Below are positions 1-64,000 of a stretch of 64,000 nucleotides of DNA, in pieces. The translations under genes and the position numbers were made by a program. The stretch's first letter is position 1. Every line of letters starts with the position of its first letter. The stretch is from contig NC_068346.1 of NCBI RefSeq assembly GCF_014633365.1, positions 13,847,030-13,911,029 on the forward strand. The letters run 5' to 3'. This stretch comes from Diospyros lotus (taxonomy: Eukaryota > Streptophyta > Magnoliopsida > Ericales > Ebenaceae). The notes beneath the pieces were generated by a model, which saw nothing but the letters and a program-made list of their open reading frames with translations, was not told where the DNA came from and ran no database searches.

Positions 1-957
1 TTTTACATGAATGATTATTTCCCATAAAGACAGTGCTAGTTTCTTTAGTGCTAAAGTTTTGAAACCAATCTATATTTGGACACATGTGAAAAGAGCATCC
101 AGAATCCATAATCCATTCATTTACAGTAGATGTACAGGAGATATTTAAAACTTCAGTCAAGGCATTTGAGTTACTGGTAACTACTATCACATTCCCACCC
201 TATTTCTATTTCTTAATGAAATCATAATAGTATTTTTTAATAGGATCCTCTTTTTCACAGTGGTAGCATTTCCATTTAGATTGTTTTTGTTTTCCCTTAT
301 GCCCCCCCCCCCCCAATTCTGATTGTTGTTAAAGCTACCCTGACCCTTTTCAAACTTTCCCTTTACAAATAAGTTGTTACCCGATTTTTTAGAGGTGTGA
401 AGTTCTAATTCCCTAGCCTTGATACCAAAAATTACAAGTTCTAATGTAGGCACAATACCAGTGTACTGTAAAGCATGTTTAACTACATTGTAATCATCAG
501 GTAATGAGTTTAATAATATAATTGCCTCGCTAGTATCACCTAAGGCTTGGTCAGTCCCTCTTAACATTACTGTAAGTTTAGTAAATTCATCTATATTATC
601 ATCTATAGATTTCGATGCATTCATTTTAAAATTGAATAGCATACCTTTCAAATAAACTAAGTTAGGAGTAGAAACAACAGCATACAAAGATTCAAGCCTA
701 TTCCATAAGTCAAGGGGGTTAGTCATACCATCTACCTTTCTGATAACAGTATCCCCCAAATGGAGAAATATCAGGTTGAATGCCTCATCCCTTATCTCAT
801 TGGTCCTGCCTGATTGCTCAGTGGACCATTTTCTGTCATCCGATTCAAGTGCAATAAGCACTTTGTGATGAGAGAGTAATACTCTCATCTTTTTTTTCCA
901 ACTTTCGAAATCCCCCTTTCCATCAAATGTTCCGATTTCAAATCGGGTTGTTGTCAT
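1..957 (-). pseudogene. Ty1/copia gag-protease fragment (runs off left edge)
   Basis: Minus-strand copia polyprotein starting at the ATG at 957-955. The first 200 or so residues are a UBN2/DUF4219-type gag: an N-terminal FEIGTFDGKGDFESWKKKM block, then a long helical region. A run of about 11 G (plus-strand C at 303-313) shifts the frame just before the zinc knuckle, so the gag frame ends at 187 with a junk tail. In the other frame a degraded knuckle (CYHC followed by EKEDP, the GH pair lost), two TAG codons near 187-195 and then the copia protease motif WIMDSGCSFHMCP (about 60-110) can be read towards the window edge. The copy is therefore broken by one frameshift and two stops. Its LTR and primer-binding site lie at 14968-15700, beyond the inserted gypsy element. 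Confidence 0.9.
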
Positions 958-1141
958 CTTCGCCTTGCACGAAGGTATCCTAATGAAACCCTAGACACTA
1001 ACAAAGACACACAGTAAACACCTACTAACCGTGACTTTTCAGAAAACCCTAGAGACTAAAAAATAGGATTAACCAGGCGACTAACAACCCTAGCCCGACT
1101 CTGAGTGGATTAGAAAATAATCAAGGACTCACACAGTGCGT
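958..1141 (-). other. Leader of the split copia element
   Basis: This is the untranslated leader between copia gag (starting at 957) and its primer-binding site, which now lies at 14968-14980. The gypsy element inserted into it. The last five bases, TGCGT at 1137-1141, are the target site repeated at 14952-14956. No coding content is seen. Confidence 0.85.
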
Positions 1142-3161
1142 TGATTAGTGGTTAATTTTGTAAAAATTTTGTTATAATTATACCCTTCTTTTGATCTTAA
1201 AAATGGCTTAAATTAGATATTAATATATATTTTATGGTTATATGCAACTTTAAATTGAAAGATGAATGAAATGAAGTTCTAAAGTAAATAATAATAATAT
1301 ATAACATTATATATAATACATATACATCATTATATGCATGCATGTAATATATATATATAATATAATCTAATATATATGTGTGCCATGTGTAATACATATA
1401 TATAATATATAATTTATTAATAACATTAAATTATTTTTTTTTAGGCATGAAGAATTCAAGCCCATGAAGATTTAAAGCCCATGAAGAATTTAAAGTCCAT
1501 GAAGAAATCAAACATATGAAGAAATCAAACCCATGAAGAAATCAAGCCCATGAAAAATTCAAGTCCATGAAGAATTAAAGCCCAATTTGAGCAACCCATG
1601 GAAGATATTATTTGGAGAAAGCCCAAGGATTATTTTTAATCCTAATGAAGATTAAAAAATCAATTTATAGAAATCTATTTTTATTTTTTATGTGAGAGCT
1701 TTATTAGGTGTGTTTTTTAGCTAAAATCCATTTAACTATTAGGTGGATATTTTAGCTAAAATCCATTTAACTTTATGAGTGCTTTATTAGGTATGTATTT
1801 TAGCTAAAATCCATTTAATATTAGGTGTGTATTATAGCTAAAATCCATTTAACTTTAAGTGTGTGAGTGCCCATTAGATATAATTATGTCTAATTGAATA
1901 ATTGAAATTGTGTGGTTTGTATTGCAACTTGTGGCCTATAAATAGCTCACTTGATTGCATTTGTAAGTGTGATTATTATTCTTGAATCAAAGTTTAGTTG
2001 TTTCCTTATAATTCTCTCTTTGAGAATTGTTCTTGTTCTTTCCCCTTTTCTTTAGTATTCTCTCTTGTGATCTTACTTCCTTCCTTTCTTCTTTTAAATT
2101 CTTATGTCATTTATTATTACTTTATTATTCACCGCCTAAATGGCCGGTTAATTTGTGCCTTTAAATTTCTGCAATTTTAATTCTTGTCATTTAATTATTC
2201 ACCGCCTAAATGGACGGTTAGTTTATGCCTTTAAATTTCTGTAATTTTAATTCTTGTCATTTAATTATCCACCGCCTAAATGGTCGGTTAGTTTATGCCT
2301 TTAAATTTCTTGTCATTTAAATTTTGTTATTTAAATTACGTCGTTTAAATTCATGTCAATTAACTTTTAAATGGAAATGAGTAGCTAAATCTAATCTTGG
2401 GTTAAGGCAAGGACAATGTCCAACGCCAATGATTCCCAAAGAAAGCTGCGCTTTAAATAAGTAACATTAATTTAAATTTCAGTATGAGTATATCTTAATT
2501 ATTGAGAAATCACTAGGTTTGGATTGGAGCGTAAGCCTAACTTAGAGCTTTCATGTCACGCATGAGAGTTACTAGAACTGGAAACGCTATCATACCCAAA
2601 CCCGGATGATTAATTTAGTTGTCTTGTATATTAATTGTAATTGGATTTATGGTAGTTGCTTAAATTAGAATCCCACATATCATGTATGGAGATTGCTTAA
2701 CCTAGAACTATCATCATCTCTAATTGCATTTAATAACAAACCCTCATATCTGAAATTAAATTAATGTTACTAATCTTTTATGCTAAAATTTGGGAATCAA
2801 CGGGTTGGCACTGAAATTGTCTTAACTTAAGTACTATCCAATTTTATATTCTCACTTAAAGTATTTATTTCAATTACTGCCTTAATTTATTTCCTAGTAT
2901 CTGCTGTTTGAAAAACCATAAAAAACCTTGTTGCCAATTTGTCCAAATGCGTGTGTGCTTGTGTGACATTCTTTTTATTTTGCCATAAATAAATCTCTCA
3001 GTGGACGACTTGGACTCATTCAGAAAATATAAATTTAAGTTTGGACTACAACTGCACTCGTACACTGACGAGTATAAACCTCTCACCTAAATAAAGAAAA
3101 AAATATAAAATTTTTATTGTGTTTTGTTTTGTGTTTTAATTGCAGGGTGGGAGTGCAGCCA
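1142..3161 (+). repeat. 5' LTR of the gypsy element
   Basis: A 2020-bp LTR starting TG and ending CA. Internal tandem structure: a CATGAAGAA-type unit at 1446-1590, a TTTAGCTAAAATCCATTTAA unit repeated four times at 1717-1850, and three copies of a roughly 70-bp unit beginning CACCGCCTAAATGG at 2130-2310. A TATA box lies at 1937-1945. The short ORFs inside the LTR occur in both copies but have no coding character. Confidence 0.95.
1937..1945 (+). promoter_or_regulatory. LTR TATA box
   Basis: TATAAATAG in the 5' LTR, repeated at 13727-13735 in the 3' LTR. It is well placed to start the genomic RNA within the LTR. Assignment rests on sequence only. Confidence 0.6.
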
Positions 3162-3166
3162 AATTT

Positions 3167-3184
3167 TGGCGCCGTTGCCGGGGA
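3167..3184 (+). other. Primer-binding site (tRNA-Asp type)
   Basis: TGGCGCCGTTGCCGGGGA, five bases after the LTR end. It matches the 3' end expected of plant tRNA-Asp, the primer usual for Athila-type elements. Confidence 0.85.
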
Positions 3185-3288
3185 GATTGAGGCAAAAACA
3201 AAAAGAAAAAAAAATATAAGAAGAAGCATCTCCTGATAAATTCGGTAACTCTGTTTCTTTTTACTTTATTTTTATTTGTGCATAGTGT

Positions 3289-4845
3289 ATGATACTTAGG
3301 TCAGGTAAAACTGTAGAAAATCAGTCACTCATGTCTCAACACAATGAGAACATGCCACTTCCACAGAACATGTCTGCACGTGGTAGTGACCACGGTGACC
3401 CTGATCCCATTGATCAGGAGATGATCAGACCCCTTAGGGAGTATCTTCATCCTCCTAGGCAGACAACCCCCTCATGCATTATTCTTCCCATCAATCATCA
3501 TAGGTTTAACTTCAAACCTGGCACAATCCAATTGTTGCCAACTTTTCATGGCATGGATTCTGAAAATCCATATACTCATATGAAAGAATTTGAGGAAGTA
3601 TGTAGCACTTGCATGGACCATACAACAAATGAGGATGTCATAAGATTAAAACTCTTTCCATTCTCACTGAAAGATAAGGCAAAAATATGGTTAAGCACTT
3701 TCCCACCTAGATCTATAGGAACTTGGAGAGAAATGCAAACAACTTTCTTAAAAAAATACTTCCCTGCCAACAGAACTGCTACTCTTCAAAGACAAATCAT
3801 GAACTTTGCCTGTAAACCAAATGAGAATTTTGCGCAAGCGTGGGAAAGGTTTAAAGACCTTCTTCACACTTGTCCGCACCATGCTTTTGAGCAATGGAGA
3901 GTGGTCAGTTTCTTTCATGATTCACTCACTCCCCAATTGAAAATGCTAGTTTCTACAATGTGCAATGGAGAATTCTATGAGAAGACTCCAGAAGAAGCTT
4001 TCCACTTCTTTGACACATTGGCTGAGAATACAAGGAACTGGGAAGTTGGTCCAACATTTGCTCTTGATTCAAGAGAAAATCCACAACCTAGAGGGAGATA
4101 CCAACTGAGTGAGAGTGACGATTTAAATGCAAGACTAACTGCTTTAACAAAGAAAGTTGAAAACATGCAACCCAAAAAGGTGCAATCTGTTAATCAAGTG
4201 GAAGTAAAGTGTGCTGTGTGTGATGCAACAGATCATTCAACTGAAGAATGTCCCACCCTACCTGCTTTCAAGGAGGTATTGTATGGGCAGATTAATAACA
4301 ATCATTCACACAACTTTGAGGGGAGACAAAATCAAAATCAGAGTGGAGTCTATTATGGGAATAATCAGAACTACAATTCATACCATCCCAATAATAGAAA
4401 TCACCCCAATTTTTCTTGGAGAAATGATTCTGGAAATCATTCTCAACCTCCCTTCCCTACACAACAACATACCTTCCAACAAAATCAAGGTTCTTCATCC
4501 AATACTTACCAACCTCCTCATAGGAGATCTTTGGAAGATACCTTGCACCAGTTCATCCAAAGTCAAACAGGTATCAACAATCAGGTTGCTCAGCTTGTCA
4601 AAAATCAAGACCAAACAAACAGAGCCATAGAAGACATTAGGAGCCAGTTGACCAAGATAACACAAACATTGAATGTGAGAGAACCTGGAAGGTTTCCATC
4701 CCAAACTAATCCTAACCCAATTAGGCAAACCAACCAGGTAGAAGCTTCAAATAGTGAAACCAACACTCATGAACAAGTGCAAGTAGTGACTGCCCTAAGA
4801 AGTGGAAGAATAATTGAGAAACCAACTGATCCTAGGATAAACTAA
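3289..4845 (+). CDS. Gypsy Gag (retrotransposon gag plus zinc knuckle)
   Basis: A 518-residue Gag starting at ATG 3289 (MILRSGK). Residues about 90-240 form the retrotransposon gag domain, with the hallmark stretch KDKAKIWLSTFPPRSIGTW and later AWERFKDLLHTCPHH. A CX2CX4HX4C zinc knuckle lies at residues 308-321 (CAVC, then H316 and C321). A Q/N-rich tail and an LRSGR motif follow near the end. It would form the virus-like particle and bind the element RNA. The TAA at 4843-4845 is in frame with the protease ORF that follows, so Gag ends exactly at the gag/protease border. That could be a termination codon that is sometimes read through, or simple decay. Confidence 0.88.
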   Translation: MILRSGKTVENQSLMSQHNENMPLPQNMSARGSDHGDPDPIDQEMIRPLREYLHPPRQTTPSCIILPINHHRFNFKPGTIQLLPTFHGMDSENPYTHMKEFEEVCSTCMDHTTNEDVIRLKLFPFSLKDKAKIWLSTFPPRSIGTWREMQTTFLKKYFPANRTATLQRQIMNFACKPNENFAQAWERFKDLLHTCPHHAFEQWRVVSFFHDSLTPQLKMLVSTMCNGEFYEKTPEEAFHFFDTLAENTRNWEVGPTFALDSRENPQPRGRYQLSESDDLNARLTALTKKVENMQPKKVQSVNQVEVKCAVCDATDHSTEECPTLPAFKEVLYGQINNNHSHNFEGRQNQNQSGVYYGNNQNYNSYHPNNRNHPNFSWRNDSGNHSQPPFPTQQHTFQQNQGSSSNTYQPPHRRSLEDTLHQFIQSQTGINNQVAQLVKNQDQTNRAIEDIRSQLTKITQTLNVREPGRFPSQTNPNPIRQTNQVEASNSETNTHEQVQVVTALRSGRIIEKPTDPRIN

Positions 4846-7800
4846 CATGTTGATGAAGAAAAAGAACCAAAAGATCATGAATCCACCGTGGAAAAAAATG
4901 AGAAAAATGAAAAAAATGAGAAAAATGAAAAACAAAAAGAAGATGAGAAAGAAATTCAATACAGGCCCAAACCACCTTTTCCACAAAGGTTGAATCATTT
5001 GAAAAAAGAGCAACAAAATGCAGATATATATGAAGTGTTTAAGCAAGTGAGAATCAACATCCCGCTGTTGGATGCAATCAAACAAACACCTTCATATGCA
5101 AAGTTTTTGAAAGATCTGTGCACTGTCAAAAGGAAAACAAATGTGCATGAAAAGGCATTCTTGACTGAACAAGTCAGCGCCATTCTCCAATTGAAAACTC
5201 CTCCCAAATATAAAGATCCAGGCTGTCCAACCATTACATGCATCATAGGAAGTCAAAAGGTTGATCGGGCACTCTTGGATTTAGGAGCTAGTGTCAATTT
5301 GTTGCCATACAGTGTGTATCAACAGTTGGGATTAGGTGAGCTTAAACCCACTAGAGTGACCCTTCAGCTGGCTGATCGATCAGTCAAAGTTCCACGAGGA
5401 ATTGTGGAGGATGTTCTGGTACAAATCGATAAGTTCTACTTTCCAGTGGACTTCATCGTTTTGGACACCCAGCCGCATCAGGGGCCTCAACCTCCTGTAC
5501 CAGTCATCTTAGGTCGACCATTCCTTGCCACATCAAATGCCATCATCAACTGTAGGAATGGTGTGTTAAAGGTATCTTTTGGGAACATGACTGTAGAAAT
5601 GAATATCTTCAGGGTAGCCAAACATCAGGACATTGAGAGTGAAGTGGAGGAGGTAGACTTGATCCAAACACTGACCAATGACTGTTTTGAAGAGTTCATG
5701 AGAAGACCCAAAGAAGGAAATCAAGATCTTGAAGAAATAAAAGAAGTGGAAGTCATAAGTAAAGAAAGTGAGAAGCCTACATGGATGCCTGGTTTAGAGC
5801 CATTAAAGAACTTAGACAGTAAGCTCATGGCTCCTGATAGCCATCAGTCCACGCCTGAGAGAAAGCCATTGCCCAGTGATTTGAAGTATGTCTTTCTAGG
5901 AGAAGGGGAAGCATTCCCAGTGGTGATCTCTTCAAGTTTGACACCTCAGCAAGAGCAACAACTGATAGAAGTTCTAAAAGCACACAGGAAGTCATTAGGA
6001 TGGACCATTTTAGATTTGCAAGGTATTAGCCCTTTGATCTGTACTCATAAGATATTCTTGGAAGAAGGAGCAAAACCAGTTAGGCAAATGCAAAGGAGAT
6101 TAAATCCCAACATGAAATAAGTTGTCAGAAAAGAAGTGCTTAAGCTATTGGATGCTGAAATAATTTACCCAATCTCTGATTCTAAGTGGGTAAGTCCAAC
6201 ACAGGTAGTACCCAAAAAGTCTGGAGTCACTGTTGTAAAAAATGAGAACAATGAACTGATTCCCACGCGCATCCAAACAGGATGGCGTATGTGCATTGAT
6301 TATAGAAAGCTCAATTCTGTGACAAGGAAAGATCATTTTCCTTTGCCTTTCTTGGATCAAGTTCTGGAGAGAATAGCAGACCAAGCCTACTATTGTTTCT
6401 TAGATGGCTACTCAGGGTACAATCAGATAGAAATTGCACTAGAAGATCAAGAGAAGACAACTTTCACATGTCCATTTGGGACATTTGCATACAGGCGCAT
6501 GCCATTTGGGTTATGCAATGCTCCAGCCACCTTTCAAAGGTGTATGATGAGCATTTTCAGTGAAATGGTTGAGCAGATTGTTGAAGTATTTATGGATGAC
6601 TTTTCTGTTTATGGAAGTAACTTTGAGGCCTGTTTGGAGAATCTGAAAAAGGTTTTAGCAAGATGTGAGGAAACAAATCTGATACTCAATTGGGAAAAAT
6701 GTCACTTCATGGTGAAACAGGGCATAGTCTTGGGGCACATCGTTTCATCTAGGGGGATGGAGGTAGACAGGTCAAAAATTGAAACAATTCAAAAACTCCC
6801 CATCCCTAGGAATGTGAAAGACATCAGAAGTTTTTTGGGACATGCAGGGTTTTATAGGAGATTCATTGCTTCCTTTAGCACCATAACAAGACCCTTGTGC
6901 CATTTGTTGTCTCAAGATGTTCCGTTTGAATGGAGTCCTGCCTGTCAAAATGCTTTTGATAAATTGAAAGATGCACTCATTTCAGCACCTATCATTCAGT
7001 CCCCTGATTGGTCCCTCCCGTTTAAACTTATGTGCGATGCTAGTGATTACGCGGTAGGAGCTGTGTTAGGGCAGAGGAAGGATAAGAAACCTCATGTGAT
7101 ATATTATGCTAGCAAAACTCTTAATGAGGCACAAAAGAATTACACCACTACAGAGAAAGAGTTACTAGCAGTTGTCTTTGCCCTGGACAAGTTTCGATCT
7201 TACCTTGTAGGGTCACTAGTGATCATTTTTACTGATCACGCTGCTCTGAAGTATTTGTTCACAAAGCAAGATGCAAAACCCCGTCTGCTCCGATGGATCT
7301 TACTCCTGCAAGAGTTCAACATTGAAATCAGAGACAAGAAGGGAGTAGAAAATGTGGTGGCTGACCATTTGTCAAGGATTCCAAGTCAAGATCTCACACA
7401 ATTTGATGAACCAATTCATGACAATTTCCCTGATGAGCAACTGTTTAAAGTGAATGTTATTCGTGCATCATCTGTTGTCCCTTGGTATGCCGACATTGCG
7501 AATTACCTGGCAACTGGTCTGATCCCAGACCATTGGAGTAAGCAAGATAGGCATAAATTCTTCAGAAAAGTCAGAACCTTCTTTTGGGATGAGCCCTACC
7601 TCTTCAAGTATTGTCCTGACCAAATCATCCATAGATGCATACCCGATCATGAGCAACAAAGTGTCATCAATTTCAGTCATACTCTTGCATGTGGAGGCCA
7701 TTTTTCTGTCAAGAAAACAGTTGCAACAATTTTTCAGAGTGGATTTTATTGGCCGACACTGTTCAAGGATGTGTACAAGTTATGTTCAAATTGCGATCGA

Positions 7801-8778
7801 TGTCAAAGGTTAGGAAGTCTGTCAAGGAGAAACATGATGCCATTACATCCGATCCAAGTGTTAGAAGTTTTTGACTGTTGGGGTATGGATTTTATGGGCC
7901 CATTTGTCAATTCATTTGGTCATGAATATATCTTACTTACTGTTGACTATGTGTCCAAATGGATAGAAGCAATCCCGGCCAGAACAAATGACCATAGGAC
8001 TGTCGTGAAATTTTTGAAAGAAAACATATTCAGTCGATTTGGGATGCCACGAGCAATCATCAGTGATGGGGGTTCCCATTTTTGTAATAAAGTTGTGGCA
8101 GGATTAATGAAGAAATATGGTGTACTGCATAAGGTTGCAACACCATACCATCCCCAAACCAATGGTCAAGCCGAGCTAGCCAATAGGGAGATTAAGCGCA
8201 TATTGGAAAAGACTGTTGCTGCTAATCGTAAGGATTGGTCCTTAAGACTAGTAGACGCTCTTTGGGCGTACAGGACAGCTTACAAAACAATTTTGGGAAT
8301 GTCTCCCTATAGGCTAGTATACGGTAAATCTTGTCATCTGCCGGTGGAAATTAAGCATAAAGCATATTGGGCAATTCATAAGATCAACAAGAGTCTAACT
8401 AAAGCAGACTTATCCAGGAAGCTCCAATTGAATGAACTTGAGGAAATTCGGAATGAAGCATTTGAAAATGCACGATTGGCCAAGGTTCGCATGAAAGAGT
8501 TACATGATCGGCACATCATTCGAAAAAGCTTTCAGGTAGGGCAACGGGTACTCTTGTATGATTCTCGATTGCATCTATTCCCAGGAAAATTGAAGTCTCG
8601 ATGGGTCGGCTCCTTTGTAATCAAGTCCATCTCAGGATATGGGGCATTTGAGATAAAAAATCCGGAGTCAGGATAGCTTCTAACAGTCAATGGTCATAGG
8701 TTGAAACCATACCAGGGTAGTGTTGAGGAGAATGAAGGAGTTGTGGATTTGGATGATCCATCATCATCTGATGAGTAG
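4846..8778 (+). pseudogene. Gypsy Pol: protease, RT, RNase H, integrase (two internal stops)
   Basis: Continues in the gag frame. A Lys/Glu-rich linker (4846-4990) leads to an aspartic protease with the active-site stretch LLDLGASVNLLP (about 5272-5307). Reverse transcriptase carries the catalytic FMDD (about 6590), and RNase H starts around 7030 ([15 protein letters not shown]) with TDHAALKYL near 7230. Integrase has an HHCC finger (CSNCDRC near 7800), DDE residues in [17 protein letters not shown] and [10 protein letters not shown], and a GPY/F-like C-terminus. A TAA at 6118-6120 replaces a codon expected to be Glu just before RT. A TAG at 8674-8676 truncates integrase 34 codons before the natural stop at 8776-8778. 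There is no frameshift, so these look like point mutations. Confidence 0.92.
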
Positions 8779-9433
8779 GGAAAGTTTCCTATCGTCTGGG
8801 AATCTGACGTTAAAAGACCACATTTCCATTTAGGTTAAATGGATGTTTATAGATCTGAAAAAAAAAATAATAAAAAAAAGAAAAAAATTAAATAAAAAAA
8901 AGAATAAAATAAAATAATAAAGAAGTATATATATAAGTTGTTCATTTTCTGCATTACTTAATTAACTTTGATTCAAATAGTGTTTCTCTGTGTGCAGTCT
9001 AAATAAAATTTTTTTGCATACGAGTTCATGCATTGAAGACCACCAAGTATGCCTATCTTCTATCCTTTTATTGTCGATTGAGGACAATGTGCAATTAAAG
9101 TTGGGGGGTAAGGTGTACTTGATTTTATTGGTGTTTGAAATTGATTCATTGTGCAAATAATTTTGTTAGACTCGATAATATTGTCTTGTGTGGTATGTAT
9201 GATTTTATTGGGCCCCTAAAAGATTTTATTGGGCCCCTAAAACAAAACATTTATTAAAAAAAAAAATCAAAAAAAATTAATTAATAATAATAATAAGAAT
9301 AAGAATAAAAAAAATTAAAACAAAAAAAACAATAAAATAATAATAAAAAAAATTGAATTGAGAGAGACAGAATTGACGCTGGTGGTAGCCATCTTTTCTT
9401 GGGCAGTGCAATCACACTGCCCTATAAAGAAAG
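8779..9433 (+). other. Post-integrase noncoding stretch with first PPT-like site
   Basis: A/T-rich with simple A runs (8860-8930, 9255-9350) and a doubled GATTTTATTGGGCCCCTAAA unit at 9201-9240. At 9094-9110 lies AAAGTTGGGGGGTAAGG, preceded by GAGGACAATG. This is the usual look of a gypsy polypurine tract, yet it is 3.8 kb away from the 3' LTR. No coding sequence is seen. Confidence 0.6.
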
Positions 9434-9676
9434 AAGGCACACTGCCAAATGTTGAAAACAGAGGCGCCGAGCGTTGAAAAAAAAAAAGGCACACTGCCAA
9501 ATGTTGAAAAATGAGACGCTAAACGACCTCAAGTCTGACGGTGCAATTATGGCATGCCTCGAGTCGAGTGTAGAATAGTGATGCCCATTGCTCTATAAGA
9601 GACTCCATATCTGTATGAGGCAAGTCACCCCTCTTGAGCTCAATCTTCTCTCCTTTGTGTTATTCTCCGATCAGGT
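9434..9676 (+). promoter_or_regulatory. Candidate internal promoter and leader for the cargo ORFs
   Basis: Two identical 25-bp direct repeats beginning AAGGCACACTGCC lie at 9434-9458 and 9486-9510. They are followed by a TATA-like CTATAAGAG at 9593-9601 and a CT-rich leader. A consensus 5' splice site, CAG|GTACTC, lies at 9672-9680. The arrangement of repeated upstream box, TATA and leader just before two ORFs suggests a promoter independent of the LTR. This is inference from layout only. Confidence 0.4.
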
Positions 9677-9745
9677 ACTCTCATCCCTTTTGTAAAGTTT
9701 ATAGTTCTTTACTTTCTTCTTAGTATAATTTTTTTTAAAAAAAAA

Positions 9746-10291
9746 ATGAATCTTTATCTCTCAAAAATTCACAAGTACTATCCATCTCTCCCGCAGAATG
9801 ATTTGAAAAAAATTTATGCTGCTAGGTGTGAAAGACTTTGGCTGTTGATGCGTAATAACATCCCTGAAGATATTCGTTGGCTAATCGAAGCAAAAGTTCG
9901 ATTAGCTGGTGAAACTTCACATAGTTTTAAGCATTTTCCAGGCTTAGGGAAGAGTAGTTTTGCGAAGAAAAGAAGAGCGAAAAGAGTGAATGGTTGTTAC
10001 AAATGTGCTCGATGGACCTGTAACACACGATGCAAATCTGTGGGGTTTACGTCCATAAATCGAGAAGATAAAATTAGTTTCATAAAGGATGGACTGAGTA
10101 AGGAGTCTTTGGATGATATCCGATTGACTCTTGAGACGCATCTATGTGGAATAGTGCAAAGAGAACTTCTTGCTTTATGGACCCAGTTCAGAAGTGACCA
10201 CCAACGCTATAGTCTTGGGAATCTGACTAAAAACGACCCTGTTTGCCAATCTATAAGAAAATTGGATGGGAAGCTTATCCCCGCTTCATAG
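9746..10291 (+). CDS. Cysteine-rich basic protein resembling carlavirus nucleic-acid-binding proteins
   Basis: A 181-residue intact ORF that does not belong to the standard gypsy set. Residues 68-100 hold a Gly-Lys-Ser lead-in, a basic cluster KKRRAKR (74-80) and four cysteines spaced CX2CX4CX3C (84, 87, 92, 96). The pattern and the residues after it (a short Gly/Ile stretch and an F-I-x2-G) resemble the cysteine-rich nucleic-acid-binding proteins of carlaviruses and relatives (Pfam Carla_C4), which act as silencing suppressors or gene regulators. The N-terminal 65 residues and the tail are unfamiliar. It starts at an ATG after a run of A, and nothing upstream in frame offers a better start. 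It lies 167 bp before the LOG-like ORF. Viral origin is inference; a plant zinc-binding protein is the alternative. Confidence 0.6.
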   Translation: MNLYLSKIHKYYPSLPQNDLKKIYAARCERLWLLMRNNIPEDIRWLIEAKVRLAGETSHSFKHFPGLGKSSFAKKRRAKRVNGCYKCARWTCNTRCKSVGFTSINREDKISFIKDGLSKESLDDIRLTLETHLCGIVQRELLALWTQFRSDHQRYSLGNLTKNDPVCQSIRKLDGKLIPAS

Positions 10292-10458
10292 AAAGTGTTT
10301 AAGCCGTTTCTGGACGTAAAACCAGAGGAAGATGTGAGCCACAATCACAACTACTTATACATACGCATGATTTTTGTTTGTATTTATTTCTTGTTGAATT
10401 GTTGTATAGCTACTTTTGATCGCCAAACTTCTTTTCAGGACATACAAAAGGAACAAAC

Positions 10459-11058
10459 ATGGAAGGCCAGTTAGTTCGTCGAATCAATACCATATGTGTA
10501 CTTTGTGGCTCTCAACTTGGGAGCGATATTTGTTACGCACTTGCAGCGAGCGAACTTGGTAAAAAATTAGGAGAGAAAAAAATTAATTTGGTATATGGAG
10601 GGGGAAGTCGTGGATTGAATGGTTATGTTTCACAAGCTGTACATCTTGGAAATTCATCTGTGGTAGGTATAATGCCAATCCCTTTAGCTGAACCACATAT
10701 TTTCGGGATTACACGCGGTCAACTTATAGAAACGACTTCTATGTCTGAGCGCATGGCTTGTAAGATTTATCAGTCAGATGCCTTCATTGTTTTACCAGGA
10801 GGTTTTGGAACACTTGAAGAAATCTTTTGTATAATCTCTTGGGCCAAGAGTAATCTCCATACCAAACCCATTGGACTTTTAAATGTTAACCATTTTTTCG
10901 ATGGGTTACTCTCTTTTCTTGATCAGGCTGTGGACCAACAGTTTATTTCTCGTTCAGCAAGAAAGATTCTCATTTCTGCATCCACCATTGATAAGCTGCT
11001 AGAGAAATTACATGCTTATGTTCCACAGTACGATCCTCATGAGCCTCGGATAGACTAG
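10459..11058 (+). CDS. LOG-like: LONELY GUY-like cytokinin riboside 5'-monophosphate phosphoribohydrolase carried by the retrotransposon
   Basis: A 199-residue intact ORF with the Rossmann-type LOG fold. Visible are ICVLCGSQLG near the N-terminus (12-21), the nucleotide-binding GGGSRGLNG (47-55) and the family signature PGGFGTLEE (113-121). The Arg and Glu known to be catalytic in LOG enzymes correspond to R98 and E121. The Lys after that Arg is Met here, and a nearby Glu is Cys. GLLNV and the C-terminal helices also match. Plant LOGs are about 200-220 residues and release active cytokinin base from its nucleotide in the cytosol. Host LOG genes have several introns, but this copy has none, suggesting capture through RNA. 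A 3' splice site, TTTTCAG, ends at 10438, 20 bp before the ATG. Activity is unproven. Confidence 0.88.
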   Translation: MEGQLVRRINTICVLCGSQLGSDICYALAASELGKKLGEKKINLVYGGGSRGLNGYVSQAVHLGNSSVVGIMPIPLAEPHIFGITRGQLIETTSMSERMACKIYQSDAFIVLPGGFGTLEEIFCIISWAKSNLHTKPIGLLNVNHFFDGLLSFLDQAVDQQFISRSARKILISASTIDKLLEKLHAYVPQYDPHEPRID

Positions 11059-11133
11059 TCTAAGGCAATTAGTAACAAGCGCCAAAGAGGTCCGATTAAT
11101 TTAGATTTATCACTGTGAGAAATGCTCTTTATT

Positions 11134-11311
11134 AAGATGGCTGAGTAAGGAGTACTTTTTGTACTCTTGAGACGCATCTAGTTATTGTACAACTTGCAGG
11201 ATTTTTCTTGGTTGTGTTCTTAAAAAAAAAAAAAAAACTGTGGAATATTGTTAGCAAAGTCTTTGATAAGATGGCTGAGTAAGGAGTACTTTTTGTACTC
11301 TTGAGACGCAT
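11134..11311 (+). repeat. 44-bp direct repeats with hairpin, derived from the cysteine-rich ORF
   Basis: Two identical 44-bp copies at 11134-11177 and 11268-11311 contain the inverted repeat AGTAC-TTTTT-GTACT. A third, diverged copy lies inside the cysteine-rich ORF at 10094-10143 (CTGAGTAAGGAGT, then CTTGAGACGCATCT). Similarity extends a little beyond the unit on both sides, so the downstream copies look like shortened duplicates of that coding segment. A run of 16 A at 11222-11237 separates them. Confidence 0.75.
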
Positions 11312-12944
11312 TTTGCTTATCTTATGACTTGCATGAAATTTTTATTTTGGTGTGAAAATATAAATATATATATATGGTGTGCTCATTTGTTGTTTAAGTT
11401 TTAGCAGTTCACAGCAAATCTATGGACTTGTGGAGTTACAGGTATTACTAACAACCCTGATTTATTACTGCAATTCAAGTTGGGGGGTGTAAGGTCTAGT
11501 CATGAATCATCTGGTTTATATTTAACTGTGAGTTTGTAATTACTAGTTTGTAGTCTTGTGGGAATTGATTATCTTTATCTGCTCTTATAAAAAAAAAATT
11601 ATTATGTGTTTTAAATAATGCTATTCCTAAAGCTTTAAAGTTATGCACTGATAGCCGGTTAAGTTTGCAATACGAAACATGAATGCATTGATTTCTCATT
11701 TGAAAACGTTTATGCATGAGAATAAGTAATTTACATTCATCAGGGATTCAAAATTTAGAAATTGGTTATCGGTCATAAAGTCAAAGGTAACAATAATTAG
11801 CTGATTAGTACACTGTATGATCCCTCAACAGAAGTGGAGACTATTACCCAAGTGAGTGTTTGAGCCTAATAACCGTTAATTCTAAGTGAAATAACACTTA
11901 CTCTAAATATGCTTCATTGTTTATCTTATCTTTTCAATGGCTTCAAAACATCAATTTGCTTTGAATGTCTAGTATGATAGCGGATAAGTTTAACTAGTTT
12001 CAAACTCTGAATTAGATGACTGAGTAACATCGTTTTGTAGAAGTATGATAGAGGAATCAATTTCTTTCATTTTGGGCTTACTAACTTTTTTTTCTTTCTT
12101 TACATTAATCTCATTTGCTATCCCATTTGAGCCATTTGTAGTACAATTTCTTTCATTACCCTCGTTTAACCCATAACCATATGAATTTTATCCAACCTGG
12201 TGTGATTTTGGGAATTAGTCTGTTTATCTATTTTCATATTTAAAAAGAAAAAGAAAAAAAAAGGAAAAAAAAGAGAAAAAAAAAGAAGAAAAAAAAAGTG
12301 AAAAAAATGGGGCAAATTCTCTTAGTTATTCAGGATAACTATTTCAAAATGAATGCTAAAAAAAAAAAAAAATCCCGACACACCCTTTGCACACTCTACC
12401 TTTTCTTTGACAACCCGTATTAACCTTATAGCCCCATTACAACCCAGTCTGGTCCCTTTTGATGCTATAAATCATGTGATCTCAGAATTCGAGTTTGGAG
12501 TAGGGAATCATGTTTAAATTCAGAAGTTACTCATCTAGAGCATTATTCCAATCATGAAGCTATGTCAATTTCCTTGTTCTTTCATGAAAATACATTCCTT
12601 GTATTTGGGATGGCACCGAGTTTTGAATTTATTCTGCATTTACCCTTATAACGGTGCACCTCCTTGTGTGTACACTTGAGGAATCCTTTTTATTGGAGAG
12701 AAAATCTATAGTAAGATTTGAAGTCAAAACTTCGAGGGAGTAAGTCTGTGTGTTGGTTATCCTAATTTTCATTCCTGAGATTGTATGACCTTTAACCAAA
12801 AATCTGATTTAGAATGCTAAATTATTTATTTAATCTTATGCATTTCGGTTTCGAATTTGAAATTTTTACATTCATACAGTTATTAAAGCTTGGCATGTGT
12901 ATAGTCTGATTGCTAAGGGACTAGCAATGTTTAAGTTGGGGGTA
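11312..12944 (+). other. Gypsy 3' noncoding region with second and true polypurine tracts
   Basis: No ORF of substance. A second PPT-like block (TTCAAGTTGGGGGGTGTAAGG) begins at 11474 and closely resembles the one at 9094-9110. The true PPT, TTAAGTTGGGGGTA at 12931-12944, abuts the 3' LTR. A-rich tracts occur at 12241-12310 and 12358-12373. The stretch just before the 3' LTR (GCTAAGGGACTAGCAATG) is typical of gypsy 3' ends. Confidence 0.7.
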
Positions 12945-14951
12945 TGATTAGTGGTTAATTTTGTAAAAAATTTGTTATAATTATACCCTTCTTTTGATCT
13001 TAAAAATGGCTTAAATTAGATATTAATATATATTTTATGGTTATATGCAACTTTAAATTGAAGGATGAATGAAATGAAGTTCTAAAGTAAATAATAATAA
13101 TATATAAAATTATATATAATACATATACATCATTATATGCATGCATGTAATATATATATATATATAATATAATCTAATATATATGTGTGCCATGTTTAAT
13201 ACATATATATAATATATAATTTATTAATAACATTAAATTATTTTTTTTTAGGCATGAAGAATTCAAGCCCATGAAGAATTTAAAGTCCATGAAGAAATCA
13301 AACCCATAAAGAAATCAAGCCCATGAAAAATTAAAGTCCATGAAGAATTCAAACTCATGAAGAATTAAAGCCCAATTTGAGCAACCCATGGAAGATATTA
13401 TTTGGAGAAAGCCCAAGGATTATTTTTAATCCTAATGAAGATTAAAAAATCAATTTATAGAAATCTATTTTTATTTTTTATGTGAGAGCTTTATTAGGTG
13501 TGTTTTTTAGCTAAAATCCATTTAACTATTAGGTGGATATTTTAGCTAAAATCCATTTAACTTTATGAGTGCTTTATTAGGTATGTATTTTAGCTAAAAT
13601 CCATTTAATATTAGGTGTGTATTATAGCTAAAATCCATTTAACTTTAAGTGTGTGAGTGCCCATTAGATATAATTATGTCTAATTGAATAATTGAAATTG
13701 TGTGGTTTGTATTGCAACTTGTGGCCTATAAATAGCTCACTTGATTGCATTTGTAAGTGTGATTATTATTCTTGAATCAAAGTTTAGTTGTTTCCTTATA
13801 ATTCTCTCTTTGAGAATTGTTCTTGTTCTTTCCCCTTTTCTTTAGTATTCTCTCTTGTGATCTTACTTCATTCCTTTCTTCTTTTAAATTCTTATGTCAT
13901 TTATTATTACTTTATTATTCACCGCCTAAATGGTCGGTTAATTTGTGCCTTTAAATTTCTGCAATTTTAATTCTTGTCATTTAATTATTCACCGCCTAAA
14001 TGGACGGTTAGTTTATGCCTTTAAATTTCTGCAATTTTAATTCTTGTCATTTAATTATCCACCGCCTAAATGGCCGGTTAGTTTATGCCTTTAAATTTCT
14101 TGTCATTTAAATTTTGTTATTTAAATTATGTCGTTTAAATTCATGTCAATTAACTTTTAAATGGAAATGAGTAGCTAAATCTAATCTTGGGTTAAGGCAA
14201 GGACAGTGTCCAACGCCAATGATTCCCAAAGAAAGCTGCGCTTTAAATAAGTAACATTAATTTAAATTTTAGTATGAGTGTATCTTAATTATTGAGAAAT
14301 CACTAGGTTTGGATTGGAGCGTAAGCCTAACTTAGAGCTTTCATGTCACGCATGAGAGTTACTAGAACTGGAAACGCTATCATACCCAAACCCGGATGAT
14401 TAATTTAGTTGTCTTGTATATTAATTGTAATTGGATTTATGGTAGTTGCTTAAATTAGAATCCCACATATCATGTATGGGGATTGCTTAACCTAGAACTA
14501 TCATCATCTCTAATTGCATTTAATAACAAACCCTCATATCTGAAATTAAATTAATGTTGCTAATCTTTTATGCTAAAATTTGGGAATCAACGGGTTGGCA
14601 CTGAAATTGTCTTAACTCAAGTACTATCCAATTTTATATTCTCACTTAAAGTATTTATTTCAATTACTGCCTTAATTTATTTCCTAGTATCTGCTGTTTG
14701 AAAAACCATAAAAAACCTTGTTGCCAATTTGTCCAAATGCGTGTGTGCTTGTGTGACATTCTTTTTATTTTGCCATAAATAAATCTCTCAGTGGACGATC
14801 TGGACTCATTCAGAAAATATAAATTTAAGTTTGGACTACAACTGCACTCGTACACTGACGAGTATAAACCTCTCACCTAAATAAAGAAAAAAATATAAAA
14901 CTTTTATTGTGTTTTGTTTTGTGTTTTAATTGCAGGGTGGGAGTGCAGCCA
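12945..14951 (+). repeat. 3' LTR of the gypsy element
   Basis: 2007 bp, nearly identical to 1142-3161. Visible differences are scattered substitutions, a 4-bp change in the AT repeat near 13150 and a rearranged CATGAAGAA tandem block at 13253-13375. It ends at GCAGCCA and is followed by the target duplication TGCGT (14952-14956). Confidence 0.95.
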
Positions 14952-14967
14952 TGCGTATCAAAGAAAT

Positions 14968-15700
14968 GGCTCTAATACCACTTGTTGCGCAAACAGATAG
15001 CAACCCAACCATACACACACTTTCTGAATCACTGAAATAAAACCTTTTCTAACATACAATAGAGTTGAAATTGGAAACCAACATACACCACAAACAAATA
15101 TGAATAAAAATGGAAAGTAGAATCAACATGAGAGATTTACTGTGGTTCACCCGAAAGGGCTATGTCCACGTTGAGCTTTGATAACGAAGAGCTCACTACA
15201 CTATCGGAGTTAAAAATAGGGTTTACAAACACACTGAATACAAGTCTCACAATCACTCGTATTTACAGAGACAAGTTCTCAATCAAAAACGCCTCAAAAT
15301 CATAACAAGAAATAGATTAGAGACTTACCCTATTCGAACTAGAGAGAAAACCAGAAGGAGCCGAAAAGAGTCTGAATCAAGAATGAGAAAGACCCCCTCA
15401 AGCCCTAGCGACTACACACACACTCTCTCTCTCTCTCGTATCTGTCACATTACACATCCCAATGCACAGTAAATAAATAGGGGTCGCACGATGTATTTGA
15501 AAGGCTCGAATTGCACCAGATAAAAGGCAGGATCGACTGTCCAGATTGCATAAGGACGAGACAAGGAGCACAATCGAGATGAAGGACGCCCGAGCGGTTG
15601 CCAAGCTGCCCTCCACTGCCACGTGGCACTGGTTGCGACTGACCCTCCTGCCCGAGTCCTTAAGTGAGAAACGATGTCGTTGGGTGCTTCATTGCCAACA
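14968..15700 (-). repeat. Copia primer-binding site and 5' LTR (element read on - strand)
   Basis: On the minus strand TGGTATTAGAGCC (14980-14968) is a near-perfect initiator-Met tRNA primer site. It abuts an LTR of 718 bp (14983-15700) whose ends are inverted (TGTTG at one side, CAACA at the other). This is the 5' LTR of the copia whose gag starts at 957. The partner LTR must lie left of the window. A (CT)n tract sits at 15421-15436. The 5-bp target copy on this side should be TATGT (15701-15705). Confidence 0.85.
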
Positions 15701-17133
15701 TATGTTATTTGCACATACTTAACAGCTTCTTTAACTTGACTGATAATAGTTAAATTAGTAATACAAAATATGCATATATCAAAGAATAAAGCATCATTTT
15801 GCACAACAAATAAGCATATTTTTCTTCATATTAAAAGAGACAACTATCAAACTACATAAAATAAAGAAATAAAGCTTAAACGATAGAAAATGTCCTTTTT
15901 TATCTTCTTGTGTAACAACTAGATAACGATTATATTTTTCAAATTCGACACATAAATACTCGAATGAAAAATAAGGATAATTGATTAGATTTTGCACATA
16001 GCCTTCAATTAGCTTTCAATCAATTTTCTAATAGCCTTTAGAAAGAACACTCAATTAATTAATTTGTATTCGATTTATCATGTTATCACTCGAGTATATA
16101 ATTCTTAACAATTGATTAGATAAAGAGATGCAGAAACCTACTCCCTATTCCATTTAAAGTATTCGAATGGAAATCTGTCATACTCGATTGCTGACTTAAT
16201 CTATTGACTTGATATCCTTCAACAAATCTACCACTCGATTTGATGAGATTAAATCGATTTGAGATATAAGTCCTAAGACTTGATATTTTAATGTGTTTTC
16301 TTCAATCAATTGGTTAAGTGATTTATTTGATTTGATGATGCAAGCATAGAGCCTTGATGTTTTAGCATCTTGTCTCTTTAATTGATTGGTGAATATATTT
16401 AATTCGATTGCTCACACAAAAACTCAAAAACTTTTCAAACTCTCGATTAGATAATTTACAAAGTCATTTAAGATTAACAAATTGATACTCGATTGAGCCT
16501 TACCGAGCTTGTTTGGATACTCGATTTAAGTAAGTTTAGATAACTTCTACTCGATATCTAATACAAGTTCAATCGAGTGGTGGTTTGAACAATAGTTAAA
16601 GCGATCTTTCCCCTTTCATTCATTCATTTAAATACTTATTAAACTCCTGTTCGGGTAAATATGAATTTATATATATAAGAGCTCACTTGATTATTTGAAA
16701 CATAATTAATTAAAGTTTTATATTAATATTTTATTATTAGCATCATCCTCAAAACATGATTAATATATGAATTCAACAGTCAACAGTTGACTAATTAGAC
16801 AAGACAAAAACTTGGTTCAAAGGAACTACTTGTATGGGAAATAGTTGTTTTGTTGAGCGCATTTGCTATTTAATTGTTTACATCCATCAGTTTGTTTGAA
16901 AGGGATTCAATGCAGACTTCCAAATGACTGGCTCTTCTTGTATCTTTTATCTTTGGAGGCTCGGTTACTTACTGGTTTCTCATGTGAATTTTTTAATCTT
17001 CAACTATCAGGTATCACTATTAAGTTTAAAATTTATTCATTCAAAGTTTATCTATTCTATTATATATATATACATAATTCCGTTCTATTATTCATATGTT
17101 GTCCGGCACAGACAAAATAAGAGACAAGAGACT
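15701..17133. other. Gene-free flank with repeated CTCGATT words
   Basis: AT-rich DNA with no convincing exon. Between about 16040 and 16600 the word CTCGATT or close variants (ACTCGATTG, ATTCGATTG) recurs at irregular spacing on both strands, in a degenerate array of unknown origin. The small ORFs near 15800 and 16900 have no coding character. Confidence 0.5.
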
Positions 17134-17823
17134 AGGGATGGCAATTGCAACCGAAACCATGGAAAATTGAACCGATCAATGCGGTTAAAAACCGTTTGAC
17201 TGGGTAATGGTTTGGTTTGAAAAAAAATCGAACACTATTTCAATATGTATGGTTTGGTTATGCTATTCACTAAATCCAAACTAAAATCGAACCAAATGTG
17301 TGAGTAACCGAACCAAACCGAACCGAATATATATATATATATATTTATTTAATATATTATATATACACATAATATATATATTGACTAATGCATTTTTTTA
17401 CAAGTATTTTAACTAATGCATTACAAATATATAAAATATTTACTATTTATAAAGTAATTAACAAATAAAAATAAAACCTAATCTTAAATTATTTTATTTT
17501 ATCAATTAAATAATTATATCTAAAAAGTTTGAAATTAATTTGTAACTTTACACAAGAAGAAGGTAACTTTATTAGAGTTTGTCTTTATTTATTGTGGAGT
17601 TATCAAAAATTTTTATAAATACTATTTGTAGGAGTTTGTCTTTATTTGTTGATATGGATCAAACTAAAATAATCATGGTTAAAATCAAAATCGAATGGTT
17701 TGGTTATGGTTTTTAATTTTTAAAATCAATGGATAATGGTTTAGTTTTGGTTTTAATAGTTTAAATTTGGTTTGATTATGATTTTGGCAAAAATCAAAAC
17801 CAAACCTAACAATTGTCAATCCT
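17134..17823. mobile_element. Non-autonomous DNA transposon remnant (GGTTTGGTT-rich)
   Basis: Ends are imperfect inverted repeats: AGGGATGGCAATTG at 17134-17147 against CAATTGTCAATCCT at 17810-17823, with 3 mismatches in 14. The interior is full of GGTTTGGTT and AACCGAACC words, as in many plant MITE-like elements with these ends. No target duplication is evident, so the borders are approximate. Confidence 0.5.
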
Positions 17824-18025
17824 ATAAGGGGCATGAGCCTATGAGAGGTGTGAGACCCACCCACCTAAGTTTTAGTTTGAACAAATATTGAAAAAAAAAA
17901 AATAGACCATTAAGATTGAGAAGAAAACTAGGGAGAGAGAGAGAGAGTTGTGAGACAGTGTTGAGTTTTGAAAAGTTAAGTAGTGAAATGAATTAGTTGT
18001 AGTATAAATATTGAATTATTCAATT

Positions 18026-18392
18026 TGTTAGAATTACGGTTACATTGGGATAAGTTTCCTAATGATAAGATAGATGTTATGAATTTGAATTTGTTTTTCA
18101 AATTCATTAACATTTAAATTTTAACAATATAAAATGGGATAAGTAATTGGAATTTGAATCAAATTCAAATTCTTATATCTGTGTGATACCTATAAATAGA
18201 CATAGAGCCTAATGAAAAAACACACAAGAATTAGAATCAGTTTCTAATCACTCATATACTATTTTTGGTATCACTATTCGAGACTTGGGCGAACAAGGGG
18301 TGGACGTATAAGAAAACTTTTATAGTTTTCTTCCACGAAGGTTGTTAGGCAAATTAATTTCGATTATTCCACTACAATCCAGGTATTTGACA
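18026..18392 (+). repeat. Possible solo LTR
   Basis: Starts TGTTAGAATTAC and ends TTTGACA, with a TATA-like CTATAAATAG near 18190 and a leader-like stretch after it, so it resembles a small copia-type LTR. The five bases on the two sides do not match, so this is tentative. Confidence 0.3.
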
Positions 18393-18717
18393 TACCACTT
18401 GTTATTTATTTAAAAGTATCTACACAATTTTTAAAAAATTCCAAACAAATTTAACACAAATATATATATATATATTACACGTATATTCGGTGTACCCAAT
18501 TTTTTATAATAATTAATAGAACATATTAATAATATAGAGTTCTAAATTTAAAAAAATAAAAAAAAAACGTTTATGTCTAACATATATAATTTTTTTAACT
18601 GCGAATTTCATTGTTAAAATTGATTTATAAATAAAAAAATCAACAATTACGAATTTTGATTTGACTAACTTCCAAAATAAAGGAACCCAAACGTGGGCGG
18701 GCTGAGGGCTCCACTTA

Positions 18718-18792
18718 TAGCCGTTAAGTCTGAAATTTTAAATCAGTTCGATCGTGGAGCGCCACAATAATCTCAAGGCAAAACTAGCCGTT
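18718..18792 (-). promoter_or_regulatory. Two mitosis-specific activator (MSA)-like elements upstream of MAD2
   Basis: The minus strand reads AACGGCTA twice, at 18725-18718 and 18792-18785, about 280 and 210 bp upstream of the MAD2 ATG. AACGG(T/C)(T/C)A is the core bound by three-repeat MYB factors that drive G2/M genes. This fits the role of MAD2. A (TTA)n run at 18832-18847 follows in the promoter or 5' UTR. Confidence 0.5.
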
Positions 18793-19003
18793 ACCTGATT
18801 TTCTTTCAATTTCTCCCAAAACCCTAACCTATTATTATTATTATTATTTCTTCCTATCCATTGAATCATTACTCACCATCAGCACAAGCCGTTTTCGTTG
18901 ATAGAGCCAAACCCTAGTTGAAGACTTCAAATTTTCTTTAATTCTTTCCTCGCATATTCTCAAAACAAATCCTGTAGATTCAATCTTGAAGAGCGGTTCA
19001 AAC

Positions 19004-20391
19004 ATGGCTTCCAGAACAGCCACCAAAGACATCATCACCCTCCGTGGATCAGCCGCCATCGTTAGTGAATTCTTTGGTGCGTAATCGCTCTTTCTTGTTT
19101 TGAATCTTTCATTCTCTTTCCTCGATTTTCTATCGGTTTAAGGACATCGCTACTGAACTGATCTTTATGCTCTTCCTGGAAAACCGTTTTCAGGCTACGC
19201 TGCCAACAGGTGAGAACTCTAAATGACCACAATGCTCAGATTACTAGCGTTCTATTTTCTGTTTCTAATTCTTCTTTGTAGATATGGATCTTGTACAAAA
19301 GTAATTTTTTGATGGGAAAAATTTGGTAGCATTCTCTATAATCGCGGAGTTTATCCCGAAGAAAGTTTTGGCAAGGTGAAGAAGTATGGGCTTCCATTGT
19401 TGCTTACTCAGGATGAGGGAGTCAAAACCTTTATGGCCAACCTAACCGCTCAGCTTTCAGGTATTTTTTCATTCACAACTTGTTTGGAACCAATTCTCAT
19501 AGAAATGGAATTCTAATTCCATATTTTGAGGGAAAATTGAATTCTAATTGTTCAGACTTTCATTTTTATTTGAAACACAAGAATGCATTGGAACTCTGGA
19601 TTCGGTACTTCTTTAGCAATTGATTCATACTGTACTCTCCAATTGAGAAATTAAATTTTTGGTTTTGAATGTGATGTGAAGAGTGGCTGGAAGCTGGGAA
19701 GTTGCAGAGAGTGGTTCTGGTGATAATGAGCAAGGCCACCAGTGAGGTGTTGGAGAGGTGGAATTTTAGCATTGAGACAGACAGTGAGGTTGTCGAGAAA
19801 GGGTAATTTCATAATCTTGATATTCAATTACAAAGCTTTATATATGATTAAGCTAATGCATTATTGTGAAATGTTTTTGATATTTCGACTTCAATCTGAT
19901 TCCAGTGTGTCAAGGGAGAAGAGCGACAAAGAAATTATGAGAGAGATACAAGCCATCATGAGACAGATTGCATCCAGCATAACATACCTGCCATGCCTTG
20001 ATGAACCTTGTAACAACTATCTATTGTGCTTTCTATCATTTATTTTACTTAATTTTCTGACTTGGCCGAACAGTTGTAGTAATTGTTGCTGGACTTGGTT
20101 GGTTTTTTTAGGTGTTTTTGATGTGTTAGCATACACTGACACGGATGTTGCAGTCCCATTCACCTGGATTGAGAGTGACCCCAGGCTGATTGCCAATCCC
20201 CAAATGGTGAAATTGCATTCATTTGATACCAAGGTACCATAGCCACTGCAGAGTTTGTCTCTAACTTTGCAACATTTCCAAGGAGAGGTTTTTCTTGTTG
20301 GGTAATTAATAGAATTTGCTACTGGCTGTTGCAGATTCACAAGGTTGACACTTTGGTCTCCTACAAGAACGACGAATGGGACGAGCCATAG
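19004..20391 (+). CDS. MAD2: Mitotic spindle checkpoint protein MAD2
   Basis: Seven exons: 19004-19076, 19194-19209 (a 16-bp micro-exon), 19330-19460, 19682-19802, 19906-20009, 20112-20233 and 20335-20391. They sum to 624 bp, or 207 residues plus stop, the normal length. All six introns begin GT and end AG and phases match. The product is a single HORMA domain: ITLRGSAAIVSEFF near the start, YGLPLLL, the block ERWNFSIETD, then IASSITYLPCL, and a C-terminal safety-belt region ending in VDTLVSYKNDEWDEP. MAD2 binds MAD1 and CDC20 at unattached kinetochores and, as part of the mitotic checkpoint complex, holds back the APC/C. Two MSA-like sites lie upstream. Nothing suggests inactivation. Confidence 0.96.
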
Positions 20392-21173
20392 AGCAACCTG
20401 CTCTTTCTTTGCTGCTCTTTCTTTGTGTGTGTTTTGTTTGTTTTTTGAGTGATTTGAGTGGACCCTCCCGTGAATCGTTGATTCACATTTTGTCAGTTAA
20501 GCAGGGCATATTATTCTGCATTAATATGTCAGTATGTTGAACATGGATCCCCAGAAGGTTTTAAAGCAAAATATGTTGACAAATGCTTGTTGACAGAACG
20601 AAGAATATAACTTATGACAGGAGAGGTCGGTGTATTTTAGGCATATAATTTGAGCATAATCCAATCAAGAATACTCTCTCGCATTCAAAAGGGGTGACCT
20701 ATCACTTAAGGGCATATTATTCTGTATTAATCCAAATGAAATCACTGGTGGTTTACTCCGTTCATTTGATAGTGCTGATGCGGGAATTGTGGAACAAATA
20801 AAATGAAGTGGGGATGGGACTGGATGGCGGCCATCCATCCATCCAAAAAATTTAAGGGTGACCATAATGGATTTTAGTTTGGTCCACTAATTCATTCTGA
20901 ACCCCGATGAGAAAGTAAATGGTAGGAGATTTTTTTAGCTTGGTTTGGCCAAAATAACCGAAATCAACCCAATGCTCTGTGTCAAATAATAATAGGCAAT
21001 TGCCAAGTTAAGACACACAGCAGTTAATTAGAGAAGGGGGGATGGGCGGGCTGTGTTGCATCGTCATATAAATTACAACATCTCTTCCTCTTCTTTGTTT
21101 GTGCTGGCTGCCTGCTGCAACCAAATTAAGCCAAAAAAGAGGGAGGGTAGAGAAAGGAGGAGGACACGGAGAG
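20392..21173. other. MAD2 3' flank and promoter of the next small gene
   Basis: Holds the MAD2 3' UTR and intergenic DNA. The word GGGCATATTATTCTG appears twice (near 20503 and 20711), which looks like a local duplication. From about 21060 a CT-rich then GA-rich leader precedes the small ORF. No other exon is seen. Confidence 0.5.
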
Positions 21174-21347
21174 ATGGACATATACGAGTCCAATGGCCTG
21201 TCATGGGCTGATCAATGGGACCCTGAGCCTCTGCCCCCTCCATCCTCAGAGAACGACAAGAAGGGGAAAGATAAGAAGAACAAATCTGGCAAAAAGAAAC
21301 TGAGTCTCCAATGGGTGAAGGATTTTTGCAAGAAATCTCGGAAATAA
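21174..21347 (+). CDS. Small conserved plant protein with LSWADQWD motif (57 aa)
   Basis: A single-exon ORF of 57 residues starting at ATG 21174 in good context (GAGATGG). It opens MDIYESNGLSWADQWDPEPL, then has a proline stretch, a Lys-rich acidic/basic middle and a basic end (WVKDFCKKSRK). I recall a family of short, uncharacterised plant proteins sharing the N-terminal SWADQWD block and a Lys-rich tail, but I know no function. An upstream in-frame start at 21099 would add 25 residues of unconvincing sequence, so I take the internal ATG. No signal peptide or membrane segment is visible. Confidence 0.7.
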   Translation: MDIYESNGLSWADQWDPEPLPPPSSENDKKGKDKKNKSGKKKLSLQWVKDFCKKSRK

Positions 21348-22716
21348 AATCTAAATATGATTGATTTCATGCTTTAGAAGCTGCCTTGTTATCTAAAGAA
21401 TTTCAAGTCGCCTTCCTTCAAAACTATCGATGTCTTATCTTCCAAACAATCATATGGTTCTTGTCATTTACTTGTACCCGTAAAGTTGTATCAAATTTAA
21501 TCTGTTGTTTGAATGGATGCCAAAAAGGCAGAAAGTCTCCCAAATGAGACATTTCTTCTGCCTCCACCAGGAATTAATCCCCTTTCACTCCCAAAGAAAT
21601 TTGAGAACTTTATCACTTGCGTCTTATCACTTGCATCATACTCTAGAATCTTGATTTTTTTTTTTTTTTTATAATAGAGTTGCATTAAATACTCAATTCT
21701 CAACCCGTAACTTATTGAATTATACAACATGACTTCTAAATAACATGACTAACAAGCTAAAATACATATAACCCCACCCCCACATAGTGTGATAAAAGAC
21801 TAAATATATTACTGTTCATAAGTTTAGTAAATAATAAGGTTGAATCGCTCTCTTCCTCTCCTTCATTGGCTCATTTTCTGATTTATTGACTTTTTTTTTT
21901 TTTTTTTCTGCTTGTTGATTTCGTGGTTCATACAGTGGCTTCCTGTAAAGCTAACAAGCGCAATTAAAAATGGGCGGCCTCTTTCTAATTCTTGTTCCCT
22001 CAGAAGAGCAAAACACATTCAAGCTAGCAATTGTTGGGCCAATTGTTATCCAGCCTCCCAAAATTGTGACAAAAGCACAATCCAAGCAAACACATATCCA
22101 AACGCATGGACCTGTAAAGATCCTCTCTATTAAACAAAATGCAAGACAAGCTCCTCTGTAAATTCAAGCCTTTGCATTGTAGAACATCACTTTGGCACGA
22201 GGATCACTTTCGAAGTAGAACTACTTTGAAACTTATTTCCCTGTGCGAAAAGCTTCCTACAAATCCAAATGGTCTGGTCGCCTTAATTTGGTCCTTTTCC
22301 TATGTGATTAACACAAAAACACTTCATATGTTCAAATTTACTGGGGATTCAAAAGAAAGGCTTTGATTATTGGGGGAAGTTAACTCAGCATTTAAATTGT
22401 CACAGGAGGCAACAGGAGTTACCTTCTACCCAGGTTCCATCCCATCCTGCGCCTTCCCCATGCTATCAATCCAAGTTATCAACAAAAGAGTCCAATACTA
22501 CTACATGCAAGTTGCAACTCAAGACAATAAAATGGCAGGGTTCCTAAGGCATCAAATGAACTCAACATGGCATGACACCAATAGAACGGCATGCCGCCAA
22601 AATTTTAGTCCCTCATTTCAAACACAAAAAGAAAAAAAGTATAGCAAGTCAATCTTTATAGAAAATTACTGGTTATTCTACCTTCTGTTTTTGGATAAGC
22701 AAAGGTTATTCTACCA
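21348..22716. other. Intergenic region between the two converging genes; SRP72 3' UTR at right
   Basis: Contains the 3' end of the small gene, T-rich tracts (21654-21670, 21891-21907) and, on the minus strand up to 22716, the likely SRP72 3' UTR. No further coding sequence can be supported. Confidence 0.5.
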
Positions 22717-25700
22717 TTAATTTCTTGATTTCTTTCTGGATGACTTAGAGGGCTTGGGTTGCTCTGCACCAGCATTCTGCGTCCCTACTTTGGACGAGGT
22801 TTGGTTTGATTTTGTGCTGGTATTGGCAGCCTCTTTTGCCACAGCACCTTGAGAACCCCTCACCTGAGCCGCTCTCTTATCCTTTCTCTTTGGCCTGTAG
22901 CTAGACCTCTCCCGCTTAGGTAGCCACCGTTCTGGATCCGGTGGGGGACCTGGGTTTGCAGGGTCAAAACCTTTTGGGTACCTTGGCTTTCTCTTTCTCT
23001 TCTTCTTTGATTTATCCTTAACCTTTACTTCAAACGGATCGGTTACCCCCACATGAGGCCCATTTTCAATGTGCTTTGCACCAGAAGTCTTCTCCAAGCT
23101 ATCTACGTCAACTGCCTTCAGACCAGGTAGTGGTTTCAACTGCTTCTCATAAGCTTCTGCTTTTTCAATATCTGAATGGGCAGCTGTCTTAACTAGCCCG
23201 ACCAAAGCTTCAATACTGCCGTGGCTTTTGACAAGCTCCTCATATAACTGGGCAGCCTCTTCCTTTCGCCCATGCTTAAGTTTAAAGGAGGCTGCTTCCT
23301 GCATGATAACATTGAGCTTGTTATCTTCAGCCATGGCATTTGACCAGCAGTGAATTGCAGAATCAAACACAGCAACTGCTCCCTCAATATCTCCAGCACG
23401 CTCTTTAAGTGACACAAGGGTGGCAACAGTGGCAGGCAGGTGTTGAATGTCAGGTATTTTTGCCAGGGACTCAGCTGCTACTTGAGGGTGGCCTGCACCA
23501 GCAGCAACCTGTGCCCTAGAAAGCAGAAGAATCTTTGACTTATCAGGGACCTTTTCTGCAAATTGTCCTAGTATTTCTTCAGCTCTTCCAGCCTTGTTCT
23601 CTCTCACCAACAATGCAGCTTGTAACAGTATTGGCAGCACACTTTCAGGAAACAGGTCACGAAGCGCAGAAACAAGTTCCCGAGCCTGTATTCATCATTG
23701 TAAATAAGAATTTACAGAAAAACGAAGACATGCAAGAAAAAGAGAAAGCCAGGAGTTAAGAAACATGGAAACAAATGCATGTTAAATTTAACACCTGATC
23801 CATCCTATTTGTGTGAAGTAGCAGAAGCACACGGTTTGTGTATATTGCTTCCCTTTGCCTGGGTGAAAGTTTCAAGTCAAGCCCACGGGCAAGTTGGAAG
23901 CTCTGTGAGCCACTTTCTTTCTCTATTAACCGATCAAGTTTCCTTAGGCTGTCAGAGACATCCTTTGGACCCTTCAATGATACAAGGTTATTGATTGCCA
24001 CTGCAAGTGATGATTCATCCGCCAGATTTCTCTTTATAAAATCTGTGTAAGCTTCAATGGCTTCTTGTGCATGGCCCAGGAACTGAAGAAACAAGCCAAT
24101 TTTGATAAATTGACGAGTGTATATAATCAAATGAAGAATATAACATGTTCTACCTGCTGCACATATGCCAACTGAACAGTTATGGGAGCCAATTCGATCT
24201 CTATGTCATCATCAGCCCAATTCTCTTCCATTAGTGTCTCCTGACCAATTCTGTCAAAAATAAATAAACATAAATATAAATAAAATGTTTCTTCAAATAT
24301 GTAGGACAACTAAATATTAGGAGGTTCCAATTCAAGAAAAACATAGCTAATGTAGATTTTGAAACATAACTAAGTGTAGACTACGCCCAAACAATAAGAG
24401 TCTGGACTACAATTGAGATGGTAATTAATTAGTAATTCTAACACAGGTTCACAGTGGTATTGGAGTCCGGTCAAGTTCACAAAGCAAAGCATATGTTTTA
24501 AGTAGGCCCATCAACCCCCCCACCCCCAAACACACACACACAAAAAAAAGAAATCCCCCTAAAAATTTCCCAATCTTTTAACAACCAACAAAAAGAGGCA
24601 TCGGGTAACTTGGGATGCTGAAGAAAGAACTTTTTAACAGGGTAAGCCTACCTCCTTTCGATAAATATTGTGGTATCACAACACAAGCCTATTCTTATCT
24701 AACACCAATGTAAAAGGACCAGATCTACAACCCGAAGATGCAGCCACCTTTTCAATATTAACCACATTATCAATAAGAATAATCTCACCTTTAGAGCAAT
24801 TAACAAGCAAACCAAGCACTGCCTTGGAACATAGAAATGCACACCTTAAAGTGCATAAAGCTTTAATTCTCACAACACCAACCAGGCAAAATAAACGTTA
24901 AGTCAATTGAAATACTACACACACAAAACAAAGAGTGCACGTCTACCATTATAAACACTACCCATGGTTCCTTTTCTCATATCTAAAAGACATGAACTTA
25001 CTAAACAAAACAAGTGTTTTTATTAACCAATGAGAATGGTAAATCAGCTTTTCAAAATATAAGCATGTGTTATAAATTATAATTTACCCTACATTAGAGA
25101 GGAAGTGAATATTACAGTTCAATGCACAAAACAGCATGCCATGAAAGCCTTATGATGCCTAATGCATATCTGCTTCAGTCTGAAAAAAGAGTTCCTTAGA
25201 AGGAATTGTGCTTTCAAGCAGCTTACAGACAGTTGTGGAAGACAAACAGATAGATATTGGGAATTCACAAGGCATATATTTTTTTAGATTGTCTGTAAGA
25301 GGCATGCAACAAAAGCACTGATGATGAATTAATAAGATAACCAGAAGAGACCATTTTTCTTTTACATGGCAAGACATTGTAAGCACAACAAATACTTCAC
25401 AGTTCACACAACTACCATTTCCATGCTTGTACCTTTACAGGAACTAGGAACTTTATAAAAGGTTGCATCCAAACAAAAGATCCACAAAATGAATACTAAT
25501 CACAGAGGAAAGACAGCTAAAAGTCTAAGCAACAAATAGTGACAGCAGCACCATAGGGGCCAGCAATAGCAAAGCAGCAACACAACAGATTATAAAAATA
25601 ATAATTTATCTTTTGAAATTAGAAAGTAAAATGGAAATTCTAATCAATTTCCACAAGTTGTAGTCGCTCACCTTCGAGCTGACAGTAGGAGTTGCTCTGC

Positions 25701-26024
25701 CTCTGTATAATTGTGCCTTTCAATCAATGAACAAGCTGTGTTGTATGCCAACTCAAAGCTGCTAGATGCTTTAACTCTGAGCGCCTCCATCACTCCTTGC
25801 ACCTCAGAAGCCCTCCCAGCAGACACTAAACCAGCGATGAGATTTATCTCCAATGACTCTATTTTGGATTTCTGAAGCTTCTGATAAATATCTAAAGAAG
25901 CATCCATTTTTCCTAGACGAAATAGAATCTGAGATTGCAACATCATGGCTGCAGAGTTTCCCTCTTGGGCTTTCAATGATTCTAAAGCTTCATTTAGTTT
26001 ATTTTGTCTGTACAAGCAGTATGC
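22717..26024 (-). CDS. SRP72: Signal recognition particle 72 kDa subunit, exons 3-6
   Basis: Minus-strand exons 26024-25672, 24250-24154, 24082-23795 and 23685-22717. All junctions have GT/AG, and phases join to exons 1-2 at 46997-47393. The full CDS is 1986 bp, or 661 residues, normal for plant SRP72. Residues from about 95 to 500 form TPR-like helical repeats (AYCLYRQNKLNEALE, then EEAAQLYEELVKSHG late in the array) that bind SRP68. The C-terminal third is Lys/Arg-rich and holds the SRP72 RNA-binding motif (residues about 573-604), with PRYPKGFDPANPGPPPDPER and WLPKRERSSYR. SRP72 with SRP68 anchors to 7SL RNA in the particle that delivers nascent secretory proteins to the ER. The tail ends SRKKSRN. 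Confidence 0.97.
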
Positions 26025-26579
26025 CTATTCAGAAATGACAGAAGACAACAAAATAACATCATCAGTAGAGGAATTATAGCATCCCACCCTTTAAGATAAA
26101 ACAGATACAGCTATACACAAAACTGACAACAATGGTTCAATTTGAGAAACCTATCATCAAATAAATATATGATTAAAGACGATTCACATATTTTCATTTG
26201 TGCATATTTGAGAGGCTGCTGACATAATTTTGGTTCCTTTATATCACTTAAACTAAAGGTGGAGTTATTCAATAATGCTAAAAAGAAAGAACAAAGAACA
26301 AAAAGATAAAGGAAGGAGAATAAGTTAAAAGAACAATCTGGTCATACATGTTAGCACAAGATTGCCATGAAAAATAAGAATGCATCAAGTTATACTCTAG
26401 AAACAATGCACACCTCCAATTTAGATTTTCTCAACTAGTAGCTACTTTTGAGAAGGATTCTCAAATAAAAATAATAAAATGTCTGGTTCTTTCATGCTAC
26501 ATGAATTTTTTTGGCCAAATGTATAGCTCGCCAAGCAAGCTTTTAATCACACCAATTCCTTTCAAGTAGAGCTGATTTA

Positions 26580-26975
26580 TAAGTAACCTCGTCATAAGCA
26601 GGCCAGAGCTATAATAGGGTCAGAGTGGTTCTCAAGAACTTGGGTGTATACTTACAGGAGAGCAGTGGTTGTAGCAGATTAGTTCCCAGGGGGGTAGAGC
26701 AGTTAGCAGTTATTTCTTTGTTATAACTGAAAAACTGCATAAGGAGTAGCTATATAAAGCTACTTGAGAACTCTATTGAGGTTATAGAAGAAATAAGAAA
26801 TCTGAAATTCTTCTCTCTTCAATTCTCTCTCTATTCTCTCTGTTTCTCCCTAATTTCTCTCAGTTTTCGCCCTCTTCTTTCTCTTTCCCTCTCTCGTTCT
26901 ACATTCTGTTCTTCATCATACCCTAAGTCAGGACAGGATCCTGACAGTGGTCTCAGCAAAACTGCAATGCAATAA
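26580..26975 (+). repeat. LTR-like remnant
   Basis: Ends with a CT-rich leader followed by TGGTCTCAGC (26947-26956), which resembles a decayed initiator-Met primer site. It contains a TATA-like CTATATAAAGC near 26750. No partner LTR is recognised. Confidence 0.4.
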
Positions 26976-27142
26976 TGTCAGAAAAACACAAGGGAGGTAG
27001 TAATCATGACTGCAAAAGACAAACACCAGGAATGGAAGACACAAAGTGTTTGCTGTAAAGTGCTATAATGAGAAAGAAGGCAGGGACTTGAATGAAGTAG
27101 GTATTATTTCCAGTTTAAAACGTTGCTCCATATAGGTGTTGC

Positions 27143-27640
27143 TTGTCATGGTTGCTGTATAACATTTGGAAACAGCAATCTGATGTCAAGACAGCATTCC
27201 TTCATGGTGAGCATAAAAACAAACTTACTAGAATCAGCATATCATTGATCCAAGTACATAGAGCCACGTGTGTTCCCCCAAAAAATATCATTATAAAGCT
27301 TCCAGATGGTTATTTTGTGCATTTCTCATTCCATGTGGATGAGGTGCTCATTGTAGCCAAGGATATGTCTAAGATTGATAGGTCGGATGCTTGACTTAAT
27401 GGCAAGTTTCAGGTGAAAATATAGGCTGTGGAAGAACAGATTTTGGGCATGTAAATTCAAAGACAGGAAAGTTGTAATTGCACAAGTAGATCAGAAACTT
27501 TTGACTAAAAGAAGACCCCAGGGTGTGGACCTACAGCAAGGTAAAGAGCAAGCTTATTTTCATTATATAGAAAAAGTGAGGTGATAGGTTGACTCTTCTA
27601 CTTACTTGGAGGCTCTCCTATGGGTCAAGGCAGGATGATC
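27143..27640 (+). pseudogene. Decayed copia reverse transcriptase fragment
   Basis: Short blocks of copia RT can still be read: SDVKTAFLHGE near 27180, and KLPDGYFV followed by FHVDEVLIVAKDMSKI near 27330, which is the remains of the YVDD catalytic region. Then ILGM-type residues follow with many stops. It is too damaged to assign to a family. Confidence 0.6.
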
Positions 27641-28784
27641 AAGGCTGGATGCCTAGCTTCTATCTGATTGAAAAGAGGGATAACGATTGAGGAAAGGCCC
27701 TTTTCCTATCCCCAGCGGACTTCATTCCTTCCCTCTAGTTCATTAAAAAAGGCAATTTTCGGTGCTCATATTGGGTTGTTGCTTTGTGGTGTCATTGCAA
27801 TGGCAGTTAGCATGGTGACCCCTACCAGCAGGAAGACAGTCAAAAGACGCCAAAGGGTGTATCACTGACAACAGTCTCCACGAGTGGCTTGTTAAAGTAT
27901 CCAATATGTCTAAGGTGTGGCAATCTCAACTAGTTGGATGGCTTTGGTTATAGTTAACCACTGCTTGTCCCATTCCCAGTAGCGCTACTTTCATGTTCAA
28001 GAAAGAAGATGTTCAAGCTCTCACTCAAATCAAAGGAAGATCCAGTTGACTTGCTTTTTAAGTTTATCTTGAAGTTGTAAGTGCAGATTTTATGGTTATA
28101 AATTAATATAATCAATAGGATTAATTTCAGAGTAGTTCTAATTGTTTTAAAGTTTATCGTGGCCATAAAATGGCATGTCAAAGCATTATGGAATTTTAGT
28201 TGTGATAATGGACAAAAAATGAAAAAATTAATTCCCAAATAGTCTGAACCATTTCTCTCTCTCCTCCTCTGCTCCTTCATCTTCTCTACCTTTCTCTTCT
28301 ATCTTCTCTTTTCCCACTTCTTGTCCTCTCCCTCTTCTATTCCTCTATCAGTTTCACATTAAACTTCATAGCAGAGAGAGAAAACTTCAATGCATTTCAG
28401 CTAGTGAAATGCCCAGCAACACCAAATCATCTCCTTCATACCCAACTGCTTGCTGCAGTTCTTCTTCTCAGTCACAAAAAATGTCCACATACACTGTTAC
28501 TGCAACCAGAACATCCTAACACTGTTGTTTTAGCTGATCACATAATCTCTTCGCTTGGGTGTTGTTATGTGATCACCAGAGCAATAGCCTGATGGAAGAG
28601 ACAATGTAATACTTTAAACCTTTTTTTCTTTTTTGGCGGTACCAAATCTGTAACTGGAATAAGGGCCTACCTTTGAATTTTATCAACCTTGCCTAGCTCA
28701 AACCTTGATTCAAGGCCTTAAATCCATCAACCATTTTTTCCAAGCCAAGTGAAGGGGAACAGCCAGAACATTGTGACAGATTGA
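27641..28784. other. Unassigned intronic debris
   Basis: Mixed sequence with a CT-rich tract at 28250-28350. A Ser/Thr-rich open stretch at 28404-28592 has no recognisable domain. No feature is supported. Confidence 0.4.
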
Positions 28785-29010
28785 AGAAGAAGATTATAAT
28801 AATTGAGAGAGAGAAGAAGAGGTTTGACAAGAGAAGAAAATCCGAGAGAGAGAGAGAGAAATCAGTTGTATTGAATATTAATCAAAACCATAAATCTCTT
28901 ATTAGATCATAAGCCTATTTATAGGCCGAACTCTAACTAAAAGGCAACTACCCTACCTACAATTATCTTAACAAAATAATTAAAAGATAAAATCTAATAA
29001 AAACTAACAG
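28785..29010 (-). repeat. LTR-like fragment (- strand)
   Basis: On the minus strand two CTATAAATAGG-type TATA motifs (about 29010 and 28925) are followed by a (CT)n leader at 28845-28860, as in an LTR promoter and leader. Ends are not defined. Confidence 0.3.
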
Positions 29011-29019
29011 CCTATTTAT

Positions 29020-29345
29020 AGATGGAGAGTGCTGAAAGAGCATTTGAGAACATGAAGAAGAGAATGAAGAAAACTCCAGTAATGTGACTTTGTTACATTT
29101 TGACCTCCCGAAGGTGTTTGAAGTGGGGTGAGATGTATCGGTATAGGCATAGGATGATTTCTTAGCGATAAGTGTTACCCTATTGCTTACTTTAGTGAGA
29201 AATTGAGCAAGGCTAAAAAAATGTTATCCATCTATAGCAAGAAAGTATATACCACATCGCAAGTTTTGCACCATTGATGCCACTACTTGTTATCTTAAGA
29301 ATGTATTCTCCGTTCTGATCATATGGCTCTTTGTTTTCTTAACTC
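29020..29345 (+). pseudogene. Decayed Ty3/gypsy RT-RNase H fragment
   Basis: Across two frames one can read AFENMKKRMKKTPV, then YPIAYFSEKLSKAKK and IYSKKVYTT, and later RSDHMAL. These match the connection and RNase H part of gypsy Pol. Multiple stops and frameshifts show it is old. It lies just left of the intact copia copy. Confidence 0.6.
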
Positions 29346-29603
29346 TTGAAAAAAAAGAAGAACCATGTGTATGGTCATTGGACTGGGTATTCGCAAGCAA
29401 TTCCTTTATCTTAAACCATAGGTCAAAAGTTGAGAATAAAGTAATTGATTCCCTTGATAGAAGCATGTCCATGTTTTTAACATAAGTGTTCTAGGGGTTG
29501 AGAGGAGCAAAGAACATAAGGAAAGAAATAGAGAGAAGAACAAAATTGAGAACCTGAGAAAAGAATAGGAGAAGAGAAAAGAAAAAGAAAGAGAGGAAAC
29601 CAA

Positions 29604-29868
29604 TGTAAAATATCAGAAACCCTAGGAGAGAAGATCGACTAAAGAAGAGAAGAAATAAGCGAACAAGAGGAGAGAAAAATTATACTAACTTCATAATTCA
29701 GATTTCAAAATAATCCACCACAAACAAACAGACAGCTTTGCTGTTTATATAGAAAACAGCTAAAGCTTTACAGCAACATACTAAAACGCGCTAAGGCAGC
29801 TTAAATTAAAAACACACAGCAAGCTACCAAGCTACAATATAAACTACTGTATACAAAGTACTTTAACA
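29604..29868 (-). repeat. Copia 3' LTR (left copy)
   Basis: 265 bp, TG...CA ends, next to a minus-strand polypurine tract at 29869-29880. Its pair is 41724-41988. Confidence 0.95.
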
Positions 29869-29875
29869 TTCCCCC

Positions 29876-31191
29876 TCAATTAGAACTCTCCTGAACTATA
29901 AGCTGCTGCCCACAAGATGCTGTAACATTCCCCCTCAATGAGAACTCGTCTGAACTGCCACCCTTGTGCACTGGAGAAAATTTTAAGCCAAGTTTATTAC
30001 ACAAAAACTGAAAACGAGCCTGAGAGAGCCCTTTTGTAAAAACATCAGCAATCTGGTGTTCTGTAGGAACATATCTGATCTCTATTTCATCCTTTTCAAC
30101 TTTTTCTCGAATGAAATGAATATCAAGCTCTATATGCTTAGTTCTCCCATGAAAAACTGGATTTTCAGCCATACTCTTAGCAGCCAAATTGTCAGTCCAC
30201 ACAATAGGTTTAGAAGGAATAGAATCTAAAAATCCCAGCTCAGAAAATAAGGACTTCAGCCATAATAATTCTGTTACACCTTGAGCAATGGCACAGTATT
30301 CAGCCTCACTAACTGATCAAGCAACCACTGTTTGTTTTCTAGAATCCCAAACAATCATATTACAACCAAGAAAGGCAAAAAACCACTGGTGGAGCGCCTT
30401 GTAACCTTACACCCTTCATGATCTGCATCGGTGTATACTGAAAGAGCTAAACTACCAAGTGAGGGAGAGAAGAAAAGACCATAACCCACCATGCCTTTCA
30501 AATATCTAAGCATCCGTTTACAAGCAACCCAATGCTGGACTTTAGGAGATGCCAAAAACTGATTTAATCTATTCACCACAAAGGCAATATATGGCCGAGT
30601 GAATGTCAAGTATTGAAGAGAGCTAATTAGAGTTCGATACAAAGATGGATTAGAAAATAGTTCACCTTCATTTGTAAGAGAAAATGCAGAAGTTGCAGGA
30701 GTTGCACAAGGCTTACAGTCATACATATCAGCTTTCTTCAACAAATCCATGGTGTACTTGGTTTGGGTTAAGTAAATTCCATCTGAATTTCGAAAAGCTT
30801 CAAACCCTAAGAAGTAATTGACTGAACCTAGTGTTTTTAAGGAAAAAGTGCTGTCCAAATCTCTAATACAAAGCTGAAGAGCAGCAGAATCTGATCCAGT
30901 TATCAGAATATCATTAACATAAACCAAAGCAAATAAAACATAAGAGGCAGTCCGTTTAATAAAGAGAGAAGCATCAAAAGTAGCTCTTGTGAAACCCCAA
31001 TTCTGAAATGCAGATTTCAACTTTACATACCAAGCACGAGGTGCTTGTTTTAAACCATAGAGGGATTTCTTTAATTTGCAAACATGAGAGGGTTATCTAG
31101 AATTCACAAAACCCTCAGGTCGAATCATGTAAACAATCTCTTCCAAGTCTCCATTTAGAAAAGCATTATTAATATCAACTTGTTGTATATC
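29876..31191 (-). pseudogene. Copia RT C-terminal half and RNase H
   Basis: Resumes the RT exactly where the gypsy inserted: [18 protein letters not shown], then KKSLYGLKQAPRAW near 31060, followed by the catalytic region YVNDILITG (normally YVDD, so one Asp is Asn). Next come the DLLKKADM and SLQYLTFTRP blocks and YTDADHEGC of RNase H. A stop after GFVNSR near 31095 and further breaks near 30350-30210 interrupt the frame. RNase H ends with MWTDNLAAKSMAENPVFHGR (from 30202) and KHIELDIHFIRE. Confidence 0.88.
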
Positions 31192-31196
31192 CCAAC

Positions 31197-31770
31197 TGAT
31201 GCGGTCACCAATCAAAACTTGGCCCAAGGCCGACCCAACCAAACCGGAACAATATCACCAAAATAGTAGTGCCATAATGTTATTTTAATACTTCTTAGGT
31301 TTTAGAACTCTACTTAATTTAGGATTCTACTTTATATTTCTACTTAATTTAGGATTCTATTTCTTGTTTCTACTTGATTTAGGATTCTACTTTATATTTC
31401 TACTTGATTTAGGATTCTATTTCTTGTTTCTACTTGATTTAGGATTCTACTTCATGTTTGATTAGGATTTTATTTTTATTAGGATTCTAGTTAACTTCTA
31501 TTTATGATTTATTTCTATTATGATTCTAGTTGGATTTTGTTTTCCAAATATTAGATGGATTTGGATTGGCTAAATACTATAAATATGCCTAGGATCTAGA
31601 GTTTGTAATCAAGTTTTAATCAATCAAATTTCAGCAACCTATTTGGGTTTTCTTAGCAAAACAGTCTTATTTTTGCGTCTTCTTGAAAGCCAAGCTTCGG
31701 CCATTGAAGTTTGCTCTTTCAAGGGTTTATTTTGGTGTGTTTTTTCATACACGCGCTACACGCTACATCA
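31197..31770 (+). repeat. Gypsy 5' LTR with internal tandem repeat
   Basis: 574 bp. Tandem TACTT(A/G)ATTTAGGATTCTA units lie at 31310-31450. TATA-like CTATAAATATG is at about 31579. The same LTR family occurs as the pair at 38060-38513 and as a solo LTR at 42870-43350. Confidence 0.93.
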
Positions 31771-31802
31771 GGTGGTATCAGAGCAGTTAATCAACCAATC
31801 CG

Positions 31803-33948
31803 ATGGCCAATCTTGAAGGTAACGGTAGCAACCAGCCTCGTGACGGTGATCAGGGGTTATCCGCAGTTTGGAGAGCAATCGAAGAACAGCTGGAAGTAAC
31901 TCGTACTATCTAGCAGCGATTAGAGCAACATAGCAACCAATTGGGCACCTTACTACGAGTTGATGATGACAAGAACTTGAATAATGGGGTGAATCAAGCC
32001 GGAGCGGGAAGACCACCCATTAATCATGTCCTTATTAATCCTAGAAGACTAGTGATTGAAGATAGCAACGAAGAGGATGATTTTGGTCGAGCAATAGCTA
32101 ACCCTAGTGGTAGAGGGGTTAGGAGGAATGCGCATCAGCACAACCACTGGGGCAACGATGAGTATAAACTAAAAGTTGATATTCCCACCTTTAATGGAGA
32201 TCTTGATATTGAGGGGTTCCTAGATTGGATCACTGAGATTGACCGTTTTTTCGAATACATGGAGATCCCAGATGAACGACAAGTAAAGTTAGTGGCTTAC
32301 AGGTTGAAAGGCGGTGCATCTGTTTGGTGGGAGCAATTAAGAGAAACGGGATTGAGGGAAGGCCGACTGCCAGTTCAGACATGGAGACAAATGAAACAAC
32401 TGTTAAGAGATAGGTTTTTGCCCCCTGACTATGAATAATATATGTTTGAAGCTTATCAAAGATGTGCACAGGGAATGAAGAGTGTGAATGAATATACCTC
32501 TGAGTTTCTGCGATTGGCGGAGAGAAACCAATTGTCAGAAAGTGACAATCAACAAGCAGCTCGTTACTTGAATGGATTGAAGCCTACTATTCGTGATAAA
32601 ATTGGGGTTCAGATGGTTCTGAGTGTGCAAGAAGCAAGGAACTTAGCTTTAAAGGCTGAGTTAATGTTGAGTGAGAGATCTCGTAATGACAACTATCATC
32701 GGTATAGTGGGAATGAAAATAAACAACCAGCTTTTGATAAAGGCAAGTCAGTTCAAGGAGCGCAACCCTCCAATCCACCCCATACAACAACCCTAATAAG
32801 GCTACAACGGGGGAAAACATTCGAGGTACTACTACTAATTTTCCAAAATCCCCTAATCCTTATGCAAAGCTTATTCTTTTAAAATGTTTCAAGTGCAATG
32901 AGGTTGGGCATTGATCTAGTGATTGTCCAAGGAGGAAAACAGTTAACATTGTAGAAAAGGAAGAGGAAGATGTTGCTGAAGAGGAAGTATATTGCGGGCC
33001 TGATAGGGAGGATGAAGAAGAAAATTATGGACATGGGCAATATACTTGTGTAGTAAGGAAGTTAATGCTATCTCAAAAGAATGAAGATACTACTCAACGA
33101 CATAAGTTTTTTCGCACGAGATGTACGGTGAAAGGAAAAATCTTTGAGTTGATTATTGATAGTGGAAGTCAGGAGAACATCATAGGAAGAGACGTGGTGG
33201 CAAAGATGCAGTTAACTCCTGAAAAACATCCAAGCCCTTACATGATTGGATAGATCAAAGAAGTTGGTGGCATACATGTGGATGAACGTTGCAGGGTGCC
33301 TTTTTCTATTGGTAAGTACTCCGATGAAGTCTATTGTGATATTGTTGATATGGATGCTTGCCATATTTTATTTGGGAGGCCTTGGCAATTTGATGTGGAT
33401 GCTAAGCACTCAGGTCGGAAGAACACATATCAGCTTGAAAAAGAAGGTGTGCGTTATACTTTGTTACCCATAGTGGAAAAGAATCAAACCAAAGCTTCTA
33501 AAGTGGAGCTTGATTTCGAAGATTATGTTGTCCCAGCAACCTCAACGTTTGCAAACTCAGGTCTGATTTATGCTGCTAACATGACAGAAACTCCAAGGTT
33601 CTTGACTCATACTGAGGTATTTTCCAATCCCGATGGCTCAAGCATTGCCTCGCAACCCAAGGATGGTGGTGTTTCTTCTGATCGACTTGCGACTGTAAAG
33701 GAGATGGAGGTCATGGTAGCAAATCCTTCTACAGTTTATTCAAGCTCTGACATGGTTGAATCTAAGGCAATAAGAACATATTCACCTTTGCAATTGCAAA
33801 AGCAAGATGGTCACATGGGTCTCTTTGTGGATAGGGGTGTTGGATCTCCTAGGCTAGTTAACTCAATTGCTGCTATAGCTGATCAAGTGCTTAGACCAAA
33901 TGAGGATTCAAGCATCAAGATTTTAAGTGATGGAGAGACTGCTGATAG
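31803..33948 (+). pseudogene. Gypsy gag and protease (broken)
   Basis: Gag starts at ATG 31803 and holds the gag domain ([17 protein letters not shown], then [15 protein letters not shown] and [15 protein letters not shown]). In-frame stops lie at 31911-31913 and 32436-32438. A frameshift before 32885 precedes the zinc knuckle CFKCNEVGH, whose next codon is TGA. The protease follows with LIIDSGSQENIIG (active-site DSGS, about 33149-33190), a TAG at 33251-33253, then ACHILFGRPWQFD. After about 33500 the frame stays open to the hAT insertion but shows no pol domain. Confidence 0.88.
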
Positions 33949-36900
33949 CAGTGTTCGAAAATTCGGCCTAGGCGCCACCTAGGCGCTGAGCGGCAACCGA
34001 CCGCAGCGATTTAGGGCTACTCGGTAGCCCTATGCGCCATGGCCGACTAATCGGTCCGCGACGCCGCCTAGGCGGACCAGGCGACGCCTAACCGCCTGGG
34101 CGGCCGCCTGGGTCGCGCACAACTTGGGCCACCTAGATCGTGCGCGTCTTGGGCCAACCTTTTTTCCCCCTCCCTTTCTCTATTTTCCGATCCCCTTTCC
34201 CTTTCTCTCTCTGGTTGTGTTCATCGCGGCTCCTCTCTCTCTCTCTCGCCTTCGATCTCCTCTTGGTTGTTCACCACCACCATTGATCTCTTCTCTTGGG
34301 CTTGCTCTCTCGTTGCTGCCGACCTCACCTGTTGCCTGTTGATCGTTCTCTCTCGTCGCCGTTCGCGTCTTGCTACGATATGTATCCAACCATCCATCTT
34401 CCTCCGCCAACGCAAGCTTGCATTTCTGCAGCAACTCAGCAGCAAGCAGCAACGCAAAGCTGCTCGTGGCTCACTTGCGTATTGCTTGCTTGCTGCTTCA
34501 ACAAGCAGCAAGCTTGCTGTGTCAGCTTACTGCTTCAAGCAGCAGCTGATTTCATTTCATTAGATGAGTTTTAATTAAATTTTAATGTATATTATTGAAA
34601 TTATTCAATACTCAGGGAAAAACAAGAGTCAGGAAGTGAAATGAATGATTCAGATAGGACTGGAAGTACGGGAGCATCGTCCGAGGCCTCCTCAATTCTT
34701 AAAAGGAAGTCAAATGATGTCGGATGGGAGTATGGAATGTTAATTGATCCGAAAAATATGGATAAAATTAAATGTAAGTTGTGTGGTAAAATTATGTCTG
34801 GAGGTGTTTACAGAGTAAAAGAACACATTGGCCACATTTCTGGAAATGTTTCTGCATGTCCAAAATCTTCTCCAATTGATCAAGCCAAATGTAAGAATGC
34901 TATTGCCGAGGCAAAGAATAAGAGGAAAAATAAGAAGGAGGAGGAAGATTTGATGAGATCAACTGTTAATATCTCCGAAAGAGTGGAAGGGGATGATGAA
35001 GATGAATTGCAAGAGTTAGGTAGCAGAAAAACATCCCGTACTCTTGGCCCTATCGATAAGTTTGCAAGCTCTATCAGCCCTGAAACTTGTTTGAGTGCGA
35101 GAATGAGCCAAAGGCAACAAACTATTAGTGAAGCACTATTTAAGAGAGAACACAGTCTGTTCGTGAATATTGTGCTAGATGGGTGTATGAAGCTGGTATA
35201 CCTTTCAATGCGATTGACAATGATAGTTTCAAATTGTTTGTTGATGCGGTTGGTCAATTTGGGCCGGGCTTCAAACCTCCCAGTCAATACCAATTGAAGG
35301 AACCACTATTAAAGGGGGAAGTTGACAGAATAAAAGAGTTATTGAAGAAGCATGAAGAAGAGTGGGCACGAATTGGGTGCTCCATTATGACAGATGCTTG
35401 GACAGATAGAAAAAGGAGGAGCATCATGAACCTATGTGTTAATTCTAATGCAGGTACTGCTTTCCTTTCTTCTAGAGAGTCTTCAGATGAAGCACATACA
35501 AGTGAACTTATCTTTGAGTATGTGGATAAATGCATTGAGCAAGTTGGGCCACAAAACGTCATCCAAGTAGTAACCGACAATGCTGCCAATAATATGGGAG
35601 CGGCAAAATTATTGAAGGTGAAGAGGCCAAATATCTTTTGGACCTCATGTGCTACTCACACCATCAATTTGATACTTGAAAGTATTGGAAAACTACCGAA
35701 GTATAAGAAAGTCATTGATCAGGCCAAGAGTTTCACAATCTTCATTTATGCACACCATAAGACCTTGTCCTTAATGAGGTCATTTACGAAGAAGAGGGAT
35801 ATAGTGAGACCAGGAGTCACTAGATTCGCTTCTACTTTCTTGACTTTACAGAGTTTAATGGAGAAAAAAGCCCAACTGAGGGCAATGTTTACCAGCTCTG
35901 AATGGGAGGAGTGCAAATGGTCAAAGATTGTTAAAGGGAAAGCAGCCTATGCTACTGTGATGAGCATTGCTTTTTGGAATGGTGTGACTGTATGCCTTAA
36001 AGTTTTTGCACCTTTGGTGAAGGTGCTTCGAATTGTTAATACGGATAGAATGCCTTCTATAGGCTTTTTATGTGGAGAGATTAAGCAAGCAAAGGAAGAT
36101 ATTAAGGAGGTCTTAAATAATCTTGAAAAGAACTATAAGCCTATTATGGAGATTATTGAAGCAAGGGTAAAAGATAGGCTAGATAGTCCACTACATTTTG
36201 CAGCTTACCTTTTGAATCCCTACTACTTTTTCAAGGATATGGATATACAACTTGATAATGAAGTGATGGATGGGCTTTTTAACTGTGTGGAGATGTTTTA
36301 TCATTATGATGGTGAATTGCAAGGCCATGTTATAAATGTTGAGTTGCCAAAGTATACTCGTAAAGATGGAGCTTTTGGAAAATCGTGAGCAACTCAAGGG
36401 TGTGCGAAAAATGATGACAATTATAATCCAGGTATAAAATTCTTTTAATCCTTTCTATTGTGTATTAGTGTATAAATTAAATTTGTTTACTTTATACTTG
36501 TTTGACCTATGTAGTTACATGGTGGATGACTTATGGAAATCAAACTCCAAACTTGCAACGAATGGCGAGAAAGATTCTCTTGTTAACCACTAGTTCATCC
36601 GGTTGTGAAAGAAATTGGAGCACTTTTGAAGGAGTTAGTGTATATATGAATTATATTTATTTACTATCAATTAGTTATCCTTATTCAGTTATCATTTATA
36701 TTGATATTGCTTTTATTTTATTTATGTAGATACATACGAAGAAAAGAAATAGACTAGACGTGAATCGATTGAACAATCTAGTCTATGTTCAATTTAATGC
36801 GAAATTGATGAACAAGCACAAAAGGGAGAAGGAAAGGAATGTTGATGTGCTACTTGCTAGTGATGCTAGTAATGCACAATGATGGATCGTTGATGGAGAA

Positions 36901-37394
36901 GATGATGAAGAAGTTGAGCCTGGTACGGGGCTCACTTGGGAAGTGGTTGGTGAAGCATCGGGAGCAGACGAGATGCTTCAAGCTTGAAGAAGTTCTAGGA
37001 TGAGAGAGCTTCATGAAGATGATTTTCAATCAGAAGAAGAAGATGAGCAAGAAATCAATGAATTTGATTTTGAGTCCGATGAAGATCGTGTATTGGAAGA
37101 ATATGGAGAGGAAGAAGACCAATTAGATAGTTAGACTTAGATTCTTTGGATATGGTTTATGTTGTATTATTGCTACTTCTACCTTCTTGAACTTATAACT
37201 AATATAATACTTTATTTTCTGAGTCTTAATTCCATTATTTCACTTGTCTTTTCAACTTTGATTTACCTGAAAATAATATCAAATTACATCAAAAAGTTTT
37301 TAGAAAAAAAAAAAAAAATCATTTTTCCTAGGCGCCCTAGGCGCTAGGCCCCAGCCTGGCGCCCGACTAGCGCCTAGCGCATTTTTGAACACTG
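33949..37394 (+). mobile_element. hAT transposon (inner shell)
   Basis: 3446 bp. Inverted ends CAGTGTTCGAAAAT (33949) and ATTTTTGAACACTG (37381-37394) share one mismatch in 14. The 8-bp target copies GCTGATAG (33941-33948) and GCTGGTAG (37395-37402) differ by one base. Subterminal regions (33962-34110, 37325-37380) are GC-rich and packed with CCTAGGCG/CGCCTAGG words, which are likely transposase-binding repeats. It encodes a damaged BED-finger transposase. Confidence 0.94.
34641..37134 (+). pseudogene. hAT transposase (frameshifted)
   Basis: Starts at ATG 34641. A BED-type zinc finger lies at residues about 43-75 (C45, C48, H62, with H65/C73 after). A Lys/Glu-rich linker follows. A one-base frameshift near 35155 moves the frame, after which the DUF659/RNase-H-like core is open to 36388 (GCSIMTDAWTDRKRRSIMN, VVTDNAANNMGAAKLL, WTSCATHTINLILE). 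After probable introns the hAT dimerisation block SSSGCERNWSTF is read near 36590, then KKRNRLDVNRLNNLVYV near 36740. Stops follow at 36880 and 36985. The acidic tail ends at 37132-37134. It cannot make active transposase as it stands. Confidence 0.9.
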
Positions 37395-37402
37395 GCTGGT
37401 AG

Positions 37403-38059
37403 TCATGGAATAAGCTTTTATTTGAAACAGTTGCAAAATAATACTTCTCCAGGCAAGAAAAATCTACAGATGAATTCGGAAGCTGTTGAAGAGTCAAAAT
37501 CAAGAAAACTGATGAAAAGAGAAGGACCTATGATAAAATTTACCATATTAGAAAAGCATTCAAGATGGAATGTTCAACGTCCTCAATCTAACAGTAATAA
37601 TACAGTGGAGGCAGATGGAAACAAACATGGCGATGGTTGGACCCATGCCAACCCAGATATGGCTAAGAAGGGGAGGAATGTCTTTGCTCATGTTCCCTTA
37701 GTAAAAAAGTTCAAGCGGTTCAGGAAAATGTCAAGCAACGGTTGCACAAATAAGAAGTATAAGGCGACAGCTGACAAGCATAGGAAGCACAAGTTATTTG
37801 AGGTTGAAGATGAAGTCATGATATTCTTGAAGAAGGAACGGATTCCAACAGGAAAGCAAAACAAGTTCAAATCAAAGAAATATGGTCATTACAAGATTAC
37901 GAAGAAGACCAATGATAATGCTTATGTTGTGGATTTGCCTAATCATATGAGTATTTTCAAACATTCAATGTGGCTAATCTCTCTTCGTACTTACCGGATG
38001 TGGATTTGTCCAAACAGAATCAAAATTCGAGGTCGAATTTTTTCTCAAGTGAAGGTGAA
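37403..38059 (+). pseudogene. Gypsy integrase C-terminal remnant
   Basis: Open frame from about 37422 into the 3' LTR. The part [20 protein letters not shown], then [10 protein letters not shown] and [13 protein letters not shown], matches the C-terminal domain of gypsy integrase. The upstream part (37422-37740) is basic and unassigned. No catalytic DDE core is present, which confirms the internal deletion. Confidence 0.75.
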
Positions 38060-38513
38060 TGATGCAGTCACCAATCAAGACTCGGCCCAAGGCCGACCCA
38101 ACCAAACCGAAACAGTATCACCAAAATAGTAGTGCCATAATGTTATTTTAATACTTCTTAGGTTTTAGAATTCTACTTGATTTAGGATTCTACTTCATAT
38201 TTGATTAGGATTTTATTTTTATTAGGATTCTAGTTAACTTTTATTTATGATTTATTTCTATTATGATTCTAGTTGGATTTTGTTTTCCAAATATTAGATG
38301 GATTTGGATTAGCTAAATACTATAAATATGTCTAAGATCTAGAGTTTGTAATCAAGTTTTAATCAATCAAATTTCAGTAACCTATTTGGGTTTTCTTAGC
38401 AAAACAGTCTTGTTTTTGCGTCTTTTTGAAAGCCAAGCTTCGGCCATTGAAGTTTGCTCTTTCAAGGGTTTATTTTAATGTGTTTTTTCACACACGCGCT
38501 ACACACTGCGTCA
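38060..38513 (+). repeat. Gypsy 3' LTR
   Basis: 454 bp, TGATGCAGTCACC to CACTGCGTCA. It lacks several of the tandem units found in the left LTR. It is followed by the target copy CCAAC at 38514-38518. Confidence 0.93.
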
Positions 38514-41500
38514 CCAACCAAAGAAGGCAACTAGGGAAAACAATACTCTGATTGTGGGAGCCATTACAACAGAGCTAAAGGTCTCAGCAAAATCCACACC
38601 AGGTGTTTGTAGAAAACCCTTAGCAACCAGCCTTCCTTTATACTTAAGAACAGAACCATCTGACTTACATTTGACCCTAAAAACCCATTTACTGCCAATG
38701 ATGTTCATATCTTCTGAAAAGGGAACTAGATCCCAAGTTTTATTTCTCTGCAATGCTGCAAATTCTTCTTGCATGGCCTGCAACCATCAAGAATCTAGCA
38801 AAGCCTCATGAATTGAATAAGGTTCTAGGCAACTCACTAAGGCATGAGGGGAGGTAGTAACAAATCTTTGAGTTTTAGAGCGGGTCATCATAGGATGTAT
38901 AGAAGGAGCAGCAGATGGTTTGGATTTGGGAAGTGAAATCAGCTGAATAGAGGGAACAAATGATTGTTCACAAGGAGAAGTGATAGCAGGAGAAGGTACT
39001 GAAGCTGGCGGACAAATCACTGAGTTTGACAAGGAAGGAGATAAGACAGGTGCTACTTTAGACAATTTGGAATAGGAAGGAAGAGACTGAAAATGAGAAG
39101 TAGATAACCCAACATTTGTAGTAGATGATGAAAAAGAAGGAGAAACAAATAGTGAGGGATAGGGAAAATCATTAGGATTAAAATGAACATGCCTTGATAC
39201 ATAGATCCTTTCGGATGGATGCAAACATTTATACCCCGCTTGAGAATGACTATATCCTAGAAACACATATTTGGATGTATGAAAAGTAAATTTGTGCTTG
39301 TTATAGGGTCTAAGAAAAGGAAAGCAAGCACAACCAAAAGGCTGGAGAAGCAAATAGTTGGGAGGTTTCTTAAACAACAACTGAAATGGACTAGAAAATT
39401 TAATAGGTGATGCTGGCAACAAATTTATGACATGAACTGCAATTTGAAAAGCTTCTACCCAATACTTAAGGGGCATATGAGAATGAGCTAATAGAGTTAA
39501 CCCCATTTCAACGATATGTCGATGTTTTCTCTCAGCCACACCATTTTGTTGATGTGTGTAAGGACATGAAAACCGAGCTTGAATACCAAAGCTTCTAAGA
39601 TAAGGCAAAAAGGCCTTAAACTCTCCCCCATTGTCAGTTTGTAAAGCTTTGAATTTGTGGTGATATTGCAGTTCAACAAATTTATGAAAAGTTATAAAAG
39701 TGAGTAGAGCATCTGATTTGAGTTTCAAATGATATAGCCAAGTATATCGGGTATATGCATCCACAAAGATGATATAATATCTATAACCCTCAATGGAAAG
39801 AATAGGGGAAGGCCCCCATAAATCGGAATAGACAAGTTCTAAAGGTTTAGTTGCTTTAATCTCAGAATGATTAAATGGCAGCTGTCTTAATTTCCCAAGC
39901 TTGCAAAAATCACAAAAAGGAATAGAAGAAAAAGGAACTTGAATTTTATTCAATATAAGCTGCAATACACGAGTGGATGGATGCCCCAAACGAGCATGCC
40001 ATTGTTTACAAACACCAGAACTAGTGTGAACAACATTGAAACAATGATTCGGCAACTCATGACAGAATAAATGCTTATTACATGTATTGTTGTACTGTTT
40101 ATTACATGGAGAAAAAGAAGTAGTTTGAACAGAATTAACAGGCTCAATAGAATGAACAGAGGGACTGATTGCAGCTAGAACAAAAGCTGAATTCAGTTGA
40201 TAGAGTCCATTCCTAAGATGGCCTTGAAGTAGCACCTGTTTGGAATCCTTGTCCTTGACAACACATGAATGAGAATCAAATTCAGTAACAACATTATTAT
40301 CTCGAGTTAATTGAGAAACACTAATCAAAATTTTCTTTATGTGAGGAACATGAAGAACATGAGGTAAAGAAACAAAAGATTTAGGAGAAAAGACAGAGGA
40401 AAGTCGTGTAGCACCAATAGCTGAGATAGGTAAAGACTTACCATTACCAATTGTAACTTTGCCACTGCCATGCTAGGGTGAATGATTGCATAGATTATGA
40501 ACATTGGAGGTAATGTGGTTTGTGGCACCAGAATCCACAAACCATGCAAGATCAGACTGATCATAAGGCAAGAATGAAGGTTCAGATGGTTGAGGGATAG
40601 TGCCATGAGCATTGCCATGATATGAACCTAAATCAGTCATGTAGCCTTTGCTAGAGTCCCGAACAGAAGCTAGGTATGCTTGAGAATCACGAGAATTAGT
40701 CTGACCACCTAAATTTCCTCTTCCAAAATTAGCACCAGAATTCCACTAAAAATTCTTATCAAATCTGTGGTAGCACTTATCCACAAAATGACTTGGTTTG
40801 CCACAAAACTAACAATAAATTATTTTGCCATTCAATCTACCTCTCCCTCTACCTCCTCGATTATTATAACCTCCTCTAGTATTCATAACAGATCCATTTC
40901 CATTTCCATTTTGTGCTGAATAAGAAGCAACATTAACAGACATTGAAGATGACATAGGTGAATCAAAAGCAGTTGTCAAATGTGGCACATTCTGTGTGAC
41001 TAACCGTTGTTCATGCATTAATAGAAGATATTGCACCTTTTCTAAATCAATTTCATCCATCTGGTATGTTATAAGACTAACAACAGTCTCATAGTCATGA
41101 TCTAATCCATTTTAAAATAGCTAATAATAGCTCCTTATCAGGAAGAGGTTCTCCTATGGCTGCAAGAGCATGGCCAATCGTTTTAATCTTTAAAATGTAG
41201 TCATTAACAGAGAGAGACTCCTTCTTAACTGAACATAATTGTTGCTTTAATTGAAAAGATTTTGCAACAATTTGTCTAAAATAAAGTTTCTCCAAGGTAG
41301 ACCATACCTCACCAGATGATTCACAATGAATCACCTGCGCCAGGACATCTTTATTAATGGTCGAGAAAAGCCAGCCAAGAAGAAGCTGGTTTGACCGCAG
41401 CCAATCCATATAGTCATCATTCAATTTCGTAGCTTCAGCATCACCACTGTCTGGATCCATAATAAACTTTGGAGGAGGTATTGAATTGTTTAGAAATTGA

Positions 41501-41697
41501 ATTAGATCAAATGCTCGAATAGTCGCTAGAACTTGAGCTTTCCAAAAAATATAGTTCCCTTTGTCGAGCTTGATCGGTACATAGTTCAAAACTTTCGCAA
41601 CTGCACCAAAGCTAGTATGTGAAGCCGAAGAAAGAGAGGAAGACGAACAAGGAGGAATCGACGAAGAAGAGGTACAGTGATTCGAATCGGATGCCAT
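38514..41697 (-). pseudogene. Copia gag, protease, integrase and RT N-terminal half
   Basis: Gag starts at ATG 41697 and runs 200 residues (KLDKGNYIFWKAQVLATIRA, EVWSTLEKLYF). Breaks lie near 41095-41060. The zinc knuckle near 40780 reads C-stop-F-C then GKPSHFVDKC. Protease has WFVDSGATNHIT near 40550-40520. The long open part 40328-38787 holds the GAG-pre-integrase HHCC region (WHARLGHPS, CDFCKLGKL) and integrase with D in SDLWGPSP, D in LQTDNGGEF and E in NGVAERKHR. RT begins MQAMQEEFAALQRNKTW and ends in FFGW at the gypsy insertion point. The rest is at 29876-31191. Confidence 0.9.
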
Positions 41698-41723
41698 GAC
41701 TTACGTCGAAGGCTCTAATACCA

Positions 41724-41988
41724 TGTAAAATATTAGAAACCCTAGGAGAGAAGATCGACTAAAGAAGAGAAGAAATAAGCGAACAAGAGGAGAGAAAAAT
41801 TATACTAACTTTGTAATTCAGATTTCAAAATAATCCACCACAAACAAATAGATAGCTTTGTTGTTTATATAGAAAACAGCTAAAGTTTTACAGCAACATA
41901 CTAAAACACGCTAAGGCAGCTTAAATTAAAAACACACAGCAAGCTACCAAGCTACAATATAAACTACTGTATACAAAGTACTTTAACA
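41724..41988 (-). repeat. Copia 5' LTR (right copy)
   Basis: 265 bp. The minus-strand primer site TGGTATTAGAGCC lies at 41723-41711, and the target copy ACCAA at 41989-41993. Confidence 0.95.
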
Positions 41989-42449
41989 ACCAAAGGAGAA
42001 GGATGTTACAACCCTAGGGTTAGATTAGACATTTGGGGGGAAAGCTTAAAACTCAATGTAACAAATAGGAGGTTGAGTAGTTGTATGCGGTTATACGCAG
42101 GTGGTTGAGTGGTTGTAGACAATTATAACTCCTTCAGTTGACAATTAGCTCTCAACATAAAAGAGAAGCCCTTAAGAAGGCTTTTGTAAGAAGTTGGGAT
42201 CAATTTTTGGAATACTAACAAAATCTCTTCAATTCTTTCCCTCTCTCAAATGTCTCTCTGTTCTTTCTCATTCTTTCGCTCTTTCTCTCTCTCGTTCTAT
42301 TTGTTCCTTCCTCAACTTCTATTCTTTCTTCTTGAATTCTACCTAAATTCCCAGATTACCCAACCCTCAACTTGAAGGTGTGACAATTTGGTATTAGAGT
42401 CGGTGAACTCTGGCGGTCTTAAGGCGCGACTCGAAAGAAAGGGCAACAA

Positions 42450-44326
42450 TTGATGGACAGCAGCAGCTCCAAGCAAGGAAGGCAATCAAGACCAAGTTTC
42501 CGATTCAATCAAAGAATGGTTGAAGGGACCCAAATGAAGCAATTGGAATCGAGGATGGAGGCATTGGAATTTGGCATGTCCCAAACCCAAGAAGCTATGA
42601 TCCAGAGCCAGGAGGATATTGCGGCCATTAGGGAAAGTGTGTGAGAACTGGAGAAGGACAAGGAGATGATGGAACAATATGGTCAGAAGATCAACAGTAT
42701 GTTCAACACGCTAGCTGCACTACCCCAATTCCATCTACCACTTGATTTTCCCCCAAGAACGAGTTCTGACTAAATCTTGACACAAGATGGCATTCTTCCT
42801 AAACCTAATGAAGGGCTGGAAGCAAAGGATCAACCTGCTTTGGAGCAAGGCAATCAGGTAAAAGAAACTTGATGCGGTCACCAATCAAGACTCGGCCCAA
42901 AGCTGACCCAACCAAACAAGAACAGTATCACCAGAATAGTATTTTAATACTTCTTAAGTTTTAGAATTCTACTTCATATTTCTACTTGATTTAGAATTCT
43001 ATTTCATGTTAGATTAAAATTTTATTTTTGTTAGGATTCTAGTTGAATTTTACTTAGCATTTATTTTTATTAGGATTCTAGTTGACTTTTACTTAAGATT
43101 TATTTTTATTAGGATTCTAATTGAATTTTATTTACAAATATTAGATGGATTTGGATTAGCCAAACACTATAAATATATCTAGAAGTTAGGAGTTGTAATA
43201 TAGTTTTCTCAATACAATTTCAGCAACCTATTTGGGTTTTTTTAGCAAAACAGTCTTATTTTTACATCTTCTTGAAGCCAAGCTTCGACCATTGAAGTTT
43301 GCTCTTTCAAAAGTTTATTTTGGTGTGTTTTCTTCATACATGCTGCGTCAAAACTCCTTCCCAAACTACTGTTCATACCGCTATGCCTCGACTGGAAATT
43401 CCAGTGTTTGAGGGTGTTAAACCACGGTGGTGGATCCATCATTGCGAAAGATTTTTCAATTCTATCGTATTAATGAGGAGCAAAAGGTTACCTTGGCAAC
43501 CGCCTATCATAATGATATGGTTGACTCATGGTATCAAGGTTGGACACAAGCCATGGGTGGTGAGTCTAGTTGGGCTAAATTTTCGGGGGAATTATGTGAC
43601 TAGTTTGGAGAAAAGAGTATGGTAGATGTAGTCGAAGAATTTAACAAGCTAAGGCAAGAGGGTTCAGTGATAGAATGCCAAATGCAGTTTGAGGAACTGA
43701 GAGCATTGTTGTGGACCTCTCAATCAAGCCTAACTAAACCATACTTTGTGTCCAGTTTCATTAGTGGATTAAAAGATGAGTTGAGATCTATGGTTAAGAT
43801 GATGATGCCTAAAACGATGAAATAGGTGGCTAAGAAGGCAAAGTTATAGGAGCTTACTCTAGAAGCAATCTTCAAAAAGCACGGAATGCCACCGAGTAAT
43901 AATCCTCCCACCAGTCAGCAAGTGTAAGGAACTCCTGAGGTTAACTCTAACCTTAGTACAATCAAAAATCCTATACCAGAGCAGAGGAGGCAGCTAGGAT
44001 CGTGCTATAAATGCGGAGACAACTTTCGTCCAGGCTAGCAATGCAGAAGACTGCTACTGAACATGGAAGGACTAGAAGAAAAAGAGGAAGAAGAAGAGGC
44101 GGTTGTTTTCCATGAAGAAACCGGTGAGTGCAAGGTGATCAGCGGGGAGGAGTTGCAAAAACTATTACAGAAGGAGACTCAGGAGTCACAGCTGCATTCT
44201 ATACAGGTTCTTAAGTTTAAAGAAAAGGCTAAGGCAAAGGAGGAACATTCAAAGGCTACGAACGCTGCTACACTTCTACTACTCAAAGGGAAAAAACAAA
44301 GGAGAAAGAAGGAGAAAAGGAGGTAA
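42450..44326 (+). pseudogene. Gag of the gag-only gypsy element, split by a solo LTR
   Basis: The N-terminal part (42450-42868) has a coiled-coil-like stretch, QLESRMEALEFGMSQTQEAM, with a stop at 42642-42644. After the solo LTR, gag resumes (MPRLEIPVFEG, then WYQGWTQA in another frame, VDVVEEFNKLRQEGSV, FEELRALLW, FISGLKDELR). Stops are frequent. A zinc knuckle remnant reads CYKCGDNFRPG-stop-QC near 44010-44045. The Glu/Lys-rich tail ends at 44326. No protease, RT or integrase residues are found before the right LTR. Confidence 0.8.
42870..43350 (+). repeat. Solo LTR of the 31197-38513 gypsy family
   Basis: 481 bp, TGATGCGGTCACC to TGCTGCGTCA, flanked by the perfect 5-bp repeat AAACT (42865-42869 and 43351-43355). 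It belongs to the same family as the LTRs at 31197 and 38060. Its internal region was lost by LTR-LTR recombination. Confidence 0.93.
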
Positions 44327-44751
44327 CAAGTATTGAAAGCAGGGATTGGTTGAACCGTAGCCCGTCGCTATAAATTCTTGGGGAGAAGAATTTTCTTAAG
44401 GGGAGGGGAAATGTTACGACCCTAGGGGTAGATTAGACATTTGGGGGGAAAAGCTTAAAACTAATTGTAACAAACAAAAGGCTGAGTAGTTGTATGTAGT
44501 TATAGGCAGGTAGTTGAGTGGTTGTAGTTAGTTATAACTCCTTCAATTGACAATTACCTCTCAACAGAAAAGAGAAGCCTTTTGTAAGAAGTTGGGACCA
44601 GTTTTTGGAATAATAACAAAATCTCTTCAATCTTTTCCCTCTCTCTATTCTTTCTCACTCTTTCTCTCTCTAGTTCTATCAGTTCCTTCCTCAACTTCTA
44701 TTCTTTCTTCTTGAATTCTACCTAAATTCCAAGATTGCCCAACCCTCAACT

Positions 44752-45149
44752 TGTTCACCCCCTTTAACAGGAGTGAACGTAACCCCCATCAGTGGGGTTA
44801 AAAAAATAAAAACCCCTTAACTGAAAAAAAATTGCAAAACTGTTTCAAAAATAAATTAATTATGTTTCAAAAAAAAAATTTATTTTTAGAATTTAACTGA
44901 AAATGTGACAGGATCAAAATTTGATGGATTAAAACTAATAAAAAAATGATAGACTTACAAAAATAATTGACAGGGTTAAAACTGAGTCAAAACTGGAAAG
45001 TGACTGTTTTCAGCAATTAATTTGTTTGAGTGACTAAAAACGATTTTTTTTTTTAAAATGACTAAAAATAATTTTTTTTTAAAACATGATTATTTTTTTA
45101 ACCCCCACTGACGGGTGTTACGTTCACCCCCGTTAAAGGGGATGAACAA
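44752..45149. mobile_element. MITE with long inverted ends
   Basis: About 400 bp. Left TTGTTCACCCCCTTTAAC and right GTTAAAGGGGATGAACAA are the tips of inverted repeats that extend roughly 55 bp, with about eight mismatches. The interior is AT-rich and non-coding. It splits the end of the right LTR of the gag-only element. No clear target duplication is seen, so the superfamily is uncertain. Confidence 0.8.
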
Positions 45150-45170
45150 AATCGCACTCGTGACAAAGGA

Positions 45171-46436
45171 GGGGACAGAAAATCAATAACAACCTATATA
45201 TACAATAATTGATAATCCAAACATATATATTTCATAAAATAGTGAGATATTTATCAGATCCCTAACAAAATAGAAATCTAAACTAAACTGGGTAACAAAA
45301 ATCAAGCATTCCTATGTTTCTAAATAAGATCATAACATACTTAGAACTATAAAATCTTAGATTAATTAGAACTCTTTTATGTCCAACATTCTCTCTAGTT
45401 AAGAAAAATTCTCCTCCAGAAAATACCATAATTGAAACTACCAAATCAAATCCGTCAATCTTCTCTTAAAAATCGACATGGTGTTCTAGAATATTAATTG
45501 AATATTAATGCTCCAATAATTGCTTGGTGTTCTAGAAAGCAATGTCATGTTCTTCATCAATTTCATTGTATTCCAAGAAAAAATTCTTCAGAAAGAAATC
45601 TACAGCTTTCCATTCATTTTCCTAATTCTCCTGCTGCTGTATCTATTTTTGGGAACAACAAACTGTTGCTGCAGGGCTTGGCACACAATTTAGGATGGGA
45701 TAAAATAGGGTTTTGGCTTATTTATGACGTGGACTTAAAGAGGTACTGGGTTTGGGCTAGATGATGTTATCATGTTATAAAGTTAATACTTGATAGGTCG
45801 GGCCTGAAAGTAATTGGGTTGATTAACAGATGGATTTGAGTCCAAGCAAAAGAGAGAATGGGTCAGGAATGTTAATTGGTACAACAAATGGATTGGGTCA
45901 GGCTTGTAGCTTGATGTGTCTCATTCGATATAAATAGGTTAAAATAGAAACACCGTGTCTCAATCATGTTCTAACACGATTGCAAAGACGAGTCATAAAT
46001 GTCCTAAAACAACCTGCTGCAGCAGTGATCAACAAAGTGGACATACAAAGATTGAGTATTGGCTTCCAACAACCTTGTGTTTGGTCTCTTTAACAAGGTT
46101 GTGGTCTGAGGTTGCTGCTTCAGTGGTAGCAAATTGACGGCAGAAAACAAGGGTGCTCTGGCTGAAATATTTTGAGTAGGCTGTTGTTGATAGCTCTTAA
46201 GTATGGTGGTTGAAAAGCTGTAGCACCATGATGATTTGAAGTGGATTTTGAGGATTGATTGATGCTAGGCTCCAAAAACAAAATGTAGCACAGGAAGGAG
46301 AAGCAGCAGAGAAAGAAAGAAAGAAGCAAAGAAGTGTAGAAAATCAGGAGAAGAAGAAAAGAATGGGGAAAGAGAAGAAAAAAGGGAAAGAAAAAACCAA
46401 GAAAAGAAAGGAGTTAAACAAATAACAATCTCTATA
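45171..46436. other. Unassigned intron sequence
   Basis: AT-rich, with GA-rich stretches at 46290-46420. The phrase ACTATAAAATCYTARATTAA occurs at about 45347 and again near 46651, suggesting two ends of one degraded repeat. No coding domain is recognised. Confidence 0.4.
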
Positions 46437-46580
46437 TTCTACAAAGGGTGTCTCTAGTACACAAGGCTCCCCACTTTGCGAGCGTTGGGAGAGAGTAGTA
46501 TTTGTGCATAGCCTTCCCCTTGCTTTTTTGTAAAGAAGTAGTTTCCACAACTTGAGGCCGTGACCTAACCCTCTAAAATT
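46437..46580 (-). mobile_element. Au-type SINE remnant
   Basis: The plus strand shows ACACAAGGCTCCCCACTTTG, then GCATAGCCTTCCCCTTGC and GTTTCCACAACTTGAGGCCG, then TGACCT. Read on the minus strand, this is the order of the plant Au SINE: a tRNA-like box B region, CTTTTTTACAAAAAAGCAAG-like middle, and a GGAGCCTTGTG end. The 5' tRNA-derived part is truncated near 46575. Confidence 0.65.
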
Positions 46581-46996
46581 ATTTACATAAAAAAAAACCC
46601 TCTAAAATTCGAAAATAAATAGAAGCTTAACATTATTAAAACTATAAAATCCTAAATTAACTAGAACCCTTCGTCTCCATCAATAGTTTTCTACAAAATT
46701 TTCACTTGTCAAAAAATAAAATAGTCTGTAAGCATCTTAGCTGCACTTATTAGGAGCAAACGATGGACAAGGCAACCAACGTACGTTTGCTCAACCACAT
46801 CAGGTTAATGTATGATTGTTCAACGCAGACCAATCCCACGACACTAGGACATACTCAGGAAATCCCAGTTCCACAGTTTCAACGTAAATTGCATAAACGA
46901 TCTAGCAGCATAACATCAAAAACCAAAGATCCAAAAACGAGAATTTTGGGCCAACATGCATCTCCGCACATGCTGAAGGGTAGTGCTAGAATGTAC

Positions 46997-47393
46997 CTTG
47001 AGGAAACTGAAATCAATCGCAAGCCTTCGAGAGGACTCGATGGTTGAGAAAGCTTCATCGATGCTATCAGCCTTGATCAAAGCCACGACCTTACATCGAA
47101 TCGCGTCCTCGTCATTGGGGCTAATTGAAAGAACTACAAGCACAGATTTGATCCAAATGTTAAAACGAAGAACAAAAAACTCGATATAAAGAATTCGCGA
47201 CCTAGCCAACACCCATCCGTAGACATATACGGTATACACAAATATGATAACCTTGATCTGCGACTTTGACGGCCTGGTCGAACTCCGACCGCTCGATGTG
47301 GCGGTTGAGGTTGGTGAAGAGATCTTCAACGGCTATTGCAGGTTGCGCCGGCGCCGGCACTGGCGAGGCTTTTGGCTTGGCCTTGGGGGGCAT
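46997..47393 (-). CDS. SRP72: Signal recognition particle 72 kDa subunit, exons 1-2
   Basis: Exon 1 (47393-47252, 142 bp) starts at ATG and encodes MPPKAKPKASPVPAPAQPAI, then VEDLFTNLNRHIERSEFDQ up to KVADQ. Exon 2 (47133-46997, 137 bp) continues VLSISPNDEDAIRCKVVALI and ends DFSFLK. Together they make 93 codons and the first TPR-like units. The donor CAAG|GTTATC and acceptor TGTAG|TTCTTT of intron 1 preserve phase. Exon 2 joins in phase 0 to exon 3 at 26024, about 21 kb away. A reader looking only at this block would take it for a truncated gene. Confidence 0.95.
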
Positions 47394-49502
47394 TGATGCT
47401 TGGGAGCCTTCTTCTGAATGCTTTCTTCGGACCCTTGTCTGCTCGAGCGGTTCTCTCTACTCTATTATCATGCGAAGGCGGAGCCTGCTAAAATGCGCTG
47501 AGGTGTGTTTAGCATTTCAATTTGGGTGTCAGCATTACTTCACATCTTGTGAGGGGCCGAGGCTCCAGCGAGCCAGCCCGATCCAAGCCCATAATAGATT
47601 TTTTTTTTTTTTAAACATGTCATATTATAATTACATTAAATATTTTATATCACATGTTATAAACATAAAAAATATATCAATTTTATCCCAAGACATAGGT
47701 CGAGCAGTCGATCAAACAATATGTCTAGTTTGCACCGGTGAGTCATGAATTTAATTTTTGCCCTACCTAATAAGACAAAGTTTTACACCTACAATTTACC
47801 TTATCTGTCGGAATTAAGAGCATAAGCGGTGGAGACCGCACAAGGACAGTCATATTAAGAATATATTAATTTTTATTTTTAAAATTAAAATCAAAATTAA
47901 ACATAAAAAAGCTATAAAACTGTGATGGTTTTGTCAAAAGATTAAAAAAATTAATATTATCAACACATAAAATTAAAATTTATCATTCCTCGTATCTCCG
48001 TCTCATTTGTAATTTTGTACAAGTTAAAAAATAAATATTCAAAATTAAATAATCATAAATATTGTCCCGAATGATTGAAAATGAGTTTTCAATGTGTCAT
48101 CTCATCACTTCAACTAAGGTCTATCGCATGGCATTGAGTCGATAAGTTTGATCAATTCATAACTCTCACTCTGTCAAGACGTTAGTAATAGAATGATATA
48201 ATTACATAGTAATTGTTGACGAAATAGGTTTACTATGAATTTACTTTATTGACATATAAATTATCTTGATATGTTGGTAGACGTCACTCAAGATCGTCAA
48301 GATGTTTTGAGAAGATGGAGAAATCCTCATAATAGATCGAAGAGTTTAATGGATGTCAAAAGAGTTTGATGTTTACTGATTGCTACTTGGCAATGAACCT
48401 AAAAAGTCACACACCCAAAAGTAAAATGACTGAAATAAGAAATGTGCAACTTGTATTGTGTTCTTTAAGCCATTAAGAGTTAATGACAATTTTATATGCG
48501 ATAAAGAAATGACCTTGCAGCATATAACACCAAACTTTCGACTCTTTTCATGAACAGTCAACAATTTCTCAAAAGTTAAAAATTGTCGACTACTCGATGA
48601 ATTTTGTTGACAATTTCTATTTGGCAAATAATGTGTGAAAGCTTCAGGAATTCATAGATTGTCCACTAACTACCAAGCCACCTGTCAAAGTCTCATATTG
48701 CATGGTTTGAAATAGGAAACCACTAATTAATCTTCCATTAAACATTTACATGTATAAGATAGATTGGAAGGCTAAAGAAGAGAAAGATGGAAATTATTGG
48801 AATCTCTCTATAGAAATCCTTCTCAACAACTTATTCTTTTTTGCTTCTTTTTGTCCTTTTTGTTATTCTTTTCTCCATTTTTGCTCAAGGAGTTGAGCTA
48901 AGTTTTGAGATTGCGGAGAACAAAAAACCAGCATAATCCTTATGGCTTTCAGCTAGCAAAAAAGAAAGGTTAAAAGGTTTTAGAAGTTTGCTTGGTGTGG
49001 ACCAATTAGGTCATCCCCACCTTGAGAAGGAAAAAGGTCAGCTTGTGAAGCTTCTTCTACTTCATTCTTCGAATATTTAAAGAGATATTTTACTAAATTG
49101 TTCAATTTTGCCTTCATTGTATATTATTTAAACACCCAAACTTTATATGGTTTTGTGTTTAATTCCGCTACATAAATATGATGTAAAAGTTTTTAAAAAC
49201 CCACATAGCCATATGAGATACCCAACATCTACTTCATTCTAAACTATCAAGGCCTAATCAATTATGGTTGAAAAAATGAAAATTTCTCATTAATGATATT
49301 ATTTACAATAAGAGAAAGATTCTAAATTTCGATTCTTTTGCTTCTTAGTGATCAACAAATACAAAACTTTACACTTTGGGAGATTGAAATCATTCTAAAA
49401 AAAAAATGTGGAAAGAGCTTAGCAGAATTAGTGGCATGCAATTGCAGGCTTTAAGTCTCGTGAGACAGATAAGTAATAGATTGATTAGTGAAGAGTTGAG
49501 CT
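47394..49502. other. SRP72 upstream region and gene-free DNA
   Basis: The first 200 bp hold the SRP72 promoter on the minus strand; no clear TATA box is seen. The rest is AT-rich with no supported exon. An A/T-rich stretch at 47590-48050 and a few TCGAC words at 48585-48615 were noted. Confidence 0.45.
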
Positions 49503-49510
49503 ATGATAAG

Positions 49511-49679
49511 TAGTGGCGGAGCCACGTTTTGGCCAGCTGGGGCCTTGGCCCCAGTTAACTTTTTAATTTTTTTTAATTTTTTATATATATTATTATAAAT
49601 AATTATAATTTTTATAATTTGGCCAGGGCTAAAATTATACTTTGGCCTGAACTAAAATTCTTTCTGGGCTTCGCCACTG
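49511..49679. mobile_element. hAT-type MITE
   Basis: 169 bp with ends TAGTGGCGGAGCCA and GGGCTTCGCCACTG (12 of 14 inverted match). A perfect 8-bp duplication ATGATAAG flanks it at 49503-49510 and 49680-49687. The interior is AT-rich and non-coding. Confidence 0.9.
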
Positions 49680-49687
49680 ATGATAAG

Positions 49688-51113
49688 CATACTTTGAGAA
49701 AACAACATGACAAGATGCTTTCAAAATTAAATGATGGAGAAAAGTGTATATATGGAGTGATTTTACAATCTATGGAATAGAAAATAGGAAATCATTTTTT
49801 GATTATGGAAATGATGATATAGAAAAAACTTTCTTGTGGAGGATAGTGGTGGTAAAACTAACATCAAAAGACAAAATTGTGCTAACAGTAGCAAGTTCTG
49901 GAATTGTAGTTATATTATTAGATAGAGGTTGAATAGTGCAGTCAAGGTTTTACATACTTTTGAATGAATCAAAAGATGATACCTGTGAGATTAAATGTAA
50001 CATAGTTGAATGCTAGAACTATCAATAGATCACTTGGCCAGATGATCCAACTCGAAGTCAACATAAATTAGTGGATTTGGATTTTTATTGGGTTGATAAT
50101 AGATTAAGTCCAAAAAAATCTAGAATTGACTCAATAACAAGACAAGTTTAAATGAGCCAACAAGAAACTCAAAATCGAAATTGACCTATTATGACCTATT
50201 AATTAAAGTATTTGTTAATTTTCAAAATACCCTCAACAACTTTTCTAATTTCCATTCTTTCACTTTTTGTCAAGTCACTTTTCATACAAGACTTTAATAT
50301 TTTGATTAATTTTCTAATTGTATCATGGATGATGGATGTACTATTCTTAGTTTATATCTTGACTATTTTGGATTGTTCAAAAAAATCAAAACAAAACTAA
50401 TCACTTAATTAGTAATTTGTGGGTTATTTTATTTTATTTTTAGCATTAATATTTTGATTAATATTTAAATTTAAATTGGTATTTAAACAGATTAACAGGT
50501 CAATCTGATATGTACTTGTTAACCTTAATAGGTCTTTGAAAGGTTAACCTATTTATCTATTTAATTAACATGTTCAGGTTTGGGTTGAAAGTTTTAATCC
50601 AATAAGCTAACAAATCAAGTTCTGATTGAGGCTTAATAGATCACACCCCTTTAATGTTCTGACCAAAATCTGACCTATTACCTGTTTTGACACCCTTATG
50701 TGAAGTAGAGTTGATTTAAGCATATAAACTTGATAATTTGGGATGAAGCACCTATGGCTAATGAATATTGTTTTGGAGCAATTGATAGATTTTTGAGAGA
50801 CATTGAAGAGTGTCGTGCCTAGTGTTGTTCGATCGATAGCCTTTTGGGGGGTGGGGGGGGATGATTATGGTGTCTTTGAGGTGATTTTAGACAAATATTG
50901 TCAGCTGTTCCCAAAGGAGGTAGAGGTGAAACAATTGCAACTTACATTAGAAGCTCTATTTTTTGGAAGCATTTTGAAATTCTTAAGCTGATGGAGAACA
51001 TGAGGCTAAAGAATTGAGGTTTAACACAAGTTGAGAAACTTTCAATAGTAAGAATTTGCAAACTGGATTTTGGATATTGGTGAGGGAAAGGATGTGACAA
51101 TGAATGGGAGTCA
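49688..51113. other. Gene-free DNA
   Basis: AT-rich, with no convincing exon. A block near 50460-50700 rich in AGGTTAACCTATT-type words and ending TTTTGACACCCTT resembles one end of a MITE, but no partner end was found. A G-rich run lies at 50846-50860. Confidence 0.4.
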
Positions 51114-51123
51114 TGGGTAAAGA

Positions 51124-52080
51124 CATGGCCGCCTTGGGCCTGAGCTGTCTAGGCAGCCTCTTAGGGCCTATACCCATTTCAAGCCACTTGAATAGCTCAT
51201 GCCCATTTTAATTTTTAAATTTTAAATTAATTAAAAAATAAAATAAATTAAAACAATAAATTTAAAAATTGAAGAGATGTTAAAGGATGGGTGCCGATCA
51301 TTGTAAATTTTTAATTAATCTCAATCTTTCATCTTCTTTTTATCAATAATTAATTTCATGCTCATCACTACAAATTTTTAATTAATCTCAATCTCTCACA
51401 TTCTTTTATCAATAATCAATCTCATTCCCATGTGCCTAGCAATGGCACCTATCCCCTCACAACTATTCTATGTATTTTTAATTAATCTCAATATCCCTCT
51501 TGTATGATTGTATTACAACTATTTTCATGTGTCTGGCAATGGCTCCGATTCCATCATCTTCCTCAATTCCTTTCCTTCTCAATTTCTTATCTATTCATCA
51601 ATTCCTTTCCTTCTCAATCTCTTATCTATCTATTGTCACTAGCATCTATCATCAATCTGCACAGGCATTAAGTCCTTAATCCAATCGATTTCACAATTAT
51701 GCTTTCTCTTCAACGATTCCATTTTCGTCATCATCATCCCATTGCATGACTTATCAAGTATATCTTTTGATTTTTTTTATTATCCCTTAAATTATCAATT
51801 AATTTTGGTATATATTTTAATATTTGTGATCCTTCTTTTATTAGTGAATCTACACTAATGGATTGGTGATGGTGTCTATTAAAAAATATATGTTGGAATC
51901 AATTAATTGTAATAGTTTAATTATTATGTTTTTTATCTAAAAATGTTAGAAGAATAAATTTAAAGTAAAATATTGTGAATTTTATATAATATTTTTTTTA
52001 TATTAATTTTATTTTTAAATACAGTCATAGAGGATCCACAAAAAAATTCGCCTGAAGCCCCTAAAATCTGAAGGCCAGCC
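51124..52080. mobile_element. Probable non-autonomous Mutator-like element
   Basis: 957 bp flanked by a 10-bp direct repeat TGGGTAAAGA (51114-51123 and 52081-52090). The ends are loosely inverted: left CATGGCCGCCTTGGGCC, right GAAGGCCAGCC. The interior is non-coding and contains a roughly 70-bp unit (TTTTTAATTAATCTCAAT) repeated three times at about 51306, 51386 and 51475, and a doubled CAATTCCTTTCCTTCTCAAT near 51565 and 51599. Confidence 0.6.
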
Positions 52081-52090
52081 TGGGTAAAGA

Positions 52091-52959
52091 TTCCTTCTAA
52101 TTTGGTTTTGACAAATAACAGTAATCCTATTTGAGCTATTGAAGAGAGTACTTTTCTAAATTTGCGTAATAGATTTTATAATGCTAAATATCTTCAAAGT
52201 AATGTTGTACATGCATACAAGATGAGAAGCTTTATACCCAAAGAGTTTTTAAATAGTCTCAAATTTCTTAGATTGACAAATCATGTTCTAAAGCTCACAA
52301 AAGGAATTTTGATAATGTTACTATGAAATATAGATCAAAGTGCAAGACTTGGCAATGGTACAAGATTGGTTGTAACACAGTTGGGGAAATGGTACATTGA
52401 AGAGAGGATTATCACTAGATCTAACATTAGAGATAAGGTTTTTATCCTTAGGACAGGGATGTCTCCTTTGGATACCAAATGACCTTTCACTTTGAACTGA
52501 AAAGAATTTGCTATTTGTTTTGGAACGACTATTAATAAGAGCTAAAGATAATTATCAGGAAATATTGGTTTATTTTTACCTAGACAAGTATTCACACATG
52601 GATTAATATGCACATTATTTCCATCATGTTATTATTTCCTATAATATGGTTTATTAGTTTGTTTTGATAGTTTAATTTTGCTCTGACATTAATATGTAAT
52701 TGGTTTAGAAACAATCAAAATGGAGAAAACTTGCTTGAGTGATGAGTTGCATAATAGAAGATATGATTGGTGTGTCCATGTTAGCAACTAATTGAATTAT
52801 CATGAGTGGTATCAATTACCCTTTAGCAACTAATTCTACAAATAAATTACATAAAGAATATTAACAACAAATTGTATCAATAAATTTCAAATATTAGACA
52901 CTGCACAACGCACGGGGTCTAAAAATTGGTTTATTTAAGAATAATATATTAGAAATTAA
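52091..52959. other. Gene-free DNA
   Basis: AT-rich, with no supported exon. CACAACGCACGGGGTCTAAA at about 52903 resembles a phrase common near ends of several plant DNA transposons, but no element can be delimited. Confidence 0.4.
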
Positions 52960-53352
52960 TGGTCTTGTTTAATGATGGATTATGTTAGATTGGCACATGT
53001 ATGTCACCATATAGCTAAGAAAGGGGTGAGTTGGTTGTTTTAAAAATTAAATTGAGTTTTATAAATTTTTACTCAAAAAATTGGTTTTAGTGCAATAAAT
53101 CAATAAGTATGAATCAATATTTGTAAAGCTTGAAAATATCAAAGTAGGTAATGAAATGGACACGAGATTTATAGTAGTTCGATTCAATTCCGTCTAATCC
53201 ACTATTTTAACTTTTCATTAAGAATTTTAAAAATTCACTAAAATCTCATACTTGAAATCAAGTAGATCCTCTAAAAACTAATTAGGTAATTATAACCTCT
53301 TACTTATACTCAAGTAGGTTCTCTAGCAAAATCATTAGGAAATATACAATAA

Positions 53353-54415
53353 GGGCCTGTTTGATTGATCATATTTTTCATGAAAAATGATCATTTTTCA
53401 TCCAAATTCCAACTTTTGAAGCGTTTGATTAATCAAATTTTTCATTGAAAATATTTTCTCACTTGGGGTCATGTGACGTTTTTTTTCTCACTTTTGCTAG
53501 AAAATGAATTCCCATGGGAGTGAGGGGAGAGAAATTGTTTTCCAGGCAAATGCACCCTCATTCCCGATCCTTTTTATCCTCAGAGCTTGCAACAGTGAGC
53601 CTGCAACAGTTGTTGGGAGAGAGCAACGACACAACTAGTGGCCGGATTGCAGTGGATGAAGGTCCACAAGCATGGCGAGTCATCGTCTTCAGACCAGGTG
53701 GCGAGGTGGGAGTTGGGGTCGTGAAGGTCGGATTTGAAGACGATGAGGCCGAGAACGTCGTCGTTTAGCTGGTCAGCGACAGTGCAGGATCTCAATGAAG
53801 CGATAGAGATGAATGAAAAGATGAAAAATAGTTGTAGAAAAGCCATCGTCATGATCTTCTCTTTAGCTATACATATGTCTGTTTCTCCCCCTCTTCTATC
53901 TCTATCTCTCTGTGTGAAGAAAATCTCAGATTATATGTGCATGATGAGTGGAAAGGGATCAGTTGAAGCTCCGCAAAAAGAGCAGCACAACAAAGAAGGT
54001 GCTGCAGCAGTAAGCACTGTTTCATCAACAACAATAACAGCGAAGGAGATGCTCCCCATCTCTCTGTTTCATCAACAGCAATAGCAGCGGGGAACGATGG
54101 ATGAATTGGGGGATGTATATTTGGTTTATTTTTTAAAATATTTTGGGTATGTATATTTGATTTATTTTTTGTAATTGATTATTGATTTGTGTATTTATTG
54201 ATTATCTGCATGTGTATATGTGATTATTTTTATGAAAAATAATCACAATCAAACACCAAAAGTTAAAAAATTATAACAATTTCTAGGTAAAAAATTAAGC
54301 CAATCAAACACATTCAATTGACATTTTTCTTGGAATAATTTAATTCTAGACAATTCAATTGCCTAGAAAATATTTTCTTTCCATGTAAATTTCATTCTTG
54401 TAATCAAACGCACCC
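53353..54415. mobile_element. PIF/Harbinger-type element carrying a host exon (Pack-type)
   Basis: 1063 bp with ends GGGCCTGTTTGATTG and TAATCAAACGCACCC, flanked by TAA at 53350-53352 and 54416-54418. The TWA-type 3-bp duplication fits PIF/Harbinger. It has no transposase. The interior holds the first exon of an LRR receptor kinase on the minus strand. The right TAA is shared with the next element, so the two abut. Confidence 0.8.
53580..53852 (-). pseudogene. Captured N-terminal exon of an LRR receptor-like kinase
   Basis: 90-residue minus-strand ORF inside the Harbinger-type element. It begins with a signal peptide (MTMAFLQLFFIFSFISIASL), then an LRRNT_2 cap: NDDVLGLIVFKSDLHDPNSH, WSEDDDSPCLW, and a CNPATS block normally leading into the first LRR. 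This fits the PXC2/IRK-like subfamily. After VVALS it turns into QQLLQAHCCKL, so the captured piece ends where the LRRs should begin. The sequence before the ATG (53853-53940) looks like the donor's CT-rich 5' UTR. No kinase domain is present. Confidence 0.8.
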
Positions 54416-54418
54416 TAA

Positions 54419-54634
54419 GGGTGCGTTTGATAGAGTTGGAAAATGAGGATGGAATTCCAATTCTCACCCCAACCCCTAGGAATTCCAATTCCTTGATTTC
54501 AAGGAAAATATTCACTTTTTAAACTAAAATGGAATTTGAATTTCATGGAATTGAAAAGCTGTTTGATAGAATTTCCTGGAATTTAGATGGAAAATGAATT
54601 CCACCCTCATTTTTCATGTCTATCAAACGCACCC
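54419..54634. mobile_element. Tourist-like MITE (PIF/Harbinger)
   Basis: 216 bp with perfect inverted ends GGGTGCGTTTGATAGA / TCTATCAAACGCACCC, flanked by TAA at 54416-54418 and 54635-54637. It abuts the larger element, whose right end is closely similar. Confidence 0.9.
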
Positions 54635-55440
54635 TAAATGATTACAACAAAGATGATATGAGAAATGAATCTCTTAGTTACAATATCTCACAAATAAATA
54701 TACAAATGTTTAAACAAGATTTTATAAATGATACATATAGCCTTCTTTGAGAGAAAATTTGAAACGATTGAGCACTTGAGAAAAGAATGATCTTGCTCGA
54801 CACTTGTACAAATTGGTTAACCTTTTTCAGAGTATCCTTGGGTTGTATATATAGTTTTTTTTTACTTTGAATTTATTAGCCGTTTGAAGAGCCATTGAAG
54901 TATTTAATACTTGAAAAAACTAGCCGTTTTAACATGTCAGTGAAGAAATTATTGACAATTTTTCAAAATAATCGATTGTTTCCCTCAAGAATTTGAAGAT
55001 CTTTAACGACTTAGGGCAAATTTTTGATATTTTTGAAAAAAAATCAACATCATAAAAAATTAAGTTGACAGATGGAATAATTTGTCAACAGTTTCATGCA
55101 AACAATGTATTGTTTTATCAAATAGGTTGATAGTTTTGAAAAACTTTCAACATATTACAATGATGATCGATATTTTTTGAATTTATACAAAAATTATAAA
55201 AAGTGTAAAAATGTTTTGTCGACAATTCACAGGAACAGTCAATTATTTTTGCTCTAAAGCCAGAAATGGTCGACACTTTTTGACAAAGTGATTGATAGTT
55301 TTGCTTGATACTTCAACCCATTTTTTAAGACACAAAATGGTTGACAATTATTTTAACATAGTCGACAATTTCACCTTGGATTTAGTCTAGTGTGCATGAT
55401 TTTGTAAAAGAATTTTAACACGCTCCTCAAAAAATGCGTT

Positions 55441-57090
55441 TGAGCTCAAAATGAATGTTTTCCTTAATACCATAATATAAACTTCCAAGATGAAAATTCA
55501 TGTCACAAAGGATTTTTTCATATATTTAAAACACATTACAAAGAAATACATCATTTAGCATTATTTGAATTATTCATTTTCTATTTCCATAGATATAAAA
55601 TATATTTTATTTTCAAATTACAAAAATATAAAGTTTTTCATGCAAAACAACATATTTATGGTAATAGATATTTAATACAAATTACAAATCAAGACCTAAT
55701 ATTAAAAGAGTTAAAAGTTTAGTATATAATTAAAAATACAATAGAAAATAATTTTTTATAATTATCCCAAATCTAAAAATTTGATCACTATATATATAAA
55801 TTCGTCCAAATACTTATAAAGAGTAATGTGTTATTCACCATAAATATAATAAAAGGGTTAGCTTGAACCTATCTTTTCGACTTTAGACTCGATTTGTTAA
55901 CCAAATCAAAGGGCCACCTCGCCCTATGATGAGCAAGCCGAGCTAGAAGTTCATCAGGTCAGTCTAAAATAGTTTGAAAATAATTTTTAAAATGTATTTA
56001 TTAAATTAATATATAAGATATAAAAAATATTTTTAAAAGTTTAGAATATTGAAGTTATAAAAATATAACTTGTAAAGTAAAAATTTAAAACATAGAAGTT
56101 AAGATTGCGTTCTTTTTGTTGTTTTCAAATTATTTTTATTTTTTAATTTTTTAAAATAATAAAAATGCGTTTTCTTTTCTGTTTTTAAAAATATATTTTT
56201 GAAAATAAAAAAAAATTATAAAGAAAACTCAAAATAACAAAAAGTTATTTTGAGTGTTTTTATTCAAAATAAACTCTAAACTCAAAACATATTTATTTAT
56301 TTATTTATATTTTATTATTGTAATGAAAAAAATATTACAAAATTCATTAATTTTAAAATGTATATATTTTTTAATAATATATTAACATTAAATATTCTAA
56401 TTTACTAATAATCAAATTTATTGAATAAAATATTATTAAAAAATTATTTTCAAAATTTAAAAAAGAACACGTTTTTAATTTTCTAAAAACAGACTATTAA
56501 AACAAAAAATTGAAAATGAATTCAAAACTCAAAATTAAAAATTAAAAAGTAAAGAGAATACAGTATAAAAGTTTAAAGATTAAAATTTTTAGTAGTTTTT
56601 AATTTTATTTTTAAAAGTAGTATTAAATTTCATAAATATTTAAAAATATAACAATTATTTATATTTTAAATTTAAATTTCAACGGTTGTATTGTGTATGA
56701 GATATATATTTATTTATATATTTATAATTTTTTAAAGTGATTATAATTTTTTATATATAAAATATAAATTTTCCTATAAAGTGTAAAATTATTTAAAATT
56801 TATTAATTGTCATTTTGAATTTATAAAATTAATTATATAATTTTAAAAGCATTAAATTATTAAATTAAATTATTTTAGTTTTATTTTTTATAAAATTTAA
56901 AATTCAATCACACCCACAAATCGGGCCAAATTGAAAAGCCAAAAAATACTCAAGTTAACTCGGCCCTGATAAATAAGTGAGACAAGCTTAATCTGACTCA
57001 GTGCAATAATGGATCAAGTCAGACCCAACTCGTAAACAGCCCGACCCGTCCGACGTCACCATGCCTCCGCTCAAAACAGGGCCCTATCTT
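55441..57090. other. Very AT-rich intergenic DNA upstream of the heat-shock gene
   Basis: No exon is seen. Two short GC-richer stretches (55855-55975, GGGCCACCTCGCCC; and 56905-57045, CAGCCCGACCCGTCC) bracket an AT-rich middle and could be the ends of one old transposon, but no matching ends or duplication were found. TTTTTAATTTT-type runs fill 56110-56560. Confidence 0.4.
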
Positions 57091-57101
57091 CTGTGGCGAA
57101 C

Positions 57102-57119
57102 TTCTGGAGAAATCCAGAA
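57102..57119 (+). promoter_or_regulatory. Heat-shock element-like block
   Basis: Reads TTC-tg-GAG-aa-ATC-ca-GAA: four units at the 5-bp spacing of a heat-shock element, with the two middle units each one base off consensus. It lies about 70 bp before a TATA-like TTAAATACC (57172-57180) and 170 bp before the ATG of the small heat-shock gene. Confidence 0.5.
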
Positions 57120-57271
57120 ACCAAGGTAGAGAGAGCCCCTTCTTTCCTTCCAGAGATGTCCACTCCTCCGCTTAAATACCCATCTTCACTTCTGCGCCGC
57201 TTGCAAACGAGTTTCCCTTTCCAACTGTTCAGGGTTCCATTTGCAGAGCCGAAGGGGAGTCAATATCAAAC

Positions 57272-57548
57272 ATGTCTCACTCTCTTTCAAAGCTTGTAAT
57301 TTCTCTTCCCGTTTCATCCCAAACCTCCTCCACTAACAAATCCAAGCTCCGTCTTCCCGAATCCGCCAAATTTCTGAAGCCAATCGGCGAAGATGATAGT
57401 AGAGGCCGCTGCTGTAAAGGTAATGGGGTCAAGGCCATGGCTGGCGATGGCAAGGACAGCCTCGACCACTTGCAGAGGGAGAGGGAGAGGGCTAGGAAGC
57501 ACCAGCCTCAGCCGCCCAAGAGAAGCCTCGCCCAGGTTGCACCCATAG
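57272..57548 (+). CDS. HSP21-like: Organellar (HSP21-type) small heat-shock protein, exon 1
   Basis: 277 bp from ATG 57272 to the donor ATAG|GTAAAC. It encodes 92 residues plus one base: a Ser/Thr-rich, acid-poor transit-peptide-like start (MSHSLSKLVISLPVSSQTSS) and a basic linker (LQRERERARKHQPQPPKRSL). The next codon is completed in exon 2 at 60430. An ATG at 57156 opens a different frame that overlaps this start. If the TATA-like site at 57172 is used, that ATG is not transcribed. Chloroplast targeting is favoured over mitochondrial because of the Met-rich helix in exon 2. Confidence 0.85.
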
Positions 57549-57899
57549 GTAAACTTATCCCCAATTCACTTCAGCAAATTCAAATTCATATTCTAATGAT
57601 GTCTTTTACATAAATGGCTATGTTGCAGCGTTAATTAATTTCTACGAACAGGGATCCTTCTTCCTATGATTTTTCTTTTTTTTTTTTTTCTTACGGAATT
57701 TCTTGAGGCTTTGTTTAGGAGAAATGGAATTGGAAAGGAGGAAATAGAATAGAAAATAAGAGTAAAGGGTGGAAAGTAATAGAAAGCTTGTCTGGTTGCT
57801 TGGGAGAGGTGAAAATGGATGGATTGGAAGGATATTGACCAATAAATTATCATTCTACTCTTTTAATAAATAGATTGTGTGGTCAAATCTAGAACAAGA
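57549..57899 (+). other. Left part of the heat-shock gene intron
   Basis: The intron runs 57549-60429 (2881 bp). About 350 bp of non-transposon sequence lies before the Mutator-like element and about 450 bp after it. There is a T run at 57669-57689. No coding content is seen. Confidence 0.6.
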
Positions 57900-57908
57900 T
57901 TAGTTTTT

Positions 57909-59974
57909 GGACAATGCTATACGAACGAACACAACGACAAACGGGTTGACAAACCCAGATTCTCGCGAGATTTTGACACCAAAATATCGCGAGAACTTGA
58001 ATCCAAATTATTTGAAGAAGCGCCCAATTTTGGGCGCTTGTACTTTGCCCCTATCTCTCTCCCTCTTTCTCTCATTTCAGAGTGTCTCTCTTTCTTTCCT
58101 CTCCATTGTATCTCCAACTATCTCTCTCACTTTCTCTCTCCACTGCATCTCCTTCACCTCCAATGGATCTCCTCCACCTACAAACCCTTCGGTGCTCATT
58201 TTTGCCGTCATCGGACTTCCACTAGCAACAGCGTTGGGCGTCGGCGTGCCCCTCTCTCTCTCTTCCTTACCCACCCAGCCTGCGTTGCCAGTGAACTTGA
58301 AGACGAAGGAGCCACCGACGAGCTTGAAGACGAAGGAAATCGGTCGCCAACGAGCTCAAAGAAGAAGGAGCCTCCTACGTTGCCGATGAGCTCGCCTAAG
58401 TCGGTGGCCGGTGGTCGATGCGCGATGCCCACTGTCATCGTCAAATCGTCACAAGGTTGCTGATTTGAGAAGTTTGATTTCTTCGTGCGATGTTTGAGAA
58501 TTCCTCATCAGGAAACTTTTGTTTCAGAGAGAGATTGTGCAAGATTTTAAGAAGTTTAATCTCTCTATTTTTTCTGTTTATTGTTGTTTTAGGCCTAACA
58601 TATGTAACTTATAATAGGATAATTTAATTTGTCATTCTACAAAGTGTTCTTTTATTGTTGCAACTACAATATACTAGAGCCTTGACTCCAGTTTTCATAT
58701 TTTATGGATTGAAATATAAGTGCAAGCAACCTGCAGAAAGACCATGGACCATTGATAGTATGTGAATCGTGGATGATTGTGGGTGCTGAGTGGCCTTGTC
58801 TTTTAATGAGAACTTGGATTGGTGGATGATATGCCTTGATACAGTCTTGTTTTTTTGGTGCTAATCTCTGATGCGTCCAAACCCATTGTGCTGAAATTCT
58901 CTGTTGGATGTTCTTCCTTACTTGTTAGGTTGGATTATTTTCTGTTAATTTTAAACATCCTTTAAAAAATTGGATAGCCAACAAGAATCACATAAAAGAA
59001 CATAAAACAAAAAGAAGTTGCACCCACGTATGATCACCAACAAAATACTGATTATGGAATCTTCCATTCCTGGCTCCAAGCTACTCTTAAACCATACAAA
59101 ACCCACTTCACAATCATACAACCACTTCACAAGCTACTCTTAACAACCAATCAATGTACTCTACAAGTTTATACATCTCATCTAAACATATAACCATACA
59201 CAATGTAGACATTGATATAACAACACTATAAGTTCAAATATTATAATTAAATTTATACAGAAGAAGAATAAGAAGAAGAAAGGTTTGAAGCCATGGAAGG
59301 GAAATCTTTAGCCAGTCACGCACGCGCGAGAGACCCAAGGGATGCTGGACTGCCGAAAGTGGAGGAGACGCAGTCGCCGGTCACGCACTCGGGTGGAGTT
59401 GGAACCAGATCTAAGGGATCCACTGTTGTGATGAGAAGAGAAAGTGGATGGGCGTGAGGGCTGGGCGAGGTGTATGTTGGGTGGGGTCAGTGGTAGAGAT
59501 GTTGAACATCTTGTTGAGCTTGCCGGACCTCTTGATGTCGCTACTCGTGTACAAAACGGTGCAGTGGGCCTTGAGATGCTCGGGTCGATCCAAGATGTAA
59601 AGGCTGCTGTTGAGCTGGTGCGATGGGAAGCCGGAGAAGATGCAGTCGCATGCGCGGGAGAGAGAGAGAGAGAGAGAGAGAGAATGGGTGAGGAAGAAGC
59701 AACTGTTGGGCTGGTAGAGAGATAGAGAAAGTGAAGAAGAAACAGGGGGAAGAAGCAACTGTTGGGCTAGTAGAGAGAGAGAGAAGGTGAAGAAGAAACA
59801 GGGGTTGGGCAGGTAGAGAGAGAGAGAAGGTGAAGAAGAAACAGGAGTTGGGCGGGATTTTAATTTTTTTAGTTGATTGAGGGTAGATTTGTAATTAAAG
59901 CAAAGGATAAATTTGTCATTTAATCTGAGTTTGTCAATCTGTTTGTCGTTGTGTTCGTCCGTGTAGCATTGTCC
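57909..59974. mobile_element. Mutator-like element with long TIRs (possible Pack-MULE) in the heat-shock gene intron
   Basis: 2066 bp. Ends GGACAATGCTATACGAACG and, inverted, GGACAATGCTACACGGACG continue as about 53-bp inverted repeats with about six mismatches. A perfect 9-bp duplication TTAGTTTTT lies at 57900-57908 and 59975-59983. No transposase is seen. The interior has two GC-richer, coding-like stretches (about 58140-58470, and 59280-59700) plus a (GA)n run at 59658-59682 and three degenerate 55-60-bp tandem units at 59695-59850. Confidence 0.9.
59411..59758 (-). pseudogene. Coding-like segment inside the Mutator-like element
   Basis: Minus-strand open frame of 115 codons. Residues about 36-92 (FSGFPSHQLNSSLYILDRPE, HCTVLYTSSDIKRSGKLNK) have the balanced composition and raised GC of a real exon, while the N-terminal part is translated simple repeat. 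I do not recognise the family. It may be a captured host gene fragment. Confidence 0.35.
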
Positions 59975-60429
59975 TTAGTTTTTTCCCTAAAAAAGGTTAA
60001 TGTTATTAAAGTTCCATTTCATCCTTTTTTGCATGTCGGATCAGACAAAAACTACTCATCGAAAAAGAAAAGACAAAAACTATAGCTTTGGATGAAAATT
60101 AATGGAAAACCCAAATGAGAAAACCTCTCCATTGATTTTTATTGCATTCTCTCAGATTCACTATACGAGTAAAGAACATGGCGGGATGGGAATGTGCTTT
60201 TACGAGTTACTGCATATATCAAGTAACTTTACCCAATACATACTTAAAATGTACTGACTGTGACTTCTTGTCAAAAAGAAAAAGAACATGGTGGGAATGA
60301 CAGTGATGCTGTTCTTTTAGACATTATATAGGAGAGGAGGAGCAACATCTTATCATCATTTCAATGAAACTTCTGTGGTTTCGCATCACCGTTTCAATGA
60401 AACATTTTTTAAGTTGTGTGTATGTGCAG

Positions 60430-60923
60430 CTATGTGGGACAAATTCCCAACAGCCAGAACAGTGCAGCAAATGATGGAGACAATGGAGAGGATGATGGAG
60501 GACCCATTTGAATACAGCGGGGGGTGGCCGTCGCCGCTGCCGGTTGGGGGCGGCGGCTACAGCCGGGGAAGAACTCCATGGGACATAAAAGAAGGGGAGG
60601 GAGAGTACAAGATGCGGTTCGACATGCCGGGGATGACGAAGGAGGATGTGAAGGTGTGGGTGGAGGAGAAGATGCTGGTGGTGAAGGCCGAGAAGGCGCA
60701 GAAGAAGAAGAAGAAGAAGAACGGCGAGGAACAAGAAGGCAACGGCAGCGAGGAGAACGAGGAGTGGTCTGCCAAGAGCTATGGCAGATACAGCAGCAGG
60801 ATTGCGTTGCCGGATAATGTCCAGTTTGAGAAGATCAAGGCTGAGGTTAAAGATGGAGTTTTGTACATAACCATACCAAAAGCTAGCACCAGTTCCAGCA
60901 TTTTGGATGTTAAGGTTGAGTGA
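60430..60923 (+). CDS. HSP21-like: Organellar (HSP21-type) small heat-shock protein, exon 2
   Basis: 494 bp from acceptor GTGCAG|CTATG to TGA at 60921-60923, giving a 256-residue precursor. It begins with MWDKFPTA and the Met-rich amphipathic helix TVQQMMETMERMMEDPF, a hallmark of chloroplast HSP21-type proteins. Then comes the alpha-crystallin domain (residues about 141-245): TPWDIKEGEGEYKMRFDMPG, KEDVKVWVEEKMLVV, SYGRYSSRIALPDN, KIKAEVKDGVLYITIPK. An unusual Lys-then-Glu-rich insert (KKKKKKNGEEQEGNGSEEN) sits in the middle loop. The end, ILDVKVE, carries a V-x-V form of the C-terminal anchor. It is an ATP-independent holdase that oligomerises in the organelle stroma. Confidence 0.94.
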
Positions 60924-61001
60924 TCGGTGGATATGGCATCCAGTAATTTAGCTTTTGTGATATATATAAAGAGTCTATAAAGTAAGATGATGTACAATTG
61001 C

Positions 61002-61375
61002 ACATGTAAAAGCCGTTTTGTGATGGTGGTACTCTATGCCTCTTGACATGTCATGAATTCCAATGAAAATATGCTGTACTTCAATAGTTAAAAAATATTT
61101 TGATATATAAAATGTTAATAAAAATAGTTTTTAATAAATATAAAAAATATGATATTTAGTTAAAACATTATGATTTTATATCTTAATTATTAAAAGTTAC
61201 ATCATATGTAAAAGCAAATTTGTGATAATGGTACTATATGCCTAAAAAAAATTTGATATGTAAAACATCAATAAAAATAGTCTTTAATAGATGTGAAAAA
61301 TATGATATTTAGTTTTGATGTGTAAAATATTATGATTTTATATTTTAATTATTAAAGTTATTGTTTTAAGTTTTT
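61002..61375 (+). repeat. Diverged tandem duplication of the heat-shock gene 3' flank
   Basis: Two neighbouring copies (about 61002-61195 and 61205-61375) share ATGTAAAAGC, a TTGTGATRRTGGTACT block and TATGCC, then AAATATGATATTTAGTT, and ATTATGATTTTATAT. The first copy includes the likely end of the transcript. Confidence 0.6.
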
Positions 61376-62886
61376 ATCGTTGTGAAACATTAGTGTGTTT
61401 ATAAATGAACTTGATTATATAGGTATTATGTTACGAGAATGGTTGGTTGATAATATAATGATAATATAATATTTGAATAGATTGATTAATTTATTATATT
61501 TTTTAATAATTATAAAATATGTCATTTAATTCTTAAAGTTTAAAATGTTTAACATTTTGTTTTTTAATTATTAAAAATTATTATTTTAAGTTTTTGTTCT
61601 AATTAAAAGTAACAGACTTATTATTTACATCATGTAAAATGTATAAATAAAGTTACATGTCATAAAAAAATTACGTTAATGTGATATATCAAATTAAAAT
61701 TTACCATAATGAAAAAAAGATTAAATTATCTATAGTTTAAAAGAATTTTAAATCCTAAACATTGAAATCTCTAAATCATTAGGAGATCTTCTCTCAATCA
61801 CAAAAATGAGATAATTAATCTTCATCATTTTTCTTTGTTAAATTCAATTACATACTCTTTTGTTTATATCTTTTTTTATGTTTCAGGGTAAGTAATTAAA
61901 ATAATAATTTTTAATAATTGAGATGAATAATTTTGACATTTTTTACATTAAAGGCCAAACATCATATTTTTTAATTAAGCATAAAATCAGTTAATCTATT
62001 TAAATACAACTAACTGATTATTCACACGCTAATATTCCATCACAATAATGACATAAAGTAATAATTTTTTTTAAAATTGAGACACATAACTTAACATTTT
62101 GTACATTGAAAACCAAGTATGATATTTTTTAATTATTGAGGGAATGTCATATGCATTAATCCATGAAAATACACTGAATGAATATTGGTGAAATCGTTGT
62201 TAGTGTATGCCCTATGAGCCAAGTTTGGTGAGCTCATAAATGATACACTAAGACCTAAGTTTAGTGTAGACTTCACGAACCAAGTGTGGTGCTTTGGTGA
62301 AAGATATACAATGATTGTTACAATGATAAAATAAATTAGACATGATTCATCATTTGTACTTAATTGTATATAAATGCTTAAGGATAAAGTCATGAGAACT
62401 AACCTGCGTGGAGACTGGTTAAAGTGTGATTTTAATTGTAAAAGCACTCAACACATACACTAAAAGATTAGTACTTTAAAACATAGTCCCTGGTCAAGGT
62501 ATCATTGAGAAGGGATATCAATGATGCATGCAAAACTATTATATACATGTTGCCTTTGTCTTAAGGAAGACAACAACCAATCTGGTGTGGGATCAAGGCA
62601 AGTGTATGGGTTCTTATTAGAGAACAAGTTCACTTAACATGACCTGACATAGGATTCTATAAGACTTACAGGTGTTTATGGAAACCTTGGTGCCGGCTGT
62701 GTAATGTTATAATTTGACTTGTGGTCATCATAGTATCTTATACGTGGATTCACATACTTTGACTCCATTACAAAAGCATCCAATAAAGGGTGTGAACTCA
62801 GCGGTGATTGAGTATGTCATGAAGCATATGAAGGTTGTGAGTGATCCATAGAGAATTCATCGATTCTTAATGGGAGAATGTCTCTT
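61376..62886. other. AT-rich intergenic DNA with a possible LTR fragment
   Basis: No exon is seen. From about 62195 the sequence TTAGTGTATGCCCTATGAGC and the following 650 bp have the less AT-rich texture of copia-type LTRs that I recall starting in this way. Ends and a partner copy are not visible. Confidence 0.35.
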
Positions 62887-64000
62887 GAGTCCCTTTGATG
62901 ATAAGGTAATTGATAGGTTTGAAATACTATGGCACACACTCAAGAGGGGGATGAATTGAGTAATTTAAAAACTTGATAGAACTTGAAAAACTTTTTTGAT
63001 ACAAATTGAGGTTTTAATGATTTAAAACATAAAACATATAAAATAACAAATGTAAATCAAGAAAGATAAATATGTGAATCAAGTGATGAATAAACAAATG
63101 CTTGGAAAGATAAAGATCAAGGAACACAAGCACAAGAGAACACAAGGATTTATAGTGGTTTGGTTTAATCCAAGCTTAATCCACTACTTTAGCTCCTCAC
63201 TAAGAATTTTCAAACAATCCACTAAAATCTCCTATCACTTCGGATAGGCCCTTTAGCATCAAGTTAGGAAATACAATCTCTTGCTTGAAAAGCAAGCCCT
63301 CTAGCAATACAAGTTAGGAAAAATAAGAAAGATACAAATGAGAGTTTCTAAGAGTATACACTTTTAATTATAATGTCTCTCAATAAAGATACAAGGCTTG
63401 AATCAAATAAAACAAATTTAGTATAAAGCCTTTGGGAGAAAAATAAAGCACAAACTCTCGTAAGCTTCAAGTAAAATGATTTGTAATTTTTAGATCAACT
63501 CATTTCCATTCATTAGCCTTCTCAAGTTAATCCATGGCTTGTATTTATAAGCATTCCAAGAGCCTTGCCCAAAACTAGTCGTTTGTGACCATTGGAATTT
63601 GAAAAACTAGTAGTTATGACTTTCTGCGAAAAGAGTTAGTCGACATAAGATAAGAGATAGTTGACAGAATTAATCAATAAAACAAGACATAGTCGACAGA
63701 ATGATACACTTAGTTGATATAATGAATTTATTAATTTTGTTAGTCTACAAAATAAAAGGCATAGTTGACAGATTGAGGCCAATGAAGAATCATATAAATG
63801 CATACACACTATTAGTCGACAAAATAAGACTAACAAAGAAATTTATTACTGTTAATCGACAGAAGCAAGGATTAGTCGACAAAAACTAAACTTACAATGT
63901 GTTAGTTGACAGAATGAGGAAGATAGTCTACAGATGCAAAGGTAGTAACACAACTTAGTCGATAGAAGGAGGAAGTTTTGTTGACAGATGAAGCATTTAG
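62887..64000. repeat. Dispersed repeat family, copy B (runs off right edge)
   Basis: Same block order as 52960-55440: CAAGAGGGGGATGAATTGAG (62941), GGATTTATAGTGGTTTGGTT (63147), CTCACTAAGAATTTTC, CCACTAAAATCTCC and CCTCTAGCAA. Between 63640 and 63990 the word AGTCGACAGA and close variants (AGTTGACAGA, AGTCTACARA) recur about 13 times at 15-40-bp spacing. Confidence 0.6.

Follow-up and report, generated by a model that had tools for sequence, protein, structure and literature searches.

The question raised by this locus is why an LTR retrotransposon of Diospyros lotus should carry, in the position where related elements may have an env ORF, a LOG-like gene beside a gene of viral type, and whether the two genes serve the element or have merely been picked up by it. 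The structure of the element, the recurrence of the two genes in other copies, the selection acting on them and the features of the encoded proteins were considered together.

An Athila-type element with two genes in its env position

The element is 13.8 kb long and spans positions 1142-14951 of the window, the stretch of 64,000 nucleotides of D. lotus DNA analysed here (Table 1). The hallmarks of Athila found in it are two LTRs, a target site duplication and a primer binding site, which we take to be of the tRNA-Asp type. Pfam searches recognised gag, protease, reverse transcriptase (RT), RNase H and integrase, with the pol domains in the order RVT_1, RNase H (to residue 394), H2C2 (from residue 502) and rve, and reported no second RNase H stretch in the 108 residues between RNase H and H2C2. 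An additional RNase H domain separates Tat from Athila, which has none (PMC6317226, in the section available), and the element fits Athila rather than Tat because no second RNase H lies between its RNase H and its integrase. The original prediction of an Athila/Tat-type element with a LOG gene and a carlavirus-type ORF in the env position is borne out, the type being that of Athila. The three stops that had been read in gag-pol are also present, together with a six-codon gap relative to an intact relative. Elsewhere in the window, copia-type gag/pol pieces, a BED-finger/hAT-like transposase and a small-heat-shock-like ORF were noticed by eye (minus strand, 187-957, 30355-31020 and 38787-40328; plus strand, 34641-36388 and 60375-60923).

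Table 1 Features of the Athila-type element, numbered from the first nucleotide of the window; family 1 is the family of the window element and family 2 the second D. lotus family.
Feature	Positions	Strand	Basis or remark
Left target site duplication TGCGT, 5 bp	1137..1141	.	Same 5 bases at 14952-14956
5' LTR	1142..3161	+	blastn against 3' LTR, 97.5% over 2024 columns; TG...CA ends
Primer binding site TGGCGCCGTTGCCGGGGA	3167..3184	+	Sequence read directly
gag-pol frame with three in-frame stops (ORFs 3289-4845, 4888-6120, 6136-8676)	3289..8778	+	
TATA-box-like GCTCTATAAGAG, candidate internal promoter of the cassette	9590..9601	+	Conserved in both families
Candidate splice donor CAG/GTACTC	9675..9676	+	21/21 family-1, 2/2 family-2 copies
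Candidate splice acceptor TTCTTAG before NABP	9717..9723	+	21/21 family-1, 0/2 family-2 copies
NABP, viral nucleic-acid-binding / carlavirus cysteine-rich type, 181 aa	9746..10291	+	Pfam Viral_NABP, Carla_C4
Untranslated block after NABP	10292..10360	+	98% identical between the two D. lotus families at 10300-10359
Candidate splice acceptor CTTTTCAG before LOG	10431..10438	+	20/21 family-1 copies (not L017)
LOG-like cytokinin riboside 5'-monophosphate phosphoribohydrolase ORF, 199 aa here	10459..11058	+	Domain matches
Lost LOG tail SKAISNKRQRGPINLDLSL, basic stretch and LxLxL (EAR-like), behind the stop	11056..11118	+	
Polypurine tract region TTTAAGTTGGGGGTA	12930..12944	+	Read in sequence
3' LTR	12945..14951	+	blastn, 97.5% identity to 5' LTR
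Right target site duplication TGCGT, 5 bp	14952..14956	.	Copy of the left one

Identity of the NABP and LOG ORFs

The first ORF, NABP, carries a KKRRAKR stretch plus CX2CX4CX3C and exceeds the curated cut-offs of both Pfam Viral_NABP (2.9e-9, 37.6 bits, cut-off 23) and Carla_C4 (3.5e-5, 24.1 bits, cut-off 20.9). Its supposed relationship to carlavirus-type proteins is thereby upheld, including by the Carla_C4 comparison that had been proposed as a check. Viral_NABP matches 56 and Carla_C4 55 of 60 aligned NABP proteins at E<=0.01, these 60 being the window's own and 59 of the best 120 of 493 relatives. In IMG/VR, a collection that may be poor in plant RNA viruses, a search for a viral genome with both LOG and NABP gave no relative (queries A2 and P0011).

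The second ORF passes the cut-offs of Lysine_decarbox (8.1e-33) and TIGR00730 (145 bits vs 96), and its closest relative of solved structure is Arabidopsis At2g37210. Against the NCBIfam equivalog CtkRMPhLog it scores 89 bits with a cut-off of 300, a shortfall of little weight in a comparison that had no ordinary plant LOG for calibration. Two open, intact ORFs had been expected here. Both lie where they were placed and NABP is open, but the LOG ORF is cut by a TAG at codon 200 and so is without the last 20 residues of the 219-aa protein usual in the family; an intact LOG in this copy was accordingly rejected. Among the 150 LOG places scored in the genome, open frames are mostly of 231-232 residues, and a frame of 212 residues occurs in four, the window's included; another of these four (L025) likewise has a 199-aa LOG ORF.

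Recurrence of the pair in copies with and without pol

Searches of the 630-Mb D. lotus genome gave 1121 first-look candidates for LOG, 991 for NABP and 1095 for the 3' noncoding DNA, figures that are not to be equated with confirmed copy counts. The best 150 were scored for each ORF, with identities of 96-100% over the whole query for LOG and of 95-100% for NABP, and 40 were scored for the noncoding DNA. With about 1,000 first-look candidates per ORF and 150 scored for each at 95-100% identity, the pair is not confined to one copy. The search for further copies, as had been suggested, found it throughout the window's family and also in a second D. lotus family (L053, L054), where both ORFs are intact, stand in the same order and show 85-88% protein identity. 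Transduction into a single copy was rejected by this family-wide recurrence of LOG and NABP, and with the purifying selection between families (see below) the pair goes well beyond what chance would give.

Among 20 hand-picked copies, the 219-aa LOG is found in 18 and the 181-aa NABP in 15. Because the 150 best scorers are biased to intact copies, copies were also picked by noncoding DNA instead. This gave 39 other places, and among the top 20 of them by rank the 219-aa LOG was present in 10, the 181-aa NABP in 6, both in 4 and neither in 1. In L021, L033, L034, L042 and L045 the NABP frame is open but TTG, ATA, AAG or AGG stands in place of the ATG, and the replaced start codon sits at the end of an A/T homopolymer.

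Seven of the hand-picked copies have gag-pol, four of them as a single ORF of 1832-1835 aa. The remaining 13 are of a pol-less type, which gave no match to protease, RT or integrase and yet keeps the pair, in the arrangement upstream LTR, NABP, LOG and 3' noncoding region; the suggestion that copies without pol carry the cargo is thus confirmed. A stretch 64-65% identical to part of gag is present in 11 of these 13 and lies within an ORF of 409-419 aa in five. In one of them (L015, ORF 4781-6028, 415 aa), the ORF shares 42% identity over 217 aa with the C-terminal half of gag and has no Pfam match. The window element itself is a mosaic, being nearer to full-length copies at 9160-9309 (mean 0.96 vs 0.81) and nearer to pol-less copies at 9310-9759 (means 0.96-0.99 vs 0.85-0.94).

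In each of two pol-less copies (L022, L023) another LOG lies one unit upstream, and the two arrays concerned, where seen, consist of pol-less units. Tandem LOG copies with a step of about 7.2-7.5 kb were observed at C11:16479278-16494585, C14:18448121-18470966 and C10:29875637-29883534. Two noncoding stretches of the window, 11136-11179 and 11270-11312, like GATGGCTGAGTAAGGAGTAC...CTCTTGAGACGCAT, resemble by eye a coding piece of NABP at about 10086-10149, and look as if parts of NABP had been duplicated downstream of LOG.

Relatives in other plants

LOG relatives number 2041 at E<=0.001, and those named among the best 120 come from Diospyros, Populus, Xanthoceras, Rehmannia, Orobanche, Primulina, Reevesia, Diplodiscus and Parasponia; a Taxus LOG (P0094), also among the best 120, was counted as ordinary. 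For NABP, the named relatives among the best 120 of 493 are from Populus, Orobanche, Xanthoceras, Acer and Rhamnella, and Populus, Orobanche and Xanthoceras are thus common to the relatives listed for both proteins. The genera with LOG or NABP relatives span several eudicot orders. Three Orobanche gene models (P0159, P0184, P0218) fuse NABP and LOG domains, which fits neighbouring genes on one strand. Equal-sized contigs in the LOG and NABP lists (8723, 4511, 2128) are compatible with pairing, although not proof of it; pairing by the equal-sized contigs 873, 905 and 734 was dropped, these being too short for both ORFs in full.

LOGs are here called transposon-type by kinship to the D. lotus copies, most of the relatives carrying no genomic context, and the ordinary LOGs compared with them were gathered with LOG1/3/8-like queries. 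A tree built quickly from 75 proteins places 43 of 46 transposon-type LOGs in one clade (SH-aLRT 98), and 26 ordinary LOGs form a clade of their own on a branch of 0.89 with support 100. The tree that had been proposed to set these proteins against plant LOGs separates the 43, but three (P0025, P0032, P0060) fall outside, beyond the branch of that clade, where they share an unresolved fork with the 26 ordinary LOGs and with three proteins of Xanthoceras.

Selection on NABP and LOG

Within the window's family, NG86 dN/dS is 0.23 for LOG and 0.55 for NABP (21 copies each); from 8 copies each, gag gives 0.31 and the RT-integrase part 0.37. Codon likelihood gave for LOG an omega of 0.54 (2dlnL 15.8; 38 of 43 copies, gap-free alignment), with 0.34 in the 13 pol-less copies (2dlnL 10.2). 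For NABP it gave about 0.95 (2dlnL 0.11; 41 of 43 copies), with 1.03 in the 13 pol-less copies, and most NABP change within the window's family looks neutral. Between the two D. lotus families, purifying selection on both genes is shown by an omega of 0.284 for NABP (2dlnL 27.4) and 0.277 for LOG (2dlnL 32.2), each from six copies compared with two. Both genes are thus constrained over the longer term, since the between-family omega is about 0.28. The dN/dS check that had been put forward accordingly gives values below 1 for both genes between families, and selection on the cargo, as predicted, is found for both genes at that level and for LOG within the family, but not for NABP within the family.

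Active site and C-terminal tail of transposon-type LOGs

The catalytic Arg is retained in 113 of 117 transposon-type LOGs and the two Glu of PGGxGTLEE in 113 and 115, the catalytic roles of these residues being presumed here; the columns of GGGSxGLMG are kept in 100-117 of the 117. The Arg and the glutamates are present in the window copy as well, in agreement with the prediction that its catalytic core is kept. A comparison of 117 ordinary LOGs shows 122 nearly invariant columns, and at 26 of these the same residue stands in <10% of the transposon-type LOGs: the Lys after the catalytic Arg is kept in 9%, the Tyr of PGGYGT in 1%, and L127 is replaced by F in 117/117. The replaced Lys103, Tyr120 and Leu127 (numbered on P0244) are close in sequence to catalytic residues. 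As host-invariant positions are changed in transposon-type LOGs, their activity may be altered or lost; catalysis by these proteins is plausible from their sequences, with unchanged specificity not assured.

The 219-aa LOG of the family ends in LDLSL, a tail that the window copy is without and that was matched in 35 of 40 other D. lotus copies, with no match in five. A strict LxLxL <=4 residues from the C-terminus was counted in 85 of 117 transposon-type LOGs vs 0 of 120 proteins of the comparison set, and a basic cluster in the last 24 residues in 105 of 117 vs 2 of 120, a set taken as a fair comparison because the tail pattern was noticed first and then counted on the same proteins, many of which are near relatives (Populus above all). 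The 117 are what is left of 119 transposon-type LOGs after two of <190 aa were dropped; the Xanthoceras proteins P0242, P0243 and P0246, which in the tree stand beside transposon-type LOGs, were treated as ordinary in the tail count and omitted from the active-site count. Examples of the tail are KKRRLDLTLRL, LRLDLSLSL and RGPINLDLSL, and the strict LxLxL end is missing in 32 of 117, Orobanche and Xanthoceras ones among them.

The EAR consensus is given as LxLxL or DLNxxP (PMC6479872, in an excerpt); it is found in the 219-aa family protein and is absent from the window copy. The effector HaRxL21 recruits TOPLESS (TPL) through a C-terminal EAR motif, which by itself is not enough for the TPL interaction according to a section heading of the same paper (PMC7446885, available in part). 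The basic and EAR-like tail, overlooked in the original prediction, suggests a role in the nucleus and in transcription more than one in cytokinin alone. A LOG ending in a basic stretch and LxLxL may also be a simple signature by which transposon LOGs can be distinguished from ordinary ones of plants.

Candidate expression signals

The TATA-like box upstream of NABP reads CTCTATAAGAGA in 21/21 family-1 copies and CCTATAAGAGA in 2/2 family-2 copies. The acceptor-like TTCTTAG before NABP is doubtful, because the intron would measure only about 48 bases; the acceptor-like site before LOG is CTTTCAG in 2/2 family-2 copies. In the untranslated block after NABP, positions 10300-10359 have the identity given in Table 1 while the synonymous distance between the families is 0.21-0.37. 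A hairpin is predicted at 10307-10328 (UUUCUGG-ACGUAAAA-CCAGAGG) with a GT in its loop, and the block is possibly a splice-control or protein-binding element. From these signals we infer that the cassette is expressed from an internal promoter and spliced.

Comparison with known elements and proteins

Two Athila-like elements similar to LOGL4 were reportedly described by Steinbauerova et al. in 2011. That work is cited on LOG/YgdH-bearing elements by Alvarado-Marchena et al. 2022 (PMC9289625), who, in the available part of the text, give a YgdH/LOG domain in LTR elements of two Citrus species, and of Populus trichocarpa when the five-consensus filter is left out. The original prediction knew of no described LTR element lineage with LOG cargo, and its claim to novelty on this point fails. 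The Citrus and Populus elements likewise have a LOG-type extra domain in plant Ty3/gypsy elements, whereas a viral-type partner, an EAR tail, a selection test, pol-less carriers and a wide distribution go unmentioned in that part of the account (PMC9289625). AlkB-bearing Ty3/gypsy elements of Phalaenopsis likewise add an enzyme ORF to an LTR element, but the enzyme is an RNA demethylase, the elements are 25 kb long and, in that survey as far as the text was available, they occur only in Phalaenopsis (PMC9289625). LOG cargo was thus already known, and what is new here is the basic and LxLxL tail of transposon-type LOGs; in the open-access literature searched, which takes in few subscription papers, there was no report of an NABP partner or of an EAR tail in retrotransposons.

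The Athilas of Marco and Marin 2008 (PMC2410132) are the same type of element, with ORFs in the env position, and the accessible part of that study describes pol-less Arabidopsis copies with conserved gag/env ORFs, purifying selection and recombination between families. The D. lotus element differs in that its env position holds NABP and LOG. Plant LOGs and transposon-type LOGs have fold family and catalytic motifs in common, and the latter differ in their separate clade, their basic and LxLxL tail and the changed residues beside the catalytic ones. The carlavirus protein p12 of chrysanthemum virus B, which we assume to belong to Pfam Carla_C4, has this type of match in common with the transposon NABP, a protein of putative function that differs in having 181 aa and a conserved C-terminal part beyond the matched domain. 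In the part of the source available, p12 is a nuclear transcriptional activator and a silencing suppressor (PMC7588395).

A possible role of the cassette in the host cell

NABP and LOG may form a conserved accessory cassette of an Athila-type lineage, kept for helping the element in the host cell, a proposal that we rate as standing an even chance of being right. The cassette would be transcribed from its own TATA promoter and then spliced to give NABP or LOG. By analogy with the carlavirus protein, NABP would act as a silencing suppressor and/or nuclear regulator; LOG would enter the nucleus and recruit TOPLESS-type corepressors via its EAR-like tail, and would probably still release active cytokinin. 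Together they might leave the element harder for the cell to silence, or keep the cell dividing. We infer each of these steps, from the use of the promoter and the splicing to the localisation, the binding of TOPLESS, the release of cytokinin and the suppression of silencing. The pol-less copies need outside pol and yet carry the cassette, which suggests that its expression benefits the individual copy or cell lineage; retention alone is no proof of host manipulation, since Athilas that lack pol but conserve gag/env ORFs have been described (PMC2410132, in part).

In its fullest form, the proposal is that of a widespread eudicot retrotransposon with a host-reprogramming operon, an internal spliced promoter unit for a virus-type suppressor/regulator and a nuclear, cytokinin-activating and TOPLESS-recruiting LOG, kept in pol-less copies as well because it opens meristematic cells to transposition. 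We offer this form tentatively and would sooner doubt it than rely on it.

A role inside the element is unlikely but deserves serious attention. NABP would then be an RNA chaperone or packaging factor, consistent with its KKRRAKR stretch and four spaced cysteines, and LOG would be structural or serve nucleotide salvage, its hydrophobic-basic tail binding Gag/RNA. The Gag-derived ORF that pol-less copies can keep (5/13, 409-419 aa) suits this role, as do the gag and env ORFs kept by Arabidopsis pol-less Athilas (PMC2410132, in part), but the tail conforms to the EAR consensus LxLxL and LOG keeps its active-site motifs, neither of which has an obvious use in packaging.

It is rather improbable that cytokinin accounts for everything, as in the original prediction, with LOG raising active cytokinin, NABP driving proliferation and the tail incidental. 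In favour of this account, 113-115 of 117 proteins keep the catalytic Arg and both glutamates of PGGxGTLEE; the tail, on the other hand, is a distinctive feature common to transposon-type LOGs, and several residues invariant in ordinary LOGs are replaced. These losses near the catalytic residues (host-invariant Lys103, Tyr120 and Leu127) and the EAR-like tail would suit a LOG that has no catalytic function and is a scaffold for offering EAR tails to TOPLESS, with cytokinin playing no part. This we find more improbable still, as the catalytic Arg/Glu are retained almost throughout, together with most of GGGSxGLMG, which would be unexpected in a dead scaffold. Finally, the two genes might be mere passengers, one from a LOG transcript of the host and one from a virus, captured by chance and still present only through the youth of the copies. 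This would accord with known gene transduction by LTR elements (PMC7264820, in part) and with the NABP omega of about 0.95 within the window's family, but is very improbable, being largely contradicted already by the between-family omega of 0.28 for both genes, by the clade of 43/46 sampled transposon-type LOGs (SH-aLRT 98, quick tree) and by the pair kept in pol-less copies.

If the proposed host-directed role is true, some plant retrotransposons encode effectors that alter hormone signalling and host transcription, as pathogens do, and such retrotransposons are not merely targets of silencing. The old question of the purpose of the Athila env-position ORF would also become testable.

In the annotation of Diospyros and Populus, some transposon-type LOGs (P0001, P0028, P0033) bear the name of an ordinary gene (LOGL10), and such naming may inflate LOG family counts.
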